A DNA stretch of 64,000 nt from Alphaproteobacteria bacterium (GTDB lineage: Bacteria > Pseudomonadota > Alphaproteobacteria > Sphingomonadales > Sphingomonadaceae), in the NCBI GenBank assembly GCA_019232625.1, contig JAFANP010000033.1, positions 62,001 to 126,000 of the forward strand. The letters are read 5' to 3'. Below the pieces are notes generated by a model. It made no database searches and was not told the DNA's origin. It saw only the letters and a program-made list of their open reading frames with translations. This document shows positions 1 to 64,000 of this stretch, piece after piece. A program made the translations under genes and the position numbers. How positions within the stretch are numbered: position 1 is the first letter of the stretch; each line of letters starts with the position of its first letter.

Positions 1-846
1 AATGCCGATGCCGCGCTCGCGTGCCGCATGGACCACGCCCGCCGCCATCTCGTCGTTGCTGGCGAAGATCGCCGTCGGCCGCGGAGTCAGGTCGAGCAGC
101 TTCTCGGCCGCGGCGATGCCCGATTCGAACGTGTAATTGCCTTCCGCGATCAGGCTGCGGGGCAGCTTGATCGAGGCGGCGGCGAGCGCATCCTCGAAGC
201 CGCGGCGGCGCTCGGCGGCGGAACGGAAGCCGTGAGGCCCGGCGATGAGGCCGATCAGCTTGTGCCCCTGGTCGTAGAGGAACTGAACCGCCTCGGCGAC
301 GGCCTCGCGGTCGTTCGAGGCGACCATGTGGTCGGCATCGTCGAGAGCGGCCGAGCCCATCCTCACGTAGCGGCAGCCGAGCTCGAGGCAGAGCCGCGCG
401 ATGCCGTCATTTTCGGAAAGCGGCGGAAGGATGACGACGCCGTAGGGCCGCTGGCGCTCCAGGAAGTGGCGGACGTCGTCGAGCAAAGCCGCCGAGCCGC
501 GGTCGACCGGACGCACCACCATCGCGAAATCCGTCCCCTGCAAGGCCTCCAATATGCCCTGCTGGACGTTGAGCACCATCTGCGCGTTGGGATTGTCGTG
601 GATGAGGCCGATCAGGAAGTTGGTCCCGAGCGCCAGCGCGCGCGCCTGCGGGTTGGGCACGTAGCCAAGCTCGCGGATGACCTTCTGCACGCGCTCGCGA
701 GTCTCGGCGTTGAGCAGCGGCGAGCGGTTGATCACCCGGCTCACCGTCTTCTTGGAGACGCCCGAGAGGCGCGCGACATCGTTGATGGTGGGCTTGCCGG
801 CGCGCTGCGCGCCCCGCGCCGGATCCTCGTCTGGACTCGTGACCAC
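1..846 (-). CDS. LacI-family transcriptional regulator (3' end cut by window)
   Basis: DNA-binding repressor of the LacI/GalR family. From a GTG at 846 (GGGGAGAG seven bases upstream) the protein has a short tail, then the HTH block TINDVARLSGVSKKTVSRV at about residues 24-42, the hinge region (VIRELGYVPNPQARALA) and a periplasmic-binding-like sugar domain (FLIGLIHDNPNAQ onward). 282 codons are present; the C-terminal part lies outside the window, so the gene is partial. It is divergent from uxaA, 114 bases away, and two copies of a TGACACCGGTTWCC motif sit before uxaA and before the hydratase gene. Its ligand is probably a hexuronate or a pathway intermediate (inference from neighbours). Confidence 0.93.
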   Translation of the reverse strand, partial: MVTSPDEDPARGAQRAGKPTINDVARLSGVSKKTVSRVINRSPLLNAETRERVQKVIRELGYVPNPQARALALGTNFLIGLIHDNPNAQMVLNVQQGILEALQGTDFAMVVRPVDRGSAALLDDVRHFLERQRPYGVVILPPLSENDGIARLCLELGCRYVRMGSAALDDADHMVASNDREAVAEAVQFLYDQGHKLIGLIAGPHGFRSAAERRRGFEDALAAASIKLPRSLIAEGNYTFESGIAAAEKLLDLTPRPTAIFASNDEMAAGVVHAARERGIGI

Positions 847-941
847 GTTACGCTCTCCCCTCTCCGCCCTAAACGACGCTCGGGCGCCGCGAAAGTGCCG
901 CTCCGCCTTGCGAGCGGGCCCACCCTGCGCTAACGTCGATC

Positions 942-955
942 TGACACCGGTTACC
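942..955 (+). promoter_or_regulatory. Operator-like site 1 upstream of uxaA
   Basis: TGACACCGGTTACC, with the ACCGGT core typical of LacI-family operators. It lies 5 bases before the uxaA ATG and about 100 bases before the divergent lacI start. It differs at one position from site 2 at 3864-3877. Assignment to the neighbouring LacI protein is inference. The uxaA start has no clear ribosome binding site, so the transcript may be leaderless with the operator overlapping the promoter. Confidence 0.5.
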
Positions 956-960
956 CCAAG

Positions 961-2475
961 ATGCAAGACACGCTTCCCAAGACCGCGGCCGCCGGGCGCG
1001 CGCTGCTCCGCCTCGACCCGCGCGATGACGTGGCGGTGGCGCTGAGGGACGTCGCCGCCGGCGAGGCGCTCGAGGTCGACGGGCGGGCGCTGACCGTGCG
1101 GAGCGCGGCGGCCAACGGCCACAAGGTGGCGCTGCGCGACATGGCGGCCGGGGAGATCGTCCACAAGTTCGGCCACCCGATCGGCCGCCTCACCGCCCCG
1201 GTGCGCGCGGGCGAGCCCGTCCACGTCCACAATCTGGCGACGCGGCTGGAGGGCGAGGAAGGCTATAAGTGGCGGCCGGCGGACCGCGGCCAAAGCGGGG
1301 GCGCGACGGAGGCCACTTTCCTCGGCTACCGGCGGGCCGACGGGCGGGTCGGCACGCGCAACGAGATATGGATCCTGCCGACGGTGGGCTGCGTCGCCCG
1401 CACCGCGCAGAAGATCGCCGCCCTTGCCGACGCGCGCCACGCCGGTGCGGTGGACGGAGTCCATGCCTTCACCCATCCGTTCGGCTGCTCGCAGCTCGGC
1501 GAGGATCTCGGCGGCACGCGGCGCATCCTGGCGGCGCTCGCCTGCCATCCCAATGCCGGCGGGGTCCTGCTCGTCGGCCTCGGCTGCGAATCGAACCAGC
1601 TCGACCGGCTGGTCGAGGAGATACCGGCGCCGCTAAGGGGGCGGGTGCGGACGCTGGGGGCGCAGGGCGTGGAGGACGAGATCGAGGCGGGGCTTGCCCT
1701 GGTCGACGAGCTGGTCGCGCACGCCGCCCCGACACGCCGCGAGGCGGCCGGTTTCGGCGAGCTCGTCCTCGGCCTCAAATGCGGCGGCTCGGACGGCCTT
1801 TCCGGCCTCACCGCCAACCCGCTCGTCGGCCGGATGGCGGACCGGGCGGTCGCGGCGGGCGGCACCGCCATCCTCAGCGAGATACCCGAGATATTCGGCG
1901 CCGAGCGGCTGCTGATGGCGCGGGCCCGCGACCGGGAGGTGTTCGACGCAGCGGTGGCGCTGGTCAACGACTTCAAGCGCTACTTCCTCGCTCATGGCGA
2001 GCCGGTGTCGGAGAACCCCTCCCCCGGCAACATCGCCGGCGGCATCACCACGCTGGAGGAGAAGTCGCTCGGCGCGGTGCAGAAAGCGGGGCACGCGCCG
2101 CTCGAGGACGTGCTGCGCTATGGCGAGCGGGTACGGCGGCGCGGGCTCAGCCTGCTCGAGGCGCCGGGCAACGACGCCGTCTCCTCCACCGCCCTGGCGG
2201 CGGCGGGCGCGACCCTGATCCTGTTCACGACCGGCCGCGGCACGCCGCTCGGCTTCCCGGCGCCGACGGTGAAGATCGCGTCGAACAGCGCGCTGGCGCG
2301 GCGCAAGCCGGCCTGGATAGACTTCGATGCGGGGTGCGCGATCGAGGACGGGATGGAGACGGCGGCGGACGCGCTCGCCGCGCTGATCGTCGCCGTCGCC
2401 TCGGGCGAGCGTACCGCCTCGGAGCGGGGCGGCGAGCGCGAGATCGCCATCTGGAAGCGCGGCGTCACCTTGTGA
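961..2475 (+). CDS. uxaA: Altronate dehydratase UxaA
   Basis: Dehydrates D-altronate to 2-keto-3-deoxy-D-gluconate in galacturonate breakdown. The 504-residue protein matches the usual full length. An N-terminal SAF domain (about residues 13-88) is joined to the large galactarate/altronate dehydratase domain. Family signatures visible are GYRRADGRVGTRNEIW, TVGCV, HPFGCSQLG, LGCESNQ and LKCGGSDGLSGLTANP, with conserved cysteines consistent with metal binding. First gene after the divergent lacI. The stop overlaps the GTG of the next gene (GTGA), so the two are translationally coupled. The ATG at 961 has no good Shine-Dalgarno, but the SAF domain begins soon after it and no better start is seen. 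Confidence 0.95.
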   Translation: MQDTLPKTAAAGRALLRLDPRDDVAVALRDVAAGEALEVDGRALTVRSAAANGHKVALRDMAAGEIVHKFGHPIGRLTAPVRAGEPVHVHNLATRLEGEEGYKWRPADRGQSGGATEATFLGYRRADGRVGTRNEIWILPTVGCVARTAQKIAALADARHAGAVDGVHAFTHPFGCSQLGEDLGGTRRILAALACHPNAGGVLLVGLGCESNQLDRLVEEIPAPLRGRVRTLGAQGVEDEIEAGLALVDELVAHAAPTRREAAGFGELVLGLKCGGSDGLSGLTANPLVGRMADRAVAAGGTAILSEIPEIFGAERLLMARARDREVFDAAVALVNDFKRYFLAHGEPVSENPSPGNIAGGITTLEEKSLGAVQKAGHAPLEDVLRYGERVRRRGLSLLEAPGNDAVSSTALAAAGATLILFTTGRGTPLGFPAPTVKIASNSALARRKPAWIDFDAGCAIEDGMETAADALAALIVAVASGERTASERGGEREIAIWKRGVTL

Positions 2476-3830
2476 GCGGGGTCGGCATCGTCCACTTCGG
2501 GCCGGGCGCGTTCCACCGCGCGCACCAGGCCGATTATGTCGACCGCCTGCTCGCCGGCGACCCGCGCTGGGGCATCGCGGCGGTGTCGCTGCGCTCGCCC
2601 GGCACGATCGAAGCGTTGAGACGGCAGAAGGGGCGCTACACCCTCGCCATCCTCGACTCCGAGCCTTGCTTGCGCACCCTCGCCGCGCACCGCGCCTTCC
2701 ACGGGCCGGGGGACGCCGCCGGCGTGCGGGCGCGGCTGGCCGACCCGGCGGTGCGGATCGTCTCCTCGACGGTGACCGAGAAGGGCTATTGCCTCGCCGC
2801 CGACGGCACGCTCGACATGGGCCATGGCGACGTCGTGCGCGACCTCGCCGACCCGGAGCATCCGATCAGCCTCGTCGGCTGGCTGGCGCTCGGCCTCGCC
2901 GACCGCCGCGCCGCCGGGCTCCCGGCCTTCACGCCTTTGTGCTGCGACAACATGGTCGCGAACGGCCGGAAGCTGCGCGCCGCGGTGATCGCTTTTGCGG
3001 GGCGGATCGACCCGGAGCTGGCGGCGTGGATCGGGGGCGAGGCCGTCTTCCCCGACACGATGGTCGATTCGATCACCCCCGCGACCGACTCGCGCCTCCT
3101 CGCACTGGTCCGGGAAAGGGGGCTGGACGATTCCATTCCGGTCAGCCGCGAGGCCTATTCCGAATGGGTGGTGGAGGACGTGCTGCCGCCCGGCTCGCCG
3201 GACCTGGCCGCCGCCGGCGCAACCCTCGCCGCCGACGTCGGCGCCTGGGAGAAGGCCAAGCTGCGCCTCCTCAACGGCGCCCATTCCAGCCTCGCCTATC
3301 TCGGCCTGCTGCTCGGCCACGAGACGGTTGCCGAGGCGATGGCCGACTCCGACCTCGCCGGCTTCGTCGAGCGGCTGGTGAGGGAGGACGTGATCCCGTC
3401 GCTCACCCCCTCCCCGCTCGACCTCCAGGCCTATGCCGGCGAGATATTGGAGCGCTTCCGCAACCCCGCGATAGGCCACAGGCTGTCGCAGATCGCCTGG
3501 GACGGGACCCAGAAGCTGCCCTACCGGCTGCTCGACACGGTCGCCGACGCGCTCGCCGCCGGCCGCGGCGTCGCCCGCCTCGCCGTCCCGGTGGCGGCGT
3601 GGATGCTGTTCGTCGAGCGCCAGGCCCGGGCCGGAGCGGAGATCGTCGACCCGCTGGCGCCGCGGCTCGCAGAGATAGGCCGGGAAGCGAATGCCGCCGA
3701 GGGGCTTCTGGCGCTCGGCGAGGTCTTCCCGCCGTCGCTGGCCGGGCCGGGCGCGTTCCGCAGCGCCGTCCTCGCCGCGGCGGCGCGAATGCGCGCGAAC
3801 GGCCCCCGCACGCTCCTCGCGAACCATTAG
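2472..3830 (+). CDS. uxuB: Mannitol-dehydrogenase-family reductase (fructuronate/tagaturonate reductase type)
   Basis: NAD-dependent long-chain polyol dehydrogenase of the MtlK/UxuB family, 452 residues. The N-terminal Rossmann part starts almost at the first residue (IVHFGPGAFHRAHQADY). The C-terminal catalytic half carries the family pattern KLRLLNGAHSSLAYLG, whose lysine, asparagine and histidine are the expected active-site residues. CCDNMVANGRKLR and FPDTMVDSITPAT are also family motifs. The GTG start overlaps the uxaA stop by four bases. In an operon with altronate dehydratase the expected job is tagaturonate to altronate, or fructuronate to mannonate. Sequence alone does not separate UxaB- from UxuB-type activity, so the symbol is provisional. 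Confidence 0.85.
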   Translation: MSGVGIVHFGPGAFHRAHQADYVDRLLAGDPRWGIAAVSLRSPGTIEALRRQKGRYTLAILDSEPCLRTLAAHRAFHGPGDAAGVRARLADPAVRIVSSTVTEKGYCLAADGTLDMGHGDVVRDLADPEHPISLVGWLALGLADRRAAGLPAFTPLCCDNMVANGRKLRAAVIAFAGRIDPELAAWIGGEAVFPDTMVDSITPATDSRLLALVRERGLDDSIPVSREAYSEWVVEDVLPPGSPDLAAAGATLAADVGAWEKAKLRLLNGAHSSLAYLGLLLGHETVAEAMADSDLAGFVERLVREDVIPSLTPSPLDLQAYAGEILERFRNPAIGHRLSQIAWDGTQKLPYRLLDTVADALAAGRGVARLAVPVAAWMLFVERQARAGAEIVDPLAPRLAEIGREANAAEGLLALGEVFPPSLAGPGAFRSAVLAAAARMRANGPRTLLANH

Positions 3831-3863
3831 GTACACGGGCGGGAGGCATCGGGCCATTGCCAA

Positions 3864-3877
3864 TGACACCGGTTTCC
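3864..3877 (+). promoter_or_regulatory. Operator-like site 2 upstream of hydratase gene
   Basis: TGACACCGGTTTCC, matching site 1 (942-955) at 13 of 14 positions. It lies 39 bases upstream of the GTG at 3917 in an 86-base gap, suggesting that the downstream genes have their own LacI-controlled promoter rather than only read-through from uxaA. Confidence 0.5.
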
Positions 3878-3916
3878 TATAGGAGATTCGCAAACAGAAG
3901 ATCGAGGGGTCCTGAG

Positions 3917-4726
3917 GTGAATCTGTCGACCGACGACGCGGCGGGCATCGCCGGCCGTTTCCTTTCCGCGCGCCGCGCCGCCGGCGGCCTCGACGGCTAT
4001 CCGGGCGACTTCCCGGAGACGCTGGACGCCGCTTATGCCGTCCAGGACGAGGCGATCGCCGCCTGGGCGCGGCCGGTGGTCGGCTGGAAGGTCGGCCGCA
4101 TCAACCCGCCTCTGTCCGAGCGCTACGGGGCCGACCGGCTCGCCGGGCCGATCTTCCGCTCCAGCGTCGCCGCCGCGGGCGAGCCGCCCGAAATGCCTGT
4201 CTTCGCCGCCGGGTTCGCGGCGGGCGAGGCGGAGTTCCTGCTGCGCATCGGACGCCGCCCGCCGGCGGGCCAGACCCGCTTCACCCTGGACGAAACGGCC
4301 GACCTGATCGACGCCGTCCATGTCGGGATCGAGATAGCCAGCTCGCCGCTCGGCGCGATCAACAGGCTCGGCCCGATCGCGGTGATCTCCGACTTCGGCA
4401 ACAATAACGGCCTCGTCGTCGGTCCGGCCATCCCGGACTGGCGCGCCAGCGGGTTCGAGGACTGGCCGGTGACGACCTGGATCGACGGGGCCGAGGCCGG
4501 CACCGGCCGAGCCTCCGCCTTCCCGGACGGGGCGATCGGCGCGGCCCGCTTCCTGTTCGAGCTTATGGCCCGGCGCGGCATCGCGCTTCAGCCCGGCCAG
4601 TGGATCTCGTCGGGCGCGGTCAGCGGCGTCCACGACGCGACCGCCGGACAGACGGTGGAGGCGCGTTTCGGCGAGCTTTATTCGCTTTCGTGCAGATTGA
4701 TCGAGGCCCGTCCGGAACAAGCGTAG
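3917..4726 (+). CDS. 2-keto-4-pentenoate hydratase / FAH-family enzyme
   Basis: Member of the fumarylacetoacetate hydrolase superfamily, MhpD (2-keto-4-pentenoate hydratase) branch, 269 residues. Seen: VVGWKVGRIN, the acidic metal-binding run AGEAEFLLRIG, HVGIEIASSPL and a glycine-rich GNNNGLVVG segment, all at the spacing expected for the family. The GTG start is preceded by GAGGGGT. It sits between uronate-catabolic genes and an ExuT-like transporter under its own operator-like site, so it probably acts on a 2-keto-3-deoxy sugar acid or related 2-keto acid. The substrate is not determined by sequence. Confidence 0.85.
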   Translation: MNLSTDDAAGIAGRFLSARRAAGGLDGYPGDFPETLDAAYAVQDEAIAAWARPVVGWKVGRINPPLSERYGADRLAGPIFRSSVAAAGEPPEMPVFAAGFAAGEAEFLLRIGRRPPAGQTRFTLDETADLIDAVHVGIEIASSPLGAINRLGPIAVISDFGNNNGLVVGPAIPDWRASGFEDWPVTTWIDGAEAGTGRASAFPDGAIGAARFLFELMARRGIALQPGQWISSGAVSGVHDATAGQTVEARFGELYSLSCRLIEARPEQA

Positions 4727-4776
4727 CAAGCGCGGCCGGCGAAGGCGGCCCGGTGCGGGCCAGTGGAGGGTGACTG

Positions 4777-6069
4777 ATGGCGACTGACTATCCGAACGGC
4801 GGCGCCGCGCGCGCGCCCGAGGCGCGCATCGGCCGGGTGCGCTGGGTGATCGTGGGGCTGCTCTTCGCGGCGACCGCGATCAACTATGTCGACCGGCAGA
4901 TGATCGGCCTCCTGAAGCCGACCCTGCAGGCCGAGTTCGGCTGGAAGGAGACGACCTATGCCGACATCGTCTTCTATTTCCAGCTCGCCTACGCGATCGG
5001 CTACATCGTCTTCGGCAACGTCGTCGACCGGATCGGCGCGCGCCTCGGCTATGCCGTCGCCTTCGTGATCTGGACGGGCGCGCACATGCTGCACGCCGTC
5101 GCCCATAGCGTGTTCGGCTTCGGTGCCGTCCGCTTCCTGCTCGGCGTCGGCGAGAGCGGCAACTTCCCCGCCGGCCTCAAGGCAGTGACCGAATGGTTCC
5201 CGAAGAAGGAGCGCGCCTTCGCCACCGGCATCTTCAACGCCGGCGCGAACGTCGGCGCGATCGTGACGCCGCTCATCGTCCCGGCGCTGACCCTCGCCTA
5301 CGGCTGGCGCGGCGCCTTCGTCGTCACCGGCGCGGTGAGCCTGCTGTGGCTCGTCGCCTGGCTCGCCGTCTACCGCCGTCCGCGCGAATCGAAGCGGCTG
5401 TCGGCCGGCGAGCTCGCCTATATCGAGAGCGATCCCGCCGACCCGGCCGCCAAGGTGCCGTGGCTGCGCCTGCTCGGCCGGCGCGAGACCTGGGCGTTCG
5501 CCATCGGCAAGTTCCTCACCGATCCGGTGTGGTGGATGTTCCTCTTCTGGCTGCCCGACTTCCTGGTGAAGCGCCACGGCCTGGACTTGAAGACGTTCGG
5601 CCCGCCGCTGGTGGTGATCTACGTCGTCTCCGACCTCGGCTCGATCTTCGGCGGCTGGATGTCGTCGCGCCTCATCCACCGCGGCTGGACGATCAACCGC
5701 GCGCGCAAGACGACGATGCTGGTCTGCGCCCTGGCGGTGACTCCGATCTTCTTCGCCCAATATGTCGACAGCCTGTGGGTCGCCGTGGCGATCATCAGCC
5801 TCGCCACCGCGGCGCACCAGGCCTGGTCGGCCAACCTCTATACCCTCCCCTCGGACATGTTCCCGAGGAAGGCCGTGGGCTCGGTGATCGGCATCGGCGG
5901 CACCGCCGGCGCGGTCGGCGGGATGATCTTCTCGCTCTACATCGGCCAGGTGCTGGAGCGGCTCGGCACCTACAGCCTGATCTTCTACGTGGCGGGCTCG
6001 GTCTACCTGGTGGCCCTCGCCGTCATCCACCTGCTGACTCCGCGCCTCGCGCAGGCGGAGGTGTGCTGA
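4777..6069 (+). CDS. exuT: ExuT-like hexuronate MFS transporter
   Basis: Twelve-helix major-facilitator permease of the anion:cation symporter (ACS) family, 430 residues, inner membrane. Visible are the ACS/ExuT N-terminal motif INYVDRQMIGLLKPTLQ, the helix 2-3 loop FGNVVDRIGARLGYA, GVGESGNFPAGLKAVTEWFP, and the helix-5 motif ATGIFNAGANVGAI. ATG 4777 follows AGTGGAGGGTGACTG. Position at the end of the uxaA gene group fits uptake of galacturonate or glucuronate. No second operator-like site is seen in the 50-base gap, so it is probably co-transcribed with the hydratase gene. Confidence 0.88.
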   Translation: MATDYPNGGAARAPEARIGRVRWVIVGLLFAATAINYVDRQMIGLLKPTLQAEFGWKETTYADIVFYFQLAYAIGYIVFGNVVDRIGARLGYAVAFVIWTGAHMLHAVAHSVFGFGAVRFLLGVGESGNFPAGLKAVTEWFPKKERAFATGIFNAGANVGAIVTPLIVPALTLAYGWRGAFVVTGAVSLLWLVAWLAVYRRPRESKRLSAGELAYIESDPADPAAKVPWLRLLGRRETWAFAIGKFLTDPVWWMFLFWLPDFLVKRHGLDLKTFGPPLVVIYVVSDLGSIFGGWMSSRLIHRGWTINRARKTTMLVCALAVTPIFFAQYVDSLWVAVAIISLATAAHQAWSANLYTLPSDMFPRKAVGSVIGIGGTAGAVGGMIFSLYIGQVLERLGTYSLIFYVAGSVYLVALAVIHLLTPRLAQAEVC

Positions 6070-6080
6070 GGGGAATTGCT

Positions 6081-6187
6081 CCCCTCCCTGCACGCAGGGA
6101 GGGGTTGGGGGTGGGTGCGTCTCCGAAAGACTCGCGGCCGGTGGAGACCGACCCACCCCCGGCCCCTCCCTGCGTGCAGGGAGGGGG
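6081..6187. repeat. 44-bp inverted repeat with nested palindromes
   Basis: Arm 6081-6124 and arm 6144-6187 are reverse complements at 40 of 44 positions, separated by 19 bases. Each arm begins or ends with its own palindrome of CCCCTCCCTGC and GCAGGGAGGGG around a 2-base centre. This is the layout of interspersed REP-type or small non-autonomous elements common in sphingomonads. It fills the gap between exuT and the TauE/SafE gene and could also act as an mRNA stabiliser or terminator. Confidence 0.85.
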
Positions 6188-6214
6188 GTCCGGGCGGACT
6201 CGCTCTGCCTGACC

Positions 6215-7063
6215 ATGCCCACCGACCTTCATTTCTACCTGTTCGCCGTGCCGGCGGTGATCCTGATCGGGCTGGCCAAGGGCGGCTTCTCCGGCCTCGG
6301 CGCGCTCGGCACGCCGCTCATCGCGCTCGGCATCGACCCGGTGCGCGGCGCCGCCATCCTGCTGCCGATCCTGATCGTGCAGGACGCGGTCGGCGTCGCC
6401 GCCTTCCGCCGGAGCTGGGACGGCTTCGTGCTCGCGGTCATGCTTCCCGGCGCGGTCGCGGGCGTGGGGCTCGGCTACGCCTTCGCGGCCTCGGTGAGCG
6501 AGGAGGCGGTGATGGCGGCGGTGGGCGCCGTCTCGATCCTGTTCGGCGCCTATCGGCTGTGGGCGGAGCGCGTACCAGTCGTCACCGACCGCGAGCCTGA
6601 GGCTGGTGGAGGGGCGTCGCCGACTCGGAAGGCCCCTCCACCGCGCTCCGCGCGGTCCCCCTCCCCATCCGCTTCGCGGACGGGGAGGATCGGGGATCGC
6701 TTCCTCGGCACGCTGTTCGGGATCGCCACCGGCTTCACCAGCCAGATCGCCCATGCCGGCGGGCCGCCCTTCCAGATGTGGGTGATGCCGCGCCGGCTGC
6801 CGCGCGACATGTTCGTCGGCACGTCGGCGATCTTCTTCGCGGTCCTGAACTGGATCAAGGTGCCGGCCTATGTCGCGCTCGGCCAGTTCAGCCGCGAGAA
6901 CCTGCTCGCCGCCGCCGCCCTTTTCCCCCTCGCGGTCGGCTCGAGCCTGGCGGGCGTGAAGCTCGTCAGACGGGTGCCCGCCCGGAAATTCTACACGATC
7001 GTCTACCTGCTGATGCTGGTCACGGGCGGCAAGCTGCTGCTCGACGGCCTGCAGGCCGCCTGA
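6215..7063 (+). CDS. TauE/SafE (TSUP) family permease
   Basis: Inner-membrane exporter/importer of the TSUP family (sulfite, sulfoacetate or other small anions; substrate not predictable), 282 residues. Hydrophobic helices and the family's two half repeats are visible: LIGLAKGGFSGLGALGTPL in the first half and GFTSQIAHAGGPPFQMW in the second. The two halves are joined by an unusual polar Pro/Ser/Arg-rich stretch at about residues 130-158. Its DNA is a compound palindromic repeat (6605-6688), described separately. The 3' end overlaps the convergent crp-like gene by 61 bases. Confidence 0.88.
   Translation: MPTDLHFYLFAVPAVILIGLAKGGFSGLGALGTPLIALGIDPVRGAAILLPILIVQDAVGVAAFRRSWDGFVLAVMLPGAVAGVGLGYAFAASVSEEAVMAAVGAVSILFGAYRLWAERVPVVTDREPEAGGGASPTRKAPPPRSARSPSPSASRTGRIGDRFLGTLFGIATGFTSQIAHAGGPPFQMWVMPRRLPRDMFVGTSAIFFAVLNWIKVPAYVALGQFSRENLLAAAALFPLAVGSSLAGVKLVRRVPARKFYTIVYLLMLVTGGKLLLDGLQAA
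6605..6688. repeat. Triple-hairpin palindromic repeat inside a coding region
   Basis: Three successive stems: GGTGGAGGGGC (6605-6615) with GCCCCTCCACC (6632-6642); CCGCGC-TCC-GCGCGG (6641-6655); and CCTCCCCATCCGC (6660-6672) with its near-complement 6676-6688 (12 of 13). This resembles the intergenic palindromic repeats of sphingomonads, but here it is translated in frame within the TSUP gene. It encodes a low-complexity linker between the two membrane halves. Confidence 0.8.
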
Positions 7064-7863
7064 CGCGCGGGGCTGGGCCCGCTCGCCTGCCGCTGGGGCT
7101 CGAGGTGGAGGTAGCGCTCGTTGAAATCGGCGACCTGGCGCATCCGCTCCCAGTCCGGGAAGCTGACCGAGCGGCGGTTGCGGCTGATCAGCCCCTCCGC
7201 TTCCAGCGCCTTGAGGACCCGGTTGACGTGGACCGGCGTCAGCCCGAGCGCGTCGGCGAGCTGCTCCTGCGTCATCGGCAGCTCATAGCCATATTCCGGC
7301 GCCAGCCCCTGCGCCTTCAGCCGGACGGCGAATTCGCACAGGACATGGGCGAGGCGGCTGCGCGAGTCGCGGCGACCGACGTTGAGCACCCACTCCCGGA
7401 AGATGGAGGCGTCGATCAGGATGTTGATCAGGATGGCGTGGCCGACCCCCGCGCGGGAGCGGGCGAGCGCCTGGAAGTCGCGCCGCGCGACGAACGCGAC
7501 CTCGCCGCGCGTCAGCATCTGCACGCTGTGGTCCGCGACGTCGAGGAACAGGTTCTGAAAGTCCATCGCATCGCCCGGCATGTGGACGGCGATGATCTGC
7601 CTCAGGCCGTCCCCGGTCAGCTTCTGCCGAAAGGCGAAGCCGGAGAGGAGAACGCCGCATTGCAGCGGCGGGTCGCCCTCGCGGACGATGTAGGTCGAGG
7701 GGTCGAGGGACTTGAGCGTGTAGGGAAGCGCCAGGACGGCCCGGCGATCCTCCTCGTCGAGGACGGCGCTCTGCTCCAGCCTGCGCAAGAGGCGCTTGAG
7801 GGGGTGGTCGTCGATATGAACGAGACGTCTCCCGCAAGGCATCGGGGCGGGAGCACGAAGCAT
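7003..7863 (-). CDS. Crp/Fnr-family transcriptional regulator (A)
   Basis: Cyclic-nucleotide-binding-fold regulator, 286 residues if started at ATG 7863 (ATG 7842 is also possible). The N-terminal sensor barrel (YIVREGDPPLQCGVLLSG, then MPGDAMDF) is followed by a dimerisation helix. The C-terminal winged helix contains TQEQLADALGLTPVHVNRV at about residues 194-212. No N-terminal cysteine cluster for an Fe-S centre is seen, so it is not a classical FNR. It follows a second Crp/Fnr gene on the same strand, with the perfect palindrome 7905-7921 in the gap. Its last about 20 residues are encoded opposite the end of the TSUP gene. Confidence 0.88.
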   Translation of the reverse strand: MLRAPAPMPCGRRLVHIDDHPLKRLLRRLEQSAVLDEEDRRAVLALPYTLKSLDPSTYIVREGDPPLQCGVLLSGFAFRQKLTGDGLRQIIAVHMPGDAMDFQNLFLDVADHSVQMLTRGEVAFVARRDFQALARSRAGVGHAILINILIDASIFREWVLNVGRRDSRSRLAHVLCEFAVRLKAQGLAPEYGYELPMTQEQLADALGLTPVHVNRVLKALEAEGLISRNRRSVSFPDWERMRQVADFNERYLHLEPQRQASGPSPARQAACRPSSSSLPPVTSISR

Positions 7864-7904
7864 CTCTCAGCCATCGAAGCCCGAGCAGCTTTTCGACGGT
7901 GAGC

Positions 7905-7921
7905 AACGTGTATCACACGTT
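7905..7921. promoter_or_regulatory. Perfect palindrome upstream of crp-like gene A
   Basis: AACGTGTATCACACGTT: two 7-base arms, exact reverse complements, around a 3-base centre. It lies 42-58 bases before the start of regulator A, in the promoter position. It is likely the binding site of a dimeric regulator such as one of the two adjacent Crp/Fnr proteins (inference). Confidence 0.55.
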
Positions 7922-7969
7922 AGAGCGGCAGACCTTCACCTATGATGGGAAATTGGCCTTTAATATGGG

Positions 7970-8740
7970 TCAGGACGGCGGGACGAGGTCCCCGGCCCGT
8001 TCGGCCACCGCCGCTTCCCGCCGCTCCGTCCGGTTGAGGTGGAGATAATTGGCGTTGAATTGCGCGACCGCCCTCAGCCGCTCCGGGTCGAGCACCTTGA
8101 GCTCGCGCCGGTTGAACGCGATCAGCCCCTGCTCGCGCAGCCGCTTCAGCGTCCGGTTGACATGGACCGGCGTCAGGCCGGTCGCGTCGGCAAGGTCCTC
8201 CTGGGTGAGCGGCCACGGCATGGTCCCGTCGACGCTCGCACCGACGATCCGGTAGCGGACCAGCATCTCGTAGATGAGATGGCCGATGCGCTCGTGCGCC
8301 TCGCGCCGGCCGAGATCGACGACCCGCTCGCGCAATACCGCCAGGTCGGTCATCGTGCCCCACCAGAGCGCTTCCGCCAGCGCGGATATCTCCCGGAGCA
8401 GGCCTCTCATCGTCTGGGCCGAGATGATCGCGCAGGTGGTCGGCACGAGCGCACCGACATTGTGGTCCATCTTGTCGAGGATGAAGACCTCGGCGTCGCA
8501 CAGGTCGCCGGGGACGAGGAAGCCGACGATCTGGCGCTCCCCGTCCGGGAGCAGCTTGTAGCGCGCGGCGAGGCCGGAGACGATGACGTGGCATTCGTGG
8601 ACCGGCTGGTCCTCGGTAAGGATCCGCTCGCCGGGGGCGTAATCCTGGCGCCGCTCGCAAAGAAGCGCGTCCAGCCGCGCGCGCTGCTCGGCCGTGAAGG
8701 CGGTGAACTGCTCCATCTTCATGGCCCAGGGATTGAGCAT
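7970..8740 (-). CDS. Crp/Fnr-family transcriptional regulator (B)
   Basis: 256-residue regulator. The cupin-like sensor domain spans about residues 10-120 (YAPGERILTEDQP, ERQIVGFLVPGDLCDAEVF). A linker helix and the winged helix TQEDLADATGLTPVHVNRTL come next, followed by a tail FNANYLHLNRTERREA. It is clearly paralogous to regulator A, with the same HTH core LTPVHVNR. ATG 8740 follows AAGAGGAC. A perfect FNR/FixK-type box lies 12 bases upstream of the ATG. The protein itself lacks an FNR cysteine cluster, so oxygen sensing through Fe-S is not indicated. Autoregulation or control by another FNR/FixK is inferred. Confidence 0.9.
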   Translation of the reverse strand: MLNPWAMKMEQFTAFTAEQRARLDALLCERRQDYAPGERILTEDQPVHECHVIVSGLAARYKLLPDGERQIVGFLVPGDLCDAEVFILDKMDHNVGALVPTTCAIISAQTMRGLLREISALAEALWWGTMTDLAVLRERVVDLGRREAHERIGHLIYEMLVRYRIVGASVDGTMPWPLTQEDLADATGLTPVHVNRTLKRLREQGLIAFNRRELKVLDPERLRAVAQFNANYLHLNRTERREAAVAERAGDLVPPS

Positions 8741-8752
8741 GTCCTCTTATAC

Positions 8753-8766
8753 TTGATTTGCATCAA
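8753..8766. promoter_or_regulatory. Perfect FNR/FixK box TTGAT-N4-ATCAA
   Basis: TTGATTTGCATCAA matches the established FNR/FixK consensus at every conserved base. It lies between the divergent Crp/Fnr gene B (ATG 12 bases away) and the iron-containing redox enzyme gene (230 bases away). Being so close to the gene B start it would more likely repress B than activate it. The remaining part of the 255-base gap shows no other feature. Confidence 0.65.
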
Positions 8767-8995
8767 ACTGGCGAGCGGAGGGGACGGCCCGGGGATGCGG
8801 ATCAGCATCCGGGCGAGGCGCCCGGCCTCGGCGTCGCCGAGGCGCGGGCAGCGCTCCATCCCCGCGAACGCCCATCTGCCGGCGAGCCGGCTCGAAGACG
8901 ATACGATGCGCGACCGGTAAGGCGCGGAAAGGAACGGGAAAGCGCGCCGCCGGTTGTGTGGGGAAACGCCTCTCTTTCCACGGAGCTTCCCCCAC

Positions 8996-9910
8996 ATGGC
9001 CACCGCCTATCGCCGCGCCGAGAGCGACGGACGATCCCCCTTTCTCAACGACGGTTTCCAGCGGAAGCTCGCCCGCTGGAACCGCCGCCGACTGGCGCCG
9101 GGCTTCCCCTCCGCCGCCTGGACCCGGCAGCGCGAGGAGGAAGCGCGCCTTCAGGCGGAGGAGCTCGGCTTCCTCGACGCCCTGCGCTCCGAGGTGACGG
9201 AGCGCGCCGCTGAGGCGCCCGACGATCCCGACGGCTTCATCGCCTGGTTCGAGGCGCTGAAGGAAAGCGGGCCGGGACAGGGCGATCCCCTCTTCCCGTG
9301 GCTCGCCGAGACGGCGGGCGTCGAGCCCTTCCGCTATTTCCTGGAGCAGGAGGCGGCCGGCGAGGCCGGCTTCGACGACCTCACCGCGCTCACCCTGGTG
9401 CGGATGCCGGCGACGGCGAAGATGGAGCTGGCCAACAATTTCTGGGACGAGATGGGCCGCGGCAACCCGAAGGGCATGCACGGCCCGATGCTGTCCGGGC
9501 TGCTCGACGAGCTCGGCCTCGCGCCCGAGATCGAGACGACGGTGTGGGAGAGCCTCGCCCTCGCCAACGCGATGACGGCGATGGCGGCCAACCGCGGCTA
9601 TGCCTGGCATTCGGTGGGGGCGCTGGGCGCCATCGAGCTGACCGCGCCGGGCCGCAGCCGCGCCGTCGCCGACGGCCTCAGGCGGCTCGGCTTCGGCGGC
9701 AAGGCACGGCGCTATTTCGAGCTCCACGCGACTCTCGACCTAAGGCACAGCGCCGACTGGAACGCCAAGGTGCTGCGCCCGCTGGTCGAGGAGGAGCCGC
9801 GCCGCGCCGCCGCCATCGCGGAAGGGGCGCTGATCCGCCTCGCCGCCGGCGCCCGCTGCTTCGCCCGCTACCGCCGCGCCTTGTGGTCGCCCGGGACGGC
9901 GGCCGGTTGA
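8996..9910 (+). CDS. Iron-containing redox enzyme family protein (heme-oxygenase-like fold)
   Basis: 304 residues, mostly helical, resembling the heme-oxygenase-like iron-containing redox enzyme family (PF14518 type). Suggestive stretches are PFRYFLEQEAAGEAGFDDL, KMELANNFWDEMGRGNPKGMH and RRYFELHATLDLRHSADW, which carry the spaced Glu/His residues expected for a metal site. ATG 8996 is preferred over an ATG 42 bases earlier, since GGAG lies 10 bases before it. The biochemical reaction is unknown. The gene is divergent from Crp/Fnr gene B and shares its control region with the FNR-type box. Confidence 0.75.
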   Translation: MATAYRRAESDGRSPFLNDGFQRKLARWNRRRLAPGFPSAAWTRQREEEARLQAEELGFLDALRSEVTERAAEAPDDPDGFIAWFEALKESGPGQGDPLFPWLAETAGVEPFRYFLEQEAAGEAGFDDLTALTLVRMPATAKMELANNFWDEMGRGNPKGMHGPMLSGLLDELGLAPEIETTVWESLALANAMTAMAANRGYAWHSVGALGAIELTAPGRSRAVADGLRRLGFGGKARRYFELHATLDLRHSADWNAKVLRPLVEEEPRRAAAIAEGALIRLAAGARCFARYRRALWSPGTAAG

Positions 9911-9941
9911 CCCTGGCGGCGGCCGCGGGCAGGCCAGGGCG

Positions 9942-10727
9942 GTGACCGACGCGGCCGCCGACTTCCTTCCCCTCGCCCACCGCCTCGCCGACGCGGCGCG
10001 GGCCGAGACCCTCGCCCGCTTCGCCGCGGGCTGCGTGGCGGACGACAAGAACGAGGGCGGGGCCTGGGATCCGGTGACCGACGCGGACCGGGAGGCCGAG
10101 ACCGCGATCCGGCGGATGATCGAGGCGGAGCATCCGGACCACGGCATCGAGGGCGAGGAGCATGGGGCGCGGCGGGGCTCGGGCCGCTGGGGCTGGAGCC
10201 TCGACCCGGTCGACGGCACCCGCGCCTTCGTCTGCGGGCTTCCGAGCTGGACGACCCTGATCGCGCTGCTCGACGAGGGACGGCCCGTGCTCGGCCTGAT
10301 CGACGCGCCGGCGCTCGACGAGCGCTACGTCGCAGCGCCGGGCTCGGGGCTCCTCCACAGGGCCGGCGGCGCCGCGCCGCTAAAGGCTCGCGGCTGCACG
10401 GCGCTGGCCGAGGCGCGGCTGTCGACGACCGACCCCTATCTCTTCCGGGGCGAGGAGGGCGAGGCCTGGGAGCGGGTGCGCGGCCGGGTCCGCACCGTCC
10501 GCTACGGCCTCGACGCCTACGGCTATGCCCGCCTCGCCGCCGGCTCGATCGACCTCGTGATGGAGGCGGGGCTGAAGCCGCACGATTACAATGCGCTGAT
10601 CCCGGTCGTCCGCGCCGCCGGCGGGGCGATCGGCGACTGGCGGGGCGGCCAGGACTACGAAGGCGGCCGGATCGTCGCGGCGGCGACCCCGGCCCTGTTC
10701 GAGGCGGCGCTCGAGGCCCTCGCCTGA
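9942..10727 (+). CDS. hisN: Histidinol-phosphatase HisN (inositol-monophosphatase family)
   Basis: Hydrolyses L-histidinol phosphate to histidinol, the penultimate stage of histidine synthesis. 261 residues with IMPase-family metal motifs: DPVTDADREAE, a GEEHG glutamate motif, DPVDGTRAF and KPHDYNALIPVVRAAGG. The last fits the HisN subgroup better than inositol phosphatases. GTG start at 9942 with CAGGGCG just before. It is convergent with the his operon 110 bases away, which lacks any other histidinol-phosphatase, supporting the assignment. Confidence 0.88.
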   Translation: MTDAAADFLPLAHRLADAARAETLARFAAGCVADDKNEGGAWDPVTDADREAETAIRRMIEAEHPDHGIEGEEHGARRGSGRWGWSLDPVDGTRAFVCGLPSWTTLIALLDEGRPVLGLIDAPALDERYVAAPGSGLLHRAGGAAPLKARGCTALAEARLSTTDPYLFRGEEGEAWERVRGRVRTVRYGLDAYGYARLAAGSIDLVMEAGLKPHDYNALIPVVRAAGGAIGDWRGGQDYEGGRIVAAATPALFEAALEALA

Positions 10728-10743
10728 GTTGAGCCAAGCGATG

Positions 10744-10819
10744 CCGTTCGGGCTGAGCTTGTCGAAGCCCTCCTTTCCCTTTTGAGAAGAAGGCCCTTCG
10801 ACAGGCTCAGGGCGAACGG
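10744..10819. repeat. Imperfect inverted repeat between hisN and hisIE
   Basis: Arms 10744-10767 and 10796-10819 are complementary at 21 of 24 positions with a 28-base loop. The arm contains CTGAGCTTGTCGAAG, a sequence I know as a widespread bacterial interspersed palindrome. It lies between two convergent genes and may serve as a bidirectional terminator. Confidence 0.75.
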
Positions 10820-10839
10820 TGAAGGCGGTCCGGCCCAGA

Positions 10840-11472
10840 TTAGCCTGGGTGGCGGCGGCGGAGGACGGCGACAACCTCGTCCCAGCCGAACCCCTTCGCC
10901 TCCATCAGCACGGCGAGGTGATAGAGGAGGTCGGCCGCCTCTTCGGCGCAGCCCGCCGAGTCGCGGGTGACGGCGGCGAGGGCGAGCTCGACCCCCTCCT
11001 CCCCGACCTTCTGCGCGATCCGCGCGGGCCCTTCGGCGATGAGGCGGGCGGTGTAGCTCTCGGCCGGGTCCGCTTGTGCCCGCTCCGCCACGATGCGGGA
11101 GAGCAAGGCGAGCCAGCCGGGGCCGTGCGGCTCGCCGCCGAAGCAGCTTCGCGCGCCGGTGTGGCAGGTCGGCCCTTCCGCATAGGCTCGGACGAGCAGC
11201 GCGTCGCCGTCGCAATCCTCGTGCACCGAGGCGACGCGCAGGCGGTTGCCGCTGGTCTCGCCCTTCCGCCACAGCCGCCCCTTCGAGCGGCTGAAGAAGG
11301 TCGCGTAGCCGCTCTCCAGGGTCGCGGCGAGCGCGTCGCGGTCCATGTAGCCGAGCATCAGCAGCTCGCCGCTCAAGGCGTCCTGCACGGCGGCGGGCAG
11401 CAGCCCCTCCATCTTCCCCCAGGCGAGGGCGTCGACGCCGGACGGCGTCAGCGGCGGATTTCGATCCCGCAT
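10840..11472 (-). CDS. hisIE: HisIE: phosphoribosyl-AMP cyclohydrolase / phosphoribosyl-ATP pyrophosphatase
   Basis: Bifunctional enzyme for steps 2 and 3 of histidine synthesis, 210 residues. HisI domain (about 1-110): [26 protein letters not shown] and CHTGARSCF, with the zinc/magnesium-binding Cys, Asp and His residues. HisE domain (about 120-208): [29 protein letters not shown]. Last gene of the his operon; its ATG overlaps the end of hisF by 25 bases. HisI-HisE fusion is known in many bacteria. Confidence 0.95.
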
Positions 11473-12215
11473 CGGGCGAGATACTCCTTGAGCTCGGGGA
11501 TGGGGATCAGACGGTCGTGGAAGACGGTGGCGGCAAGCGCCCCGCTCGCGCCGGTCTCTACGAAGGCGTCGCGGAAATGGGCCGGCGCGCCCGCGCCCCC
11601 GGACGCCACGACCGGCACCGGCACCGCCTCCACCACGGCCCGGGTATGGAGGAGGTCGTAGCCGCCGCGCACGCCGTCGCGGCGCATGCAGTTGAGGACG
11701 ATCTCGCCGGCGCCGCGCTCCACCGCCTCGCGCACCCAGTCGAGCGTCGAGCGGCCGGAGTCGCGCGTCGACTCGGGGGAGCCGGTATATTGCTTGACCC
11801 GGTAGCCGCCGCCCTCCGCGAAGCTGTCGACGCCGAGCACGACGCACTGGCTACCGAAGTCGCGGGCGAGCGAGTCGATCAGCGCCGGCCGCTCCAGCGC
11901 CGGGGAGTTGATCGAGACCTTGTCGGCGCCGGCCTCGAGGCAGGCGGCGGCCTGGTCGCGGCTGCGGATTCCGCCGGCGACGGCGAAGGGTATGTCGATC
12001 ACCCGGGCGACGCGCCGCACCCATTCCAGGTCGAGGCCGCGGCCCTCGCTGCTCGCCGAGATGTCGTAGAAGACCAGCTCGTCGGCGCCTTCCTCCCGGT
12101 AGCGCAGGGCATGCTCGACGATGTCGCCGACGTCGCGATGGTCGCGGAAGCGGATGCCCTTGACCACCCGGCCGTCCCTGACGTCGAGGCAGGGGATGAT
12201 CCTACGCGCAGGCAC
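11448..12215 (-). CDS. hisF: Imidazole glycerol phosphate synthase cyclase subunit HisF
   Basis: Cyclase half of the HisH-HisF complex, a (beta/alpha)8 barrel that uses ammonia from HisH to form IGP and AICAR. 255 residues from a GTG at 12215. Catalytic aspartates are visible in [14 protein letters not shown] (start) and VLGVDSF (middle). Barrel phosphate-binding loops VAGGIRS and VASGGAG are present. Overlaps the end of hisA by 14 bases and the start of hisIE by 25. No missing residues noted. Confidence 0.96.
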
Positions 12216-12918
12216 GTATCGCCTCCGCCAGGTCGATGCGGCCCTCCCAAAGCGCCTTGCCGACGATCGCGCCGGCGGTGGGCAGGCGGATAAGGTCGCC
12301 CAGCGAGGCGACTCCGCCCGAGGCCTGGAGGGCGACCCCGGGAAGGCGCCGGGCCGCGGCATCGAGCAAGGCGAGGTTGGGGCCGGAGAGCATGCCGTCG
12401 CGCGAGACGTCGGTGACGAGGATATGGCGCGCCTCGGGATAGAGGGCGGCGATCTCCCACAGGCTGCGCCCCGAACCTTCGGTCCAGCCGCGGGTAAGGA
12501 CGAGCGGTTCTCCCGCCTCCATGCCCACGTCCAGGGCCAAGGTGATCCGCTCCGGCCCGAAGCGCTCCAGGAAGCCGCGGACCAGATCGGGGTCGGTGAC
12601 GGCGAGGCTGCCGACCGTCACCCTCTCGACCCCGGCGTCGAGAAGGCGGGCGACCTGGTCGGCGGTGCGGATCCCGCCGGCGACCTGGAGGTCGAGCGGC
12701 GCCTCGGCGGCGAGACGGGCGAGAAGGTCGTGCTGGACCGGCACCCCCGCCCGCGCGCCGTCGAGGTCGACGACATGGGCCCAGGCCGCGCCGGAGGCGG
12801 CGAAGCCGGCGAGCGCCTCGGCCGGATCGGCCGGATAATGGGTAGCCTCGTCGAACCGGCCCTGCGCCAGTCGGACGACCCGGCCGCCCATCAGGTCCAT
12901 GGCGGGATAGAGGATCAT
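12202..12918 (-). CDS. hisA: ProFAR isomerase HisA
   Basis: Isomerises ProFAR to PRFAR, step 4 of histidine synthesis. 238-residue barrel starting [17 protein letters not shown], with the catalytic Asp in AMDL; other motifs are [29 protein letters not shown] and [15 protein letters not shown] 12918 overlaps the hisH stop by four bases (ATGA). Confidence 0.96.
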
Positions 12919-13499
12919 GCGGCGAGGAAGGCCCGGAGGAAGCGGGCGCCCGCCTCCCCCGAGCGCTCGGGGTGGAACTGGGCGCCGATGAAATTGCGGT
13001 GCCGGACGACCGCCGGGACGGTCCGCCCGTAGTCGGCCGCGGCGAGGGTCGAGCCGCCGGGGTCCGCGGCGAAGCTGTGGGCGAAGTAGACATAGTCGCC
13101 GTCGACGAGGCCGAGGACCGGCGCCGCCATGGCGAGACGGCTCCAGCCCATGTGCGGCACCGGCCGGCCGGGCGCCGGCGCCAGCCGCCGCACCCGGCCG
13201 GGGATAAGGCCGAGCCCCGGCGCGCCGTCCTCCTCGCTCGCCTCGAACAGGAGCTGCATGCCGAGGCATATGCCGAGGACGGGCCGGACGAGGCCGCGCA
13301 GCGTCTCGTGCAGGCCCCGGGCGCGGACCTGCTCCATGGCGTAGCCGGCGGCGCCCACGCCGGGGAGGATCACCCGGTCCGCTGCGGCGATGGCGGCGGG
13401 GTCGGCGGTGATCGCGGCGGCGAGGCCGAACCGTTCCAGGGCTATCCCCACAGAGCCGACATTGCCGCAGCCGAGGTCGACGACCGCGACGCCGCTCAC
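12915..13499 (-). CDS. hisH: Imidazole glycerol phosphate synthase glutaminase subunit HisH
   Basis: Class I glutamine amidotransferase that supplies ammonia to HisF. 194 residues from GTG 13499. Nucleophile motif GICLGMQLLFEAS with the catalytic Cys, oxyanion strand ILPGVGAAGYAM, and the His/Glu of the triad in GAQFHPERSG. The GTG overlaps the hisDCB stop by four bases (GTGA), indicating translational coupling. Confidence 0.96.
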   Translation of the reverse strand: MSGVAVVDLGCGNVGSVGIALERFGLAAAITADPAAIAAADRVILPGVGAAGYAMEQVRARGLHETLRGLVRPVLGICLGMQLLFEASEEDGAPGLGLIPGRVRRLAPAPGRPVPHMGWSRLAMAAPVLGLVDGDYVYFAHSFAADPGGSTLAAADYGRTVPAVVRHRNFIGAQFHPERSGEAGARFLRAFLAA

Positions 13500-16492
13500 A
13501 GCACGCCCTTGGTGCTTGGGACGCCGTCGCCGGCGGCCTCGCGGGCCAACGCCTGGCGGAGTGCCCGGCCGAAGGCCTTGAAGGCGGCCTCGGTCTTGTG
13601 ATGATCGTTCTCGCCGGTCACCCGGACGTGGATGGCGGCGCCGAGGCTCTCGGCGAGGGAGCGGAAGACGTGCGGCGTCATCTCGGTGGCGTAGGCGCCG
13701 ATATGGCTCGCCTCGAACCGCCCCTCGAAGGCGGCGTAGGGCCGGCCGGAGAGATCGACGAGGACATGCCCCTCGGCCTCGTCCATCGGCAGCGAGAAGC
13801 CGAAGCGGCCGATGCCGCGCCGGTCGCCGAGCGCCCGCGCCAGCGCCTGGCCAAAAGCGAGGGCGCAATCCTCGACGCTGTGGTGGGCGTCGATGTCGAG
13901 ATCCCCCTCGCAGGAGAGGAGCAGGGAGAAGCCGCCATGGGCTGCGACCTGGTCGAGCATGTGGTCGAAGAAGGGGATTCCGGTGGCGATGCGGCGCGGC
14001 GCGGGGCGGTCGAGGTCGACGGCGACCGCGATTCGCGTCTCCTTCGTCTCGCGCACCAGCTCGGCGCGGCGGGCGGCCGCCCTCCCCTCACCCACGCCGA
14101 ACGCCGCCAGCGCCGCCTCGTTTTCCGCCTCGCTGCCGACGGTGAGGCGCAGGCCGCCGGGCGCGGCATTGGGGCGAAAGCGGACTCGTATGCCGAGCCC
14201 GCGCAGCCGCGCGGCGAGCGCCTCGGGCGCCTCCACCTCGAGGAAGAGGAAGTTGCCGCCGCCGCTCCTGACGCTGCGCACCCCGGGCGCGGCGGCGAGA
14301 CGCGCCGCCATCCGCCCGCGCTCCGCCTTGATCCGCCGGACCCGCTCGTCGTGGACGATCCTGCGCGCCGGCGCCAGCGCCGCCAGCCCCGCCTCGATCG
14401 AGAGGCTGGGCAGCGGATAAGGCGGCAGCGCCCGCGCCGCCACCGCGACCAGCTCCGGCGCGGCGACCAGCGCGCCCACCCGCGCCCCGGCGAGGCCATA
14501 GGCCTTGGACAGGGTCTTGAGCACGACGAGGTTGGGCCGCCGCATCGCCTCGGCGGCGAGGCTCGGCGTGTCGGAAAAGTCGAGATAGGCCTCGTCGACG
14601 ACGACGATCGTCTCGGGCAGCGCCCCGGCGACGCGGAGCAGGTCGTCCGGATCGATCACGTCGCCAGTCGGATTGTTGGGCGAGCAGAGGAAGGCGAGCT
14701 TGAGCGACGGCTCATCGGCGACGGCGGCGAGGAAGACGTCGGGATCGAACCGGAATCCGGCCTCGAGCTCGACCTCCTTGACCCTCGCGCCCTGAAGCGC
14801 GGCGAAATGGGCGTAGGCGGAGAAAGTGGGGGTGCAGACGGCGACCGCGTCGAGGGCCGGCCGGCAGAAGGCGCGGACGAGGATGTCGATGGCGTCGTCC
14901 GCGCCGCGGGTGACGGCGAGTGAGTCCTGAGTGACGCCCCACAGAGCCGCCATCGCCTGCTTGAGCCGCGCGGGCTGCGGCTCCGGATAGCGGTTGAGCC
15001 CGGCGGCGAGGCTGCCGTCGCTGAGTGGCGGATAGGGGTTTTCGTTGGCGTCGAGGCGGATGGCGTCGGGGCCGAACGCGTCGTTGGCGTTGGCGGCGAT
15101 GTCGAACGGCGCCAGCGCGAGGATTTCGGGACGGGCGAGCCTTTCGATGCCGGAGCCGGCGCGGCCCAGGGCGGGGTCTTCCGCCGGCCCCTCCGCCGCG
15201 GGCAGGATGGAGAGGCGGGCGTCGGCGGCGCGGGCGTGCGCCTCGAGCCCTTCGAGCCGCGCCAGGATTGCGGCCGGCGCGGCGACCCGGGCTGCGGCGG
15301 CCGCGGTCACCGTCTGCACGCTCATCGCCTTCAGGAAGCTGTGCACCGAGACTCCGCTCCACGCCCGGGCGGCGCCGTCCGTGGGAAGGACGTGGCTGGA
15401 GCCGGCGAGATAGTCGCCGAACGTCTCGGCCGCCGCCGGCCCGGCGAACACCGCCCCGGCGTTGCGGATCCCGGCGACGAGCGGCTCGGCGTCGGCCACG
15501 GCCAGCGAGAGATGCTCGGGCGCATAGGCGTTGGCGATCTCAACCGCCTGCGCCAGATCGGCGGCGAGGATGAGCCGCGCCTCCGCCAGGGAGGCCCGGG
15601 CGGCCTCGCGCCTCGGCAGGGAGGCGAGCTGGCGCGTCACCTCCGCCTCGACCCGATCGCGCAGCGGGGCCGACGGGGTGACGAGCAGCACCTGCGCCGC
15701 GGCGTCGTGCTCGGCCTGGCTCAGCAGGTCGGCGGCCACGGTGGAGGCGTCGGCGCCTTCGTCGGCGATCACCATCAGCTCGCTCGGCCCGGCGGGCATG
15801 TCGATCGCCGGCCCGCCCGCCATGGCGGCGACCGCGGTCTTCGCCTCGGCGACCCAGGCATTGCCCGGGCCGCATATCTTGTCGACCCGCGGGATGTCCC
15901 CCGCCCCGAAGGCCAGAGCCGCGATCGCCTGGGCGCCGCCGACGGTCCACACCGCCTCGATTCCGCAGAGCCGGGCGGCCAAGGCGACGAGGGGATCGAG
16001 GCCGCCGTCAGGCCGCGGCGGCGTCACCGCCACCAGCTCCCCCACCCCGGCCGCGCGGGCCGGGAGCGCGAGCATGAGCAGGGTCGAGAAAAGCGGCGTG
16101 CGGCCGCCCGGTATGTAGAGGCCGACGCGGTCGATCGGCCGCCACAGCTTGCGGACGACGAGACCCGGGACGGTCTCGACTCGATGCTCGCGCGGCAGGC
16201 TCCCTTCGTGGAAGGCGGCGACGTTGCGCGCCGCCATCTCCACCGCCTCGCGCTGCGCGAGGGAGAGGAGGCGCCTGGCCTCCGCCGCGACCGGCGCGAC
16301 GTCGACCCGCCTCGGCGGCGACCCGTCCAGCCGCTCCGCCTGCTCGCAGAGCCCTTCCCACCCCCGCTCGCGCACGTCGGCAAGGATCTGCCTCACCGCC
16401 GCCTGAAGCGTCGGATCGCGCCGCTGCGGCGGCCGCGCCAGCGCCTCCGCGCGCGCGGCGGCGTCGAGCCCGTTCCAGTCGACCCGCCTCAC
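13496..16492 (-). CDS. hisDCB: HisD-HisC-HisB triple fusion (histidinol dehydrogenase / histidinol-P aminotransferase / IGP dehydratase)
   Basis: One open frame of 998 residues from GTG 16492 carries three histidine enzymes in order. HisD, about 1-430: YIPGG, DKICGPGN (204-211), the catalytic pair E326-H327, and metal ligands Q259, H262, D360 and H419, which coincide with E. coli HisD numbering. HisC, about 448-800: DANENPYP, SPNNPTG (604-610), D633, Y636 and PLP lysine K663 in TLSKAYGLAGARVG. HisB, about 803-998: DAHHSVED (868-875) and ENDHHKTEAA (961-970). All active-site motifs are intact. No ATG, GTG or TTG is seen at the HisD-HisC junction (codons about 428-455). GTG codon 800 could start HisB separately. 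The start overlaps hisG and the stop overlaps hisH by four bases each. Confidence 0.9.
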   Translation of the reverse strand: MRRVDWNGLDAAARAEALARPPQRRDPTLQAAVRQILADVRERGWEGLCEQAERLDGSPPRRVDVAPVAAEARRLLSLAQREAVEMAARNVAAFHEGSLPREHRVETVPGLVVRKLWRPIDRVGLYIPGGRTPLFSTLLMLALPARAAGVGELVAVTPPRPDGGLDPLVALAARLCGIEAVWTVGGAQAIAALAFGAGDIPRVDKICGPGNAWVAEAKTAVAAMAGGPAIDMPAGPSELMVIADEGADASTVAADLLSQAEHDAAAQVLLVTPSAPLRDRVEAEVTRQLASLPRREAARASLAEARLILAADLAQAVEIANAYAPEHLSLAVADAEPLVAGIRNAGAVFAGPAAAETFGDYLAGSSHVLPTDGAARAWSGVSVHSFLKAMSVQTVTAAAAARVAAPAAILARLEGLEAHARAADARLSILPAAEGPAEDPALGRAGSGIERLARPEILALAPFDIAANANDAFGPDAIRLDANENPYPPLSDGSLAAGLNRYPEPQPARLKQAMAALWGVTQDSLAVTRGADDAIDILVRAFCRPALDAVAVCTPTFSAYAHFAALQGARVKEVELEAGFRFDPDVFLAAVADEPSLKLAFLCSPNNPTGDVIDPDDLLRVAGALPETIVVVDEAYLDFSDTPSLAAEAMRRPNLVVLKTLSKAYGLAGARVGALVAAPELVAVAARALPPYPLPSLSIEAGLAALAPARRIVHDERVRRIKAERGRMAARLAAAPGVRSVRSGGGNFLFLEVEAPEALAARLRGLGIRVRFRPNAAPGGLRLTVGSEAENEAALAAFGVGEGRAAARRAELVRETKETRIAVAVDLDRPAPRRIATGIPFFDHMLDQVAAHGGFSLLLSCEGDLDIDAHHSVEDCALAFGQALARALGDRRGIGRFGFSLPMDEAEGHVLVDLSGRPYAAFEGRFEASHIGAYATEMTPHVFRSLAESLGAAIHVRVTGENDHHKTEAAFKAFGRALRQALAREAAGDGVPSTKGVL

Positions 16493-17379
16493 AGCATCAT
16501 CTTTTCGATCGGCACGACGAGGATCGCCGAGGCGCCGGCCTGCTTCAGCGCCTGCAGAGTCTCCCAGAAGACCGATTCCTGGCAGACGGCGTGGACCGCG
16601 AAATGTCCGGGCCGGCCGTGGAGCGGGAGAATGGTCGGCGCCTCCGCCCCGGGCAGCAGGTCGGTGATCCGCTTCAGCGCCTCCCCGGAGGCGTTGAGCA
16701 TGATATATTTGGAATCGCGCGTGGCGAGGACGCCCTCGAGCCGGCTCATCAGCTGCCCGCCGAGCGCCGCGGCGCCTTCGCCGGCCGGCGCGAGGGTGCG
16801 GATGAGGACCGCCTCGCTCTCGAGCACCGTCTCGACCGCGCGAAGGCCGTTCGCCTCGAGCGTCGCCCCGGTGGAGACGAGGTCGCAGACGAAGGGCGCG
16901 ATGCCGAGCCGCGGGGCGAGCTCGACCGCGCCGCTCATCTTGACGACGTCGGCCGCTATGCCCCGCCGGGCGAGGAAGTCGCGGACGATGAAAGGATAGG
17001 AGGTGGCGATGCGGGCGCCGGCGAGCGTCTCCGCGCCGTCGTAGCGCGCAGTCTCCGGGGCGGCGATGCGCAGGCTGCATCGGCCGAAGCCGAGCCGCGC
17101 CGCGACCTCGATCCGCGCGTCCGGGCGGCCGAGCACGAACTCCCGCAGCACATTCTCCCCGACGATGCCGAAATCGCAGACCCCGTCGCCGACGAAGGTC
17201 GGGATGTCGTCGTCGCGAACGAACATCAGGTCGGCGGGGAAATTCTCCACCCGGGCTGCGAGGTCGTTCTTGCCGTCCTGGATCCTGAGGCCCGCGTCGC
17301 GCAGCAGCTGCCGGCTGTAGTCGGCGAGACGCCCCGACTTCTGCAGGGCGAGGTGGAGGCGGCGGGCGTCAGCGGTCAT
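16489..17379 (-). CDS. hisG: ATP phosphoribosyltransferase HisG (long form)
   Basis: First committed step of histidine synthesis, ATP plus PRPP to phosphoribosyl-ATP. 296 residues, the long form with a C-terminal ACT-like regulatory domain (about residues 215-296, ending ILVVPIEKMML) that normally binds histidine for feedback inhibition; hence no HisZ partner is needed. Seen: LQKSGRLADYSRQLL, FVRDDDIPTFVGDGVCDFGIVGE (split across the first lobe) and the PRPP loop DLVSTGATLEANGL. Preceded by and overlapping the TrpR-like regulator gene by 11 bases. Confidence 0.95.
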   Translation of the reverse strand: MTADARRLHLALQKSGRLADYSRQLLRDAGLRIQDGKNDLAARVENFPADLMFVRDDDIPTFVGDGVCDFGIVGENVLREFVLGRPDARIEVAARLGFGRCSLRIAAPETARYDGAETLAGARIATSYPFIVRDFLARRGIAADVVKMSGAVELAPRLGIAPFVCDLVSTGATLEANGLRAVETVLESEAVLIRTLAPAGEGAAALGGQLMSRLEGVLATRDSKYIMLNASGEALKRITDLLPGAEAPTILPLHGRPGHFAVHAVCQESVFWETLQALKQAGASAILVVPIEKMML

Positions 17380-17698
17380 CGGAGCCGGCCAGCGCGTCGA
17401 GGGCGGCCCGATAGCCGCGATTGGGCTCCTGCCGCAGGAAGCGGGCGACGCGGACGATCGTCGTCGTGCTCACCCCCGTCGCATCGTGGATGTCGCGATA
17501 GGAAAGGTCGGTGGAATCGAGCAGGCGCGCGACGTGCCAGCGCTCCGCCAGGGTGCGTATCTCGGCGGGGGTGCAGAGATCGGCGAGGAGGCGCGCCATC
17601 CCCTGCGGATCGCGCGGGGCGAGAAGCGCCGCGCACAGATCGGCGCTGAGGGCGGCGGCGTCCCGGGTCGGGCCGAGGGGAGCGGTCTGAACGGTCAT
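17369..17698 (-). CDS. YerC/TrpR-family transcriptional regulator of the his operon
   Basis: Small 109-residue protein of the Trp-repressor superfamily (YerC/YecD type). The helical core includes LADLCTPAEIRTLAERW and the helix-turn-helix YRDIHDATGVSTTTIVRVA, then FLRQEPNRGY. First gene of the his operon, overlapping hisG by 11 bases, as for the YerC regulators found with his genes elsewhere. ATG 17698 is chosen because the conserved region starts after it. An inverted repeat GTTACACCG-N8-CGATGTAAC lies 3 bases upstream of the ATG and is the obvious candidate autoregulatory operator (inference). Confidence 0.88.
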   Translation of the reverse strand: MTVQTAPLGPTRDAAALSADLCAALLAPRDPQGMARLLADLCTPAEIRTLAERWHVARLLDSTDLSYRDIHDATGVSTTTIVRVARFLRQEPNRGYRAALDALAGSDDR

Positions 17699-17701
17699 CT
17701 T

Positions 17702-17727
17702 GTTACACCGTGTTAATACGATGTAAC
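17702..17727. promoter_or_regulatory. Inverted-repeat operator before the his operon
   Basis: GTTACACCG and CGATGTAAC are complementary at 8 of 9 positions around an AT-rich 8-base spacer TGTTAATA, unusual for this GC-rich region. It ends 3 bases before the regulator ATG, so binding would block the promoter or ribosome binding site of the whole his operon. Confidence 0.55.
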
Positions 17728-17910
17728 GCCCGTAACGGGCCCGTCCGAAGGATGCAAGGGGTTGGGGCCACCTGCCGTCCGGGTCTCTCCCGTCCCGGGG
17801 CGGGGGCCTTCGCCTGGATGACGGGAAAGTAGACAGGGCCCGGGAAGCGAAGGGCCTTGCCAAAAGGCGCGGCAACTGGTTTGTGGCGGGCTTCAATCGG
17901 GGGATGGAAT

Positions 17911-18300
17911 ATGAGCAAGCTGATGCTGGGTGCGGCGCTGTCGCTGGCGCTCGCCGCCGGGGCCGCCCAGGGTTCGGCGATCTGGCAGCCGCTGCTCAAG
18001 ACCGCGGACGGCGTTTCCTGGTTCCTCAAGAGGGGCTCGTTGCAGACCGCCGATGCGACCGGCAAGGTCTACGGCTTCTGGATCCGCTCGGAGAATCCGG
18101 CGACGCAGCGCGCGCGGCAGACGATGGTGCAGGTCAAGCTCGCCTGCGGCCAGGGCTGGTACGTGCCGCTCCACGTCACGCTCTACGACGCGAACGGCCG
18201 CATCCTGCGCGACGACGTCAAGGGCGACGCGGCGGCCAATTGGGTGAAGGTGGAAGCCGGCGGCGTCGTCGATGTCGCCAGCAAGTGGGTCTGCCGCTGA
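17911..18300 (+). CDS. Small secreted protein, surface-adhesin E-like
   Basis: 129 residues with a Sec signal peptide (MSKLMLGAALSLALAAGAAQGSA). The mature beta-rich domain has a pattern W..L....DGV.WF....S, YGFWIR, a conserved pair of cysteines (KLACGQGW and SKWVCR), and LYDANGRIL. This spacing recalls the surface-adhesin protein E (Adhesin_E) family; the match is by eye and tentative. ATG 17911 is chosen over an ATG 54 bases upstream because it starts the signal peptide directly. Stands alone, divergent from the his operon. Probably periplasmic or outer-membrane associated. Confidence 0.7.
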   Translation: MSKLMLGAALSLALAAGAAQGSAIWQPLLKTADGVSWFLKRGSLQTADATGKVYGFWIRSENPATQRARQTMVQVKLACGQGWYVPLHVTLYDANGRILRDDVKGDAAANWVKVEAGGVVDVASKWVCR

Positions 18301-18514
18301 CCGATCCTTTCGGAAGCGATCCCTTCCCCAACGCCGCTTTCCCTTGCGGCGGAGGTGAGAAGAAGGGGGATGCTGGATCACGTCCGGCATGACGGACTAT
18401 CGGTGCGGGCGCACCAACGGGCTTTCGGAAGCCGACCCTCGGGCGCCGGGGGATCGGATCGACGCGCCCCTCCCGCTCATCCTGAACTCGGTGCGTTCTG
18501 GAGCCTGATCGCAC

Positions 18515-18539
18515 GCTTCAGGCTGATTCAGCCTGAAGC
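18515..18539. repeat. Palindromic repeat, family copy 1
   Basis: GCTTCAGGCTGA and TCAGCCTGAAGC form a perfect 12-base stem around one base, followed by TCATGGTCTA. A closely similar sequence is at 49645-49680. It lies in the 248-base gap between the secreted-protein gene and virB11, just past the virB11 stop, so it may end the virB transcript. The rest of this gap holds no recognisable feature. Confidence 0.75.
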
Positions 18540-18548
18540 GGTCATGGT

Positions 18549-19556
18549 CTAGGATATGTCGGTATTGAGGACCACTTCCGAGACATAGCGGCGCCCGCCG
18601 GCGCGGGCGAGCTGGACGAAGACGTCGACGGTGCGCTGCACGTAGAAATGGACGTCGTCGCGTCCGAGCCGGGTGCCGGTCTGGAGGACGAGGAGCGCGA
18701 TCTGCTCGATCGCGCGCTCGGCGCTGTCGGCGTGGACGGTGGTCATCGAGCCGGGATGGCCGGTGTTGACGGCGCGGAGGAACGCATAGGCCTCCTCGCC
18801 GCGCAGCTCGCCCAGGATGATCCGGTCGGGCCGCATTCGCAGCGACGCGGCGACGAGGTCGTTGGCGGTGACCTCCCCCTCCCCCAGCCGGCTGCGCGCC
18901 GCGACCAGGCCGACGCCGTTGGCGTGGCGGAGGTGGAGCTCGGGCGTGTCCTCAATCAAGATCAGCCGCTCCTCGGCCGGTATCTCGCGGATGAGGGCGT
19001 TGAGGAAGGTGGTCTTGCCGGTCGAGGTGCCGCCGGAGATGAGGATGTTCTTGCGCGCCCGGACGGCGCTGGCGAGCATTCCGGCGACATCCCCCGCCTT
19101 GAGCTGGGCGTCGAGCGCGCGGTCGAGCGCCGCCTGCTCCTGCCCGGAGCGGGTGCGCGTCTCCGACAGGGCGCCGGAGGCGACATAGTCGGCGAGGCTG
19201 AGGTCGGTCTCGACATGCTTGCGGATCGCAAGCGCCATGGGACCGCGGGTCGCCGGCGGTGCGACGAACTGGATTCGCGCGCCGTCGGGCAGGGTGGCGG
19301 AGAGCAGGGGGTGCTCGCGGCTGATCCCCTGGTGGGTCATCGCCGCGACCTGACGGGCGAGGCGGGAGAGCATGGTGGCGTCGAGCGACGGCGCGTCGTG
19401 CCGCTCGATCCCGCCGGCCGTCGTCTCGACCCAGATCTCGCCGGGCTTGTTGACGTAGATGTCGGTGACGTCGGGCCGCGCCAGCATGCCGGTGAGCGGC
19501 GCGAGATAGGCCCTCAGGTAGACGCCTGGAACGTCCTCCGCGGGGATGACGCTCAT
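18549..19556 (-). CDS. virB11: T4SS ATPase VirB11
   Basis: Hexameric secretion ATPase at the cytoplasmic face of the type IV secretion channel, 335 residues. N-terminal domain: VTDIYVNKPGEIWVE. C-terminal RecA-like domain: Walker A ISGGTSTGKTTFLNAL around residue 180, Asp box ILIEDTPEL, Walker B region RPDRIILGELRGEEAY, His box GHPGSMTTVHADSAERAI. Last gene of the virB operon; ATG overlaps the virB10 stop (ATGA). Confidence 0.95.
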   Translation of the reverse strand: MSVIPAEDVPGVYLRAYLAPLTGMLARPDVTDIYVNKPGEIWVETTAGGIERHDAPSLDATMLSRLARQVAAMTHQGISREHPLLSATLPDGARIQFVAPPATRGPMALAIRKHVETDLSLADYVASGALSETRTRSGQEQAALDRALDAQLKAGDVAGMLASAVRARKNILISGGTSTGKTTFLNALIREIPAEERLILIEDTPELHLRHANGVGLVAARSRLGEGEVTANDLVAASLRMRPDRIILGELRGEEAYAFLRAVNTGHPGSMTTVHADSAERAIEQIALLVLQTGTRLGRDDVHFYVQRTVDVFVQLARAGGRRYVSEVVLNTDIS

Positions 19557-20689
19557 CGCCGCCTCTCGACCCCGGTGAAATCGAGGTCGCGCGCGACGAA
19601 CACGCTGATGCTGGTGGCGGCCGGCACCTTGAGGGTGGGCCGGATCTGCGTGTTCGTCGGAACCAGGCCGCTGCTGCTCGACACCGCGTTGGGGAGGAGC
19701 AGGACCTGGCCGTTGGCGCCAGAGCGGGCGGCGAGGGTGAGGCCGAGGTCGATGGTCGACTGCAGCAGCGCGCCCGCGAAACGCTCGAAGAAGTGGCTGT
19801 TGACGTTCGCCTTGACGCCGCCTCGGCCGAGCGTGTCGGTGGCCGGCGAGCCGATGGCGATGGTCACCCCGTCGGGGCGGACGAGGCGAGTCCAGTTGAC
19901 CAAGGCCCTCTTCTGCCCGGGCGCGGTGTCGGAGCGATATTCGCCGATCAAGCGGCTGCCGCGGGGGATGAGGATCCGGGTGCCGTCGAAGCCGCGTATG
20001 TCGCGCGAGACGAGGGCGCGGGCGAAGCCCGGGCGGGTCGAATCGAACGCCGTCTCCATCACCGCGGGGATGAGGGTGCCCTGCGGCACGGTGGTCGCGC
20101 GGTTGGCGAGCATGCCGGCGCGGGCGCGGGCGGCGGCGGCCGGCGTTCCGAACGAGGCGACGCTGTCGGGCCCGCCGCCGCCCGCCGCCGAGGCGCCCGC
20201 GCCGCCCGCCTCGCCGCCCGCCACCGCCGCCGTCGTGTCGACGACGAGAGCCGGGCCACCGGGCGCGCGCACCGTCTCGGGAGTCGGCACGGGCGACGGG
20301 GCGGGCTGCGGCTGCGGCTGGGGAACGTAGACGATCTGCGGCGGCGTCGGCTGCCGCCGCGGCGCGGGGGCGATCCGCACGGCGGGCGCCGGCACGGGCT
20401 GGACGACGGCGACCGGCGGCGGCGGCGCGGGCTCCGGCGGGACGTAGAGCGTCGGCGCCGGCGCGGGGGCTCCGGCGCGGTCGGAGGCGCGCGGCACCAC
20501 GGCCGGCGCCGGTTCGGTACGGCGCCGCGAATCGAGCACCAGGAACAGGACCACCGCCGCGACCACGGCGAGCGCGGCGAGCGCCGCCGGAGGCAGGCCG
20601 GAGCGGGGCGGCGCGACGACCGGGCGCACCCCGGCCTCGTCCGCGACGCCCGGCTCCGTGCGCGGGTCGATCGAGGCGCCGGCGGCCAT
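19553..20689 (-). CDS. virB10: T4SS core protein VirB10
   Basis: Energy-sensing scaffold protein spanning both membranes, 378 residues. A short cytoplasmic N-terminus and one membrane helix (ALAALAVVAAVVLFLVLD, about residues 35-52) are followed by a long proline-rich periplasmic stretch. The C-terminal TrbI/VirB10 beta-barrel domain shows VPQGTLIPAVMET, RDIRGFDGTRILIPRGSRL and an AxxSHFFERFAGALLQS region for the outer-membrane antenna. ATG 20689 shares its A with the virB9 stop (TGATG). Confidence 0.94.
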   Translation of the reverse strand: MAAGASIDPRTEPGVADEAGVRPVVAPPRSGLPPAALAALAVVAAVVLFLVLDSRRRTEPAPAVVPRASDRAGAPAPAPTLYVPPEPAPPPPVAVVQPVPAPAVRIAPAPRRQPTPPQIVYVPQPQPQPAPSPVPTPETVRAPGGPALVVDTTAAVAGGEAGGAGASAAGGGGPDSVASFGTPAAAARARAGMLANRATTVPQGTLIPAVMETAFDSTRPGFARALVSRDIRGFDGTRILIPRGSRLIGEYRSDTAPGQKRALVNWTRLVRPDGVTIAIGSPATDTLGRGGVKANVNSHFFERFAGALLQSTIDLGLTLAARSGANGQVLLLPNAVSSSSGLVPTNTQIRPTLKVPAATSISVFVARDLDFTGVERRR

Positions 20690-21393
20690 CAGCCCTTCCC
20701 CTTCGCCTTGTCGCGGGCGCGCACCGCCCGCGCCGAGCGCTTGTCGATGCGGAAGACGAGCTCGCGCGAGACATTGTCGATGACGTAGAGCTCGTCGCGC
20801 ATCATGCCGTTGACCAGCGTCTCCTTCCCCTTCTCGTCGACGCTGAACACGGCCGGGATGGCGCCCTCCCTGGGCCATTCGATATAGGTGTGGCGGCCGT
20901 CGTCGCTGATCCGCACCGGGCGCAGCGCGCGCTCGCCGCTGAGCCGGTACCGGCCGTCGACGGCGGGGCCGGCGTCGGCGCCGTCCTCCTGGTCCTGGCC
21001 CGGATATTCGAACTTCACGACATAGGCCATGGTCGAGGAGGAGGCGCCCAGCGGCGACAATTCCATCGCGTAGAGGCGGGCGTTGGTGATCACCGTCATG
21101 TTGGTCGAGGAGCCGGCCTGAAGCGCCTTGATGAACAGGCGGTCGCCGCGGCGGTTGGCGGTGACCTGCCAGGCGGCGCTGTCGCCGACCGCGACATTCT
21201 CGATCTGCTCGTCCGAGCCGAGCTCGACCGTCATCTGGTAGCCGGGCGCGAGCTCGAGCAGGACGAGCTGGCCGGGAGCGTAGCGGACCGTCTGGAGGTG
21301 CGGGTCGCCGTCGGGCGCCGGCTGCGGGCGCACCTGCGCCGCGGCGGGCGCGGCGAGCAGGAGGAACAGCAGGGCGGCGAGACGTCTCCTCAC
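20689..21393 (-). CDS. virB9: T4SS core protein VirB9
   Basis: Periplasmic core-complex component, 234 residues from GTG 21393, with a signal peptide (RRRLAALLFLLLAAPAAAQ). The N-terminal VirB9/CagX domain has LELAPGYQMTVELGSDEQI and LFIKALQAGSSTNMTVIT. The C-terminal domain has RPVRISDDGRHTYIEWP and NDNVSRELVFRID-type strands that contact VirB7/VirB10 in canonical systems. GTG overlaps the virB8 stop by four bases. No virB7 gene is visible between these tightly packed genes. Confidence 0.93.
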   Translation of the reverse strand: MRRRLAALLFLLLAAPAAAQVRPQPAPDGDPHLQTVRYAPGQLVLLELAPGYQMTVELGSDEQIENVAVGDSAAWQVTANRRGDRLFIKALQAGSSTNMTVITNARLYAMELSPLGASSSTMAYVVKFEYPGQDQEDGADAGPAVDGRYRLSGERALRPVRISDDGRHTYIEWPREGAIPAVFSVDEKGKETLVNGMMRDELYVIDNVSRELVFRIDKRSARAVRARDKAKGKG

Positions 21394-22250
21394 AGCTCGA
21401 CCTCCGGCCGCGGCGCCGCGGTCGAAACCGGGCGGGCGGGAACCGGCCCCGGCACCGGCGCCGGCGCGACGCGGCCGGGGACGACGACGGTCGAGCCCGG
21501 CGGCACGGTGACCGCCGTCGCGGCGCCGCCGGTGACGACGGTGGTCGTCGGCGCCACCTCGACGGCTGGCGGGAGCACCTCCGGGTTGCGCTGGTAGCGC
21601 AGCACCTGGAAGCCGAGCGGGTTCACGTAGCGGTCCTCGGCCGAGAGCGCGCCGGTGGTGAACCGGTAGCGGACGATCGCCGCCCACGAGCCGACCGGCG
21701 TCACCTGGCCGCCGGCGTCGCGCCGGACGGTGTCGAAGCGGACCAGCGAGACGTTGCGGCCGAGCGAGGAGACGCTCTTGACGCGCGCCTGGATGACGGT
21801 GCTGCGCGGGTAGCGCTGCAGCGGGCTTTCCGGGTTGCTCGCCTGCATCAGGCCGAGATATTCCGCCCGCGCCCGCTCCGCCGACCATAAAGACACCTTG
21901 CGATAGTCGGTCTGGACGGAGTCCACGTCGAAGCCCTCGCGGGCGATGACATATTGGACGAGGAAGGATTGGGTGAGCGCGGCGTCGGGCGCGATGCGGT
22001 CGGCGTCGAGCGGCTTCAGCGCCTGGACGTAGCCGGTCTGCCGATCGACCAGCAGGGTGTAGGGCACCACCGTCTTGAGCGGCGTCAGGACGATGAGGGC
22101 GATCGCCTCGAAAAGGGCGATGGCGACGGCGACGGCCGCGACGATCCAGGCGACGCGGCGCGACCGGCGCAGCATCTCCTGGCGATCGCGCGCCCATCCC
22201 TCGGCCTCGCCATAATAGGCGTCCACGGTCTCGCGGGTGATCTTGTTCAT
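21390..22250 (-). CDS. virB8: T4SS inner-membrane protein VirB8
   Basis: Bitopic assembly factor, 286 residues. Cytoplasmic N-terminus ITRETVDAYYGEAEGWARD, one transmembrane helix (WIVAAVAVAIALFEAIALIV, about 35-54), then the NTF2-like periplasmic VirB8 domain with LVDRQTGYVQAL, YVIAREGFD and RYRFTTGALSAEDRYVNPLGFQV. A proline/valine-rich tail of about 60 residues follows and is longer than in Agrobacterium VirB8. ATG overlaps the virB6 stop (ATGA). Confidence 0.93.
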   Translation of the reverse strand: MNKITRETVDAYYGEAEGWARDRQEMLRRSRRVAWIVAAVAVAIALFEAIALIVLTPLKTVVPYTLLVDRQTGYVQALKPLDADRIAPDAALTQSFLVQYVIAREGFDVDSVQTDYRKVSLWSAERARAEYLGLMQASNPESPLQRYPRSTVIQARVKSVSSLGRNVSLVRFDTVRRDAGGQVTPVGSWAAIVRYRFTTGALSAEDRYVNPLGFQVLRYQRNPEVLPPAVEVAPTTTVVTGGAATAVTVPPGSTVVVPGRVAPAPVPGPVPARPVSTAAPRPEVEL

Positions 22251-23536
22251 GCTGTCCTGTCCCGGCGGCCGGCGCCGGCGGACACCCGCCCGCGAGTCCG
22301 CCGCCTGTAGCTCTGGCCGAGCGGCGCCGCGTCGGGCACCCGCTCCTCGCTCCGGCCGCGCGCCGCCACCGCGTCGCCGACCCGCTGGGCGCCGAGCCGC
22401 GCCGCGGGCGGCGGCGGCGAGGCATTCTCGCGGCGCTGCGTCGCCACCACCGCCTCGGCGAGGGCGGCGGCGCGCGGCCGCTCGTCGATCCGCTCGGTCC
22501 GCGGCCCGGCGGCGCCGGCGACGGCGGCGACGACGGGCACGGCGGCGGGCTGCAGCGCCTGCGCCAGCCGCGCCGGGGCGATGCGCAGCGCTTCCGGCAG
22601 GCGGAAGCCGCGCGCCACCCGCGCCGTCGCCACCAGGGCGGCGATGAGGACGAGGACGAAGACGAGGTTGGCGGCGAGCAGCTCGATCGGCACGGTGGGC
22701 GTGGCGATGTTGGAGCGGCGCTGGGTGAGGATGACGGCGAGCCACGGCTCGAGCAGGGCCAGCTCGACTCCGAGCACTATGGCGGTGGCGAGCGCGCCGA
22801 GCGCCGCTCCGGCGACTCCGCGTATCCAGCCCTCGAACAGGCCGCGCGTGCCGTCGAAGAGGAGGAACAAGGCGAACAACGGTCCGAGCGCGAGAAGCAG
22901 CCCGGCGACGATCCGCACCGAGGCGAAGCCGGCGATGGCGCCGGTGAGATAGAGGGTGCGCGCCTGAGCGAGCATCTTGGCGTCCTGCGCCGGGTTCCAG
23001 CGCGGCCGGTCCTGGAGGTCGCGCAGCCGGGCCTGCTCGGCCGCCACCTGCGCCGGGGTCAGCCCCTCGGTCGGCCCGGCCTGCTCGACGACCTCGGGCG
23101 GCCGGCCGACGCCGCGCCAGTTGAGCTCGGCCAGCTCGTCGTCGACGCCCTGAAGGCGGGCGATCACGCCGCCGTCGGAGCCCGGCAGCCCGGCCGGCAT
23201 GCCGATATTGGCGGCGAGCTCGGCGGGGCCGCTCATCGTCACGTCGTAGGCGAGGGTGCGGAAGGCCGGCCAGCTCGTCGCCAGCGCCAGCACGACCCCG
23301 ACCTTGGCGACCGCGACCACGCCGTCGCGCGCGTCGGGTATCTGGCCGAAGAGCATGCGGTAGCCGAACATCGCGACGAACAGCGTCAGCATGCCGGTGA
23401 GCAGCAGCGAGGCGATCGAGCCGGGAGCGCTCAGCGCCTGGTAGCCGGCGGCGCCGATGGTCCGCGCGTGGCAGTCGACCGCGAGCAGCAGGCTCGACAG
23501 GAAGTTGCCCTCGGGCGCGAAGGACGGGCAGGCCAT
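22247..23536 (-). CDS. virB6: T4SS polytopic membrane protein VirB6/TrbL
   Basis: Inner-membrane channel component, 429 residues. Several hydrophobic helices are visible, in ASLLLTGMLTLFVAMFGY, VVLALATSWPAF, IVAGLLLALGPLFALFLLFDG and LLAANLVFVLVLIAALV. The family hallmark GPLFALFLLFDGTRGLFEGW is present. The C-terminal about 90 residues are cytoplasmic, Ala/Arg/Pro rich. ATG 23536 overlaps the virB4 stop by one base (TGATG). An in-frame GTG directly before it is an alternative start. Confidence 0.9.
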   Translation of the reverse strand: MACPSFAPEGNFLSSLLLAVDCHARTIGAAGYQALSAPGSIASLLLTGMLTLFVAMFGYRMLFGQIPDARDGVVAVAKVGVVLALATSWPAFRTLAYDVTMSGPAELAANIGMPAGLPGSDGGVIARLQGVDDELAELNWRGVGRPPEVVEQAGPTEGLTPAQVAAEQARLRDLQDRPRWNPAQDAKMLAQARTLYLTGAIAGFASVRIVAGLLLALGPLFALFLLFDGTRGLFEGWIRGVAGAALGALATAIVLGVELALLEPWLAVILTQRRSNIATPTVPIELLAANLVFVLVLIAALVATARVARGFRLPEALRIAPARLAQALQPAAVPVVAAVAGAAGPRTERIDERPRAAALAEAVVATQRRENASPPPPAARLGAQRVGDAVAARGRSEERVPDAAPLGQSYRRRTRGRVSAGAGRRDRTA

Positions 23537-25908
23537 CACACCCGCTCCAGGAGGCGGGGGATCCACTCGCTCGGGTCGTCGCCGCTCTCGGCGCGGATGT
23601 CGTCGAGCAGCCGCACGGTCCGCTCGCGCCCGGAGAGGATGGTCAGGATGTCCTTCTCGCCCGTGAGGTTGAGGCGGACGACGACGCTGTCGGCGCCGTG
23701 CTTGACGAGGAAGCAATGAGCGTCGTCGGGAAGCGTGCGCACGATCTCATATTCGTGCGGCGTGAGGCCGAAGCCGCCGACATAATCGGCCTCCCGCGCC
23801 TTGGGATTGGCCATGAATATCTGAGTCGCCGCCTGCTCGATGATGGCGCTGGCGATCTTGCTCTCGAGCGCGTCCTGGGCGCTCTGGGTGGCGAAGCCGA
23901 CGATTCCGTTGCGCTTGCGGATCGTCTTCTCCCAGTCCTTGATGCGGCGGACGAAGACGTCGTCGTCGAGCGCCTTCCATCCCTCGTCCACGACGATGAT
24001 CGCGGGCGAGCCGTCGAGCCGCTCCTCCACCCGGTGGAAGAGATACATCATCGCCGGCGTGCGGACAGCGGGATCGTCGAGGATCTGGGTCATGTCGAAG
24101 CCGACCGATTCGGCGGCGAGGTCGATCCGGTCCTCGCGATTGTCGAACAGCCAGGCGCGCTCCCCCTCCCCCCACCAGGGCCTGAGCCGCGCCCACATGT
24201 CCGCGGCATGGGGGCGGTGGCCGCCGCGGAACAGCTCGGCGAGGTGGCGCAGGCGCCGATGCTCGGGCGGCTGCTGGAAATTGGCGTCGACCGCGTCCTT
24301 GATCTTCGCCAGCTCGTCTATGTCGGCGCCGCCGGCGAGGAGCGCCACCCAGTCGATCAGGAACTGGCGGTTGGCGGCGCTGTCCTCGATGCGCAACGGG
24401 TTGAGCCCCGACGGCGTGCCGGGCCGAAGCAGGTCGTAGCGGCCGCCGATCGCGCGGATGAACAGCTCCGCGCCGCGATCCTTGTCGAAGAAGATGATCC
24501 GCGGGCGGAACTTGCGCGCCTGGGCGAGGAGGAAGTTGAGCACCACCGTCTTGCCGGAGCCGGACGGCCCGATGACGGTGAAGTTGCCGAGGTCGCCCTG
24601 GTGGAAGTTGAAATAATAGGGTCCCGCCGCGGTGGTCTCGAGGAGCGTCACCGCGTCTCCCCAATGATTGCCCGCGGCCCGGCCGATCGGGAAATTGTGG
24701 CCGCTCGCCAGCCCCGCGAAATTCCCGGTGGAGACGAGGCCGCGCCGGGCGATATACTTGAAATTGCCGGGGAATTGTGCCCAGAAAGCCGGCTCGAGGG
24801 CGATCTCCTCGCGCACCGCGATGATTCCGAGATCGGCCATCGCCGCCTGAACCTCCGCCACCGCGTCGTCCACCGCCGCCGGCGTCTCGCCGTGAACCGC
24901 GACGGTCATGTGGTGCTCGCCGAACGCGGCGCGGCCGGCGGCGACCTCGTCCTTGGCGCGGGAGAGGTCGGCGCGAAGGCTGACCGCCTCGTCCTCGGCG
25001 GAGCGCATCCGCCGAAGCGCCAGGTTCATGCCCGACAGCGCCGCCTGGCGCTCGACGAAGCCGAAGGACTGGGAGACGGTGATCTCGTAGGGAAGGCGCA
25101 GCAGCTCGTCGAGCATGCCGGGCTGGGTCTGGCCCGGATAGTCCTTGATCGAGATGATGCCCATGAAGCTGCGCGGCGTCGCTCCGGCCTTGCCGAGCTC
25201 GATCGTCTCCTCGCCGAAGCTGATCCGCCGGTAGGGGAGATAATCGCCGATGTCGCTGGTCGGCAGCAGCACCGGCCGCATCTCGCCGTTGAGCAAGGCG
25301 GAGAGGAATTCGAGCGGCTCGGAGCAGAGGCCCTGCGCCCCCTCGTGGAGGCCGAGCAGGCGCGGCCCGTAGCTGCCGAGCGCCGCCATCAGCGCCTCGC
25401 GCGCCGAAGCGAGCTGGCGAAGCTCCCACGCCGCGTTCGTCCCCGGCGCCTCGCCGGCGCGGCCGAAGACGCGGCCGATCCAGTCGAGCATGCCGACCCG
25501 CCCCTGGAGCGGGCGACGCACCAGCGTCAGGAACAGGTCGTTGACGTAGAGCTGCTTGGCCGCAAGCCGCGCCTGCCAGGCGGCGTCGAGGTCCTGCGAG
25601 AATTTATCGCCCGGCTCGCCGGCCAGGTCCGCGTCGACCCGCCGCCTCAGGATGTGGTGGTAGAGGGCGAAGCGCGACGAGCCCACGGCCTGGAGCATCG
25701 CGTCGCGCAGGCGCTTCCTGTAGTTGATCTCTTCCGTGTCGGCCGTCTCGAACAGCAGGCCGCGCAGGTGGATGACCTGGATCAGCAGCCCGTCATGGGT
25801 TTCGATCGTCGAATCGTCGACGTGCCGCGCGTAAGGCAGATGCTTTCCGACCGGCTGCTCGCGCTGGACGGTCCCGGGCTTGCGGCTCAGGGGCGGTAGG
25901 AGTTGCAT
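23536..25908 (-). CDS. virB4: T4SS ATPase VirB4
   Basis: Largest secretion ATPase, 790 residues. The N-terminal CagE/TrbE/VirB4 domain (IETHDGLLIQVIHLRGL, KQLYVNDLFLTLVRR) is followed by the RecA domain. This has Walker A FTVIGPSGSGKTVVLNFLL near residue 452, Walker B AIIVVDEGWKALDD, and GFATQSAQDAL, followed by an arginine-finger region. Start chosen at ATG 25908 (MQLLPPLSRKPGTV), which overlaps virB3 by 22 bases; an upstream ATG at 25962 would lie deep within virB3. Confidence 0.95.
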   Translation of the reverse strand: MQLLPPLSRKPGTVQREQPVGKHLPYARHVDDSTIETHDGLLIQVIHLRGLLFETADTEEINYRKRLRDAMLQAVGSSRFALYHHILRRRVDADLAGEPGDKFSQDLDAAWQARLAAKQLYVNDLFLTLVRRPLQGRVGMLDWIGRVFGRAGEAPGTNAAWELRQLASAREALMAALGSYGPRLLGLHEGAQGLCSEPLEFLSALLNGEMRPVLLPTSDIGDYLPYRRISFGEETIELGKAGATPRSFMGIISIKDYPGQTQPGMLDELLRLPYEITVSQSFGFVERQAALSGMNLALRRMRSAEDEAVSLRADLSRAKDEVAAGRAAFGEHHMTVAVHGETPAAVDDAVAEVQAAMADLGIIAVREEIALEPAFWAQFPGNFKYIARRGLVSTGNFAGLASGHNFPIGRAAGNHWGDAVTLLETTAAGPYYFNFHQGDLGNFTVIGPSGSGKTVVLNFLLAQARKFRPRIIFFDKDRGAELFIRAIGGRYDLLRPGTPSGLNPLRIEDSAANRQFLIDWVALLAGGADIDELAKIKDAVDANFQQPPEHRRLRHLAELFRGGHRPHAADMWARLRPWWGEGERAWLFDNREDRIDLAAESVGFDMTQILDDPAVRTPAMMYLFHRVEERLDGSPAIIVVDEGWKALDDDVFVRRIKDWEKTIRKRNGIVGFATQSAQDALESKIASAIIEQAATQIFMANPKAREADYVGGFGLTPHEYEIVRTLPDDAHCFLVKHGADSVVVRLNLTGEKDILTILSGRERTVRLLDDIRAESGDDPSEWIPRLLERV

Positions 25909-26171
25909 CGCCAGATCGCGTGGTTGCGGACGCGCGGGCAGCGGCGGACCTTGGTCAGCCACAGGTCGAAGAAGCGCGGCTCACGCACGCACAGGACGAC
26001 GCCGACGAGGTGGATGACGACCGACGCCAGAAGCACCCAGATCGAGCGGAAGACGAGGAAGAGCTCGGTCGCCAGGACGGCGTTCACCACGAAATAGCTG
26101 TAGGTCACGCCGGCGAACATCTGCGGCCGCGTCAGCGCGACGAACAACGGATCCTGGTCGAGCCGGTCCAC
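25887..26171 (-). CDS. virB3: T4SS protein VirB3
   Basis: Small inner-membrane component, 94 residues from GTG 26171. Family start DPLFVALTRPQMFAGVTY is followed by two closely spaced hydrophobic helices and the conserved REPRFFDLWLTKVRRCPRV tail. Begins 3 bases after the virB2 stop and overlaps virB4 by 22. Confidence 0.92.
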   Translation of the reverse strand: MDRLDQDPLFVALTRPQMFAGVTYSYFVVNAVLATELFLVFRSIWVLLASVVIHLVGVVLCVREPRFFDLWLTKVRRCPRVRNHAIWRCNSYRP

Positions 26172-26174
26172 GGC

Positions 26175-26501
26175 CTAGTTCCCAAGGCTCGCCGTCGACT
26201 GGATCCCGGCGACGATGCTGGCCGCTCCGAAGAGGATGAAGCAGCCGATGATCACGGTGGCGCCGTAGCGCCAGTTGATCCGGCCGGTGAGCATCAGGAA
26301 GCCGACCGAGGCGACGGCGATCACCGCGACGACGGTGGCGATGGTGCCGAGCAACGTGCCTTCCAGCCAGCGCACGGCGGAGACGATGACTCCGGAGCCG
26401 GCCGGGTCCGACATGCTGTCCTGCGCCGCCGCGGCGCTGGAGCACACGAAGCTGAAGGCCGCCCCGGCGAAGGATGCCAGCCTGTTCCTGATCGCGCTCA
26501 C
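26175..26501 (-). CDS. virB2: T4SS pilin VirB2/TrbC
   Basis: Major pilin-type subunit, 108 residues from GTG 26501, preceded by GGGGAGGACGA. A long signal sequence (RLASFAGAAFSFVCSSAAAAQ) precedes two hydrophobic helices joined by a short polar loop (TGRINWRY), the TrbC/VirB2 fold. First gene of the eight-gene virB operon; the preceding 142-base gap presumably holds the promoter and contains the palindrome TCACGTGA (26585-26592). Confidence 0.88.
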   Translation of the reverse strand: MSAIRNRLASFAGAAFSFVCSSAAAAQDSMSDPAGSGVIVSAVRWLEGTLLGTIATVVAVIAVASVGFLMLTGRINWRYGATVIIGCFILFGAASIVAGIQSTASLGN

Positions 26502-26643
26502 TCGTCCTCCCCACATTCCCGACAGTCCCGGCCACGATGATAGAGGCCCTGCGCCGCGTCCCGCAAGTCGCCGCTGGACCGAATTCACGTGATTTCCGCG
26601 CTTTACACGCTTTGGCGGGCCGTGGGGAGCCCCGCGGGCCGGC

Positions 26644-27087
26644 TCAGTTGAAAATCGCCACCAGCCGCACCCTGCCGCCGGCCCGGTCAGGCGCGCCGAG
26701 ATGCACGTGAAGCGGCGCGTGCAGCCAGTGGCTGAGGCGGTAGAGTCCGTCACGCTGCGGGAGCGTCCCGGCGACCGCTTCGAAGGTCGCCGCGAAGGCT
26801 TGCGGGCGGTCGAGGCCCGAGGGCCGCCCACCCGGCGCGGGCAGCGTCTCGACGCCCGCGAGGCGGAGCCTGGCGCCGCTCTCGCGCACGGTGAAGGTGC
26901 GGCCGACCGCGGCGCGCCATTCCTCGGCGGAAGCGCTCTGCAGGAAGAGCGGCGCCGTCGGCGCCTCGTCTCCGCCCGCGACGAGCTTCGCCGCGGAGGC
27001 GGTGCCCGCGCACCCGCCAGCCAGGCCCAATCCTGCCGCGACGAGCAAATGACGGCGCGTCGGCGCCGCTGCGACTGGTGATTTCAC
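26644..27087 (-). CDS. Tat/lipobox-bearing DUF6916-like protein
   Basis: 147 residues from GTG 27087 (GGGGGGAAG upstream). The N-terminus has twin arginines TRRHLLVAAGLGLAGGC followed by a cysteine in a lipobox-like context (LAGGC), suggesting Tat export and lipidation. The mature part is a small beta-rich domain, FTVRESGARLRLAGVETL ... GLYRLSHWLHAPLHVHLGAP, resembling the DUF6916 family by eye. Same strand and directly upstream of virB2. Whether it belongs to the secretion operon is unknown. Confidence 0.65.
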   Translation of the reverse strand: MKSPVAAAPTRRHLLVAAGLGLAGGCAGTASAAKLVAGGDEAPTAPLFLQSASAEEWRAAVGRTFTVRESGARLRLAGVETLPAPGGRPSGLDRPQAFAATFEAVAGTLPQRDGLYRLSHWLHAPLHVHLGAPDRAGGRVRLVAIFN

Positions 27088-27569
27088 GAAAAACTTCCCC
27101 CCTGGCGTCCACGAACGACAACCAGCCCCTCGCGACCCCACCTAAATGATTGAGCGGCCGGGGGGAAGCGCCGAATCTCCGACATGGGACAGATGGGACG
27201 CGCGGCCTCCCGCCCGCAGGCGGCGACCTCTCGCGGCGCTCTCCCGTGCGACCTGCCGCGCGTTTCGCCCCTCTCGTGCTCTTTCTATTGACTAAAGTTT
27301 AACACTCTCAGAAACTTGCCCAATCGCGACTCGGTCAAGAGCGGCTCCCGATGGGGGGAAGCCAGGCGCCGATTCGGGGTTTTGGGGGACTCTTTGGGGA
27401 TTCGTATTCGGCCAGGCGGCGGGATTTCGTCGCGCCCGTCGTACATGCGGCGCCTCCGTGCGCCGTCCCCTCTCCTCGTCCCGTGCACGGCGGCTCCCGC
27501 CCGCGAAGCGACCGGCGCGACCCGTCCGGCGGACGACGCCGAGCTCCAGCATTCGACGGCGGATCGCGG
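27088..27569. other. 482-base region without a convincing gene
   Basis: Open frames here have no ribosome binding site and atypical composition. The only notable stretch is an AT-rich island at about 27280-27320 (TATTGACTAAAGTTTAACACT). On the minus strand this contains TTGGGC, 16 bases, then TAAACT, a possible promoter for the DUF6916-like gene 200 bases away. No repeat or hairpin of note was seen. Confidence 0.4.
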
Positions 27570-28061
27570 CTATTCCCGCTTCGCTGGGCTTTGCGCCGGA
27601 TCGAGAGTCGCAGGCTCGATCGCGTTAGGCGCCGGTCCGCCGCCGGCCCGGGCCGCCGCAACCTCGCCATATCCGCCGCAATATCGCTTGCCCGCCGAGC
27701 CGCCGAGCACCTCGATCCCGCAAAAGTCGCGCGGGCGCATGACGACGTCGCGCAGGACCAGCGCTCGCCCGTCGCGCAGCTCCACCGTCAGACGTCCGTC
27801 GGGCCCGACCCTGACGAAGGCCGTGGACAGGGTCCGGCGCCCCTCGGCCTCGGCCGGCGAGTCCGCCCGCGGCGCGGCAATCTGCGGGGGCGCCTCGCGG
27901 GCTGATTGCGCGGCTGTCTCGCGCGCTTCACGCGCGTCGGTCGCGGGCGCCGGGTTGGGGTTGCGCATGGTGACTTCCTTGGACGGAGGATCGCAGCCGA
28001 CGAGCGCCGCGCCGCATGTCAGCAAGAGGCAGGGCATCACGCCCGTCATGAGCTTGAACAC
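27570..28061 (-). CDS. Hypothetical lipoprotein
   Basis: 163 residues; start codon GTG 28061 (ATG 28049 also possible), no strong ribosome binding site. Hydrophobic N-terminus LMTGVMPCLLLTCGAALVGC ends in the lipobox LVGC. A Pro/Ala/Glu-rich linker follows, then a compact region FVRVGPDGRLTVELRDGRALVLRDVV with two later cysteines (FCGIEV, RYCGGYGE). I do not recognise a family. Divergent from the giant RTX gene 180 bases away. Its lipid anchor makes it a possible outer-membrane partner of that protein or of the VirB core, but nothing in the sequence proves either. Confidence 0.55.
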   Translation of the reverse strand: MFKLMTGVMPCLLLTCGAALVGCDPPSKEVTMRNPNPAPATDAREARETAAQSAREAPPQIAAPRADSPAEAEGRRTLSTAFVRVGPDGRLTVELRDGRALVLRDVVMRPRDFCGIEVLGGSAGKRYCGGYGEVAAARAGGGPAPNAIEPATLDPAQSPAKRE

Positions 28062-28241
28062 GGCTTTTGCTACACGATCCGGGCGCTCGAGTCACCGTAG
28101 CGGCGGCGTCCGCGCCGGCCGTGACCGAGATCATGCCCGAGCGGCAGTTCGAACCCGGGCGGGTGGCGGAGGTCGGTCCGATCTCCAGCGCGCCGCCGGC
28201 ACGCACCGAATCGATTTCACGAAATCTCACTGGGGGTATCA

Positions 28242-31200
28242 ATGACCATTTCGCAACGCGGCAGCACCACGCCCCTCGGCAGCACCAGGCCCCTCGGCGA
28301 CGACACCCCCCTCGACGGCAACACGTCCGTCGGCGACCAGTTCAATCGCTACGAGATCGGCGTCGGCACGCCCGCGCAGGACCTGGGCAACCCCGGCTTC
28401 GAAATCCCCATCGACGGCCCGACGACGGACGCTCCGGGCGGTCCCGGCTCCGAGGTCGGCGTAACCGCGCCGAACCCCGACGGCGTCGCGCCCGTCGACA
28501 ACATGCCCGTCGACAACATGCCCGCCGACCCGTCCGGCGTCGCCCCGGTCGCCACCGGCACGCCGACCGGCGAGCCTAGCGACAGCCTCGATGGCCTGGG
28601 CAGCTGGGTAGCGATCTCGGAACCGGCGATTCGGGACGACGATGACGATCCCACCGCCCAGAAGGGCGGCGGCGCGGCCGTCAATCCCACCGCAGCCAAT
28701 GGGGCGGGCGGAGTCGTCGGGACGGTCCTTCCGCTCGGCACCAACGGAGACGGAAGCCACTTCTTCACCGGCATCCGCAACGTCGACGCGATCCTGATCG
28801 GCTCGAAGTGGGCCTCGACCAACCTCACCTTCAGCTTCCCGACGTCGGGCTCGAACTACAACGGCACGGGCTTGGACAGCAACGGGGTCAACGTCTACCA
28901 TCTCGACCTCGGTCCTCAGCAGCAGGCGGCGGCGCGCGCCGCCTTCGCCTTGCTCGCGTCGCTGACCGGCCTGACGTTCACCGAGATCACCGAGACGGAT
29001 ACGGTCCACGCCAACATCCGAATCTCGCAGACGGCCGACGAGGACGCTCCGTCCGCTTATGGCGGCTTCCCGTCCGACTTCCGCGGTGTCGCGGGCGACA
29101 TCTGGTTCGGCCGCACCAGCCAGCCTTATTACGATCTCGCCTTCAAGGGCACGTGGGGGTTCGCCACCATGATGCACGAGATCGGCCACACCATGGGCCT
29201 GAAGCACGGGCACCAGGACTACACGAGCGCCGACCTGTCCCTCTACTTCGGCACGTCCCCGCGGCCCGGCACCCAGTCCCTCACTCCGGATCGGGACGGC
29301 CAGTCCTGGTCGCTGATGACCTATACGCCCGCGCCCTTCACCAATAGCAACTTCGCCGGCGACAAGGTCAACCAGCCCCAATCCTACATGCAGTACGACA
29401 TTGCGGCGCTGCAGTATCTCTATGGCGCCAACTTCAACACCAATAGCGGCGACACCGTCTACACCTTCAGCCAGACGACCGGCGAGATGTTCATCGACGG
29501 CGTCGGCCAGGGCGTGCCCGCCGGCAACAAGATCTATCTCACCATCTGGGACGGCGGCGGCAACGACACGATCGACGCCAGCAACTATGCGAACGGGGTC
29601 ACGATCGACCTGCGCCCGGGCGAGTTCTCCACCGTCGACCAGAACCAGCTGGCCAACAACCTGGCCGCTCAGAACCTGGTCAATTTCGCGCCCGGCAACT
29701 TCGCCATGGCGCTGCTCTACAACAACGACAGCCGTTCGCTGATCGAGAACGCCAAGGGCGGCTCCGGCAACGACATCTTCGTCGGCAACACCGCCAACAA
29801 TTTCCTCGACGGCGGCGCCGGCAGCGACACGGTGATCTTCACCAACACCACCGGCGTCAACGTCACGCTCAACGATACCAATACCGACGTCATCGTGAGC
29901 CACGACGGCGAGACGGACACGCTGCGCAGCATCGAGAATATCGGCGGCACCAGCGGCAACGACACGATCACCGGCAACAGCCAGGACAATATCCTGACCG
30001 GCGGCTCCAGCGGCGCGGACACCCTGTCCGGCCTCGACGGCAACGACCGGCTGGTCGGCGGCGGCTTCACCGTCACCTCGAACTTCATCGTCGGCACCCC
30101 GGCCTCGCAGCCGGACATCACCAAGCCCCAGTCCACCAACAACGGCAGCATCGCGACCGCGATCAACACGGCGGGCGCCTACGATATCGACGCCAATCCG
30201 AACATCGCCAACTCGACGACCATCCCGCACGCGACGATCAACGCGACCGCCGCCGGCGGCTCGGTGGAATATTACCGGATCGACGTGACCGGCGCCGGCG
30301 CGCAGGCGATCTTCGACATCGACGGAACGGGCACGCTCACCGACGGAATCCTCGAGCTGATCGACAGCAACGGCACCGTGCTGGCCAGCAACGACACCGG
30401 CCCCGGCGATCCCGGCACCACCGTCAACGACGACCCGTACATTACCTACACCTTCGCCGCGGCGGGGACCTACTACATCCGGGTCGGCCGGTTCACCAGC
30501 GGCACCGCCGCCCAGCCGATGATCGCGGGGCAGACCTACCAGCTCCACATCTCGCTGCAGGGCGCCGCCGGAACGACCACCTTCACGGTCAACAATTCGA
30601 GCAGCCTCGTCGCGGACGGCGGCGAGGGCAACGACGTCCTGCAGGGGACGTTCGGCAACGACACCCTGGCCGGCGGCAACGGCAACGACACCGCCTCGTT
30701 CGTGACGGCCTATAATGGCGGGGGCACCGGCACGACCGGCGTGACGGTCGACCTCAACCTGCAGGGCGCGGCCCAGAACACGGTGGGGGCCGGCAACGAC
30801 ACCCTGACGGGAATCGAGAACCTGATCGGCTCCCAGTACAACGACACGCTGACCGGCGACGGCAACGACAATTTCCTTGAAGGCGGCCTCGGCAACGACA
30901 CCCTGGCCGGCGGCGCCGGCAACGACACGGCCTCCTATGCGGGCGCCACGGCGGGCGTGACGGTGAGCCTCGCCTTGCAGGGCTCGGCGCAGAACACGGT
31001 CAACGCGGGCACCGACACGCTCAGCGGGTTCGAGAATCTGGCCGGTTCCGGCTTCAACGACAGCCTGACCGGCGACGCCAACGCCAACACCCTGTCGGGC
31101 GGGGCGGGCGACGACACCCTGAATCCCGGCGCGAATCCGGGCGGCACCGTCGACCTGCTCGACGGCGGGCTGGGCAGCGACACGGCGTCCTTCGCCGGCA

Positions 31201-34200
31201 ACGCGTCGGGAGTCGTGGCGACCCTGAACGGCGCGACGGACGGCACGGCCACCGTGGGGGGCCTGGCGATCGCCACCCTGCGCGGCATCGAGAACCTGAC
31301 CGGCGGGTCGGGCGTCGACGTCCTGACCGGCGATTCCAACGCCAATGTCATCGAGGGCGGCCTCGGCAACGACATACTCGACGGCGGCCTGGGCATCGAC
31401 ACCGTCGCCTTCAGCGGCGCGACCGGCGTTACGGTCAACCTCGCCTTGGGGACCGCAACCGGCCTGGGCAGCGATACGATCAGCAATTTCGAGAACGTCC
31501 GCACCGGTTCCGGCGCCGACAGCGTCACCGGCGACGGCAACGACAACATCTTCTTCGAGGGCGGCGGCAACGACACCTATGACGGCGCGGGCGGGATCGA
31601 CACGGTCGATTATTCCGCCGCGACCTCGACGGTGGCGTACAACATGACCACCGGCGGCGCCCAGAATACGGGCACGTTCGGCGGGACGGACACGCTCGCC
31701 AATATCGAGAACCTCGTCGGCGCGGCCAACTTCGCCAACAACCTGCAAGGCAGCGCCCTGGCCAACCGGATCACCGGCGGCAACGCGGCCGACACCATCC
31801 AGGGCCGCAACGGCAACGACGTGCTCATCGGCGGCGCCGGCAACGACATCCTCCTGGGCGGCACGAGCCAGGCGACGGACGACGGCAGCGCCGACATCCT
31901 CGAGGGCGGCGACGGCTCCGACTATCTTGCGGGCGGCCTCGGCAACGACATCCTGCGCGGCGGCGCCGGCAACGACAATCTGCTCGGCGGCATCGGCAAT
32001 ACGGCCAACCAGTTCTTCGTCGGCTTCGACATGGGCGACGACACCTATGACGGCGGCGACGGCACCGACATCGCCTACATGGTCTATGACGGCCGCGCCG
32101 GCGTCGGCGCGAGCACCGTCGGAATCGCCTTCGACCTCGGCAACCTCGCCGGCAACAGCAACATCACCTGGAACGGCGCCGTCGTCGGTTCGCTCACCAG
32201 CATCGAGCGGGTCACCTTCCGCGGCACCAACGTCAACGACGTCGTCAAGGGCGGCGGCACGCTCGACAGCCTGTTCGGGTCGGCCGGCGACGACACCCTC
32301 GACGGCTGGTACGGCGACGACACGCTGGAAGGCGGGCTCGGCAACGACACGTTGATCGGCGGCGAGGGCCTGGACACCGCCACCTACGCCAGCTCGACCG
32401 CGGGCGTGACCGTCGATCTGAGGATCGTCGGCGTCGGGCAAAACACCGGCGGCGCCGGCACCGATACCCTGACGGGCATCGAGTATCTGACCGGCTCCGG
32501 CTTCGGCGACACGCTGCGCGGCGACGACGATTTCAATCTTATCATCGACAACACCGTCACTCCGACCACCGGCACGCAGACGGATTCGCTCTTCGGCTAT
32601 GGCGGCAACGACACCCTGTCGGTGACCCGCGCCGCGACCGCGATCGCGACCAACATCCTGCTCGACGGCGGCGACGGCGACGACCTCATTCAGCTTCTCG
32701 CCGGCACGGTGACCACGAACGTCGATTCGAACGGCAACTCCGCGGATCCGGACGGACTATCCTCCGGAGTGCTTTATGCGGCTCCCGGCCGCAGCGGCAC
32801 CCGCTTCCTCGACAACGTCACCGTCGTCGCCGGCACCGGCAACGACCGCGTCGTGCTGACCGGCGTCGACGCCGCCACGGTCGACCTCGGCACGGGCAAC
32901 GACACCGTCAGCATCAGCACCCTCGGCGCCGCGGGCTTCAACGATTACGACATCACCACGGGCGCGGGCCAGGACGTCATCTGGCTTGCCGGCTCGGGCG
33001 CCCAGACGACCACCGTCGCCCGTGCGACGATCGTCCGCGACTTCACGGTCGGAGACTCCGGCGACCGGTTCGAGCTGCGCAACTCCAGCACGGCGACGAG
33101 CTACATCACAACGACCAACTTCCTCGGCCTCACCAGCACCGCGCAAGACCTGTTCGACAGCGGCCATATGCGCCTGGTCCAGTCCGGCAGCGACATGCTG
33201 CTCCAGGTCGACCGCGACGGATCGGCGAGCGCGACGAACGGCTTCGTCACCATCGCCACCCTCCAGAACACCTACACGGGCGGGTTCACCACCTTCAACT
33301 TCGACGGCATGGTCGGGTCGCTGAACCTGACCGGCATCGGCGCGCTCAACGAGACGCTCACCGGCGCGTCGAAGGCCGACACGCTGAGCGGCGGCGACGG
33401 CAACGACGTGCTGATCGGCCTGGCGGGCAACGACACGCTCGACGGCGGCAACGGCGACGACGTGCTGCGCGGCGGCGCGGGCAACGACACGCTGACCGGC
33501 GGCGCCGGCACCGACACGGCCGACTATAGCGACGCGACCGCCGGCGTGACGGTGGACCTGTCCAACACCGGTGCGCAGAATACCGTCGGCGCAGGCACCG
33601 ACACGCTCGGCGGCATCGAGAATCTCGCCGGGTCCGGCTTCGACGACGGACTGACCGGCGATGGCGGCGCCAACCGCCTCGACGGAGGCGCGGGCAACGA
33701 CACGCTGGACGGCGCCGGCGGGAACGACAATCTCGACGGCGGCGATGGCAACGACGTGCTGAAGGGCGGCATCGGCGACGACACGCTGCATGGCGGGGCC
33801 GGCAACGATTCGCTGGTCGGCGGCACCGGCAACGACACCGCAACCTACGACGGAGTCCGGTCGCACTACACGGTCACCGCGAACGTCACCAACGGCGTGA
33901 TCACCGGCTACACGGTGACCGACAATTTCCCGCTCGTCGCGGCGGCCGCGCCCGACGAGGGCACCGACACCTTGACCGGCATGGAAACCCTCTCGTTCAG
34001 CGACACGTCGATGAGCCTGACCGGATCGGTGCTGCTCTATGACGGCAGCAACAATCTCGTCGGCGCCTACTCGACCATCCAGGCGGCGATCGACGCGTCC
34101 TCGAACGGCTACAGGGTCTGGGCCTCGGCCGGGACCTACAACGAGAATCTCAACGTCAACAAGGACATCACGATCGAGGGCCCGAACGCCGGCATCGCCG

Positions 34201-37200
34201 GAACGGGCGCGCGCGGAGCCGAGGCGGTCGTCAACGGCCTGGTCTCGATCCTCGCGGACGGCGTCACGGTCGACGGCCTCAAGATCACCGGCGCCCCGCT
34301 TTTCGGGCAGGACATCACCGGCTTCTTCGTCAACAACGACAACGCCACCCTCACCAACCTCGTCCTGGACGGGCCGGGCAACGGCTACGGTATCCAGACG
34401 ACCTACAATGGCGGCGTGACCGGCCTGGTCCTCAGCAACAGCCTCGTCACCGAGTGGGGCGCGGGCACCTATTTCAACCCGACCACCGGCTTCACCGCCA
34501 CCGGCAACAGCTTCACCGGCAACGGCAACGACCTTCTCGGCGACGGCTGGGCCGCGGGCTCGTTCATCGACAATAACAGCTTCGCCAACAGCGTCGGCTC
34601 GCACATCGGCTACGGCACCTATCTGTCGGTCGAGGACATGCGCAACTTCGTCGGCACCGGCAACACGTTCACCGGCACCGGCCGGGCGATCGGCATCTTC
34701 GCCTACGGCGACGGCGACGCCGGCGGCCAGGTCATCACCGGCACGGAGAATTCCGACGGCATCTTCGCCTCCGAGTTCGTCCCGGGCTCGGGCACGGATT
34801 CGACCTTCCACGGCCTCGGCGGCGACGACCGCCTCTACGGCGGCTCGGGCAACGACACGCTCGACGGCGGCAGCGGCACCGACACCGCGCTCTACGACAA
34901 TGCGGCGACGATCACCGAAGTCGCGGGCGTCTGGAAGGTGACGACCTCCAGCGAAGGCACCGACACCCTGACGGCGGTGGAGATCGTCGACGACAGCGCT
35001 TCCGGCGTGACCCGCCTGGTCGGCAACGGCGGCTATTCGAGCATCCAGGCGGCGATCGACGCCTCCTCGAACGGCGACGTCATCGTCGTCGCCTCGGGCA
35101 CCTGGACGGAGACGCTCAACGTCAACAAGGACGTCACGATCCTCGGCGCGAACAACCACGGCATCGACGCGACCGGCGCTCGAGGGGCGGAATCCGTCAT
35201 CAACGGCCAGATCACGATCAACGCCGCCGGAGCGACGATCGACGGGTTCAAGCTGATCGGCGCGGCCGCCGGCTCGCTCGGCACCACCGCGGTCGAGGTC
35301 AAGGCGGACAATTTCTCGCTCCGGAACTCGATCCTCGACGGCAATGGCGACACCGGCGTCATCACCTGGTCGGTCGCCGGGCTCGATATCGGCCATAACC
35401 TCATCAAGGGCTATTCGATCGGCGTCTACGTCTCGGGCGGCGGAACGAGCGGAAGCGTCCACGACAACCGCTTCCAGGGCGACGGCGGCGGCGCCACCGG
35501 GCTTGGCAACGGCGTCAACTCCGAGACCTCGCACGTCTCGATCCAGAACAACGCCTTCGACGGCATCTATGCCGGCTCGATCAACCTCTATCCGTTCGGC
35601 CCGGACTCGGTCGATCTCCAGAGCTACGTCACCGGCAACAGCATCACCAACAGCGGCATCGCCCGGCCGGTGCAGATCCAGCCGACCGACCTCAGCCACA
35701 CCATCCTCGGCACCGATTTCAACGAGGCGTTCATCGGCGACAACGGGGTCGCCGGACCGCTGACCTATGACGGGCGCGGCGGCAACGACCATGCCTGGGG
35801 CAGCGAGCAGGGCGACACGCTCTCGGGCGGCGCCGGCGACGACGAGCTCTACGGCAACGGCGGCAACGACACCCTCTCGGGCGGCTCGGAGAACGACCTC
35901 CTGCAGGGCGGCGCCGGCAATGACAGCCTCGACGGCGGCACCGGCAACGACACGCTCGACGGCGGCGCCGACAACGACACGCTGACCGGCGGCGCCGGCA
36001 ACGACTCGCTCCAGGGCGGCAGCGGCACCGACACCGCCGTCTATGCAGGCGCGGCGACGATCGTCGACACCGGTACGGGCTGGACGGTCACCGACGCGGG
36101 CGGCACCGACACGCTCTCGGGCGTCGAGATGGTCGACGACAGCGCGTCCGGAAAGACGCTGCTCGTCGGCAATGACGGCTATGCCACCATCCAGGCGGCG
36201 ATCGACGCCGCCTCGAACGGCGACACGATCCTCGTCAAGGCGGGGACCTACACCGAGAATTTGAACGTCAACAAGGACGTCACCATCCTCGGCATCAACA
36301 ATCACGGCATCGCCGGCACCGCCGCGCGGGGCGCGGAGACGGTGATCGACGGCCTGATCACGATCGGCGCGGCCGGCGCGACGCTCGACGGCGTCAAGAT
36401 CGTCGGCGGCGGCGCGGGCGTGCTCGGCACCACCGCGATCGACGTCGAGGCGAACAACTTCACCCTCGTCAACTCGCTGCTCGTCGGCACCGGCGACCTT
36501 GCCGTCATCACCGGCAGCGTCACCGGCCTCGAGGTCGCGAACAACAAATTCCAGGGCTATTCGATCGGCATGTACGTGTCGGGCGGCGGCACCACCGGCT
36601 CGATCCACGACAACCGCTTCCAGGGCGACGGCGGCGGCTCGACCGGCATGGGCAACGGCGTCAACTCCGAGACGTCGCACGTCGCCATCGCCAACAACAG
36701 CTTCGACGGCCTCTATTCGGGATCGCTCAACCTCTTCCCGTTCGGCCCCGACAGCGTCGACCTCAACAGCTACGTCACCGGCAACAGCTTCACCCACAGC
36801 GGCGTGGCGCGACCGGTGCAGATCTTCCCGACCAACTCGACCCATTCGGTGATCGGCACCGACACGGCGGAGACGTTCGACGGCGTGACCGCCGAGGCGG
36901 CGGGAGTCACGGGCGGCTTCAGCTATTCCGGCCACGGCGGGGATGACCGCGCCCTCGGCGGCTCGAGCGCCGACACGCTCTCCGGCGATGCCGGCAACGA
37001 CACGCTGTTCGGCAATGGCGGCGACGACATCCTCTCCGGCGGCGCCGACAACGACATTCTCGACGGCGGCGCGGGCAACGACAATCTCGACGGCGGCAGC
37101 GGCGCCGACACGCTGACCGGCGACGACGGCAACGACATCCTGTCCGGCGGCAGCGAGAACGACAGCCTCTCGGGCGGCACCGGCGACGACACCCTGTCGG

Positions 37201-40200
37201 GCGGCACCGGCGTCGACACTCTGAACGGCGACGACGGCGACGACACGATCGACGGCGGCGCGGGCAACGACACGCTGAACGGCGGCAACGGCAACGACAC
37301 GCTCCACGGCGGCGCCGGCAACGATACGCTGAACGGCGGCGCGGGCACCGACACCGCGGTCTACGACGGCACTCGCGGCGACTATTCGGTGACGATGATC
37401 ACCGGCGCGGGCGGCCGCATCGTCGGCTTCTCGGCGGTGGCCGACAACGAGCAGAGCAACGGCAACGAAGGGCTGGACACGCTCAACAGCATCGAGGTGC
37501 TGCGCTTCACCGGCCGCACGCTCGACACCACCCAGCCGGTCCAGCTGTTCGACCAGAACAACCAGCTGATCGGCACCTACTCGACGATCCAGGCCGCCAT
37601 CGACGGCGCCCAGGACAATTACACCATCCGCGTCGCCGCGGGCGTGTTCCACGAGGACCTCGTCATCAACGTCGGCGTGCGCATCCTCGGCGCCCGCACC
37701 AGCGCGGTCACCGGCCGCGACGCGGCGAACGGAGTCGGCGAGACGACCATCGTCGGCCACGCCAAGGTCACGGCCGAGGACAATGTCACGCTGAACGGCC
37801 TGAGGTTCCTCAACGACGCCACCACCTCGGGCGGCGGCGCGTCCAACCCGACGCTGCAGTTCCTGACCGGCGCCGGCCATCTCGTCACCAACTCGATCTT
37901 CTGGTCGAGCGTCGCGGGCGGCGCCAACGGCGTGGACGACCGCGCCATTTCGACCGTCGTCATCCCCGGCGGCGACATCACGCTCACCGGCAACCTCATC
38001 TCCGGGTCGTCGCACGGCCAGTTCGCCACCGCGTCCTGGGGCCGCGGCCTGTGGTTCGACGGCGGCGGGGTCAACCTCAGCGCCTCCGGCAACATCGTCG
38101 AGTGGGCCCGCACCGGCTTCAACCTCGACATCGCCGGGACCTCGGTCGCGATCGTCAACGACAACGTCCTGCGCAATCTCGGCACCGGCTTCGCCGTCGG
38201 GATCAGCGACGACGGCTTCTCGCCGGTCGGCAACGACTTCCAGAACGTCGGCGACGACTTCAGCTTCCGCAACCTGTCGGAGGACGTGTTCTTCGACGCC
38301 TCGACGGCGATCGACGTCCTCACCCCCGTGGGCGATCCCAACGACTTCGTCGTCATCCTCGGCGGCTCGGGCAACGACACGCTGACCGGCACGTCGCACG
38401 CCGACTATATCGACGCCAACAACCGGCCCGGCAACCTGACCGTGGCGGATCAGGACACGCTCGACGGCGCGGCCGGCGACGACATGCTGTTCGGCCGCTA
38501 CGGCGACGATTCCCTCCACGGCGGCGACGGCGACGACACGCTCGACGGCGGCGCGGGCATCGACACCGCGCATGTCGGCAGCGGTGCGGTCTTCACGCCC
38601 AACGGCACCAACTGGACCGTCGACTCCTCCGACGGCACCGACACGCTGATCGGCATCGAGATCGTCGACGACGGCGGCGCGGGCTCGCGCACCCTGCTCG
38701 TCGGCTCCGGCGGCTTCGCGACCATCCAGGAGGCGGTCAACGCGGCCCATGACGGCGACACCATCCTCGTCGCCGCGGGGACCTACGTCGAGCAGGTGGT
38801 CGTCGACAACAAGGACAACATCTCAATCCGCGCCATCGGCGGCGACGTGGTCATCAAGGCGCCGGCCGACCTTCACGAGACCGGCCGCTCGTCGGGCGAC
38901 CGCGAGGTGCACGCCGTCCTCACCGTCAAGGACAGCGTCAACCTCACCCTCGCCCAGATCGACATCAACGGCGACGGGCGCGGCAACACCGTCGACGAGG
39001 GCACCGGCGCGGGCCAGGCCAATTTCTACGGCATCTTCCTGCGCAACAGCTCGGGCACCCTGATCGGCGTCGACATCACCGGCGTGCGCGATCCCTATCC
39101 GGGCGGCACGGCGCCGGGCGGCGAGCCGCTGGTGAGCGGCGTCCAGCGCGGCGTGGGCCTGGCGGTCGACAACGACACGCTGATGGCCTTCACCATGATC
39201 AGCGGCTCGATCAGCGACTTCCAGAAGAACGCGGCCGTCTTCAACCACGCCGACCTCAACGTCAGCAACGTGACGGTGACCGGCGGCGGCGCCCAGACGG
39301 TGATGGCTCAGAACGGCATCCAGGTCTCCAACTCGACCGGCACGCTCGCCAACAACATCATCACCGGCATCGGCTATGCCGGCCCCGCCGACGCCTATTC
39401 CGGGGCGATCCTCGGCTTCAGCAACACCGACCTCAACATCCAGGGCAACACCATCGTCGGCTCCAACGACGACAGCCTCGACTCCAAGGTGGTCGGCATC
39501 TTCCTGCTCCAGAACGGCGGCGCGCCGAACAGCGGCGGCTCGGTGAGCGGCAACTCGATCTCCTTCGTCGACACCGGCATCGGCATCTACGAGGACGTGA
39601 CTCCCAACGGCATCGCCGTGTCGAACAACAGCATCTCCAACATCGACGCCACGGATCCCTATGCGGCGGGCGTCGACTTCGAGCCCAACCCGGCTCTCGC
39701 CACGCCGTTCGACGTGGACGGGGCCTCGACGGACGACTTCCTGTTCGGTGGCGCCGGCGACGACGTGCTGGCGGGCTTCGGCGGCACCGACACGCTGCGC
39801 GGCAACGGCGGCAACGACGACCTCAGCGGCGGCGACGGCACGGACACCGCCGTCTATGCGGGCCCGAGGAGCGGCTATGTCGTCGGAGTCGAGACCGACG
39901 CCAACGGCTTCGTCATCGGCTTCACCTCCGTCTCCGACACCGACACCAGCAACGGCGACGAGGGCAGCGACACGCTGAGCGGTATCGAGAAGCTGAGCTT
40001 CGGCGGGACGACCATCGACCTCGCCCAGCCCGTTCAGGTCTTCAACGGGGCCAACCAGCTGGTCGGCACCTTCTCGACCATCCAGGCGGCGGTGAACGGC
40101 GCCCATGACGGCGACACCATCGTCGTCTCGGCCGGCACCTACGACGAGCTGGTGACGGTCGACAAGGACGTCACCATCAAGGGGCCGAACGCCGGCGTGG

Positions 40201-43200
40201 CCGGCACCGGCGCGCGCGGCGCCGAGGCGACCGTCGACGGCTTCTACATGCACGCCGCCGGGGCGACGCTCGACGGCCTCGAAGTGCTCGGCGGCGGAAT
40301 GCTGGCGGGCAACCCGGCCGGCGTCTACGTCGACGCCGACGACGTCACCGTCACCAACATGATCCTGCAGGGCGACGGCACCGCCGGCACCGGGATCCTG
40401 ACGCCCTACAATGGCGGCGTCACCGGCCTCGAGCTCAGCAACAGCGTGATCGACGACTGGACGAACGGCACCTATTTCAACCCGACCACCCAGTTCTCCG
40501 CCACCGACAACAGCTTCGACGGCAACGGCGTCGCACTGACCGGCGACGATTGGGAGGACGGCACGTTCGTCTCCGGCAACCACTTCACCAACAGCAGCTT
40601 CGGTCATGTCGGCTACGGCGCTCTCGACGCGGTCGAGGATGTCGGCGCCTTCTTCGGAGCGGGGAACGACTTCGACTCCACGGGCGGCCGACCGGTCGGA
40701 ATCTTCGGCTACACCGCCGGTCAGGAGATCGTCGGCACCGACTATGACGATTACATCGCCGATACCACGGCCGGCGGCGGCAGCACTCTCCGCGGCGAGG
40801 GCGGCAACGATTATATCGACGCCGGCGCCGGCGACGACACGCTCGACGGCTGCAACGGCGACGACATCCTCGTCGGCGGCAGCGGCACCGATACGGCCAC
40901 CTACGCGGACCCGATCGGCATCGCGAGCATCGCGGTGGCGTCCGACGCCGATCCGGAGACCGCCGGCGACCAGCCCGGCTGGATCGTCACCACCCTCACC
41001 GAGGGCACCGACCATCTCACCGGCATCGAGATCATCGACGGCTCGGCCGGACGGACCCTGCTGGTCGGCTCCGGCGGCTTCGCCACCATCCAGGCGGCGG
41101 TCGACGCGGCGCAGAACGGCGACACCATCCTCGTCGCCGCCGGCACCTACGTCGAGCAGGTCGTCGTGGACGGCAAGGACGACCTGACGATCATGGCCTA
41201 TCCGGGCGCCCAGGTGACCATCCAGAGCCCGGCGGACGTGCACGAGACCGCCCGCTCCTCGGGCGACCGGGAGATCAACGCGGTCTTCACCGTCAAGAAC
41301 TCGTCCAACGTCACGCTCGACCATATCGACGTCGACGGCCACGGGGCCGGCAACACGGTCGACGAGGGCACGGGCAGCGGCCAGGCCAATTTCTACGGCG
41401 TCTTCTACCGCAACAGCTCGGGCACCCTGAACGGCGTGGACGTCACCGGCGTCCGCGATCCCTATCCGGGCGGCACGACGGCCGGCGGCCACAACCTCGT
41501 CAGCGGCGTCCAGCGCGGCGTCGGCGTCGGCGCCGACAACGACACGCTCAAGGCCTTCACGATGACGGGCGGCTCGATCAGCGACTTCCAGAAGAACGCG
41601 ACGGTGTTCAACCGCGCCGACCTCACGCTGACCGGGATCACGATCACCGGCGGCGGCGCTCAGACGGTGATGGCGCAGAACGGAATTCAGGTCGGCAACT
41701 CGACCGGAACCATCTCCGGCAACACGATCACCGGCATCGGCTATGCCGGCCCGGCCAACGCCTATTCCGGCGGCATCCTCGCCTTCGGCAACACCGATCT
41801 CGACATTCAGGACAATGTCGTCACCGGCGCCAACGACGAGACCGGCGCGGCCAAGATCGTCGGCATCTGGGTGTTCCAGTCGGGCGGCGCGAGCAGCGGC
41901 GGCTCGATCAGCGGCAACGCCATCTCGTACGTCGACGAGGGCATCGACGTCACCGGCGACATCACGCCGAACGGCATCGCCATCGGCGACAACGACGTCA
42001 CCCATATCGACGGCACCGACAACGATCCGACCGGCCTCTACTTCGAGCCGACGCCGACCTTCGCCACGCCCTACGTGGTCGAGGGAACCGCCGGGGACGA
42101 CTTCCTCTCCGGCGGCGCGGCCAACGACACGCTCACCGGGCTCGGCGGCGACGACACGCTGACCGGCAAGAGCGGCAGCGACAGCCTCGACGGCGGCAGC
42201 GGCATCGACACCGCCGTCTACTCGGCGCCGGCGACGATCGCCCGCACCGCCACCGGCTGGACGGTCACCGACGCCGGCGGCACCGACACGCTCGCCAACA
42301 TCGAGATCGTCGACGACAATGCCGCCGGCAAGTTCCTGCTGGTCGGCAACGGCGGCTTCGCCACCATCCAGGCGGCGATCGACGCGGCCTCGGACGGCGA
42401 CACCATCCTGGTCGCCGCCGGCACCTATGCCGAGAACCTGACGATCAACAAGGACGTCACCATCCTCGGGCCGAATTCCGGTGCCCCGGGCACCGGCGCG
42501 CGCACCGGCGAGGCGATCATCGACGGCCACATCGCCGTCACCGCCGCGGGCGTCACCCTCGACGGCTTCAAGATCGTCGGCGACGGCCCGGGCGGGATCG
42601 GCAGCACGGCGATCGACGTCACCGGCAACGGCTTCACGCTGGCCAACTCGATCCTCGACGGCACCGGCGACCTCGCCATCGTCACGGGCAGCGTCACCGG
42701 GCTCGACATCGGCCACAACCTCATCACCGGCTATTCGATCGGCGCCTACGTCTCCGGCGGCGGCACCACCGGCTCGATCCACGACAACGTCTTCCAGGGC
42801 GACGGGGGCGGAGCGACGGGCCTCGGCAACGGCATCAACTCCGAGACGACCCATGTCACGATCACCGGCAACACGTTCGACGGCCTCTATGCGGGCTCGC
42901 TGAACCTGTTTCCGTCCGGGCCCGACAGCGTCGACCTCAACAGCTACATAAGCGGCAACACGATCACCGACAGCGGCGTCGATCGGCCGGTGCAGATCGT
43001 TCCGACCAACGCCACCCACAACGTCATCGGCACCGACTATAACGAGGCGTTCGACGGCGAGACCGCGGCGGCCAACGGCGTCACCGGCGCCTTCAGCTTC
43101 GACGGCCGCGGCGGCGACGACAAGGCCTGGGGCGCAGGCGGGGCCGACAGCCTCTCGGGCGGCGCGGGCACCGACAGCCTCTACGGCAATGGCGGCGACG

Positions 43201-45479
43201 ATCGCCTGAACGGCGGCCTCGGCGACGACGAGCTGAACGGCGGCAGCGGCACCGACACGGCGGTCTATTCCGGCGTGCGCTCCGACTACCACGTCTTCGT
43301 CATCACCGAGTCCGACGGGCGGATCAGCGGCTTCACGTTCGTGCAGGACACCGTCACCAGCAACGGCGACGAGGGGCTCGACAGCTTCACCAGCATCGAG
43401 CGGATCGAGTTCAGCGACATGACGCTGGACGCCACCCTGCCCGTCCAGCTGTTCGCCTCGGGCGGCAACCTCGTCGGGACGTTCTCGACCATCCAGGCGG
43501 CGATCGACGCCGCATCGGACGATTACGTCATCCGGGTCGCGGCCGGCACGTTCCACGAGAACCTCGTGATCAGCCACGGCGTCACCATCCTCGGCGCCAA
43601 GGCGAACGTCGCCGTCGGCGGCCGCGACGCGGCGGGCGGCGCGGGCGAGACGACGATCGTCGGCCACGCCCACGTCACCGCGACCGACAACGTCACTCTG
43701 AACGGCCTTCGCTTCCTCAACGACGCGACGACCACCGGCGGCGGGCCTTCGAACCCGGCGCTGCAGTTCCAGACCGGCGGCGGCGCCACCGGCCACCTCG
43801 TCACCGACTCGATCTTCTGGTCGGCGGTGGCGGGCGGCGCCAGCGGCGTCGACGACCGGGCGATCTCGCTGGCCGTCATTGCCGACGGCCTGGTGACGAT
43901 CACCGACAACCTCATCTCGGGCTCGTCGCAGGGTCAGTTCGGAACGGCCTCGTGGGGCCGGGCGATCTGGTTCGACGGCGGCGGGGTCGACCTCGTCGTC
44001 AGCGACAACGTCATCGAATGGTCGCGCACCGCCATCAACCTCGACATGAGCGGGGACTCGACGGCCTCGATCACCGACAACGTTCTCCACGGCCTCGGCA
44101 CCGGCATCGCCGTGGGCATCGATGCCGTCGGGATCACGCTGTCGGGCAACGACCTCCAGCAGGTCGGCGACGACTTCAACCTGCGCAACCTGACCGGCGG
44201 CGTCACCTTCGACGCCGCGGCGGCGATCGGCACGCTGACGCCGGTCGGCAACGGCAACGACGTCGTCGTCGTGCTCGGCGGGTCGGGTGACGACACCTTC
44301 ACCGGGACGGCGGGCGCCGATCTGCTCGACGGCAATAACGGGCCCAACGCCGCGGCGAACGACACGGACGTGCTGAACGGCCTCGGCGGCGACGACACGC
44401 TGCTCGGCCGCGGTGGCAACGACACGCTCGACGGCGGCACCGGCAACGACACGATGGTCGGCGGCACCGGCAACGACGTCTATTTCGTCGATGCGAGCGG
44501 CGACGTGGTCACCGAGGCGGCGAACGAGGGGATCGACGAGGTCCGCACCGCGCTCGGAAGCTCGACCAACTTCGCCAGCCTCTATTATCTGCCGGACAAC
44601 GTCGAGAACCTCACCGGCACGTCGAACGCCGGCCAGGGCGTCTGGGGCAATGCGCTCGACAACGTCATCAACATGGGCAACGGCAACGACCTCGTTGTGC
44701 TGGCGGACACGGTGAACTTCACCGCGACCAATGCCGGCAGCGACACCGTCAACAGCGGGGGCGGCAACGACTTCCTGTTCTTCGGCGGCAGCTTCGACAA
44801 TGGCGACAAGGTGGACGGCGGCGCCGGTTTCGACACGGTCGGCCTGCTCGGCACCTACACGATCACCTTCGACGCGGACGATCTCGTCGGCATCGAGAAG
44901 ATCGCCGGCTATAGCTCGGGCGATGCCGCGCACCCGAACAACTATACCCTGACGACGATCGATGCGAACGTCGACGCGGGCAAGTCGCTGATGGTGATCG
45001 GCCTGTCGCTGCAGGTGGGCGAGCATCTCGTCTTCAACGGCGCCGCCGAGACGAACGGCACCTTCAACATCCGCGGCGGCCGCGACGTCGACACGCTGAC
45101 CGGCGGCCATGGCAACGACCAGATCTACGGCGGCCTCGGCGCCGACGTCCTGAAAGGCGGCGGCGGCAACGACAGCTTCGAGTATAACAGCACCGCCGAA
45201 TCCACCGCCGCGAACATGGATACGATCCTCGACTTCTCGTCGGGCGACCGGATCAACCTCATCACCATCGACGCGAACGTGAACGCCGGCGGCAACCAGG
45301 CCTTCAGCTTCATCGGCGCCGCCGCCTTCAGCGGCGCGGCCGGCGAGCTGCGGGCGGTCAACAGCGGCGGCGTGTGGACGGTGCAGGGCGACACCAACGG
45401 CGACGGCGTCGCCGACCTGGTGATCTCGGTCACCGTCAACGACGGCCACCTGATCAACACTTCGGACTTCTATCTGTAG
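28242..45479 (+). CDS. Giant serralysin-type RTX protein with nine beta-helix modules
   Basis: 5,745 residues (over half a megadalton), with GGGGG six bases before ATG 28242. In order: a low-complexity Pro/Asp/Gly N-terminus without Sec signal (about 1-150); an M10B serralysin-like zinc protease with H312-E313-xx-H316-xx-G319-xx-H322 and Met-turn M359 in SLMTYTP; an M10 C-terminal/RTX region from about 440; a pre-peptidase C-terminal (PPC) domain at about 628-775; long RTX arrays (GGxGNDTL nonapeptides) to about 1925; then nine parallel beta-helix modules alternating with RTX arrays to about 5353; more RTX; and a C-terminal segment ([14 protein letters not shown] ... NTSDFYL) typical of type I secretion. 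Calcium would fold it outside the cell. It likely degrades or binds extracellular matrix. No T1SS genes lie in the window. Confidence 0.95.
34027..34790 (+). repeat. Beta-helix module type D, copy 1 (residues ~1929-2183)
   Basis: Starts with the linker motif [19 protein letters not shown], continues [19 protein letters not shown], and ends in [18 protein letters not shown]. Copy 2 is at 40029-40755 with the same [14 protein letters not shown]-like and TYFNPTT segments. Confidence 0.8.
35022..35750 (+). repeat. Beta-helix module type B, copy 1
   Basis: Signature stretches: [68 protein letters not shown]. Copies 2 and 3 are at 36168-36890 and 42336-43060. Ends in a GTDFNEAF cap before an RTX array. 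Confidence 0.8.
36168..36890 (+). repeat. Beta-helix module type B, copy 2
   Basis: Nearest to copy 1: [68 protein letters not shown]. Directly follows copy 1 with one RTX array between, suggesting tandem duplication. Confidence 0.8.
37531..38390 (+). repeat. Beta-helix module type A, copy 1
   Basis: Signature: [83 protein letters not shown]. Copy 2 is at 43437-44300. Confidence 0.8.
38696..39745 (+). repeat. Beta-helix module type C, copy 1
   Basis: Longest type (about 350 residues): [92 protein letters not shown]. Copy 2 is at 41058-42105 with the same blocks. Confidence 0.8.
40029..40755 (+). repeat. Beta-helix module type D, copy 2
   Basis: [74 protein letters not shown]. More diverged from copy 1 than the B copies are from each other. 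Confidence 0.8.
41058..42105 (+). repeat. Beta-helix module type C, copy 2
   Basis: [92 protein letters not shown]. Very close to copy 1 along its whole length. Confidence 0.8.
42336..43060 (+). repeat. Beta-helix module type B, copy 3
   Basis: [75 protein letters not shown], ending GTDYNEAF like copy 1. Confidence 0.8.
43437..44300 (+). repeat. Beta-helix module type A, copy 2
   Basis: [83 protein letters not shown]. Last helix module before the C-terminal RTX and secretion segment. Confidence 0.8.
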
Positions 45480-45487
45480 GAAGGGAG

Positions 45488-45512
45488 CCGGCGCCGCCCT
45501 CGGCGGCGCCGG
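45488..45512. terminator. Hairpin between convergent giant gene and ferritin-like gene
   Basis: CCGGCGCCGCC-CTC-GGCGGCGCCGG, a perfect 11-base stem with a 3-base loop, 8 bases after the giant gene stop and 11 before the stop of the convergent gene. There is no T-run, so termination efficiency is uncertain; position fits a bidirectional terminator. Confidence 0.65.
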
Positions 45513-45523
45513 TCACCCGAGGA

Positions 45524-46570
45524 TCAGGCGTTCGCCGGGTTGACCGGCTGATATTGGAAGGTGGGTCCGACCAGAAGGCCCGGATTCGGGATTCCCGACA
45601 TCATCGCCTTGGCCTGGCTCTTGAGCGACATCATCAGCCCCAGGCAGCGGTTGAACTGGCCCTCGGTCGCGTCGCCGTTGAACATGTCGTGCAGCGCGTT
45701 GAGCAGGCTCGTATAGGCATAGTTGAAATTGTCGTTGGCGAGCGCCGCCGCCGTTCCGGGCGAATAGGGCCCGGGATCGGTCGCGACCCCGTAGACCCCG
45801 CTCTGGTCGAACGGCACCGGATCGCCCCCGTAAATGTATTTCTGGTCGGGATTGGGGCCGGGATTGGGCGCCGGGATCAGCATCCGCCCGTTGTAGATCT
45901 CCATGTAGCGGTAATAATGGGCGTAGCCCGTGCCTTCCGCCTCGAGCGGCGAGGTGGTCGTCCCCTCCCCCTGCTGGACGATGACGTCGATCGCCTGGAG
46001 CGCGGTATCGACGTCGGTGACGACGATTGACCCATACATCAGGTCGGGCCCCACCTGGTTGCGCGGCGGATCGACGAAATAGCCGTTGCCGAGCTGCTGG
46101 ATGGAGCGTGCGATCGCCGCATAGAACTGGCCGATGGTGATCCCGTCCTGCGCCGTCTCCGCCGTCGGGAAGTCGAGCGGATTCTCCGGCTCCTCGATGG
46201 TGAGGAAGGTCTGGAGCTGGGTGGTGGAGAAAGGTGCGAGGTGGACCTGGAGCTGGCTTTCGACGCCGCCCGGAAGCGGTCCCGGATAGGTCGGGATGAA
46301 ACCGGGCTGGTTTATCGACGGCGAGCCGCCCAGCGCGTTGAGAACATTCGATGCCAGCGTCATGTGGAGCATCTCCTCCACCACGACCGACTGGATGATC
46401 GCCGCGATTTCGGCGTTCTTCGTCGCATCGAGCGAATAGAGCGCATAGAGGTAGAGCGGGATCGTGGAATGCTCGAGCTCGACGGCGGACTGAAGCGCCT
46501 GGACCACCGCCTGCGGGTTGGGCATTGCGGAGTCGAGCCCTGCGAGCAGGGAAGGGTTGAGGCGGATCAT
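45524..46570 (-). CDS. Ferritin-like protein resembling the C-terminal half of VioB
   Basis: 348 residues. The helical ferritin-like core (PF12902 type) shows VQALQSAVELEHSTIPLYLY, then VVVEEMLHMTLASNVLNALGG, with Glu and ExxH metal ligands. ITIGQFYAAIARSIQQL and the second-half GEGTTTSPLEAEGTGYAHYYRY follow. This order matches the C-terminal part of VioB/RebD enzymes of bisindole (violacein, rebeccamycin) pathways, where a ferritin-like module couples two oxidised amino-acid units. ATG overlaps the stop of the preceding gene (ATGA). That gene resembles the N-terminal half of VioB. No VioA, VioC, VioD or VioE partner is seen, so the product is unknown. Confidence 0.75.
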   Translation of the reverse strand: MIRLNPSLLAGLDSAMPNPQAVVQALQSAVELEHSTIPLYLYALYSLDATKNAEIAAIIQSVVVEEMLHMTLASNVLNALGGSPSINQPGFIPTYPGPLPGGVESQLQVHLAPFSTTQLQTFLTIEEPENPLDFPTAETAQDGITIGQFYAAIARSIQQLGNGYFVDPPRNQVGPDLMYGSIVVTDVDTALQAIDVIVQQGEGTTTSPLEAEGTGYAHYYRYMEIYNGRMLIPAPNPGPNPDQKYIYGGDPVPFDQSGVYGVATDPGPYSPGTAAALANDNFNYAYTSLLNALHDMFNGDATEGQFNRCLGLMMSLKSQAKAMMSGIPNPGLLVGPTFQYQPVNPANA

Positions 46571-48456
46571 GAGCGGTCTCCCTCGGAAGCGCGGACGATG
46601 ACACGTCGGGCGAGCGCGGCGGCCTTGCCGCCCCTCGCCGCCATTTCCGGACCCTCCGGCGGCGGGACCCGGCGCGGCCCTTCGTCCACCGCCTCGGTCG
46701 CCGCCTGGGGCGTCCCTGGGAGCGGATTGTCGAGCCAGGCGAGAATCGCGTTGCGCTTCGCCGGAGAAAGGTCGCGCGTGACCGGCATGGCGTTCGGGTC
46801 GTCGGGATTGAGCCCGAAGGCGAGCTGGAGGAGCCCGGCATTGGCCTTGCAATCGTCGTAGCTGCCCAGGTTTAGGAACCGGTTCATCACCGGATAGAGG
46901 TTCGCATATTGCTGCATGGTCGGCTGGATGTCGGTCCACACCACGGGGTTCGACGCCGTGAAGCCGCTCCACAGCAGGAAGCTGACGAAGTTCCACTGGT
47001 TGACCGGCCCGTCGTTGAGGTCGGCGTCGGCGAAGGAGGCGCGGATTCCGTAGACCTGGCCGTCGATGCCGTAATCCTGCCCGTTGTTGAACCATCGCGG
47101 CGTGCCGGGATCGCTCGCGGTGACGCTCAGCGTCGCAATCCCGCTGCCGTCGGTGGCGGTAGAGGTCGCGGAGAAGGTCAGGGCGTCGGTCGGCTCCCCG
47201 ACGGGCGGCGCGGGACCGAGGAAGGAGGAGGCCTGGGTCTGCAGCTGCGACGGGTCGAGCACGAAGCTCAGCTCCACTCCGGCCAGCGGCTGGCCCCATT
47301 GCGTCGCGTAGAACGGGATCTGCACCGTGTCGCCGGGGCTCATGCGATAGACGAAGCGGTCGGCGCGGACGAAGGCGCCGCTCGAGGCTTCGGCGATCAC
47401 CACCCCTTCATTGCCGCTCAGGATGAGGGGCGACGAGGAAAGCCACGGGATCGGCGTCTGCGGCAGCGGCAGGACCACGATACCCGCCGTCTGCGCGTAC
47501 CAGCCGGCGTCGGTGTAGACGCTTTGCGGTAGGGTGCCGAGCGGGATCGTGCTCCCCGCCGGATCGGTCGGGGTGAGCAGCGGGTCGTAGACCGACAGGA
47601 GCAGGTCGCCGAGGCCGTCCATCGGCCCGCCGGGCTGGGTGGTCGGAAGGGCGTTGCCGAGGTCGAGATAGACGTTGCCGCCGCTCTGGTCGACGATCGC
47701 GGGGAAGAAGTTGATCTGGCCGGACGGCACCGGGAAGCCGTTGCTCGGCGGCACGATGGCCATGAACTGCCGCCCGAGCACCAGATGCTGCGGCTCGGCG
47801 CTCGTCGCCGGGCCGATCGTCCCGGCGATGCGCCCGCACATGAAGTCGGGCGAGGTGAAATCCATGCTGAGGCCGTCGACGTTGAACTTGATCGACAGCA
47901 GGTCGGCCGAGGCCGCCTGGAGCGCGCTGAGGAAGGGCGAGGAGGAGACGTCGCCCCACACCAGGCCGGTCAGCACCGATTGATAGGCCGCGCCGGCGTT
48001 GATGTCGCTCCCCGATCCGGTGGCGCGGCTCCAGATGTCCATGAAGGCCGCCGGCTCGAAGAAGCCCTGCACCAGAGTGTTGCCGTCGGCATCGGCGATC
48101 CGCACCGTCAGGCCCCAGATTTCCGAGACGAGCTGCTGCTCCGGATCGAGATCGACCAGCTTGGCAGGGACCGCATCGTTCGAATCCGCGACGATGCAGG
48201 AGAGCACCGGGTCCGAGCTCCCCACCGCGCCGGAGGCCGTCCAGGCCGAGGTGACGGTGCAGCCGAGCAGGCGAAAGGCGGCGTCGCCCTGCGGGTTGAA
48301 CCAGCCGTTCGGCGGATTCATGCCCGGACCCTGCATGTCCTGGTAGCTCGGCTGGAAGCCGGCATTGTCGAAATGGTCCGGATCGTTGTTGACCGTCGAC
48401 ACATTGGCCTGGAACTGGCCGAAGAAATGGAGCCGCAGCGGGTTGAGGTAGCTCAT
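46567..48456 (-). CDS. Large protein resembling the N-terminal part of VioB
   Basis: 629 residues, no signal peptide. It starts YLNPLRLHFFGQFQANVSTVNND, close in pattern to the VioB beginning (..FPRIHFRGWARVNAPT.NRD). Its last third, NLYPVMNRFLNLGSYDDCK and PVTRDLSPAKRNAILAWL, mirrors the VioB region just before the ferritin-like domain (YELVYPFM; STRELSAPKARLFLKYL). The middle is beta-rich with LGDLLLSVYDPLLT. Together with the next gene it looks like VioB divided into two polypeptides. Function unknown; possibly a partner subunit of the ferritin-like enzyme. Similarity is from memory of VioB, not an alignment. Confidence 0.65.
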   Translation of the reverse strand: MSYLNPLRLHFFGQFQANVSTVNNDPDHFDNAGFQPSYQDMQGPGMNPPNGWFNPQGDAAFRLLGCTVTSAWTASGAVGSSDPVLSCIVADSNDAVPAKLVDLDPEQQLVSEIWGLTVRIADADGNTLVQGFFEPAAFMDIWSRATGSGSDINAGAAYQSVLTGLVWGDVSSSPFLSALQAASADLLSIKFNVDGLSMDFTSPDFMCGRIAGTIGPATSAEPQHLVLGRQFMAIVPPSNGFPVPSGQINFFPAIVDQSGGNVYLDLGNALPTTQPGGPMDGLGDLLLSVYDPLLTPTDPAGSTIPLGTLPQSVYTDAGWYAQTAGIVVLPLPQTPIPWLSSSPLILSGNEGVVIAEASSGAFVRADRFVYRMSPGDTVQIPFYATQWGQPLAGVELSFVLDPSQLQTQASSFLGPAPPVGEPTDALTFSATSTATDGSGIATLSVTASDPGTPRWFNNGQDYGIDGQVYGIRASFADADLNDGPVNQWNFVSFLLWSGFTASNPVVWTDIQPTMQQYANLYPVMNRFLNLGSYDDCKANAGLLQLAFGLNPDDPNAMPVTRDLSPAKRNAILAWLDNPLPGTPQAATEAVDEGPRRVPPPEGPEMAARGGKAAALARRVIVRASEGDRS

Positions 48457-48481
48457 CTTGATGGCCCTTTCGAAACGGCGG

Positions 48482-49243
48482 TCAGGATTGGAACGGCTCG
48501 ATCAGCCCGATGGGATTGCCCTCGGGATCGGTGAACATGGCGAAGCGATAGCCGTCGATGGAGGTCGGCGGCATCAGCGGGCTGGCCCCGGCGGCGAGGG
48601 CCCGGTCCAGCACCGGCTCGATTACGTCGACGAGCAGATAGAAATTATGCCCCGGCGCGAAGCCCGGCACCGACGGGTCGGCCTGGCCGATGCCGCCCAG
48701 CAGAGGCGGCGAGCCCGCCGGAAAGTGGATGTAGCGGAAGCCGCCGGTGCCGGAGACGTAGTCCCAGCCGAACACCTCGGTGTAGAAGTCGGCGCTCGTC
48801 TGGGCGTTTTGCGCGATGATCTCGAACATCACGGCGGGATGGCTGTTCGTGTCCGACGCCTCCGCCGTCTCGCCCGCCCCCGACGTCCGAACGAAGCCGG
48901 CGCGGCGGGCGAGGAACTCCACCGTCGTGTAGGGCTTGCCGTTGGCGGCGAGGAATAGGTCGCCATGCTCCGCGACGAAGTTCGTGAAGATCGGCCCGTC
49001 GACATGGGCGAGGAAGGCGTCCGGGGAGCGATAGGTCTCGAAGAACAGGATCGAGTCGGGTCGCGCCGGCGGCAGCGCCTGCAGCCGCCTATCCCCTTTG
49101 AACGGCTCGTGGACGAGATAGGTAAGGGTGTCGGGCTCGCCCCGCTCCACCTCGAGGGCCAGCGCGGAGAGGGCCGCCCTCGCCTCCTCCATCCGCCCGG
49201 GCGCCACGAACCATTCCGAGATGAGGCTCACCGTCTGCGACAA
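48482..49243 (-). CDS. ABM-VOC fusion protein (antibiotic-biosynthesis-monooxygenase-like plus glyoxalase-like)
   Basis: 253 residues. The N-terminal ferredoxin-like ABM domain (about 1-112: LISEWFVAPGRMEEARAAL, SILFFETYRSPDAFLAHV) is joined by an acidic linker to a VOC/glyoxalase-type domain (about 130-253: MFEIIAQNAQTSADFYTEVFG, GFRYIHFPAG, YRFAMFTDPEGNPIGLIEP). VOC metal ligands are not all obvious. First gene of the operon with the two VioB-like genes (25-base gap), so it may act on the same aromatic substrate or product. Catalytic role is inferred only from context. Confidence 0.8.
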   Translation of the reverse strand: MSQTVSLISEWFVAPGRMEEARAALSALALEVERGEPDTLTYLVHEPFKGDRRLQALPPARPDSILFFETYRSPDAFLAHVDGPIFTNFVAEHGDLFLAANGKPYTTVEFLARRAGFVRTSGAGETAEASDTNSHPAVMFEIIAQNAQTSADFYTEVFGWDYVSGTGGFRYIHFPAGSPPLLGGIGQADPSVPGFAPGHNFYLLVDVIEPVLDRALAAGASPLMPPTSIDGYRFAMFTDPEGNPIGLIEPFQS

Positions 49244-49644
49244 ATCGAAGTTCCCCCTGCGCCGGTCTCGACGAGGCGACTCCGGTCGCCGGCTGACGCG
49301 AAGCTATCAGCGGCCCGGTCGCAGCGTCTTGCGGTACTGTATCCAAATCGGTGCAACTCGTCTCCGCCCGTGGAGGCGAAAGGTTACGGCCGTTCGGGCA
49401 GCAGGCGCCGGGTGCCGCCCGATCCGCCGGGCGACGAGAAAGTCCGGCGCCCTTCCCTCCTCTACCAAGGCTTCCAGCGCGCGCCGCACGTCATGCTGCG
49501 CATCGGCAACGGGGTCCCGGCGCGGGCGAGGCGACGCCGCAGACCCGGCGGACGGAGCCCCCTCCCCCGCCGGCTCGGCGGCTTCGACGACGACGTTCGG
49601 CACGCAACCGGGCGAGCGCCGCGCGGCGCGGCTAGACCATGATC

Positions 49645-49680
49645 GTTTCAGGCTGAATCAGCCTGAAGCGTGAATCATGG
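49645..49680. repeat. Palindromic repeat, family copy 2
   Basis: TTTCAGGCTGA-A-TCAGCCTGAAG followed by CGTGAATCATGGTCCA. Shares core and flank with copy 1 at 18515-18551, 31 kb away, marking an interspersed repeat family. Confidence 0.7.
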
Positions 49681-49697
49681 TCCAGACATATGCCGAG

Positions 49698-49757
49698 AGC
49701 CTGATTCACGTCTTAGGTTGAAACGCCGCCGGCGTTTCAACCTAAGACGATCAGGCT
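49698..49757. terminator. Strong long hairpin abutting the PhyH gene stop
   Basis: CGTCTTAGGTTGAAACGCCG (49709-49728) is perfectly complementary to 49730-49749, and outer arms AGCCTGAT/ATCAGGCT extend it. It ends exactly one base before the PhyH stop codon (49758-49760). Probably an interspersed palindromic element acting as transcript end for the phyH operon. Confidence 0.7.
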
Positions 49758-50522
49758 TTAGGCGGCGCGCTCCTCCCAGGCGAAGGCGAACGGCCGGGCG
49801 GCGGGATCGATGCCCGCGAGCATCATCCCCTGCCCCCGGGACTTATGGCCTTCGCTCAGCGCGACGTCCTCCGGGTCGCGCATCTGCACCAGCAATGTGG
49901 TGCGGGGCTGGTCGGACCGGTTCACGCCCGAGCCGTGGACCAGCAGATAGGACATGAAGATCGCGTCGCCGGCCTTGGCCGGCACGGGGGTCGCCCCCTC
50001 GATCGGGAAGCGGTCCTCCGGCAGATGACGGTCCTCGCCGACGGCCGGGAGCGGCCCCAGCCTGTGCGAGCCGGGATAGACTCGCAGGCAGCCTCTCTCT
50101 TCCGGCGCATCGTCGAAATGGAGGATGCAGGCGATCATCGAATGTCGCTCGTGCGGGAAATAGGGATGGTCCTGGTGCATCGGGAAAGGCGAGCCGCGCT
50201 CCGGCGGCTTGATGAACATCTTGTTGTGGTGGAGCTGGACGTTGGGGCCGATGATGTCCTGCGCGATTCCGGTGAAGCGAGGGTCGACGAGCAGGCGAGT
50301 GAAGGCGGCCGAGCGGAAATGGACGTCGTGGCAATGGGTGATCCGCGTGCCGCCCGCTTTGACGCTGGCCCAGGTCGCGTCATTGTCTCCCTGCCGCCCC
50401 GCCAGCGCGTGCAGCTCGGCGCGATAGGCCTCGGCTTCCTCCCGCGCCAGCAGGCCGCTTATGTGGACATAGCCGTTCTCGCGGTAGAACAGCGTCTCTG
50501 CGGCGGTGAGGCGGCGGGTCAT
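49758..50522 (-). CDS. Phytanoyl-CoA dioxygenase (PhyH) family protein
   Basis: Fe(II)/2-oxoglutarate-dependent oxygenase, 254 residues. Double-stranded beta-helix with iron ligands H116 and D118 in FPMHQDHPYFPH and the distal H196 in LLVHGSGVNRS, and the 2-oxoglutarate-binding R207 in DQPRTTLL. All key residues are present. 22 bases downstream of the GH63-like gene and same strand, so co-transcribed; it may hydroxylate or demethylate the carbohydrate ligand or its aglycone. Substrate not predictable. Confidence 0.88.
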   Translation of the reverse strand: MTRRLTAAETLFYRENGYVHISGLLAREEAEAYRAELHALAGRQGDNDATWASVKAGGTRITHCHDVHFRSAAFTRLLVDPRFTGIAQDIIGPNVQLHHNKMFIKPPERGSPFPMHQDHPYFPHERHSMIACILHFDDAPEERGCLRVYPGSHRLGPLPAVGEDRHLPEDRFPIEGATPVPAKAGDAIFMSYLLVHGSGVNRSDQPRTTLLVQMRDPEDVALSEGHKSRGQGMMLAGIDPAARPFAFAWEERAA

Positions 50523-50544
50523 CGCTTGCTCCTTGCAGAGGCCT

Positions 50545-51822
50545 CTAGCCGGCGGTCCCGGCCCAGGCGAGCCAGATCGCCGCGGTCCAGGAGAAGTCGT
50601 CGCCGCCGCTTCCGGTGCCGTCGACGGGGCTGAACGCCTCGTAGAAGCCGCTGCTCTCGATGAGGCCGAGCGTGTCGGCCCGGACCTTGTCGGCCCAGCC
50701 GGCATGGCCCGCTTCGCCGAGGCCGGTTCCGATCATGTAGTTCACGACCGACCAGACCGGGCCCCGCCAGTAGCGGATCATCTGGAAGCCGGGATCGTCC
50801 GGGTCGAGGCTCGGCATCAGGTAGCGCACGCGGGCGGCGATCCGATCCAGATGGCCGAGCATTGCCGAGTCCCGCCGGGCGTCGCGAAGGCCGGCGTAGA
50901 AGCTGAGGAACGAGGCGCTGGTGACGAAGCCGGACGAACGGCCGGTGAGAAGGTCGCGCGAGCACCAGGCCTGCCTCGCCTCGTCCCACAGCCAGCCGAT
51001 GCCGCGCTCGCCGCGCGCGGCGAGCTCGATCAGCTCCCCTTCCTCCCGCCCGCGCCCGAGGTCCTGCGCCAGAGCGAGGAGGTCGCGGTTCGCCCGCAGC
51101 AGGATCATCGACATGCCGACGTCGGCCACCCGGAACGGACTGCCGGCGGCGATCCTCGCATGGTCCCAGCCCTGCGCCCGGCCATGTTGGACGAGCGCCA
51201 GGTAGCGATCATATTCGAGCTTGGTCGGCCGCATCTTGGCGTCGAGATGGCTCGTGTCGCGGCGCACATACTCGCCGACTCCCGACACGTCGATCGCCTC
51301 GCCGGGGGCGTCCCATTCGGGCGAATTGTCGCGCCCGGTCTCCCAGGGGTGAAGCGCGACGACGATGCCGCGGCGGTCCGGGTCGCGATGGTCGCGAAAC
51401 CAGCGGTGCCAGTTCATCAGCTTCGGGAACAGCGCCTCCAGTCGGGGGCGGTACGCCGCGCCTTCCCCCGCCTCCACGGCGCGATCCCAGAGCCGGCGCA
51501 CGACGCTTGCCGCCACCGGCGGCTGGGTGATCCCGGAGGTCGCCGGCCGCCGCCCCGTCGCCCACACCGAGGGGCCGGGAAAATAGCCCGGATCGTCCTT
51601 CCAGAAGACGATGTGGGGGAGGAAGCCGTCCTCCCATTGCGCGCGAAACAGGGTCTCCAGCTCGGTCCACGCGCGGTCGCGGTCGAACGTGTCGAAGCCG
51701 AGCGCGACGAAGGCGGAATCCCAGTTCCACTGGAACGGATAGACCCGGCCGTTGGGCACGGTGTAGCCGCCGCGGTCGTTCGCCCTCAGGATCGCCCGGG
51801 CCGCCTCGTCTGTCTCGATCAC
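50545..51822 (-). CDS. GH63/MGH1-like glycoside hydrolase
   Basis: An (alpha/alpha)6-barrel hydrolase, 425 residues from GTG 51822. Seen: GRVYPFQWNWDSAFVALGF, EDGFLPHIVFW, ALHPWETGRDNSPEWD, and near the end YWRGPVWSVVNYMIGTGL and SSGFYEAFSPVDGTGSGGDDFSWTAA-type sequence. These fit the MGH1-like/GH63 group that includes mannosylglycerate and glucosylglycerate hydrolases. A glycerate 2-kinase lies on the other side of the regulator, which supports that activity. A TTG at 51840 is inside the terminator T-run and is less likely the start. No clear ribosome binding site. Cytoplasmic (no signal peptide). Confidence 0.8.
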   Translation of the reverse strand: MIETDEAARAILRANDRGGYTVPNGRVYPFQWNWDSAFVALGFDTFDRDRAWTELETLFRAQWEDGFLPHIVFWKDDPGYFPGPSVWATGRRPATSGITQPPVAASVVRRLWDRAVEAGEGAAYRPRLEALFPKLMNWHRWFRDHRDPDRRGIVVALHPWETGRDNSPEWDAPGEAIDVSGVGEYVRRDTSHLDAKMRPTKLEYDRYLALVQHGRAQGWDHARIAAGSPFRVADVGMSMILLRANRDLLALAQDLGRGREEGELIELAARGERGIGWLWDEARQAWCSRDLLTGRSSGFVTSASFLSFYAGLRDARRDSAMLGHLDRIAARVRYLMPSLDPDDPGFQMIRYWRGPVWSVVNYMIGTGLGEAGHAGWADKVRADTLGLIESSGFYEAFSPVDGTGSGGDDFSWTAAIWLAWAGTAG

Positions 51823-51838
51823 CAATTCGGTCCCGGGC

Positions 51839-51866
51839 AAAAACGGGCGGGCGCGAAGGCCCGCCC
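51839..51866 (-). terminator. Intrinsic terminator after the TonB receptor gene
   Basis: On the minus strand, GGGCGGGC-CTTCGC-GCCCGCCC (51866-51845), then a base and a TTTTT run (51843-51839). It directly follows the receptor stop (51877) and directly precedes the hydrolase start, so expression of the hydrolase requires read-through or a weak internal promoter. Confidence 0.8.
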
Positions 51867-51876
51867 AGGGAGGTCC

Positions 51877-54435
51877 TCAGAAGCTGAAGGTGGCGCGTGC
51901 CGTGATCCGCCGCGGAAGCACCGGCCTGCCGACGAAATAGGCGCCGCCGGTCGTCTGATTGACGTCCTGGCGCGGCGAGCCCTCGGTGACGGCGTCGATG
52001 TCGAACAGGTTGAAGACGTTGACGCCGATGCGGACGGCGCGGTCTCCGCCGAGCCGGAACTTGTAGCCGGCATCGAAGGTGACGATGTTGAAGCCGTCGA
52101 GCTCGATCGCGTTGTTGGCGGCGGTGAAGTTGTTGCCGGTATAGTTGGTGAAGATCGACGCATCGAGGCGGTCGTCGTCATAATAGAGACCTGCGTTGTA
52201 GAGGATGTTGGGCTGCCGCTCGAGCTCGTTGCCGACGAAGGCGCTGGTCGTGCCGTTCGCCATGAATTGGGTATATTCGTGGTGCTGCAGGGTGAGGTTG
52301 CCGTCGAAGCGGAGCGAATCGAGCAGGCGCAGGCTGAGCGTCGCCTCCAGCCCGTAGGATTCGGTGGCGACGAGGTTGACCTGCTCGGTGAAGCCGCCGC
52401 CGGGGGCGTTGATGAAGTTCACCTGCCGGCGGTTGTCGAGCTTGGTGTAGAGCCCGGCCAGCGTCGCCGTCACCCGGCCGTTGTGGAACTTCAGGCCGAC
52501 CTCGGCCTGCTTGATGATCTCGCCCGTATAGCTTTGCGTGCCCGGCGAGCCGCCGGTCGTCACCGGAGTCGGCAGCGGCAGTGCGAACTGGACGGAGCGT
52601 ATCTCCGGGAAGAAATAGCCGCGCGAGGCGTTGGCGTAGAGGTTGAGCTCCGGCGTCAGCTTGTAGAGCGCGCCGGCGGCGAGCGCCCATTCGGTCGTGC
52701 TCACCCGCCCGGTGAGGAAGGCGTCGTTGCCCCAGCTGACGTCGCGCAGGGCGGTGGTGAGATTGGGGGTCGTGGAGTCGGTGACGACCGTGCTCACCCG
52801 CTCGCGGCGGATGTCGCCGCGGAAATGCTCTATGCGTCCGCCGATGTCGAAGAGGAAGCGGCCCGCATCGATCTGGTCCGCCACGTAGACCGCGCTGCGC
52901 TTCGCCTCCGCCCGGTTGTTGACGTAGTTGGCGACGCTGGCGTCGAGCAGCCCGCCGCGCGAGACCACGGTCAGAGCGCCGGTGGTCGGGTTGCGGATGG
53001 TGAGGCTCACCAGCCGCGGGCGGTTGTTGAACTCGGCGAGGTAGCGGGTGGTGACGTTGACGTCGCGCGCGGCCGCGTCGCCGTAGAAGCCGCCCAGGGT
53101 GAAGGTGTGGTCGGCGCTGCCGGTGGCGAAGTCCTTGGTGAGGTTCATCTCGGCGGTGAAGTCGTGCATCGGCCGGTTGCGGTCGGTGAAGCGGTTGGCG
53201 AAGAGCAGGTAATTGGCCGGTACCGCGCTGTTGTCGTCAGCGAAGGTGAAGGTGGCGTTGGCGAGGCTGCCGAGGCCGCGGTTGGTGAGGAAGCTCTGGA
53301 GCGTCTCCGGCACGTTGATGACGCCGTCGCCGTCCGACGAGAGGCCGAACCGGTGCTTGTAGTCGGAATATTTGATCCGCCCGTTGAGGCCCCAGCCGTC
53401 GCCAAGCTTCTTGTCGAACACCAAGGCGAGCTGGCCGCCGCGGGTCCGCACGCCGTCGGTGATGTCGGTCTGGAACGGTCCGTCGGGCGTGTTGTAGCCG
53501 ATGCCGGCGACGGCCGGCGTCTGGACCGAGAAGACCTTCTTCCCGTCGTTCCCGGCGACGCGGCTGCGGGTCGTGCCGTTGAGCGGGATGGGCAGGTAGA
53601 ACTGCACCTGGTCGTCGATCCACTGGCCGTAGAGGATGATCGAGCCCGACCCGTCGGCGAAGCGGTATTTGAGGTTGGCTCGGATCTGGCCGCCCTCCGT
53701 GTCGAGGCCGGTGCGGAGCGGGCCCCGGTCGGAACGGTAATAGCCCGAGACGGCGTAATGGAGATTGTCGCCGAGCGGCCCGCTCACCGCCACGTCCCCC
53801 CGGTAGCGGCCCCGCTCCGCCGCCTCCAGCTGGATGACGCCGTGATGTTCGTCGCCCCCGGTCTTGCTGATATAGTTGATCAGGCCCGCGACCGAGCCCG
53901 GCCCGAACAGGTTGGAGACTCCGCCGCGGACGAACTCCAGCCGGTCGATCCCGAGGTCGTTGCGATAGTAGACGTCGTAGGCGGAGGAGTTGAGGCCGAA
54001 GGTGCTGAGCACCGGTATGCCGTCGTACATGAGCGGCGTGAACTGATACTGGCCTCCCGACGGCAGGCCGCGGATGAAGACGTTGCTCGCCACCTCGCCG
54101 CCGCCGGCATCCGCCTTGATCGTCGGGATGGAGTTGAGCACGTCGGCCTGGCTGCTGACGTTGAGCTTGGCGAGGCGGCTGTCGTCGAAGGTGGTGACGG
54201 CGAGCGGCGTGTTGATCGCGGCGCGGCCGCGGCTGGTGCCGGTGACGACGATCGTCGTCGAGTCATTCTCGCCCTGCGCCACCGTGTCGCCGGCCGCGCC
54301 CTCGGGCGGCTGCGTCGTCGTCTCGGCGGGATCGGCGGGCGGCCGGCCCTGCGCCCAGGCGGCGGCGGGGCAGAGCGTGCAGGACAGCAAGGCCAGCTTG
54401 AGCAGACGGCTTGCAGGCGCGAAATGCGGCATCAT
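51877..54435 (-). CDS. TonB-dependent outer-membrane receptor
   Basis: 852 residues with a signal peptide (LLKLALLSCTLCPAAAWAQ) from ATG 54435, preceded by GGAGGGGAACG. Plug domain: TTFDDSRLAKLNVSSQADVL, VFIRGLPSGGQYQFTPLMY, IDRLEFVRGGVSNLFGPGSV. Then the 22-strand barrel ends in the typical aromatic terminus (ITARATFSF). No STN sensor domain. Presumably imports the glycoside used by the locus. Divergent from the LysR gene with a LysR-type site in the shared region. Confidence 0.92.
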   Translation of the reverse strand: MMPHFAPASRLLKLALLSCTLCPAAAWAQGRPPADPAETTTQPPEGAAGDTVAQGENDSTTIVVTGTSRGRAAINTPLAVTTFDDSRLAKLNVSSQADVLNSIPTIKADAGGGEVASNVFIRGLPSGGQYQFTPLMYDGIPVLSTFGLNSSAYDVYYRNDLGIDRLEFVRGGVSNLFGPGSVAGLINYISKTGGDEHHGVIQLEAAERGRYRGDVAVSGPLGDNLHYAVSGYYRSDRGPLRTGLDTEGGQIRANLKYRFADGSGSIILYGQWIDDQVQFYLPIPLNGTTRSRVAGNDGKKVFSVQTPAVAGIGYNTPDGPFQTDITDGVRTRGGQLALVFDKKLGDGWGLNGRIKYSDYKHRFGLSSDGDGVINVPETLQSFLTNRGLGSLANATFTFADDNSAVPANYLLFANRFTDRNRPMHDFTAEMNLTKDFATGSADHTFTLGGFYGDAAARDVNVTTRYLAEFNNRPRLVSLTIRNPTTGALTVVSRGGLLDASVANYVNNRAEAKRSAVYVADQIDAGRFLFDIGGRIEHFRGDIRRERVSTVVTDSTTPNLTTALRDVSWGNDAFLTGRVSTTEWALAAGALYKLTPELNLYANASRGYFFPEIRSVQFALPLPTPVTTGGSPGTQSYTGEIIKQAEVGLKFHNGRVTATLAGLYTKLDNRRQVNFINAPGGGFTEQVNLVATESYGLEATLSLRLLDSLRFDGNLTLQHHEYTQFMANGTTSAFVGNELERQPNILYNAGLYYDDDRLDASIFTNYTGNNFTAANNAIELDGFNIVTFDAGYKFRLGGDRAVRIGVNVFNLFDIDAVTEGSPRQDVNQTTGGAYFVGRPVLPRRITARATFSF

Positions 54436-54556
54436 CGTTCCCCTCCAGGTCCCGGCGGCGAGGCGGCCCCGGCGCCCCCGGCTCGGCGCGGTTCGTGCCG
54501 CGTCCGTTTCGAAGGAAGCTGAAACCTGCGCCCCCGGCCCGCTAGTCTGCGATGTT

Positions 54557-54584
54557 GGAACAGTCTGTTGCCGCGCGTGCAACT
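54557..54584. promoter_or_regulatory. LysR-type site A between TonB receptor and lysR
   Basis: Contains GTTGC-N7-GCAAC (54567-54583), a T-N11-A LysR box, flanked by GGAACAGTCT. Read on the minus strand the whole site matches site B (55523-55550) at most positions: AGTTGCAC, CAACAGA and TGTTCC are identical and only the GC-rich centre and one other base differ. Confidence 0.65.
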
Positions 54585-54614
54585 TGGCTTTACCCATGGC
54601 TCGGGGAGGTGGGC

Positions 54615-55523
54615 ATGATGCTGGACATGGGCGATCTCGTCGTCTTCACCAAGGTCGTCGAGACCGAGAGCCTCACCAAGGCCGGACACGCCCTCGGCCT
54701 CCCCAAGTCGACGATCAGCCGGCGCCTCTCCCGGCTCGAGAACCATCTCGGCGCCCAGCTTCTCTACCGCACCACCCGCGCCGTCACCGTCACCCAGGAC
54801 GGCGCCCTCTTCTTCGAATATTGCCTCCGCTCGATCGGCGTTCTGCGCGACGGCGAGCGCGCCCTTCAGAGCCAGCAGCGCAGCCCGCAGGGCCTGGTGC
54901 GGATCGCCATCCCCTACGTCCTCGGCCAGAGCCTGATCGGCCCGCTGCTCGCCGGCTTCCTCAAGGTCTATCCCGACGTGAGGCTGGTCAGCGTGCTCAC
55001 CGACGATGCCGCCAACCTCCTGCGCGAGGGCTTCGACGTCGCCTTGGCGGTAGGGCCCCTGCCGGATTCCGAGCTCGTCGCGGTGAAGCTCGGCGCGACC
55101 GAATGCGGTGTGTTCGGCGCGCCCGGCTATTTCGAGCGCAAGGGCGTGCCGCAGAGCCATGTCGAGCTGCCCCGCTTCGATCTCCTCGCCACCGGCGGCA
55201 CCGACCGGCGGCACAGGTGGCGGCTGCACAACGGCAGCCAGGAGGTGACGGTCGAGTTCATGCCCAAGCTGGTCTGCAACGATCTTATCCTCCTCCACGA
55301 CGCGGTCGTCTCCGACCTCGGGATCGCCAGCCTCCCCGCCTTCCTTTGCAAGTCCGACCTTGCCGAAGGCCGCCTCGTCGAGGTGCTGCCGGGGTGGCAG
55401 ACGCCGGACCTCAGCTTCTACGCCTTGTTCGCGGACCCGCGCGGCGTTCCGGTACGGGTCAGGTCGCTGATCGACTATCTGGTCGAGCACTTGCGGCCGA
55501 TCCTCTCCTGGGAGATCCACTGA
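54615..55523 (+). CDS. LysR-family transcriptional regulator
   Basis: 302 residues from ATG 54615 (GGGGAGG six bases upstream; a second ATG follows directly). Winged HTH at residues about 5-63: GDLVVFTKVVETESLTKAG, LPKSTISRRLSRLENHLGA, RTTRAVTVTQDG. Then the two-lobed effector domain with GLVRIAIPYVLGQSLI and GIASLPAFLCKSDLAEGRL. Divergent from the TonB receptor and upstream of the glycerate kinase operon, with similar T-N11-A dyads in both control regions, so it is the likely regulator of both arms. Effector unknown. Confidence 0.92.
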   Translation: MMLDMGDLVVFTKVVETESLTKAGHALGLPKSTISRRLSRLENHLGAQLLYRTTRAVTVTQDGALFFEYCLRSIGVLRDGERALQSQQRSPQGLVRIAIPYVLGQSLIGPLLAGFLKVYPDVRLVSVLTDDAANLLREGFDVALAVGPLPDSELVAVKLGATECGVFGAPGYFERKGVPQSHVELPRFDLLATGGTDRRHRWRLHNGSQEVTVEFMPKLVCNDLILLHDAVVSDLGIASLPAFLCKSDLAEGRLVEVLPGWQTPDLSFYALFADPRGVPVRVRSLIDYLVEHLRPILSWEIH

Positions 55524-55550
55524 GTTGCACCGCGCGCAACAGATTGTTCC
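55523..55550. promoter_or_regulatory. LysR-type site B upstream of the glycerate kinase operon
   Basis: GTTGCACCGCGCGCAAC (55524-55540) begins immediately after the lysR stop codon and continues AGATTGTTCC. It is a near copy of site A and lies 90 bases before the kinase ATG. Confidence 0.65.
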
Positions 55551-55640
55551 GCGGACAAACCCTTTCCTTCGCCGCGCCGACCCGTCAGCCTTGGAGCGCG
55601 GACCAGCACGGCCCAAGCCGCCGCGAGGCCGCGGGAGGGG

Positions 55641-56975
55641 ATGATCGCGACCTTTTCAGCCGGGAACGAGGCGGAAGCAGCGCCGCTGCCGGGAGGCCGC
55701 GCGGCGCTGCTCGAGCTTTTCCAGGAGGCGCTTCGGGCGGTGGCGCCGGAGGCGGTGATGCCGCGCGTCCTCCCCCGCTCCCACGGCCGCGTCGTCGTCG
55801 TGTCGGTCGGCAAGGCGGCGGCCGAGATGATGCGCGTCGCACAGTCCCGCAGCGCAGCGCCCCTCTCGGGCCTGGTTGTCACCCGCTACGACCACATCCC
55901 CGCAGGCTTCGTCGCACCGCCCGGCGTCACGGTGATCGAGGCGGGCCACCCCTATCCGGACGAGAACAGCGTCCGGGCCGCCCGCCTGGCGCTCGAGCTC
56001 GGGCAGGGGCTCGAGGCGGCCGACCACCTCCTGGTGCTCCTCTCCGGCGGCGGCTCCGCTCTCCTCTCGGCGCCGGCGCCCGGCGTCGGCCTGGCCGACA
56101 AGCAGGCGGTCACGCGCCTGCTGCTCGCCTCGGGAGCGACGATCGCGGAGATCAACTGCGTCCGCAAGCATCTCTCGGCGGTGAAGGGAGGCCGCCTGGC
56201 GGTGGCCGCCGGCCCCGCCCGGGTCACCACCTGGATCATCTCGGACGTGCCCGGCGACGACCCCTCCTTCGTCTCGTCCGGCCCGACCGTCGCCGACCAC
56301 ACCACCCTGGAGATGGCGCGCGAGATCATCGCCAAATACCGGATCGATCCGCCGCCCAGCGTCGTCGCCGCGCTCCGGGATCCGGCGAACGAGACCCCGC
56401 CCGCCGACAGCCTCGGCCTCGCCGGGGGGGAGGCGGTGGTCATCGCCCGCGCCCGCGACGCGCTTGCCGCGGCGGCGCGCCTCGCCGCGGAGCGGGGCTA
56501 TGCCGTCACCGACCTTGGCGATCAGCTCCAGGCGGAAGCCCGCTATCTCGGCGCCAGCCACGCCGCCCTCGCCCGGCGCCTCGCCGCCGACGGTCAGCGC
56601 CGCGCCATCGTCTCGGGCGGCGAGACCACCGTCTCCGTCGTCAACCCGAAGGGCCGCGGCGGCCGCAACCTCGAATATCTGCTCGGCCTCGCGATCGCGC
56701 TCAACGGCGCGCCGGGCATCGCGGCGCTGGCGGCCGACACGGACGGCATCGACGGCACGGAGAATGCGGCGGGCGCGGTCGTCGTCTCCGACACGCTCGC
56801 CCGCGCGCGCAAGCTCGGCCTCGACCCCGCCGAGCACCTCGCAGCGAACAACGCCTACACCTTCTTCGAGCGGCTCGGCGACCTCGTCGTCACCGGGCCG
56901 ACCTTCACAAACGTCAACGATTTCCGCGCCATTCTGATCAACGGGGAGGAAGGAAGCCGGGATGTCGACGATTGA
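55641..56975 (+). CDS. Glycerate 2-kinase (MOFRL family)
   Basis: Phosphorylates D-glycerate to 2-phosphoglycerate. 444 residues, the usual length. DUF4147 domain: VVVVSVGKAAAEMMRVAQ, EAGHPYPDENSVRAAR, LVLLSGGGSALLSAPAPG, CVRKHLSAVKGGRLA, SDVPGDDPSFVSSGPTVAD. C-terminal MOFRL domain: VSGGETTVSVVNPKGRGGRN (about 328-347) and ADTDGIDGTENAAGA. Start ATG 55641 after GGGAGGGG. It heads the plus-strand operon behind site B, and would salvage glycerate released by the nearby GH63-like hydrolase (inference). Known names for this class are gckA, garK2 or ttuD; none assigned. Confidence 0.93.
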   Translation: MIATFSAGNEAEAAPLPGGRAALLELFQEALRAVAPEAVMPRVLPRSHGRVVVVSVGKAAAEMMRVAQSRSAAPLSGLVVTRYDHIPAGFVAPPGVTVIEAGHPYPDENSVRAARLALELGQGLEAADHLLVLLSGGGSALLSAPAPGVGLADKQAVTRLLLASGATIAEINCVRKHLSAVKGGRLAVAAGPARVTTWIISDVPGDDPSFVSSGPTVADHTTLEMAREIIAKYRIDPPPSVVAALRDPANETPPADSLGLAGGEAVVIARARDALAAAARLAAERGYAVTDLGDQLQAEARYLGASHAALARRLAADGQRRAIVSGGETTVSVVNPKGRGGRNLEYLLGLAIALNGAPGIAALAADTDGIDGTENAAGAVVVSDTLARARKLGLDPAEHLAANNAYTFFERLGDLVVTGPTFTNVNDFRAILINGEEGSRDVDD

Positions 56976-58215
56976 CCGCCGCGCCGCGGCCGGCGCGGGC
57001 TATCCCTGGCTGCTCATCGCCCTGCTCTGGGCGGTCGCCTTCCTCAACGCCGCGGACCGCAGCATCCTCATCGCCGTCATGCCGACGCTGAGGACCCAGT
57101 TCGGCCTCACCGACACCCAGCTCGGACTGCTCAACTCGGTCTTCTTCTGGATCTACGCCGTCACCGCCTTCCTCGCCGGGCGCCTCGGCGACAGCGCCCG
57201 GCGGACGAGGGTCATCCTCTACGGCCTCGTCTTCTGGAGCGTCTGCACCGGCCTCACCTCGCTGGCCTCGGGGCTCGCCATGCTGCTCGCCTTCCGCGGC
57301 ACCGTGGCCTTCGGCGAGGCCTTCTATTATCCGACGGCGACGGCCTTGATCAGCGACTGGCACAAACCGGCGATGCGCAGCCGGGCACTCTCGCTCCACC
57401 AGACGGCGGTCTTCGCCGGGGCGGGCGTGGGGTCGGTCGTCGCCGGCCGTATGGCCGACCGGTTGGGCTGGCACGCGCCCTTCCTGATCTTCGGCGGCCT
57501 CGGCCTCGTCTACGCCGTCTTCCTGATCCGCTTCCTTCGCGACGCGCCGATCGCGCATACCGCGGCCGAGCGCGATGCGCCCCGCGATCCCCTCGGCATC
57601 GTCTTCCGCATCAAGCCCGCCCTCATGCTGTGCGTCATCTTCTTCCTCGGCACCGGCGCCTCGACCGGCGTCACCGTCTGGGCGCCCACCTACGTGCACG
57701 ACAAGATGGGCCTGGACCTCGCCGGCTCGGCGCTCTGGGGCTCTGCGACGATCAACCTCGCCGGGTTCCTGTCGGTGCCGCTCGGCGGCCTCCTCGCCGA
57801 CACGCTTGCGAGGCGGACTCCGATCGGCCGCTTCTACACCCTGATGATCGGCCTCGGCTCCGCCGGCCTGCTTCTGCTCCCGCTCCTGTGGGCCGGGACG
57901 GCGGCACAGGTCGGCGCGGTGCTCCTCGCCACCAGCATCGGCAAGGGCCTCTTCGACGGCTGCATCTACGCCTCGATGCACGACGTCATGCCGCCGCACG
58001 CCCGCGCCACCGCGGTCGGGATGATGACCATGCTGGGCTTCGTCGGCGCCGGGCTGACCCCGATCATCGTGCCCAGGATCGCCCAGAGCTACGGCATGGC
58101 CGGCGGGATGACCTCGGTCGCCGGCCTCTACTTCCTCGCCGTCGCCATCCTGTTCCTGATGCGCGGCCCGACCCGGCGCGCGGTGCTGGCGAACAGCCGC
58201 CCGGCCGAGGCATGA
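56962..58215 (+). CDS. MFS transporter (ACS-like)
   Basis: Twelve-helix permease, 417 residues, inner membrane. Motifs FLNAADRSILIAVMPTLRTQ, AGRLGDSARRTRVIL, FRGTVAFGEAFYYPTATAL and GLFDGCIYASMHDVMP. Good ribosome binding site (GGAGGAAGGAAG) within the end of the kinase gene, which it overlaps by 14 bases. Probable importer of the sugar acid or glycoside that enters through the TonB receptor. Confidence 0.9.
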   Translation: MSTIDRRAAAGAGYPWLLIALLWAVAFLNAADRSILIAVMPTLRTQFGLTDTQLGLLNSVFFWIYAVTAFLAGRLGDSARRTRVILYGLVFWSVCTGLTSLASGLAMLLAFRGTVAFGEAFYYPTATALISDWHKPAMRSRALSLHQTAVFAGAGVGSVVAGRMADRLGWHAPFLIFGGLGLVYAVFLIRFLRDAPIAHTAAERDAPRDPLGIVFRIKPALMLCVIFFLGTGASTGVTVWAPTYVHDKMGLDLAGSALWGSATINLAGFLSVPLGGLLADTLARRTPIGRFYTLMIGLGSAGLLLLPLLWAGTAAQVGAVLLATSIGKGLFDGCIYASMHDVMPPHARATAVGMMTMLGFVGAGLTPIIVPRIAQSYGMAGGMTSVAGLYFLAVAILFLMRGPTRRAVLANSRPAEA

Positions 58216-59258
58216 GCGAGCCCGCCGCCCTCGTCCTCCTGGAGCCGCGCAGGCTCGCCTTCGAGCCGATCGAGACGCCCGCGCCCGGCGAGGGGGAGGT
58301 CCTGATCCGCACGCTACACTCCGGGATCAGCGCCGGCACCGAACTCACCCAATATCGCGGCACCAGCCCCTTCATGCACCGGCAGTGGGACGAGGCCCGG
58401 CGGCTGTTCGTCGAGGCGGGGGCGCCGAGCTGGCCCTATCCCGTCCGCAACCTCGGCTACGAGGAGGTGGGCGAGATCGTCGAGGCCGGCCGGGGCGTCC
58501 GGGATCTGCGGCCCGGACAGCGGGTCTACGGCACCTGGAATCACCGCACCCACCATCTCGCCACGGCGGACTATGCGCGCGAGCGCCTCCTTCCCGAGGG
58601 CGCGGATCCGCGCATCGGCCTCTTCTCCCATATCGGCGCCGTGGCGCTGAACGGGGTCCACGACGCTCAGCTGAGGATCGGCGACACCGTCGCCGTCTTC
58701 GGCCTCGGCGTGCCGGGCCAGATCGTCGCCCAGGCCGCCCGCCGCTCCGGCGCGAAGGTCATCGCCGTCGATCCCGATCCGGAGCGCCGCGACCTGGCGC
58801 TGCGCCTCGGCGCGCACACCGCGCTGGCGCCGGGCGCGGGCGGCGCGGCGGAGGCGATCAAGGCGGAGACGGGAGGGCGCGGCGCCGATGCCTGCATCGA
58901 GGTCTCCGGCGCTCCGGCCGCGCTTTCCGACGCGATCCGGGCCGTGGCCTATTCCGCCCGCGTCGTCGCGATGGGCTTCTTCCAGGGGGAGGTGCCGGGC
59001 CTCCGCCTGGGCGAGGAATATCACCACAACCGAGTCCAGCTCGTCTGCTCGCAAATCTCGGGCGTCGCGCCGGAGGCGAGCTACCGCTGGTCGAAGCCGC
59101 GGCTCTGGCGGACCGCCGTCGCGCTTCAGCACGAAGGCCTGCTCGATCTCCTCCCCCTCATCACCCATGCCGCCCCCTTCGCCGAGGCGCCGGCGCTGTT
59201 CGCCCGGCTCGACTCCGGCGAGCCTGGGATGATGCAGGCGATGCTGGATTTCGAATGA
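58212..59258 (+). CDS. Medium-chain (zinc-type) dehydrogenase lacking the catalytic cysteine
   Basis: 348-residue MDR-superfamily oxidoreductase. The N-terminal GroES-like domain reads LHSGISAGTELTQYRG, where the usual zinc-binding Cys is replaced by Ser, as in a known subgroup of sugar-modifying dehydrogenases. GYEEVGEIVEAG replaces the canonical GHE motif. The Rossmann domain has VAVFGLGVPGQIVAQAARR and VIAVDPDPERRDLAL, suggesting NAD preference (Asp). ATG overlaps the MFS stop (ATGA). Together with the following Gfo/Idh protein it may oxidise or epimerise the sugar moiety; reaction unknown. Confidence 0.86.
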   Translation: MSEPAALVLLEPRRLAFEPIETPAPGEGEVLIRTLHSGISAGTELTQYRGTSPFMHRQWDEARRLFVEAGAPSWPYPVRNLGYEEVGEIVEAGRGVRDLRPGQRVYGTWNHRTHHLATADYARERLLPEGADPRIGLFSHIGAVALNGVHDAQLRIGDTVAVFGLGVPGQIVAQAARRSGAKVIAVDPDPERRDLALRLGAHTALAPGAGGAAEAIKAETGGRGADACIEVSGAPAALSDAIRAVAYSARVVAMGFFQGEVPGLRLGEEYHHNRVQLVCSQISGVAPEASYRWSKPRLWRTAVALQHEGLLDLLPLITHAAPFAEAPALFARLDSGEPGMMQAMLDFE

Positions 59259-60238
59259 GCCGGCTGCGCGTCGGCCTGCTCGGCTGCGGCGGGATAGCGG
59301 CGCGCCACGCCGGCGCAGTCGCCGCGCTCGCGGACGAGATGGCGCTCGTCGCCTGCTGCGGGCGCGACCCCGCCCGGACCGGGCGTTTCGCCGCCGAGCA
59401 TGGCTGCGCCGCCTTCACCGACGTCGACCGGATGATCGACGCGGGCCTGGACCTGATGGTGGCGGCGCTGCCGCCCTTCGCGGGGCGCGCCGAGATCGCG
59501 CGGGCCGCCGCCCGCGGCGTCCATCTGCTGGTCGAGAAGCCGATCGCCCTCGACGAGGAGACCGCCCGCCGTCTCGTCGCCTCGGTCGAGGCCTCGGGAG
59601 TCGTCGCCGCGGTCGGCTTCATGTACCGCTTCGGAGACGCGGTCCGCCGCTGGCAGGCCAGCGACGGCGGCCGGGTCGGCCTCTTCGCCGGAAGCTACCA
59701 TTGCAACGCCCTCCATGCCCCCTGGTGGCGGGAGCGGGAGAAATCGGGCGGGCAGATGGTCGAGCAGCTGATCCACCTCGTCGACCTCGTCCGCCTCTTC
59801 ATGGGGGAGCCCAGCCGGGTCTACGCGCGGGCCGCCAACCTCTTCCACGGCGACGTCCCCGGCTATGACGCGGAGGACGTGGCGGCGATCGTCTTCGGCT
59901 GGGAGGACGGGCGCATCGCCGCGCTCAACGCCGGCAACATCGCAATCCCGGGCCGGTGGGACAAGCAATGGTCGCTCTACGCGGAGCGGATGACCGGCCA
60001 TTTTTCCGACTGGAACCATGCGGTGCTGACCCCCACCGCGCCGCCCTCCACCGAGGAGAGGATCGCCGGCGGAACCGACCCTTTCGTCGCCCAGCTCGCC
60101 GACGTCGCCGCCGCGATCCGTGAGCGGCGGTCGCCGACGGTGCCGCTGCGCGAAGGGCTGCTCAGCCTCGCCCTCGCACTCGCCGCCCGGCGCTCGGCGG
60201 ACGAGGGGCGCGAGCTGAGGCTGGGCGATGGCGATTGA
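59255..60238 (+). CDS. Gfo/Idh/MocA-family oxidoreductase
   Basis: 327 residues. N-terminal Rossmann fold VGLLGCGGIAARHAGAV, the family EKP motif in LLVEKPIALDEETARRL with the catalytic lysine, and the C-terminal domain GGQMVEQLIHLVDLVRLFM where the histidine after EQLIH is the expected proton relay. ATG overlaps the preceding stop (ATGA). NAD(P)-dependent sugar or inositol dehydrogenase; substrate not predictable. Confidence 0.9.
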   Translation: MSRLRVGLLGCGGIAARHAGAVAALADEMALVACCGRDPARTGRFAAEHGCAAFTDVDRMIDAGLDLMVAALPPFAGRAEIARAAARGVHLLVEKPIALDEETARRLVASVEASGVVAAVGFMYRFGDAVRRWQASDGGRVGLFAGSYHCNALHAPWWREREKSGGQMVEQLIHLVDLVRLFMGEPSRVYARAANLFHGDVPGYDAEDVAAIVFGWEDGRIAALNAGNIAIPGRWDKQWSLYAERMTGHFSDWNHAVLTPTAPPSTEERIAGGTDPFVAQLADVAAAIRERRSPTVPLREGLLSLALALAARRSADEGRELRLGDGD

Positions 60239-61994
60239 GTTCGAGCCCGACGGCGCCTTCGTCTGGCGGGGGATCCGGCTTTCGGAGATAGCCGTCCTCG
60301 TCGACGGGCAGCCCTCTCCCGCCGCCAACGTCGCCGGCTCGCTCGCGATACGCGAGGAAGGCGACTCGCTCCGCCTGATCCTCCAGCTTCCGGACGAAGG
60401 GCCGCGGCAGAGCCTCGGCCTTCGCTTCGGGCGGGTCGAGGGGGTCCGCGCCTATCTGCGCAACGGCTATCAGAGCTGGGACGGCAGCTATTTCGTGCCG
60501 GCCGGCACGCAGGCCGCCGGGGACGAGCCGCGCGGCAAGTCGCCGACGGTGGGACATGCGATGACGGCGTTGCTGCCGGCCGAGGGGCAAGGCGCCTTGC
60601 TGCTCGGATTCGCCCGCCACGACCGCTTCCAGAGCCGGTTCCGCTTCGGCGGCGACGCGGCGGCGATGAGCGTCGACGTCGAGACCCTCCTGGACGGGGC
60701 GGACCGGGGGATCGCGATGGAGCCGCTTCTCCTCATCGCCGGAGACGAGGTGGAGGAGGTCTTGCGCGCCTGGTCTCGGCACGTCGCCGCCCAGAGCCCC
60801 CTGCCGCCCCGAACCCCGCCGCGCCGGATCACCGGCTGGTGCTCCTGGTACAGCCTCTACGCCGCCATCGACGAGCCGGTCATCCTCGAGCATCTGGCCG
60901 CCGCCGCCGACTTCCGCGACCGCCGTCAGGTGCCTCTGGACGTGTTCCAGATCGACGACGGCTTCACCCCCGAAATGGGCGACTGGCTCGAGGTCAAGCC
61001 GCAATTCCCGCGCGGCATGAAGCCGCTGCTCGACGACGTCGCCGCGGCGGGCTTCACCCCGGGCCTATGGATCGCCCCCTTCATGGTCGGCAACCGCAGC
61101 CGGCTCTTCGCCGAGCATCCGGACTGGGTGGTCCGCCGCCGCGACAATGGCGAGCCGCTCGCCCACATGACCTTCTACGGCGAGTTTCGCTGGCACAAGA
61201 GAAGCGAGGAATATTACATCCTCGACGTCACCAATCCCTGGGCGGAAACCTGGCTGCGCCACGTCTTTCGCACCTGGCGGCACGATTGGGGCTGCCGCTA
61301 TTTCAAGACGGACTTCATGCTGTTCGGCAGCGAGTACGGACCCGACGAAGCGGTCTGGCACCGCCCCGGCCTGTCGCGCATCGCCATCTGGACCTACATG
61401 GCCGCCCTCATCCGAGAGGAGATAGGCGAGGATGCGCTCTGGCTCGGCTGCGGCTGCCCGCTCTGGGCGTCGGTCGGCTATGTGGACGCCGTCCGGATCG
61501 GCCGCGACATCGGCGTCAGCTGGGAAGGCGATCAATCGGCGGAGAGCCTGCTGCGGGACCAGCTCACCCGCAACCATGCCTCCGGCATCCTGTGGCAGGC
61601 CGATCCCGACTGCGTGCTGCTGCGCGAGCGCTTCCACCACCTCGACGACGAGCAGGTCCGCTCGCTGGCGCTGTTCGCCGGCCTTGCCGGCGGGGTGCTG
61701 ATGACGAGCGACCGGCTCGATGCCCTGCCGCCCGGGCGGGAGGCCCTGTTCGCCGCTCTGTTGCGCGAGGGCCGGCTGAGCGCGAGCTTCCCCGAGCTCG
61801 GCCGCGATACCCTGCCGATCGTCCAGAGGGTGCGCCGCGAGGATGGGACGTCGCTGGTCAACCTCTTCAACCCCACGGCGCAGCCCGTCGAGGCCGGCCC
61901 CGGCGGCGCCTTGGCCCCCTTCGCCTCGAGACTGCTCGTCGACGACCCCGCCGACCCTCTTCGCCCGTGGGCGTCGGGGACGTCTCGAGCCTAA
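60228..61994 (+). CDS. GH36-like alpha-galactosidase family hydrolase
   Basis: 588 residues, cytoplasmic. N-terminal beta-sandwich (LRNGYQSWDGSYFV), then the clan GH-D barrel: TGWCSWYSLYAAIDE, LDVFQIDDGFTPEMGDWLE, GLWIAPFMVGNRSRL, nucleophile D362 in YFKTDFML, acid/base D427 in VRIGRDIGVSWEG, and NHASGILWQADPDCVLLRE. All catalytic residues are present. Overlaps the Gfo/Idh gene by 11 bases and ends the plus-strand operon. It suggests that the substrate carries an alpha-galactosyl-type or related linkage. Sequence does not exclude other clan-D specificities. Confidence 0.87.
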   Translation: MAIEFEPDGAFVWRGIRLSEIAVLVDGQPSPAANVAGSLAIREEGDSLRLILQLPDEGPRQSLGLRFGRVEGVRAYLRNGYQSWDGSYFVPAGTQAAGDEPRGKSPTVGHAMTALLPAEGQGALLLGFARHDRFQSRFRFGGDAAAMSVDVETLLDGADRGIAMEPLLLIAGDEVEEVLRAWSRHVAAQSPLPPRTPPRRITGWCSWYSLYAAIDEPVILEHLAAAADFRDRRQVPLDVFQIDDGFTPEMGDWLEVKPQFPRGMKPLLDDVAAAGFTPGLWIAPFMVGNRSRLFAEHPDWVVRRRDNGEPLAHMTFYGEFRWHKRSEEYYILDVTNPWAETWLRHVFRTWRHDWGCRYFKTDFMLFGSEYGPDEAVWHRPGLSRIAIWTYMAALIREEIGEDALWLGCGCPLWASVGYVDAVRIGRDIGVSWEGDQSAESLLRDQLTRNHASGILWQADPDCVLLRERFHHLDDEQVRSLALFAGLAGGVLMTSDRLDALPPGREALFAALLREGRLSASFPELGRDTLPIVQRVRREDGTSLVNLFNPTAQPVEAGPGGALAPFASRLLVDDPADPLRPWASGTSRA

Positions 61995-62695
61995 TCGATC
62001 TCGAGCCACTGCTCGAAGAAGCCGCCATAGCCGCGCGCCGTGTCGATGAAGTGGATCTCGTAGATCCAGGACCGGGCGTTGCCGCTGCCGTCGGGATCGG
62101 CGAGACGCTTCGCGTTGTCCGCGTGGAGATAATTCTCGGCCAGCTCGCCCTGCACCCGCTCGTGGGGGAAGTTGCCGATCAGGTGCCCCGCGTGCCAATT
62201 GCCATATTCGTAGCCGTAGGCGCGGGCGGAGCGGAGCGCGAAGGCATGCATGTCGGCGCCGGTGACGCTCTCCCGGTTCTCCAGGAAGAAGTCGCGACCC
62301 GCATGCCAGGCCGCTTCGACGGCATCGCGCATCCTGATCCTGTGGGGGTCGTCGCCGATCACGTAGGTACGCCCGATATCGGCCTCCCACTCCTCGAAGA
62401 TCGGGCCGAGGTCGAGGAAGAGGATGTCGTCCGCCGCGATGCGCAGGTCGTCGGGCCGTCCCCCATAGGTGAGGAGCGTGTTGGGCCCGGCGCGGACGAT
62501 GCGTTTGTGCCAGTGCTTGAATGCACCGAACATGTCGCGCCCGACGCCCTGGATCTCGCGGCTGAGCTCCAGCTCCGAGACGCCGGGCCTGATCAGGCCC
62601 GCCGCCTCGACCGCGCCGAGAAGCTTCGTCGCGTTTTCATGGGCCGCGGCCAGCCTCCGATGCCGATCCGGCACGTCGCGGTAGACATGGACCAT
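61991..62695 (-). CDS. M24-family metallopeptidase (catalytic domain only)
   Basis: 234 residues of pita-bread fold without the N-terminal creatinase domain of longer members. The five metal ligands are visible as D95 (LFLDLGP), D106 (EADIGRT), H168 (NWHAGH), E213 (IYEIHF) and E228 (FFEQW). Likely a methionine/Xaa-Pro aminopeptidase-like or creatinase-fold hydrolase; substrate unknown. Convergent with the GH36-like gene (4-base overlap) and 5 bases downstream of the ferredoxin gene. Confidence 0.87.
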   Translation of the reverse strand: MVHVYRDVPDRHRRLAAAHENATKLLGAVEAAGLIRPGVSELELSREIQGVGRDMFGAFKHWHKRIVRAGPNTLLTYGGRPDDLRIAADDILFLDLGPIFEEWEADIGRTYVIGDDPHRIRMRDAVEAAWHAGRDFFLENRESVTGADMHAFALRSARAYGYEYGNWHAGHLIGNFPHERVQGELAENYLHADNAKRLADPDGSGNARSWIYEIHFIDTARGYGGFFEQWLEID

Positions 62696-62700
62696 TGCGG

Positions 62701-63024
62701 CTAGACCGGATCCTCCTGGGCGATCGTCACCCGCAGGCCGTCAAATTGCGGGCCGTATTCGATCTGGCACGACAGGCGGCTGTTGGCGGCGCGATGGTCG
62801 CACGTGTCGAGCAGGTCGTCCTCGTCGGCGCCCATCGGCGGAAGGGCCTCCAGCCACTCGGCGTCGACATGGACGTGGCAGGTCGCGCAGCTGCACGAAC
62901 CTCCGCACAGCGCGAGCAGCTCGTCGAAGCCGGCGCCGCGAATATTCTCCATGACGCTCCAGCCCTCCTTGCCGGTGATGGTGGTTTCCGAGCCGTCGCG
63001 GGAGACAATGATCAGCTTCGCCAT
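62701..63024 (-). CDS. [2Fe-2S] ferredoxin, adrenodoxin type
   Basis: 107 residues. Cluster cysteines C40-x5-C46-x2-C49-x36-C86, the adrenodoxin/putidaredoxin pattern (ALCGGSCSCATCHVHV, SRLSCQIEY); C44 and C75 are extra. Electron carrier to a P450, Rieske oxygenase or similar; no partner is in the window. Same strand as the M24 gene, and perhaps co-transcribed. Confidence 0.94.
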   Translation of the reverse strand: MAKLIIVSRDGSETTITGKEGWSVMENIRGAGFDELLALCGGSCSCATCHVHVDAEWLEALPPMGADEDDLLDTCDHRAANSRLSCQIEYGPQFDGLRVTIAQEDPV

Positions 63025-63079
63025 GCGCCGGGCCTATGCAGTGGGGATATGAAAGACAAGGGACTGCGATCGCGCCGTC

Positions 63080-64000
63080 TCAATCCGCCCGCGCCGCCGC
63101 GCGGGGCGCCGCTCCCCATCCCCCGCCGAGGGCGCGGACGAGCGCGATGGTCGCGACGTAGCGGGCGAACTTCACCTGCACGGCGCTTCGCCGATGCTCG
63201 AGCACGGCGCGCTGCCCCTCGACATAATCGAGCTGGCTGATGAGGCCGTTGGCGTAGCGGGCCTGGAGCGTCGCCGCGAGGCGTCGGTCGTCGTCGGCGA
63301 TGCCGCGCAGCGTCTCGTCGCGCTCGCCCAGCAGGCGCACCGCGCTGAGCTGGTCGTCGACGTCGCGCAAGGCGGTGAGCAGCTGGGTGCCGTATTGCGC
63401 CGAGGCCAGCGACAGATCGGCCCTCGCCGCCCGCACCCGCGCCTTGTGGCGGCCGCCGTCGAGCCCGGGGATGGAGAAGAGCAGGCCGAGGCCGAAATTC
63501 TGGGTCGCCGAGCCCAGCAACGTCTGCAGCGCGGAGGAGGCGAAGCCGCGCTGGCCGGTGAGGCTGAGGCTGGGCAGCCACGAAGCCTTGGCCGCGCCGA
63601 CCCGCGCTTCGGCCGCCTGGACGGCGCGCAGCCCCGCCGAGACGTCCGGCCGGCGCGCGATGATGACGCTCGGAATGTCCGCCGGAACGATGGGCGGGGT
63701 CCCGAGCCGGCCGCGCACCTGGAGCTCGGCCGGCGCCTCCCCCATCAGGAAGGCGAGGCCGTTCGCCACCTCGGAGCGGCGCCGGTCCAGCTCGGCCATG
63801 TCCGAGACGAGGGTCGCAAGCTCGGAGCGGGCGCGCGACACCGCCGGCCCTGCGGCGAGGCCGTTCGCCTCCCGTCCCTCGATCATTCCGAGCGCCGCCC
63901 GCCGCCCTTCGGCGGTGTCGGCGAGGACGGCCCGCTCCTCGTCGATCGCGCAAATCTCGAAATAGGCCTGGACGGTGTCCGCCTCGACCAGGAGCCGCGC
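63080..64000 (-). CDS. TolC/NodT-family outer-membrane efflux protein (5' part beyond window)
   Basis: 306 residues to the window edge, frame open to base 64000. Outer-membrane channel of RND-type efflux systems. OEP-family patterns: LIARRPDV-type IIARRPDVSAGLRAVQAAEARVG (read in two parts), ASWLPSLSLTGQRGF, LGLLFSIPGLDGGRHKARVRAA and ALRDVDDQLSAVRLLGERDE. The N-terminus and signal/lipobox lie outside. Partner pump genes would be upstream, outside the window. It ends 56 bases before the divergent-side ferredoxin start. Confidence 0.92.
   Translation of the reverse strand, partial: ARLLVEADTVQAYFEICAIDEERAVLADTAEGRRAALGMIEGREANGLAAGPAVSRARSELATLVSDMAELDRRRSEVANGLAFLMGEAPAELQVRGRLGTPPIVPADIPSVIIARRPDVSAGLRAVQAAEARVGAAKASWLPSLSLTGQRGFASSALQTLLGSATQNFGLGLLFSIPGLDGGRHKARVRAARADLSLASAQYGTQLLTALRDVDDQLSAVRLLGERDETLRGIADDDRRLAATLQARYANGLISQLDYVEGQRAVLEHRRSAVQVKFARYVATIALVRALGGGWGAAPRAAARAD

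Follow-up and report, generated by a model that had tools for sequence, protein, structure and literature searches.

The his operon of the region analyzed here carries complete hisD, hisC and hisB as one reading frame of 998 codons, here termed hisDCB, and the occurrence of a single D-C-B frame in this genome is confirmed. The operon very probably makes one 104-kDa HisD-HisC-HisB protein. Sequence comparisons show that HisC and HisB were joined first and HisD later, in some lineages probably with a REP-like insert. The term hisDCB is also found for Corynebacterium and in other papers, where we take it to be a name for neighboring genes. The window (the whole stretch of 64,000 nucleotides analyzed, positions 62,001 to 126,000 of contig JAFANP010000033.1, assembly GCA_019232625.1, from an alphaproteobacterium of the Sphingomonadaceae) holds the operon in the order hisR-G-(D-C-B)-H-A-F-IE, with the following features in window coordinates.

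17701-17720, minus strand: possible HisR operator, weak, directly before hisR, with three mismatches to the published proteobacterial motif
17369-17698, minus strand: hisR-like gene of the TrpR family, first gene of the operon (PF01371, 67.1 bits; TIGR02531 yecD_yerC, 50 bits, cut-off 42.2)
16489-17379, minus strand: hisG, long form, 4-nt overlap with hisDCB (PF01634, PF08029, TIGR00070, TIGR03455)
13496-16492, minus strand: hisDCB, one frame, 998 aa, 104.3 kDa, GTG start at 16492, stop at 13496
15203-16492, minus strand: HisD part, codons 1-430 (PF00815 at 24-427, TIGR00069 at 33-426)
15143-15202, minus strand: D-C linker, about codons 431-450, lacking a start codon and fast evolving
14099-15142, minus strand: HisC part, codons 451-798, PLP lysine K663 (TIGR01141 at 454-798)
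14075-14098, minus strand: C-B linker, about codons 799-806
13496-14074, minus strand: HisB part, codons 807-998 (PF00475 at 837-978, NF002111 at 807-998)
12915-13499, minus strand: hisH, 4-nt overlap (GTGA) with hisDCB (TIGR01855, 190.2 bits, cut-off 105.4)
12202-12918, minus strand: hisA (TIGR00007, 202.8 bits, below the cut-off of 228.95)
11448-12215, minus strand: hisF, GTG start assumed (TIGR00735, 317 bits, cut-off 294.55)
10840-11472, minus strand: hisIE, ATG start assumed (NF002747, 243.4 bits, cut-off 187, scored on the longer frame 10840-11847)
9942-10727, plus strand: hisN, inositol-monophosphatase type, convergent with hisIE (PF00459; TIGR02067, 271.6 bits, slightly below the cut-off of 275.15)
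6081-6186, no strand assigned: full paired copy of a REP-like palindrome, outside the operon (genome hairpin survey)

The completeness of the three parts is apparent from Pfam and NCBIfam profiles run on the window, and Pfam places Histidinol_dh at residues 24-427 of the protein, Aminotran_1_2 at 477-797 and IGPD at 837-978, each far above its cut-off, in agreement with the full-length in-frame fusion and intact catalytic residues proposed by the first-pass annotation. The HisD part scores as a full-length domain against the curated models (TIGR00069 hisD, 452.7 bits, cut-off 243.8; PF00815, 472.1), shares 194 of 429 aligned residues with E. coli HisD and is identical to it, with unchanged numbering, at all seven checked positions (Q259, H262, E326, H327, D360, E414 and H419). 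In the HisC part (TIGR01141 hisC, 288.7 bits in the protein scan and 292.2 in the genome scan, cut-off 276.55), 11 of 13 checked positions are identical and the other two are Tyr to Phe changes (F463, F557); the PLP lysine K663 and the substrate and phosphate arginines R671, R769 and R782 are present. The positions checked comprise the zinc ligands and catalytic residues of HisD and active-site residues of HisC. The HisB part reaches 190.4 bits with PF00475 (cut-off 27) and 231 with NF002111 HisB, which equals the cut-off as printed, and matches only the B half of the bifunctional HisNB model NF003937 (265.9 bits against a cut-off of 443); the HAD-type phosphatase part that would precede IGPD is absent, and HisC stands in its place. 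Genome-wide, the HisB part is the sole IGPD match and the HisC part the sole HisC above the family cut-off (TIGR01141, genome scan), and no second HisD was found besides the fused one. We infer that the polypeptide is produced whole and that every one of its activities works. As the first-pass annotation had presumed, HisN is encoded separately, on the opposite strand. The TrpR-family gene occupies the same position in relatives; the candidate operator before it is the one match in the window, and 13 of 100 window shuffles match as well.

The same architecture was sought in related genomes and occurs, with no stops and 73-75% identity, in three other species of the genus (G302, G300 and G298). 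Across six pairs of these four species, dN/dS lies at 0.03-0.28 in the D, C and B domains, which are thus under purifying selection, and at 0.53-0.70 in the D-C linker, for which it was computable in three of the six pairs only. Relatives with separate genes, named beforehand as an observation that would speak against the fusion, do exist as regards hisD, which is separate in most of them; HisC and HisB are fused there too, and three relatives are triple-fused. In particular, hisD overlaps hisCB by 4 nt in 25 of 27 unfused genomes and by 1 nt in the remaining two. HisC-HisB is hence the older join and HisD the later one: the former is found in a single frame across related compact his operons, patchily elsewhere in the Alphaproteobacteria, and once in a Bacteroidales MAG whose HisD and HisB group with Bacteroidota. 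Two further candidates were rejected. An apparent D-N-C-B fusion in G634 (open-frame figure 1262) has a HisD that stops at codon 429, with hisN as a gene of its own in between, and an apparent D-C fusion in G989 (stop-free match 1-494) is a HisD extended at its C-terminus; the his match that follows is HisB, and HisC has no match in the stretch.

That the window genome is a 66-contig draft lends some plausibility to a joining of separate genes by sequencing or assembly error, but the chance of this is negligible given the same frame in three further species. Moreover, the junction is longer than that of every insert-free relative, rather than shifted by one base, and no ATGA, GTGA or TTGA occurs in any frame at codons 416-470, so that a single-base error could not recreate the gene overlap of the relatives. 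A second account would have the frame translated whole and its product cleaved within the D-C linker (and the C-B linker as well), or HisCB or HisB made in addition from internal starts, with separate enzymes at work and the fusion neutral. The D-C linker is indeed unlike in each fused species, and in-frame GTG and TTG codons in that of G302 make a second start possible there. In the window genome, however, no in-frame ATG, GTG or TTG lies between codons 395 and 514, which rules out a separate HisC from an internal start, as had been argued from the sequence before. The frame does hold GTG codons 800 and 813, the first of which had been put forward as a start for a separate HisB; yet of the 12 junctions of the genus that yielded the motif, only the unfused G311 has GTG at that place, and three (G309, G315 and G306) have no ATG, GTG or TTG in the scanned C-B stretch. 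Starts before HisB are therefore not conserved, a separate HisB from codon 800 is unlikely, and we regard this account as a whole as improbable.

The D-C joint itself bears on how HisD was added. Strict REP-like hairpins number about 82-90 in the window genome, against 0-1 in the control, and represent a high-copy short palindrome in head-to-head pairs with the conserved flank GGGG(G)TGGG. To judge by sequence, a REP-like palindromic repeat forms the linker in three of the five D-C-joined genomes (G302, G298 and G304), none of 300 shuffles scoring as well in each case; at E <= 0.01 the G302 linker recurs five more times in the genome of that species, and in the comparison of junctions G304 scores only 18, its trimmed junction being 25 nt long. 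Whether D and C are fused in G304 is uncertain, since its HisC is interrupted close to a gap in the assembly. For the linker of the window, a REP origin is only suggestive: it scores 30, the 25 insert-free junctions not exceeding 25; 39 of 300 shuffles do as well, and none of 175 coding windows does, although this last control is lenient, since G311, which is unfused, likewise outscores every one of its windows. In G300 the likeness fails (117 of 300 shuffles as good). Junctions measure 84-114 nt in the 25 genomes without insert and 127-142 nt in the intact fusions, and reach 216 nt in G309 and 255 nt in G316, two unfused genomes that carry REPs at the very spot of the fused linkers.

It follows from G309 and G316 that REP insertion needs no prior fusion, which weighs against the view that other indels fused the genes and REPs settled later in a tolerant linker, as do the linkers of G302, G298 and G304, which consist of REP sequence. 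On the other hand, the linkers of the window genome and of G300 are not significantly REP-like, and a non-causal role of the repeats is a serious possibility, if one that we would not favor. The number of D-C joins can be considered in a similar manner. On our tree, the join appears to have been gained at least twice: the window sequence groups with unfused G311 (support 97), while G302, G298 and G300 form a clade of their own (100). A single ancestral D-C fusion, later split back into two genes, would account for the ADARL...LARPE frame common to all four intact fusions, and some branches of the within-genus tree are weakly supported (45-85); but it calls for some four subsequent splits, in every one of which a stop and a 4-nt overlap had to be re-created, and seems rather unlikely. 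Regarding deeper relationships, the HisD of compact operons (99) and the scattered HisD of that family (99) are separate in the HisD tree, the former without being nested within the Gammaproteobacteria, and the HisB tree, which has no scattered HisB from the family for control, unites fused alphaproteobacterial HisB and gammaproteobacterial HisNB in one branch (97); both are quick trees with SH-aLRT support only. We treat horizontal gene transfer, like one gain followed by many splits, as a conjectural reading.

Under our preferred reading, a single chain made from an older HisC-HisB and a later HisD, the ancestor would have had hisD and hisCB overlapping by 4 nt, and short stretches inserted where hisD ends (a REP-like palindrome in certain lineages) would have removed the stop and the start and put the frames in register. 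The HisB part would dehydrate IGP, the HisC part would carry out the transamination and the HisD part the two final oxidations, with the step between HisC and HisD left to the separate HisN. Structure entries for relatives of the HisB part (7oj5 and 6ezm) have 24 chains each, and the HisB part may form this usual Mn-dependent 24-mer, displaying HisC and HisD 1:1:1 around one core. The gain would then lie mainly in fixed stoichiometry and co-assembly; channeling would be possible, yet hindered by the absence of HisN from the fusion. In Brevundimonas-type relatives, the fused HisC part lacks the PLP lysine and, on this sequence criterion, is catalytically dead, so that fusion is no guarantee of activity; why a fused domain is kept thus becomes a question. 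It is tempting to postulate, though we would put the chance at somewhat under even, that REP-like palindromes act as gene-fusion agents, landing repeatedly at the overlaps of translationally coupled genes; that they built HisD-HisC-HisB on the older HisC-HisB; and that the HisB core carries HisC and HisD, a fused HisC being able to persist in a structural role after its catalysis is lost, which the Brevundimonas type would exemplify. The first-pass annotation had noticed neither the two steps of this history nor the REP-like linkers nor the older, wider hisC-hisB fusion.

Histidine synthesis serves as a textbook example of fusions shaping pathways, to which HisC-HisB, wide in some Alphaproteobacteria, and HisD-HisC-HisB can now be added. 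Sister species stand at different stages, some with the plain overlap, some with an overlap and a REP, others with a REP linker in frame or a linker that has decayed, so that the origin of a gene fusion can be tested directly. As had been anticipated, D-C-B is absent from the fusions listed in the cited parts of PMC1963479 and PMC10138114: the former gives five, involving hisA, B, D, E, F, H, I and N and none with HisC, and the latter lists seven genes in fusions, hisC not among them. The 'trifunctional' his protein of corals, considered as a possible D-C-B, is of the HIS4 type, with steps 2, 3, 9 and 10, as far as the source describes it. Fungal HIS4 (HisI-HisE-HisD), HisIE and HisHF likewise place several his enzymes on one chain with a variable linker, according to the same portion of PMC1963479, but join other enzymes, without HisC. 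HisNB, the E. coli-type bifunctional HisB, also has a C-terminal IGPD behind another his enzyme and the same surrounding gene order, its N-terminal partner being a HAD-type phosphatase instead of HisC (and HisD). The compact hisGDC(NB)HAF(IE) operon with hisR first, as outlined in the cited section of PMC9413887, shares the gene order, the overlaps, the long HisG and the leading TrpR-family gene, whereas here three of its genes are one and HisN is separate and of the inositol-monophosphatase type. Finally, the GTAG/CGTC REPs of PMC3733652, in the part cited, are likewise short GC-rich palindromes in head-to-head pairs and many copies, sometimes within coding regions, and no enzyme fusion made by a REP is described there; the elements reported here, likened to them by palindrome form, are situated where two enzymes are joined.

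In the window, a Pfam and NCBIfam profile search identified a single 998-codon frame in which HisD, HisC and HisB lie end to end, in agreement with the three-enzyme fusion proposed by the first-pass annotation.

Features of the window:
6081-6186: full paired copy of a REP-like (short, GC-rich, palindromic) repeat
13496-16492, minus strand: hisDCB, the fusion
17369-17720: hisR, of the TrpR family; a palindrome weakly resembling an operator lies immediately upstream of its ATG
18549-22745, minus strand: adjoining the operon, genes for type IV secretion, of the VirB8, CagX/VirB9, TrbI/VirB10 and T2SSE/VirB11 kind

When compared with the E. coli active-site positions, the HisD part matches at all seven metal and catalytic positions checked and the HisC part at 11 of 13, the remaining two being Tyr to Phe; the alignment of the HisB part shows both HHSVED and HHKTE. 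In the genome to which the window belongs (G000), a search with the fusion gives a single hit at E <= 1e-20 (all 10 candidates scored); there is a single IGPD match, and one HisC lies over the cut-off (292.2 bits; the runner-up of six matches reaches 99.5).

The operon reads hisR-hisG-hisDCB-hisH-hisA-hisF-hisIE, with hisN convergent beyond it. By profile match hisR is a YerC/TrpR-family gene; hisA and, slightly, hisN score below their NCBIfam cut-offs (202.8 vs 228.95 and 271.6 vs 275.15, respectively). Eight relatives of family f1 present an identical his gene order, hisN not always being adjacent. In two genomes a hisN of the inositol-monophosphatase type lies between hisD and hisCB (L160 7138-7938, G634; L161 7677-8498, G317).

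The search for the same architecture in relatives gave a divided answer. Among the 26 genomes of the genus set (G000 included), four carry D-C-B in one stop-free frame (G000, G302, G300 and G298), and 13 have a separate hisD, in each case with a 4-nt overlap into hisCB. In G304, D and C share one frame and HisC is broken near an assembly gap; five genomes have no fusion match, and three (G308, G310, G312) are partial or cut by contig ends. Apart from G304, HisC and HisB share one stop-free frame in the relatives read, the G313 stretch containing Ns. Over the 13 genus and 14 further family genomes with unfused genes, the hisD/hisCB junction is a 4-nt overlap in 25 of 27 and a 1-nt overlap in two (G131, G484). 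This overlap motif is absent, in any frame, from codons 416-470 of hisDCB, and codons 395-514 lack a usual start codon, bearing out the earlier statement that the HisD-HisC junction offers no start.

The D-C joint spans 84-114 nt in 25 insert-free cases; linker insertion brings it to 127-142 nt in the four fusions whose frame is intact. The genus possesses a palindrome (CCCTCCC-loop-GGGAGGGG, flank GGGG(G)TGGG), commonly as head-to-head pairs, with 82 and 90 strict matches on the two strands of G000 (control 0 and 1); nine further genomes have between 15 and 61 (control 0-2). Linkers were tested for likeness to it against 300 dinucleotide shuffles and against coding windows from the same operon. 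Both tests find likeness to the REP-like palindrome in three of the five linkers that join D to C: G302 (0 shuffles and 0/174 windows as good), G298 (0; 0/176) and G304 (0; 0/106). The window linker is suggestively REP-like, with 39/300 shuffles and 0/175 coding windows as good (31 vs 30), and that of G300 fails (117/300; 20/175). The unfused G309 (0; 0/163) and G316 (6; 0/159) also carry the palindrome at the hisD-hisC joint, where it makes HisD longer. Corresponding values are 23 and 0/174 (25 vs 24) for unfused G311, 145 and 10/179 for G297, 252 and 131/183 for G314, and 298 and 86/178 for G315. Genes of the Y1 transposase family, the kind found in REP-associated transposases, are present in G000, G302, G300, G298, G309 and G316 and absent from G304, G053, G297, G314 and G311, that is, in 6/7 genomes with insert or fusion vs 0/4 without, among hand-picked and kindred genomes.

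In a tree of D+C+B (39 rows, several deeper branches weak at 45-85), G302, G298 and G300 form one clade (support 100) and G000 pairs with the unfused G311 (support 97). The simplest reading is that D-C joining would have occurred repeatedly. Across the four intact fusions, dN/dS of D, C and B is 0.03-0.28, and by the same measure the D-C linker is nearly free of constraint. The enzymes act in the order HisB, HisC, HisN, HisD; hence, the fusion joins steps 6, 7, 9 and 10 and omits step 8. Crystals of IGPD relatives show 24 chains (7oj5, 6ezm), and in the likeliest arrangement HisB would form the core and carry HisC and HisD on the outside, in a dosage fixed at 1:1:1.

HisC-HisB in one frame was found in eight relatives in the family survey (298 genomes), in at least 20 in the order survey (296 genomes), three of them from a second family (f2), and in eight in the class survey (385 genomes, threshold 1e-95), plus two Brevundimonas-type (f70) genomes with a shortened HisC. 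The phylum survey (398 genomes, threshold 1e-88) added one (G1206) and five of f70. Its HisD+HisC-spanning matches outside G000 contain stops, except in G989, a candidate D-C fusion (L231) rejected as a HisD whose C-terminus is extended, without a stop, by ~100 residues directly upstream of hisB. Since these surveys used a single query and mostly two scored candidates per genome, weak or divergent fusions can escape them. Among the best 80 of 585 named contigs, HisC-HisB frames occur in MAGs of Alphaproteobacteria (L066), Brevundimonas (L067) and Bacteroidales (L070 8930-10576, 548 aa), the last probably an independent fusion, to judge from its frame and from trees in which its HisD and HisB group with Bacteroidota. 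Stop-free HisD-HisC frames in Maribacter (L040, about 10001-12316) and Rubrivivax (L069, about 1832-4141), each from one MAG only, may be errors.

The following f70 HisC-HisB proteins lack the PLP lysine:
L171, 4882-6318
L067, from 11305
G564, G1139, G1148 and G1203 (L157, L200, L201, L202)

In all six the lysine is replaced by Leu (SLSLAYG vs TLSKAYG) and the SPNNPTG loop is missing. G587 carries an N-terminal part without a Pfam match. A separate HisC over the cut-off is present in 5/5 f70 genomes searched, and the fused HisC part, catalytically dead to judge from its residues, is nevertheless under some constraint (dN/dS 0.14-0.55, vs 0.05-0.16 for HisB). In contrast, the window HisC part retains the PLP lysine and is the sole HisC over the cut-off in its genome.

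HisG is absent as well from 11/11 nearly complete genomes without fusion match, all from the same lineages (G129, G186, G229, G301, G305, G124, G197, G238, G274, G412, G419; positive control G053 detected); histidine synthesis therefore looks lost there, and these organisms are likely auxotrophs. Finally, compact-operon HisD stands apart (99) from the scattered-gene HisD (99) of the same family, and compact-operon HisB groups with gammaproteobacterial HisNB (97). We infer, in a reading that fits both trees, that a transferred operon may have replaced the native genes, with HisC in place of the HisN part of HisNB.
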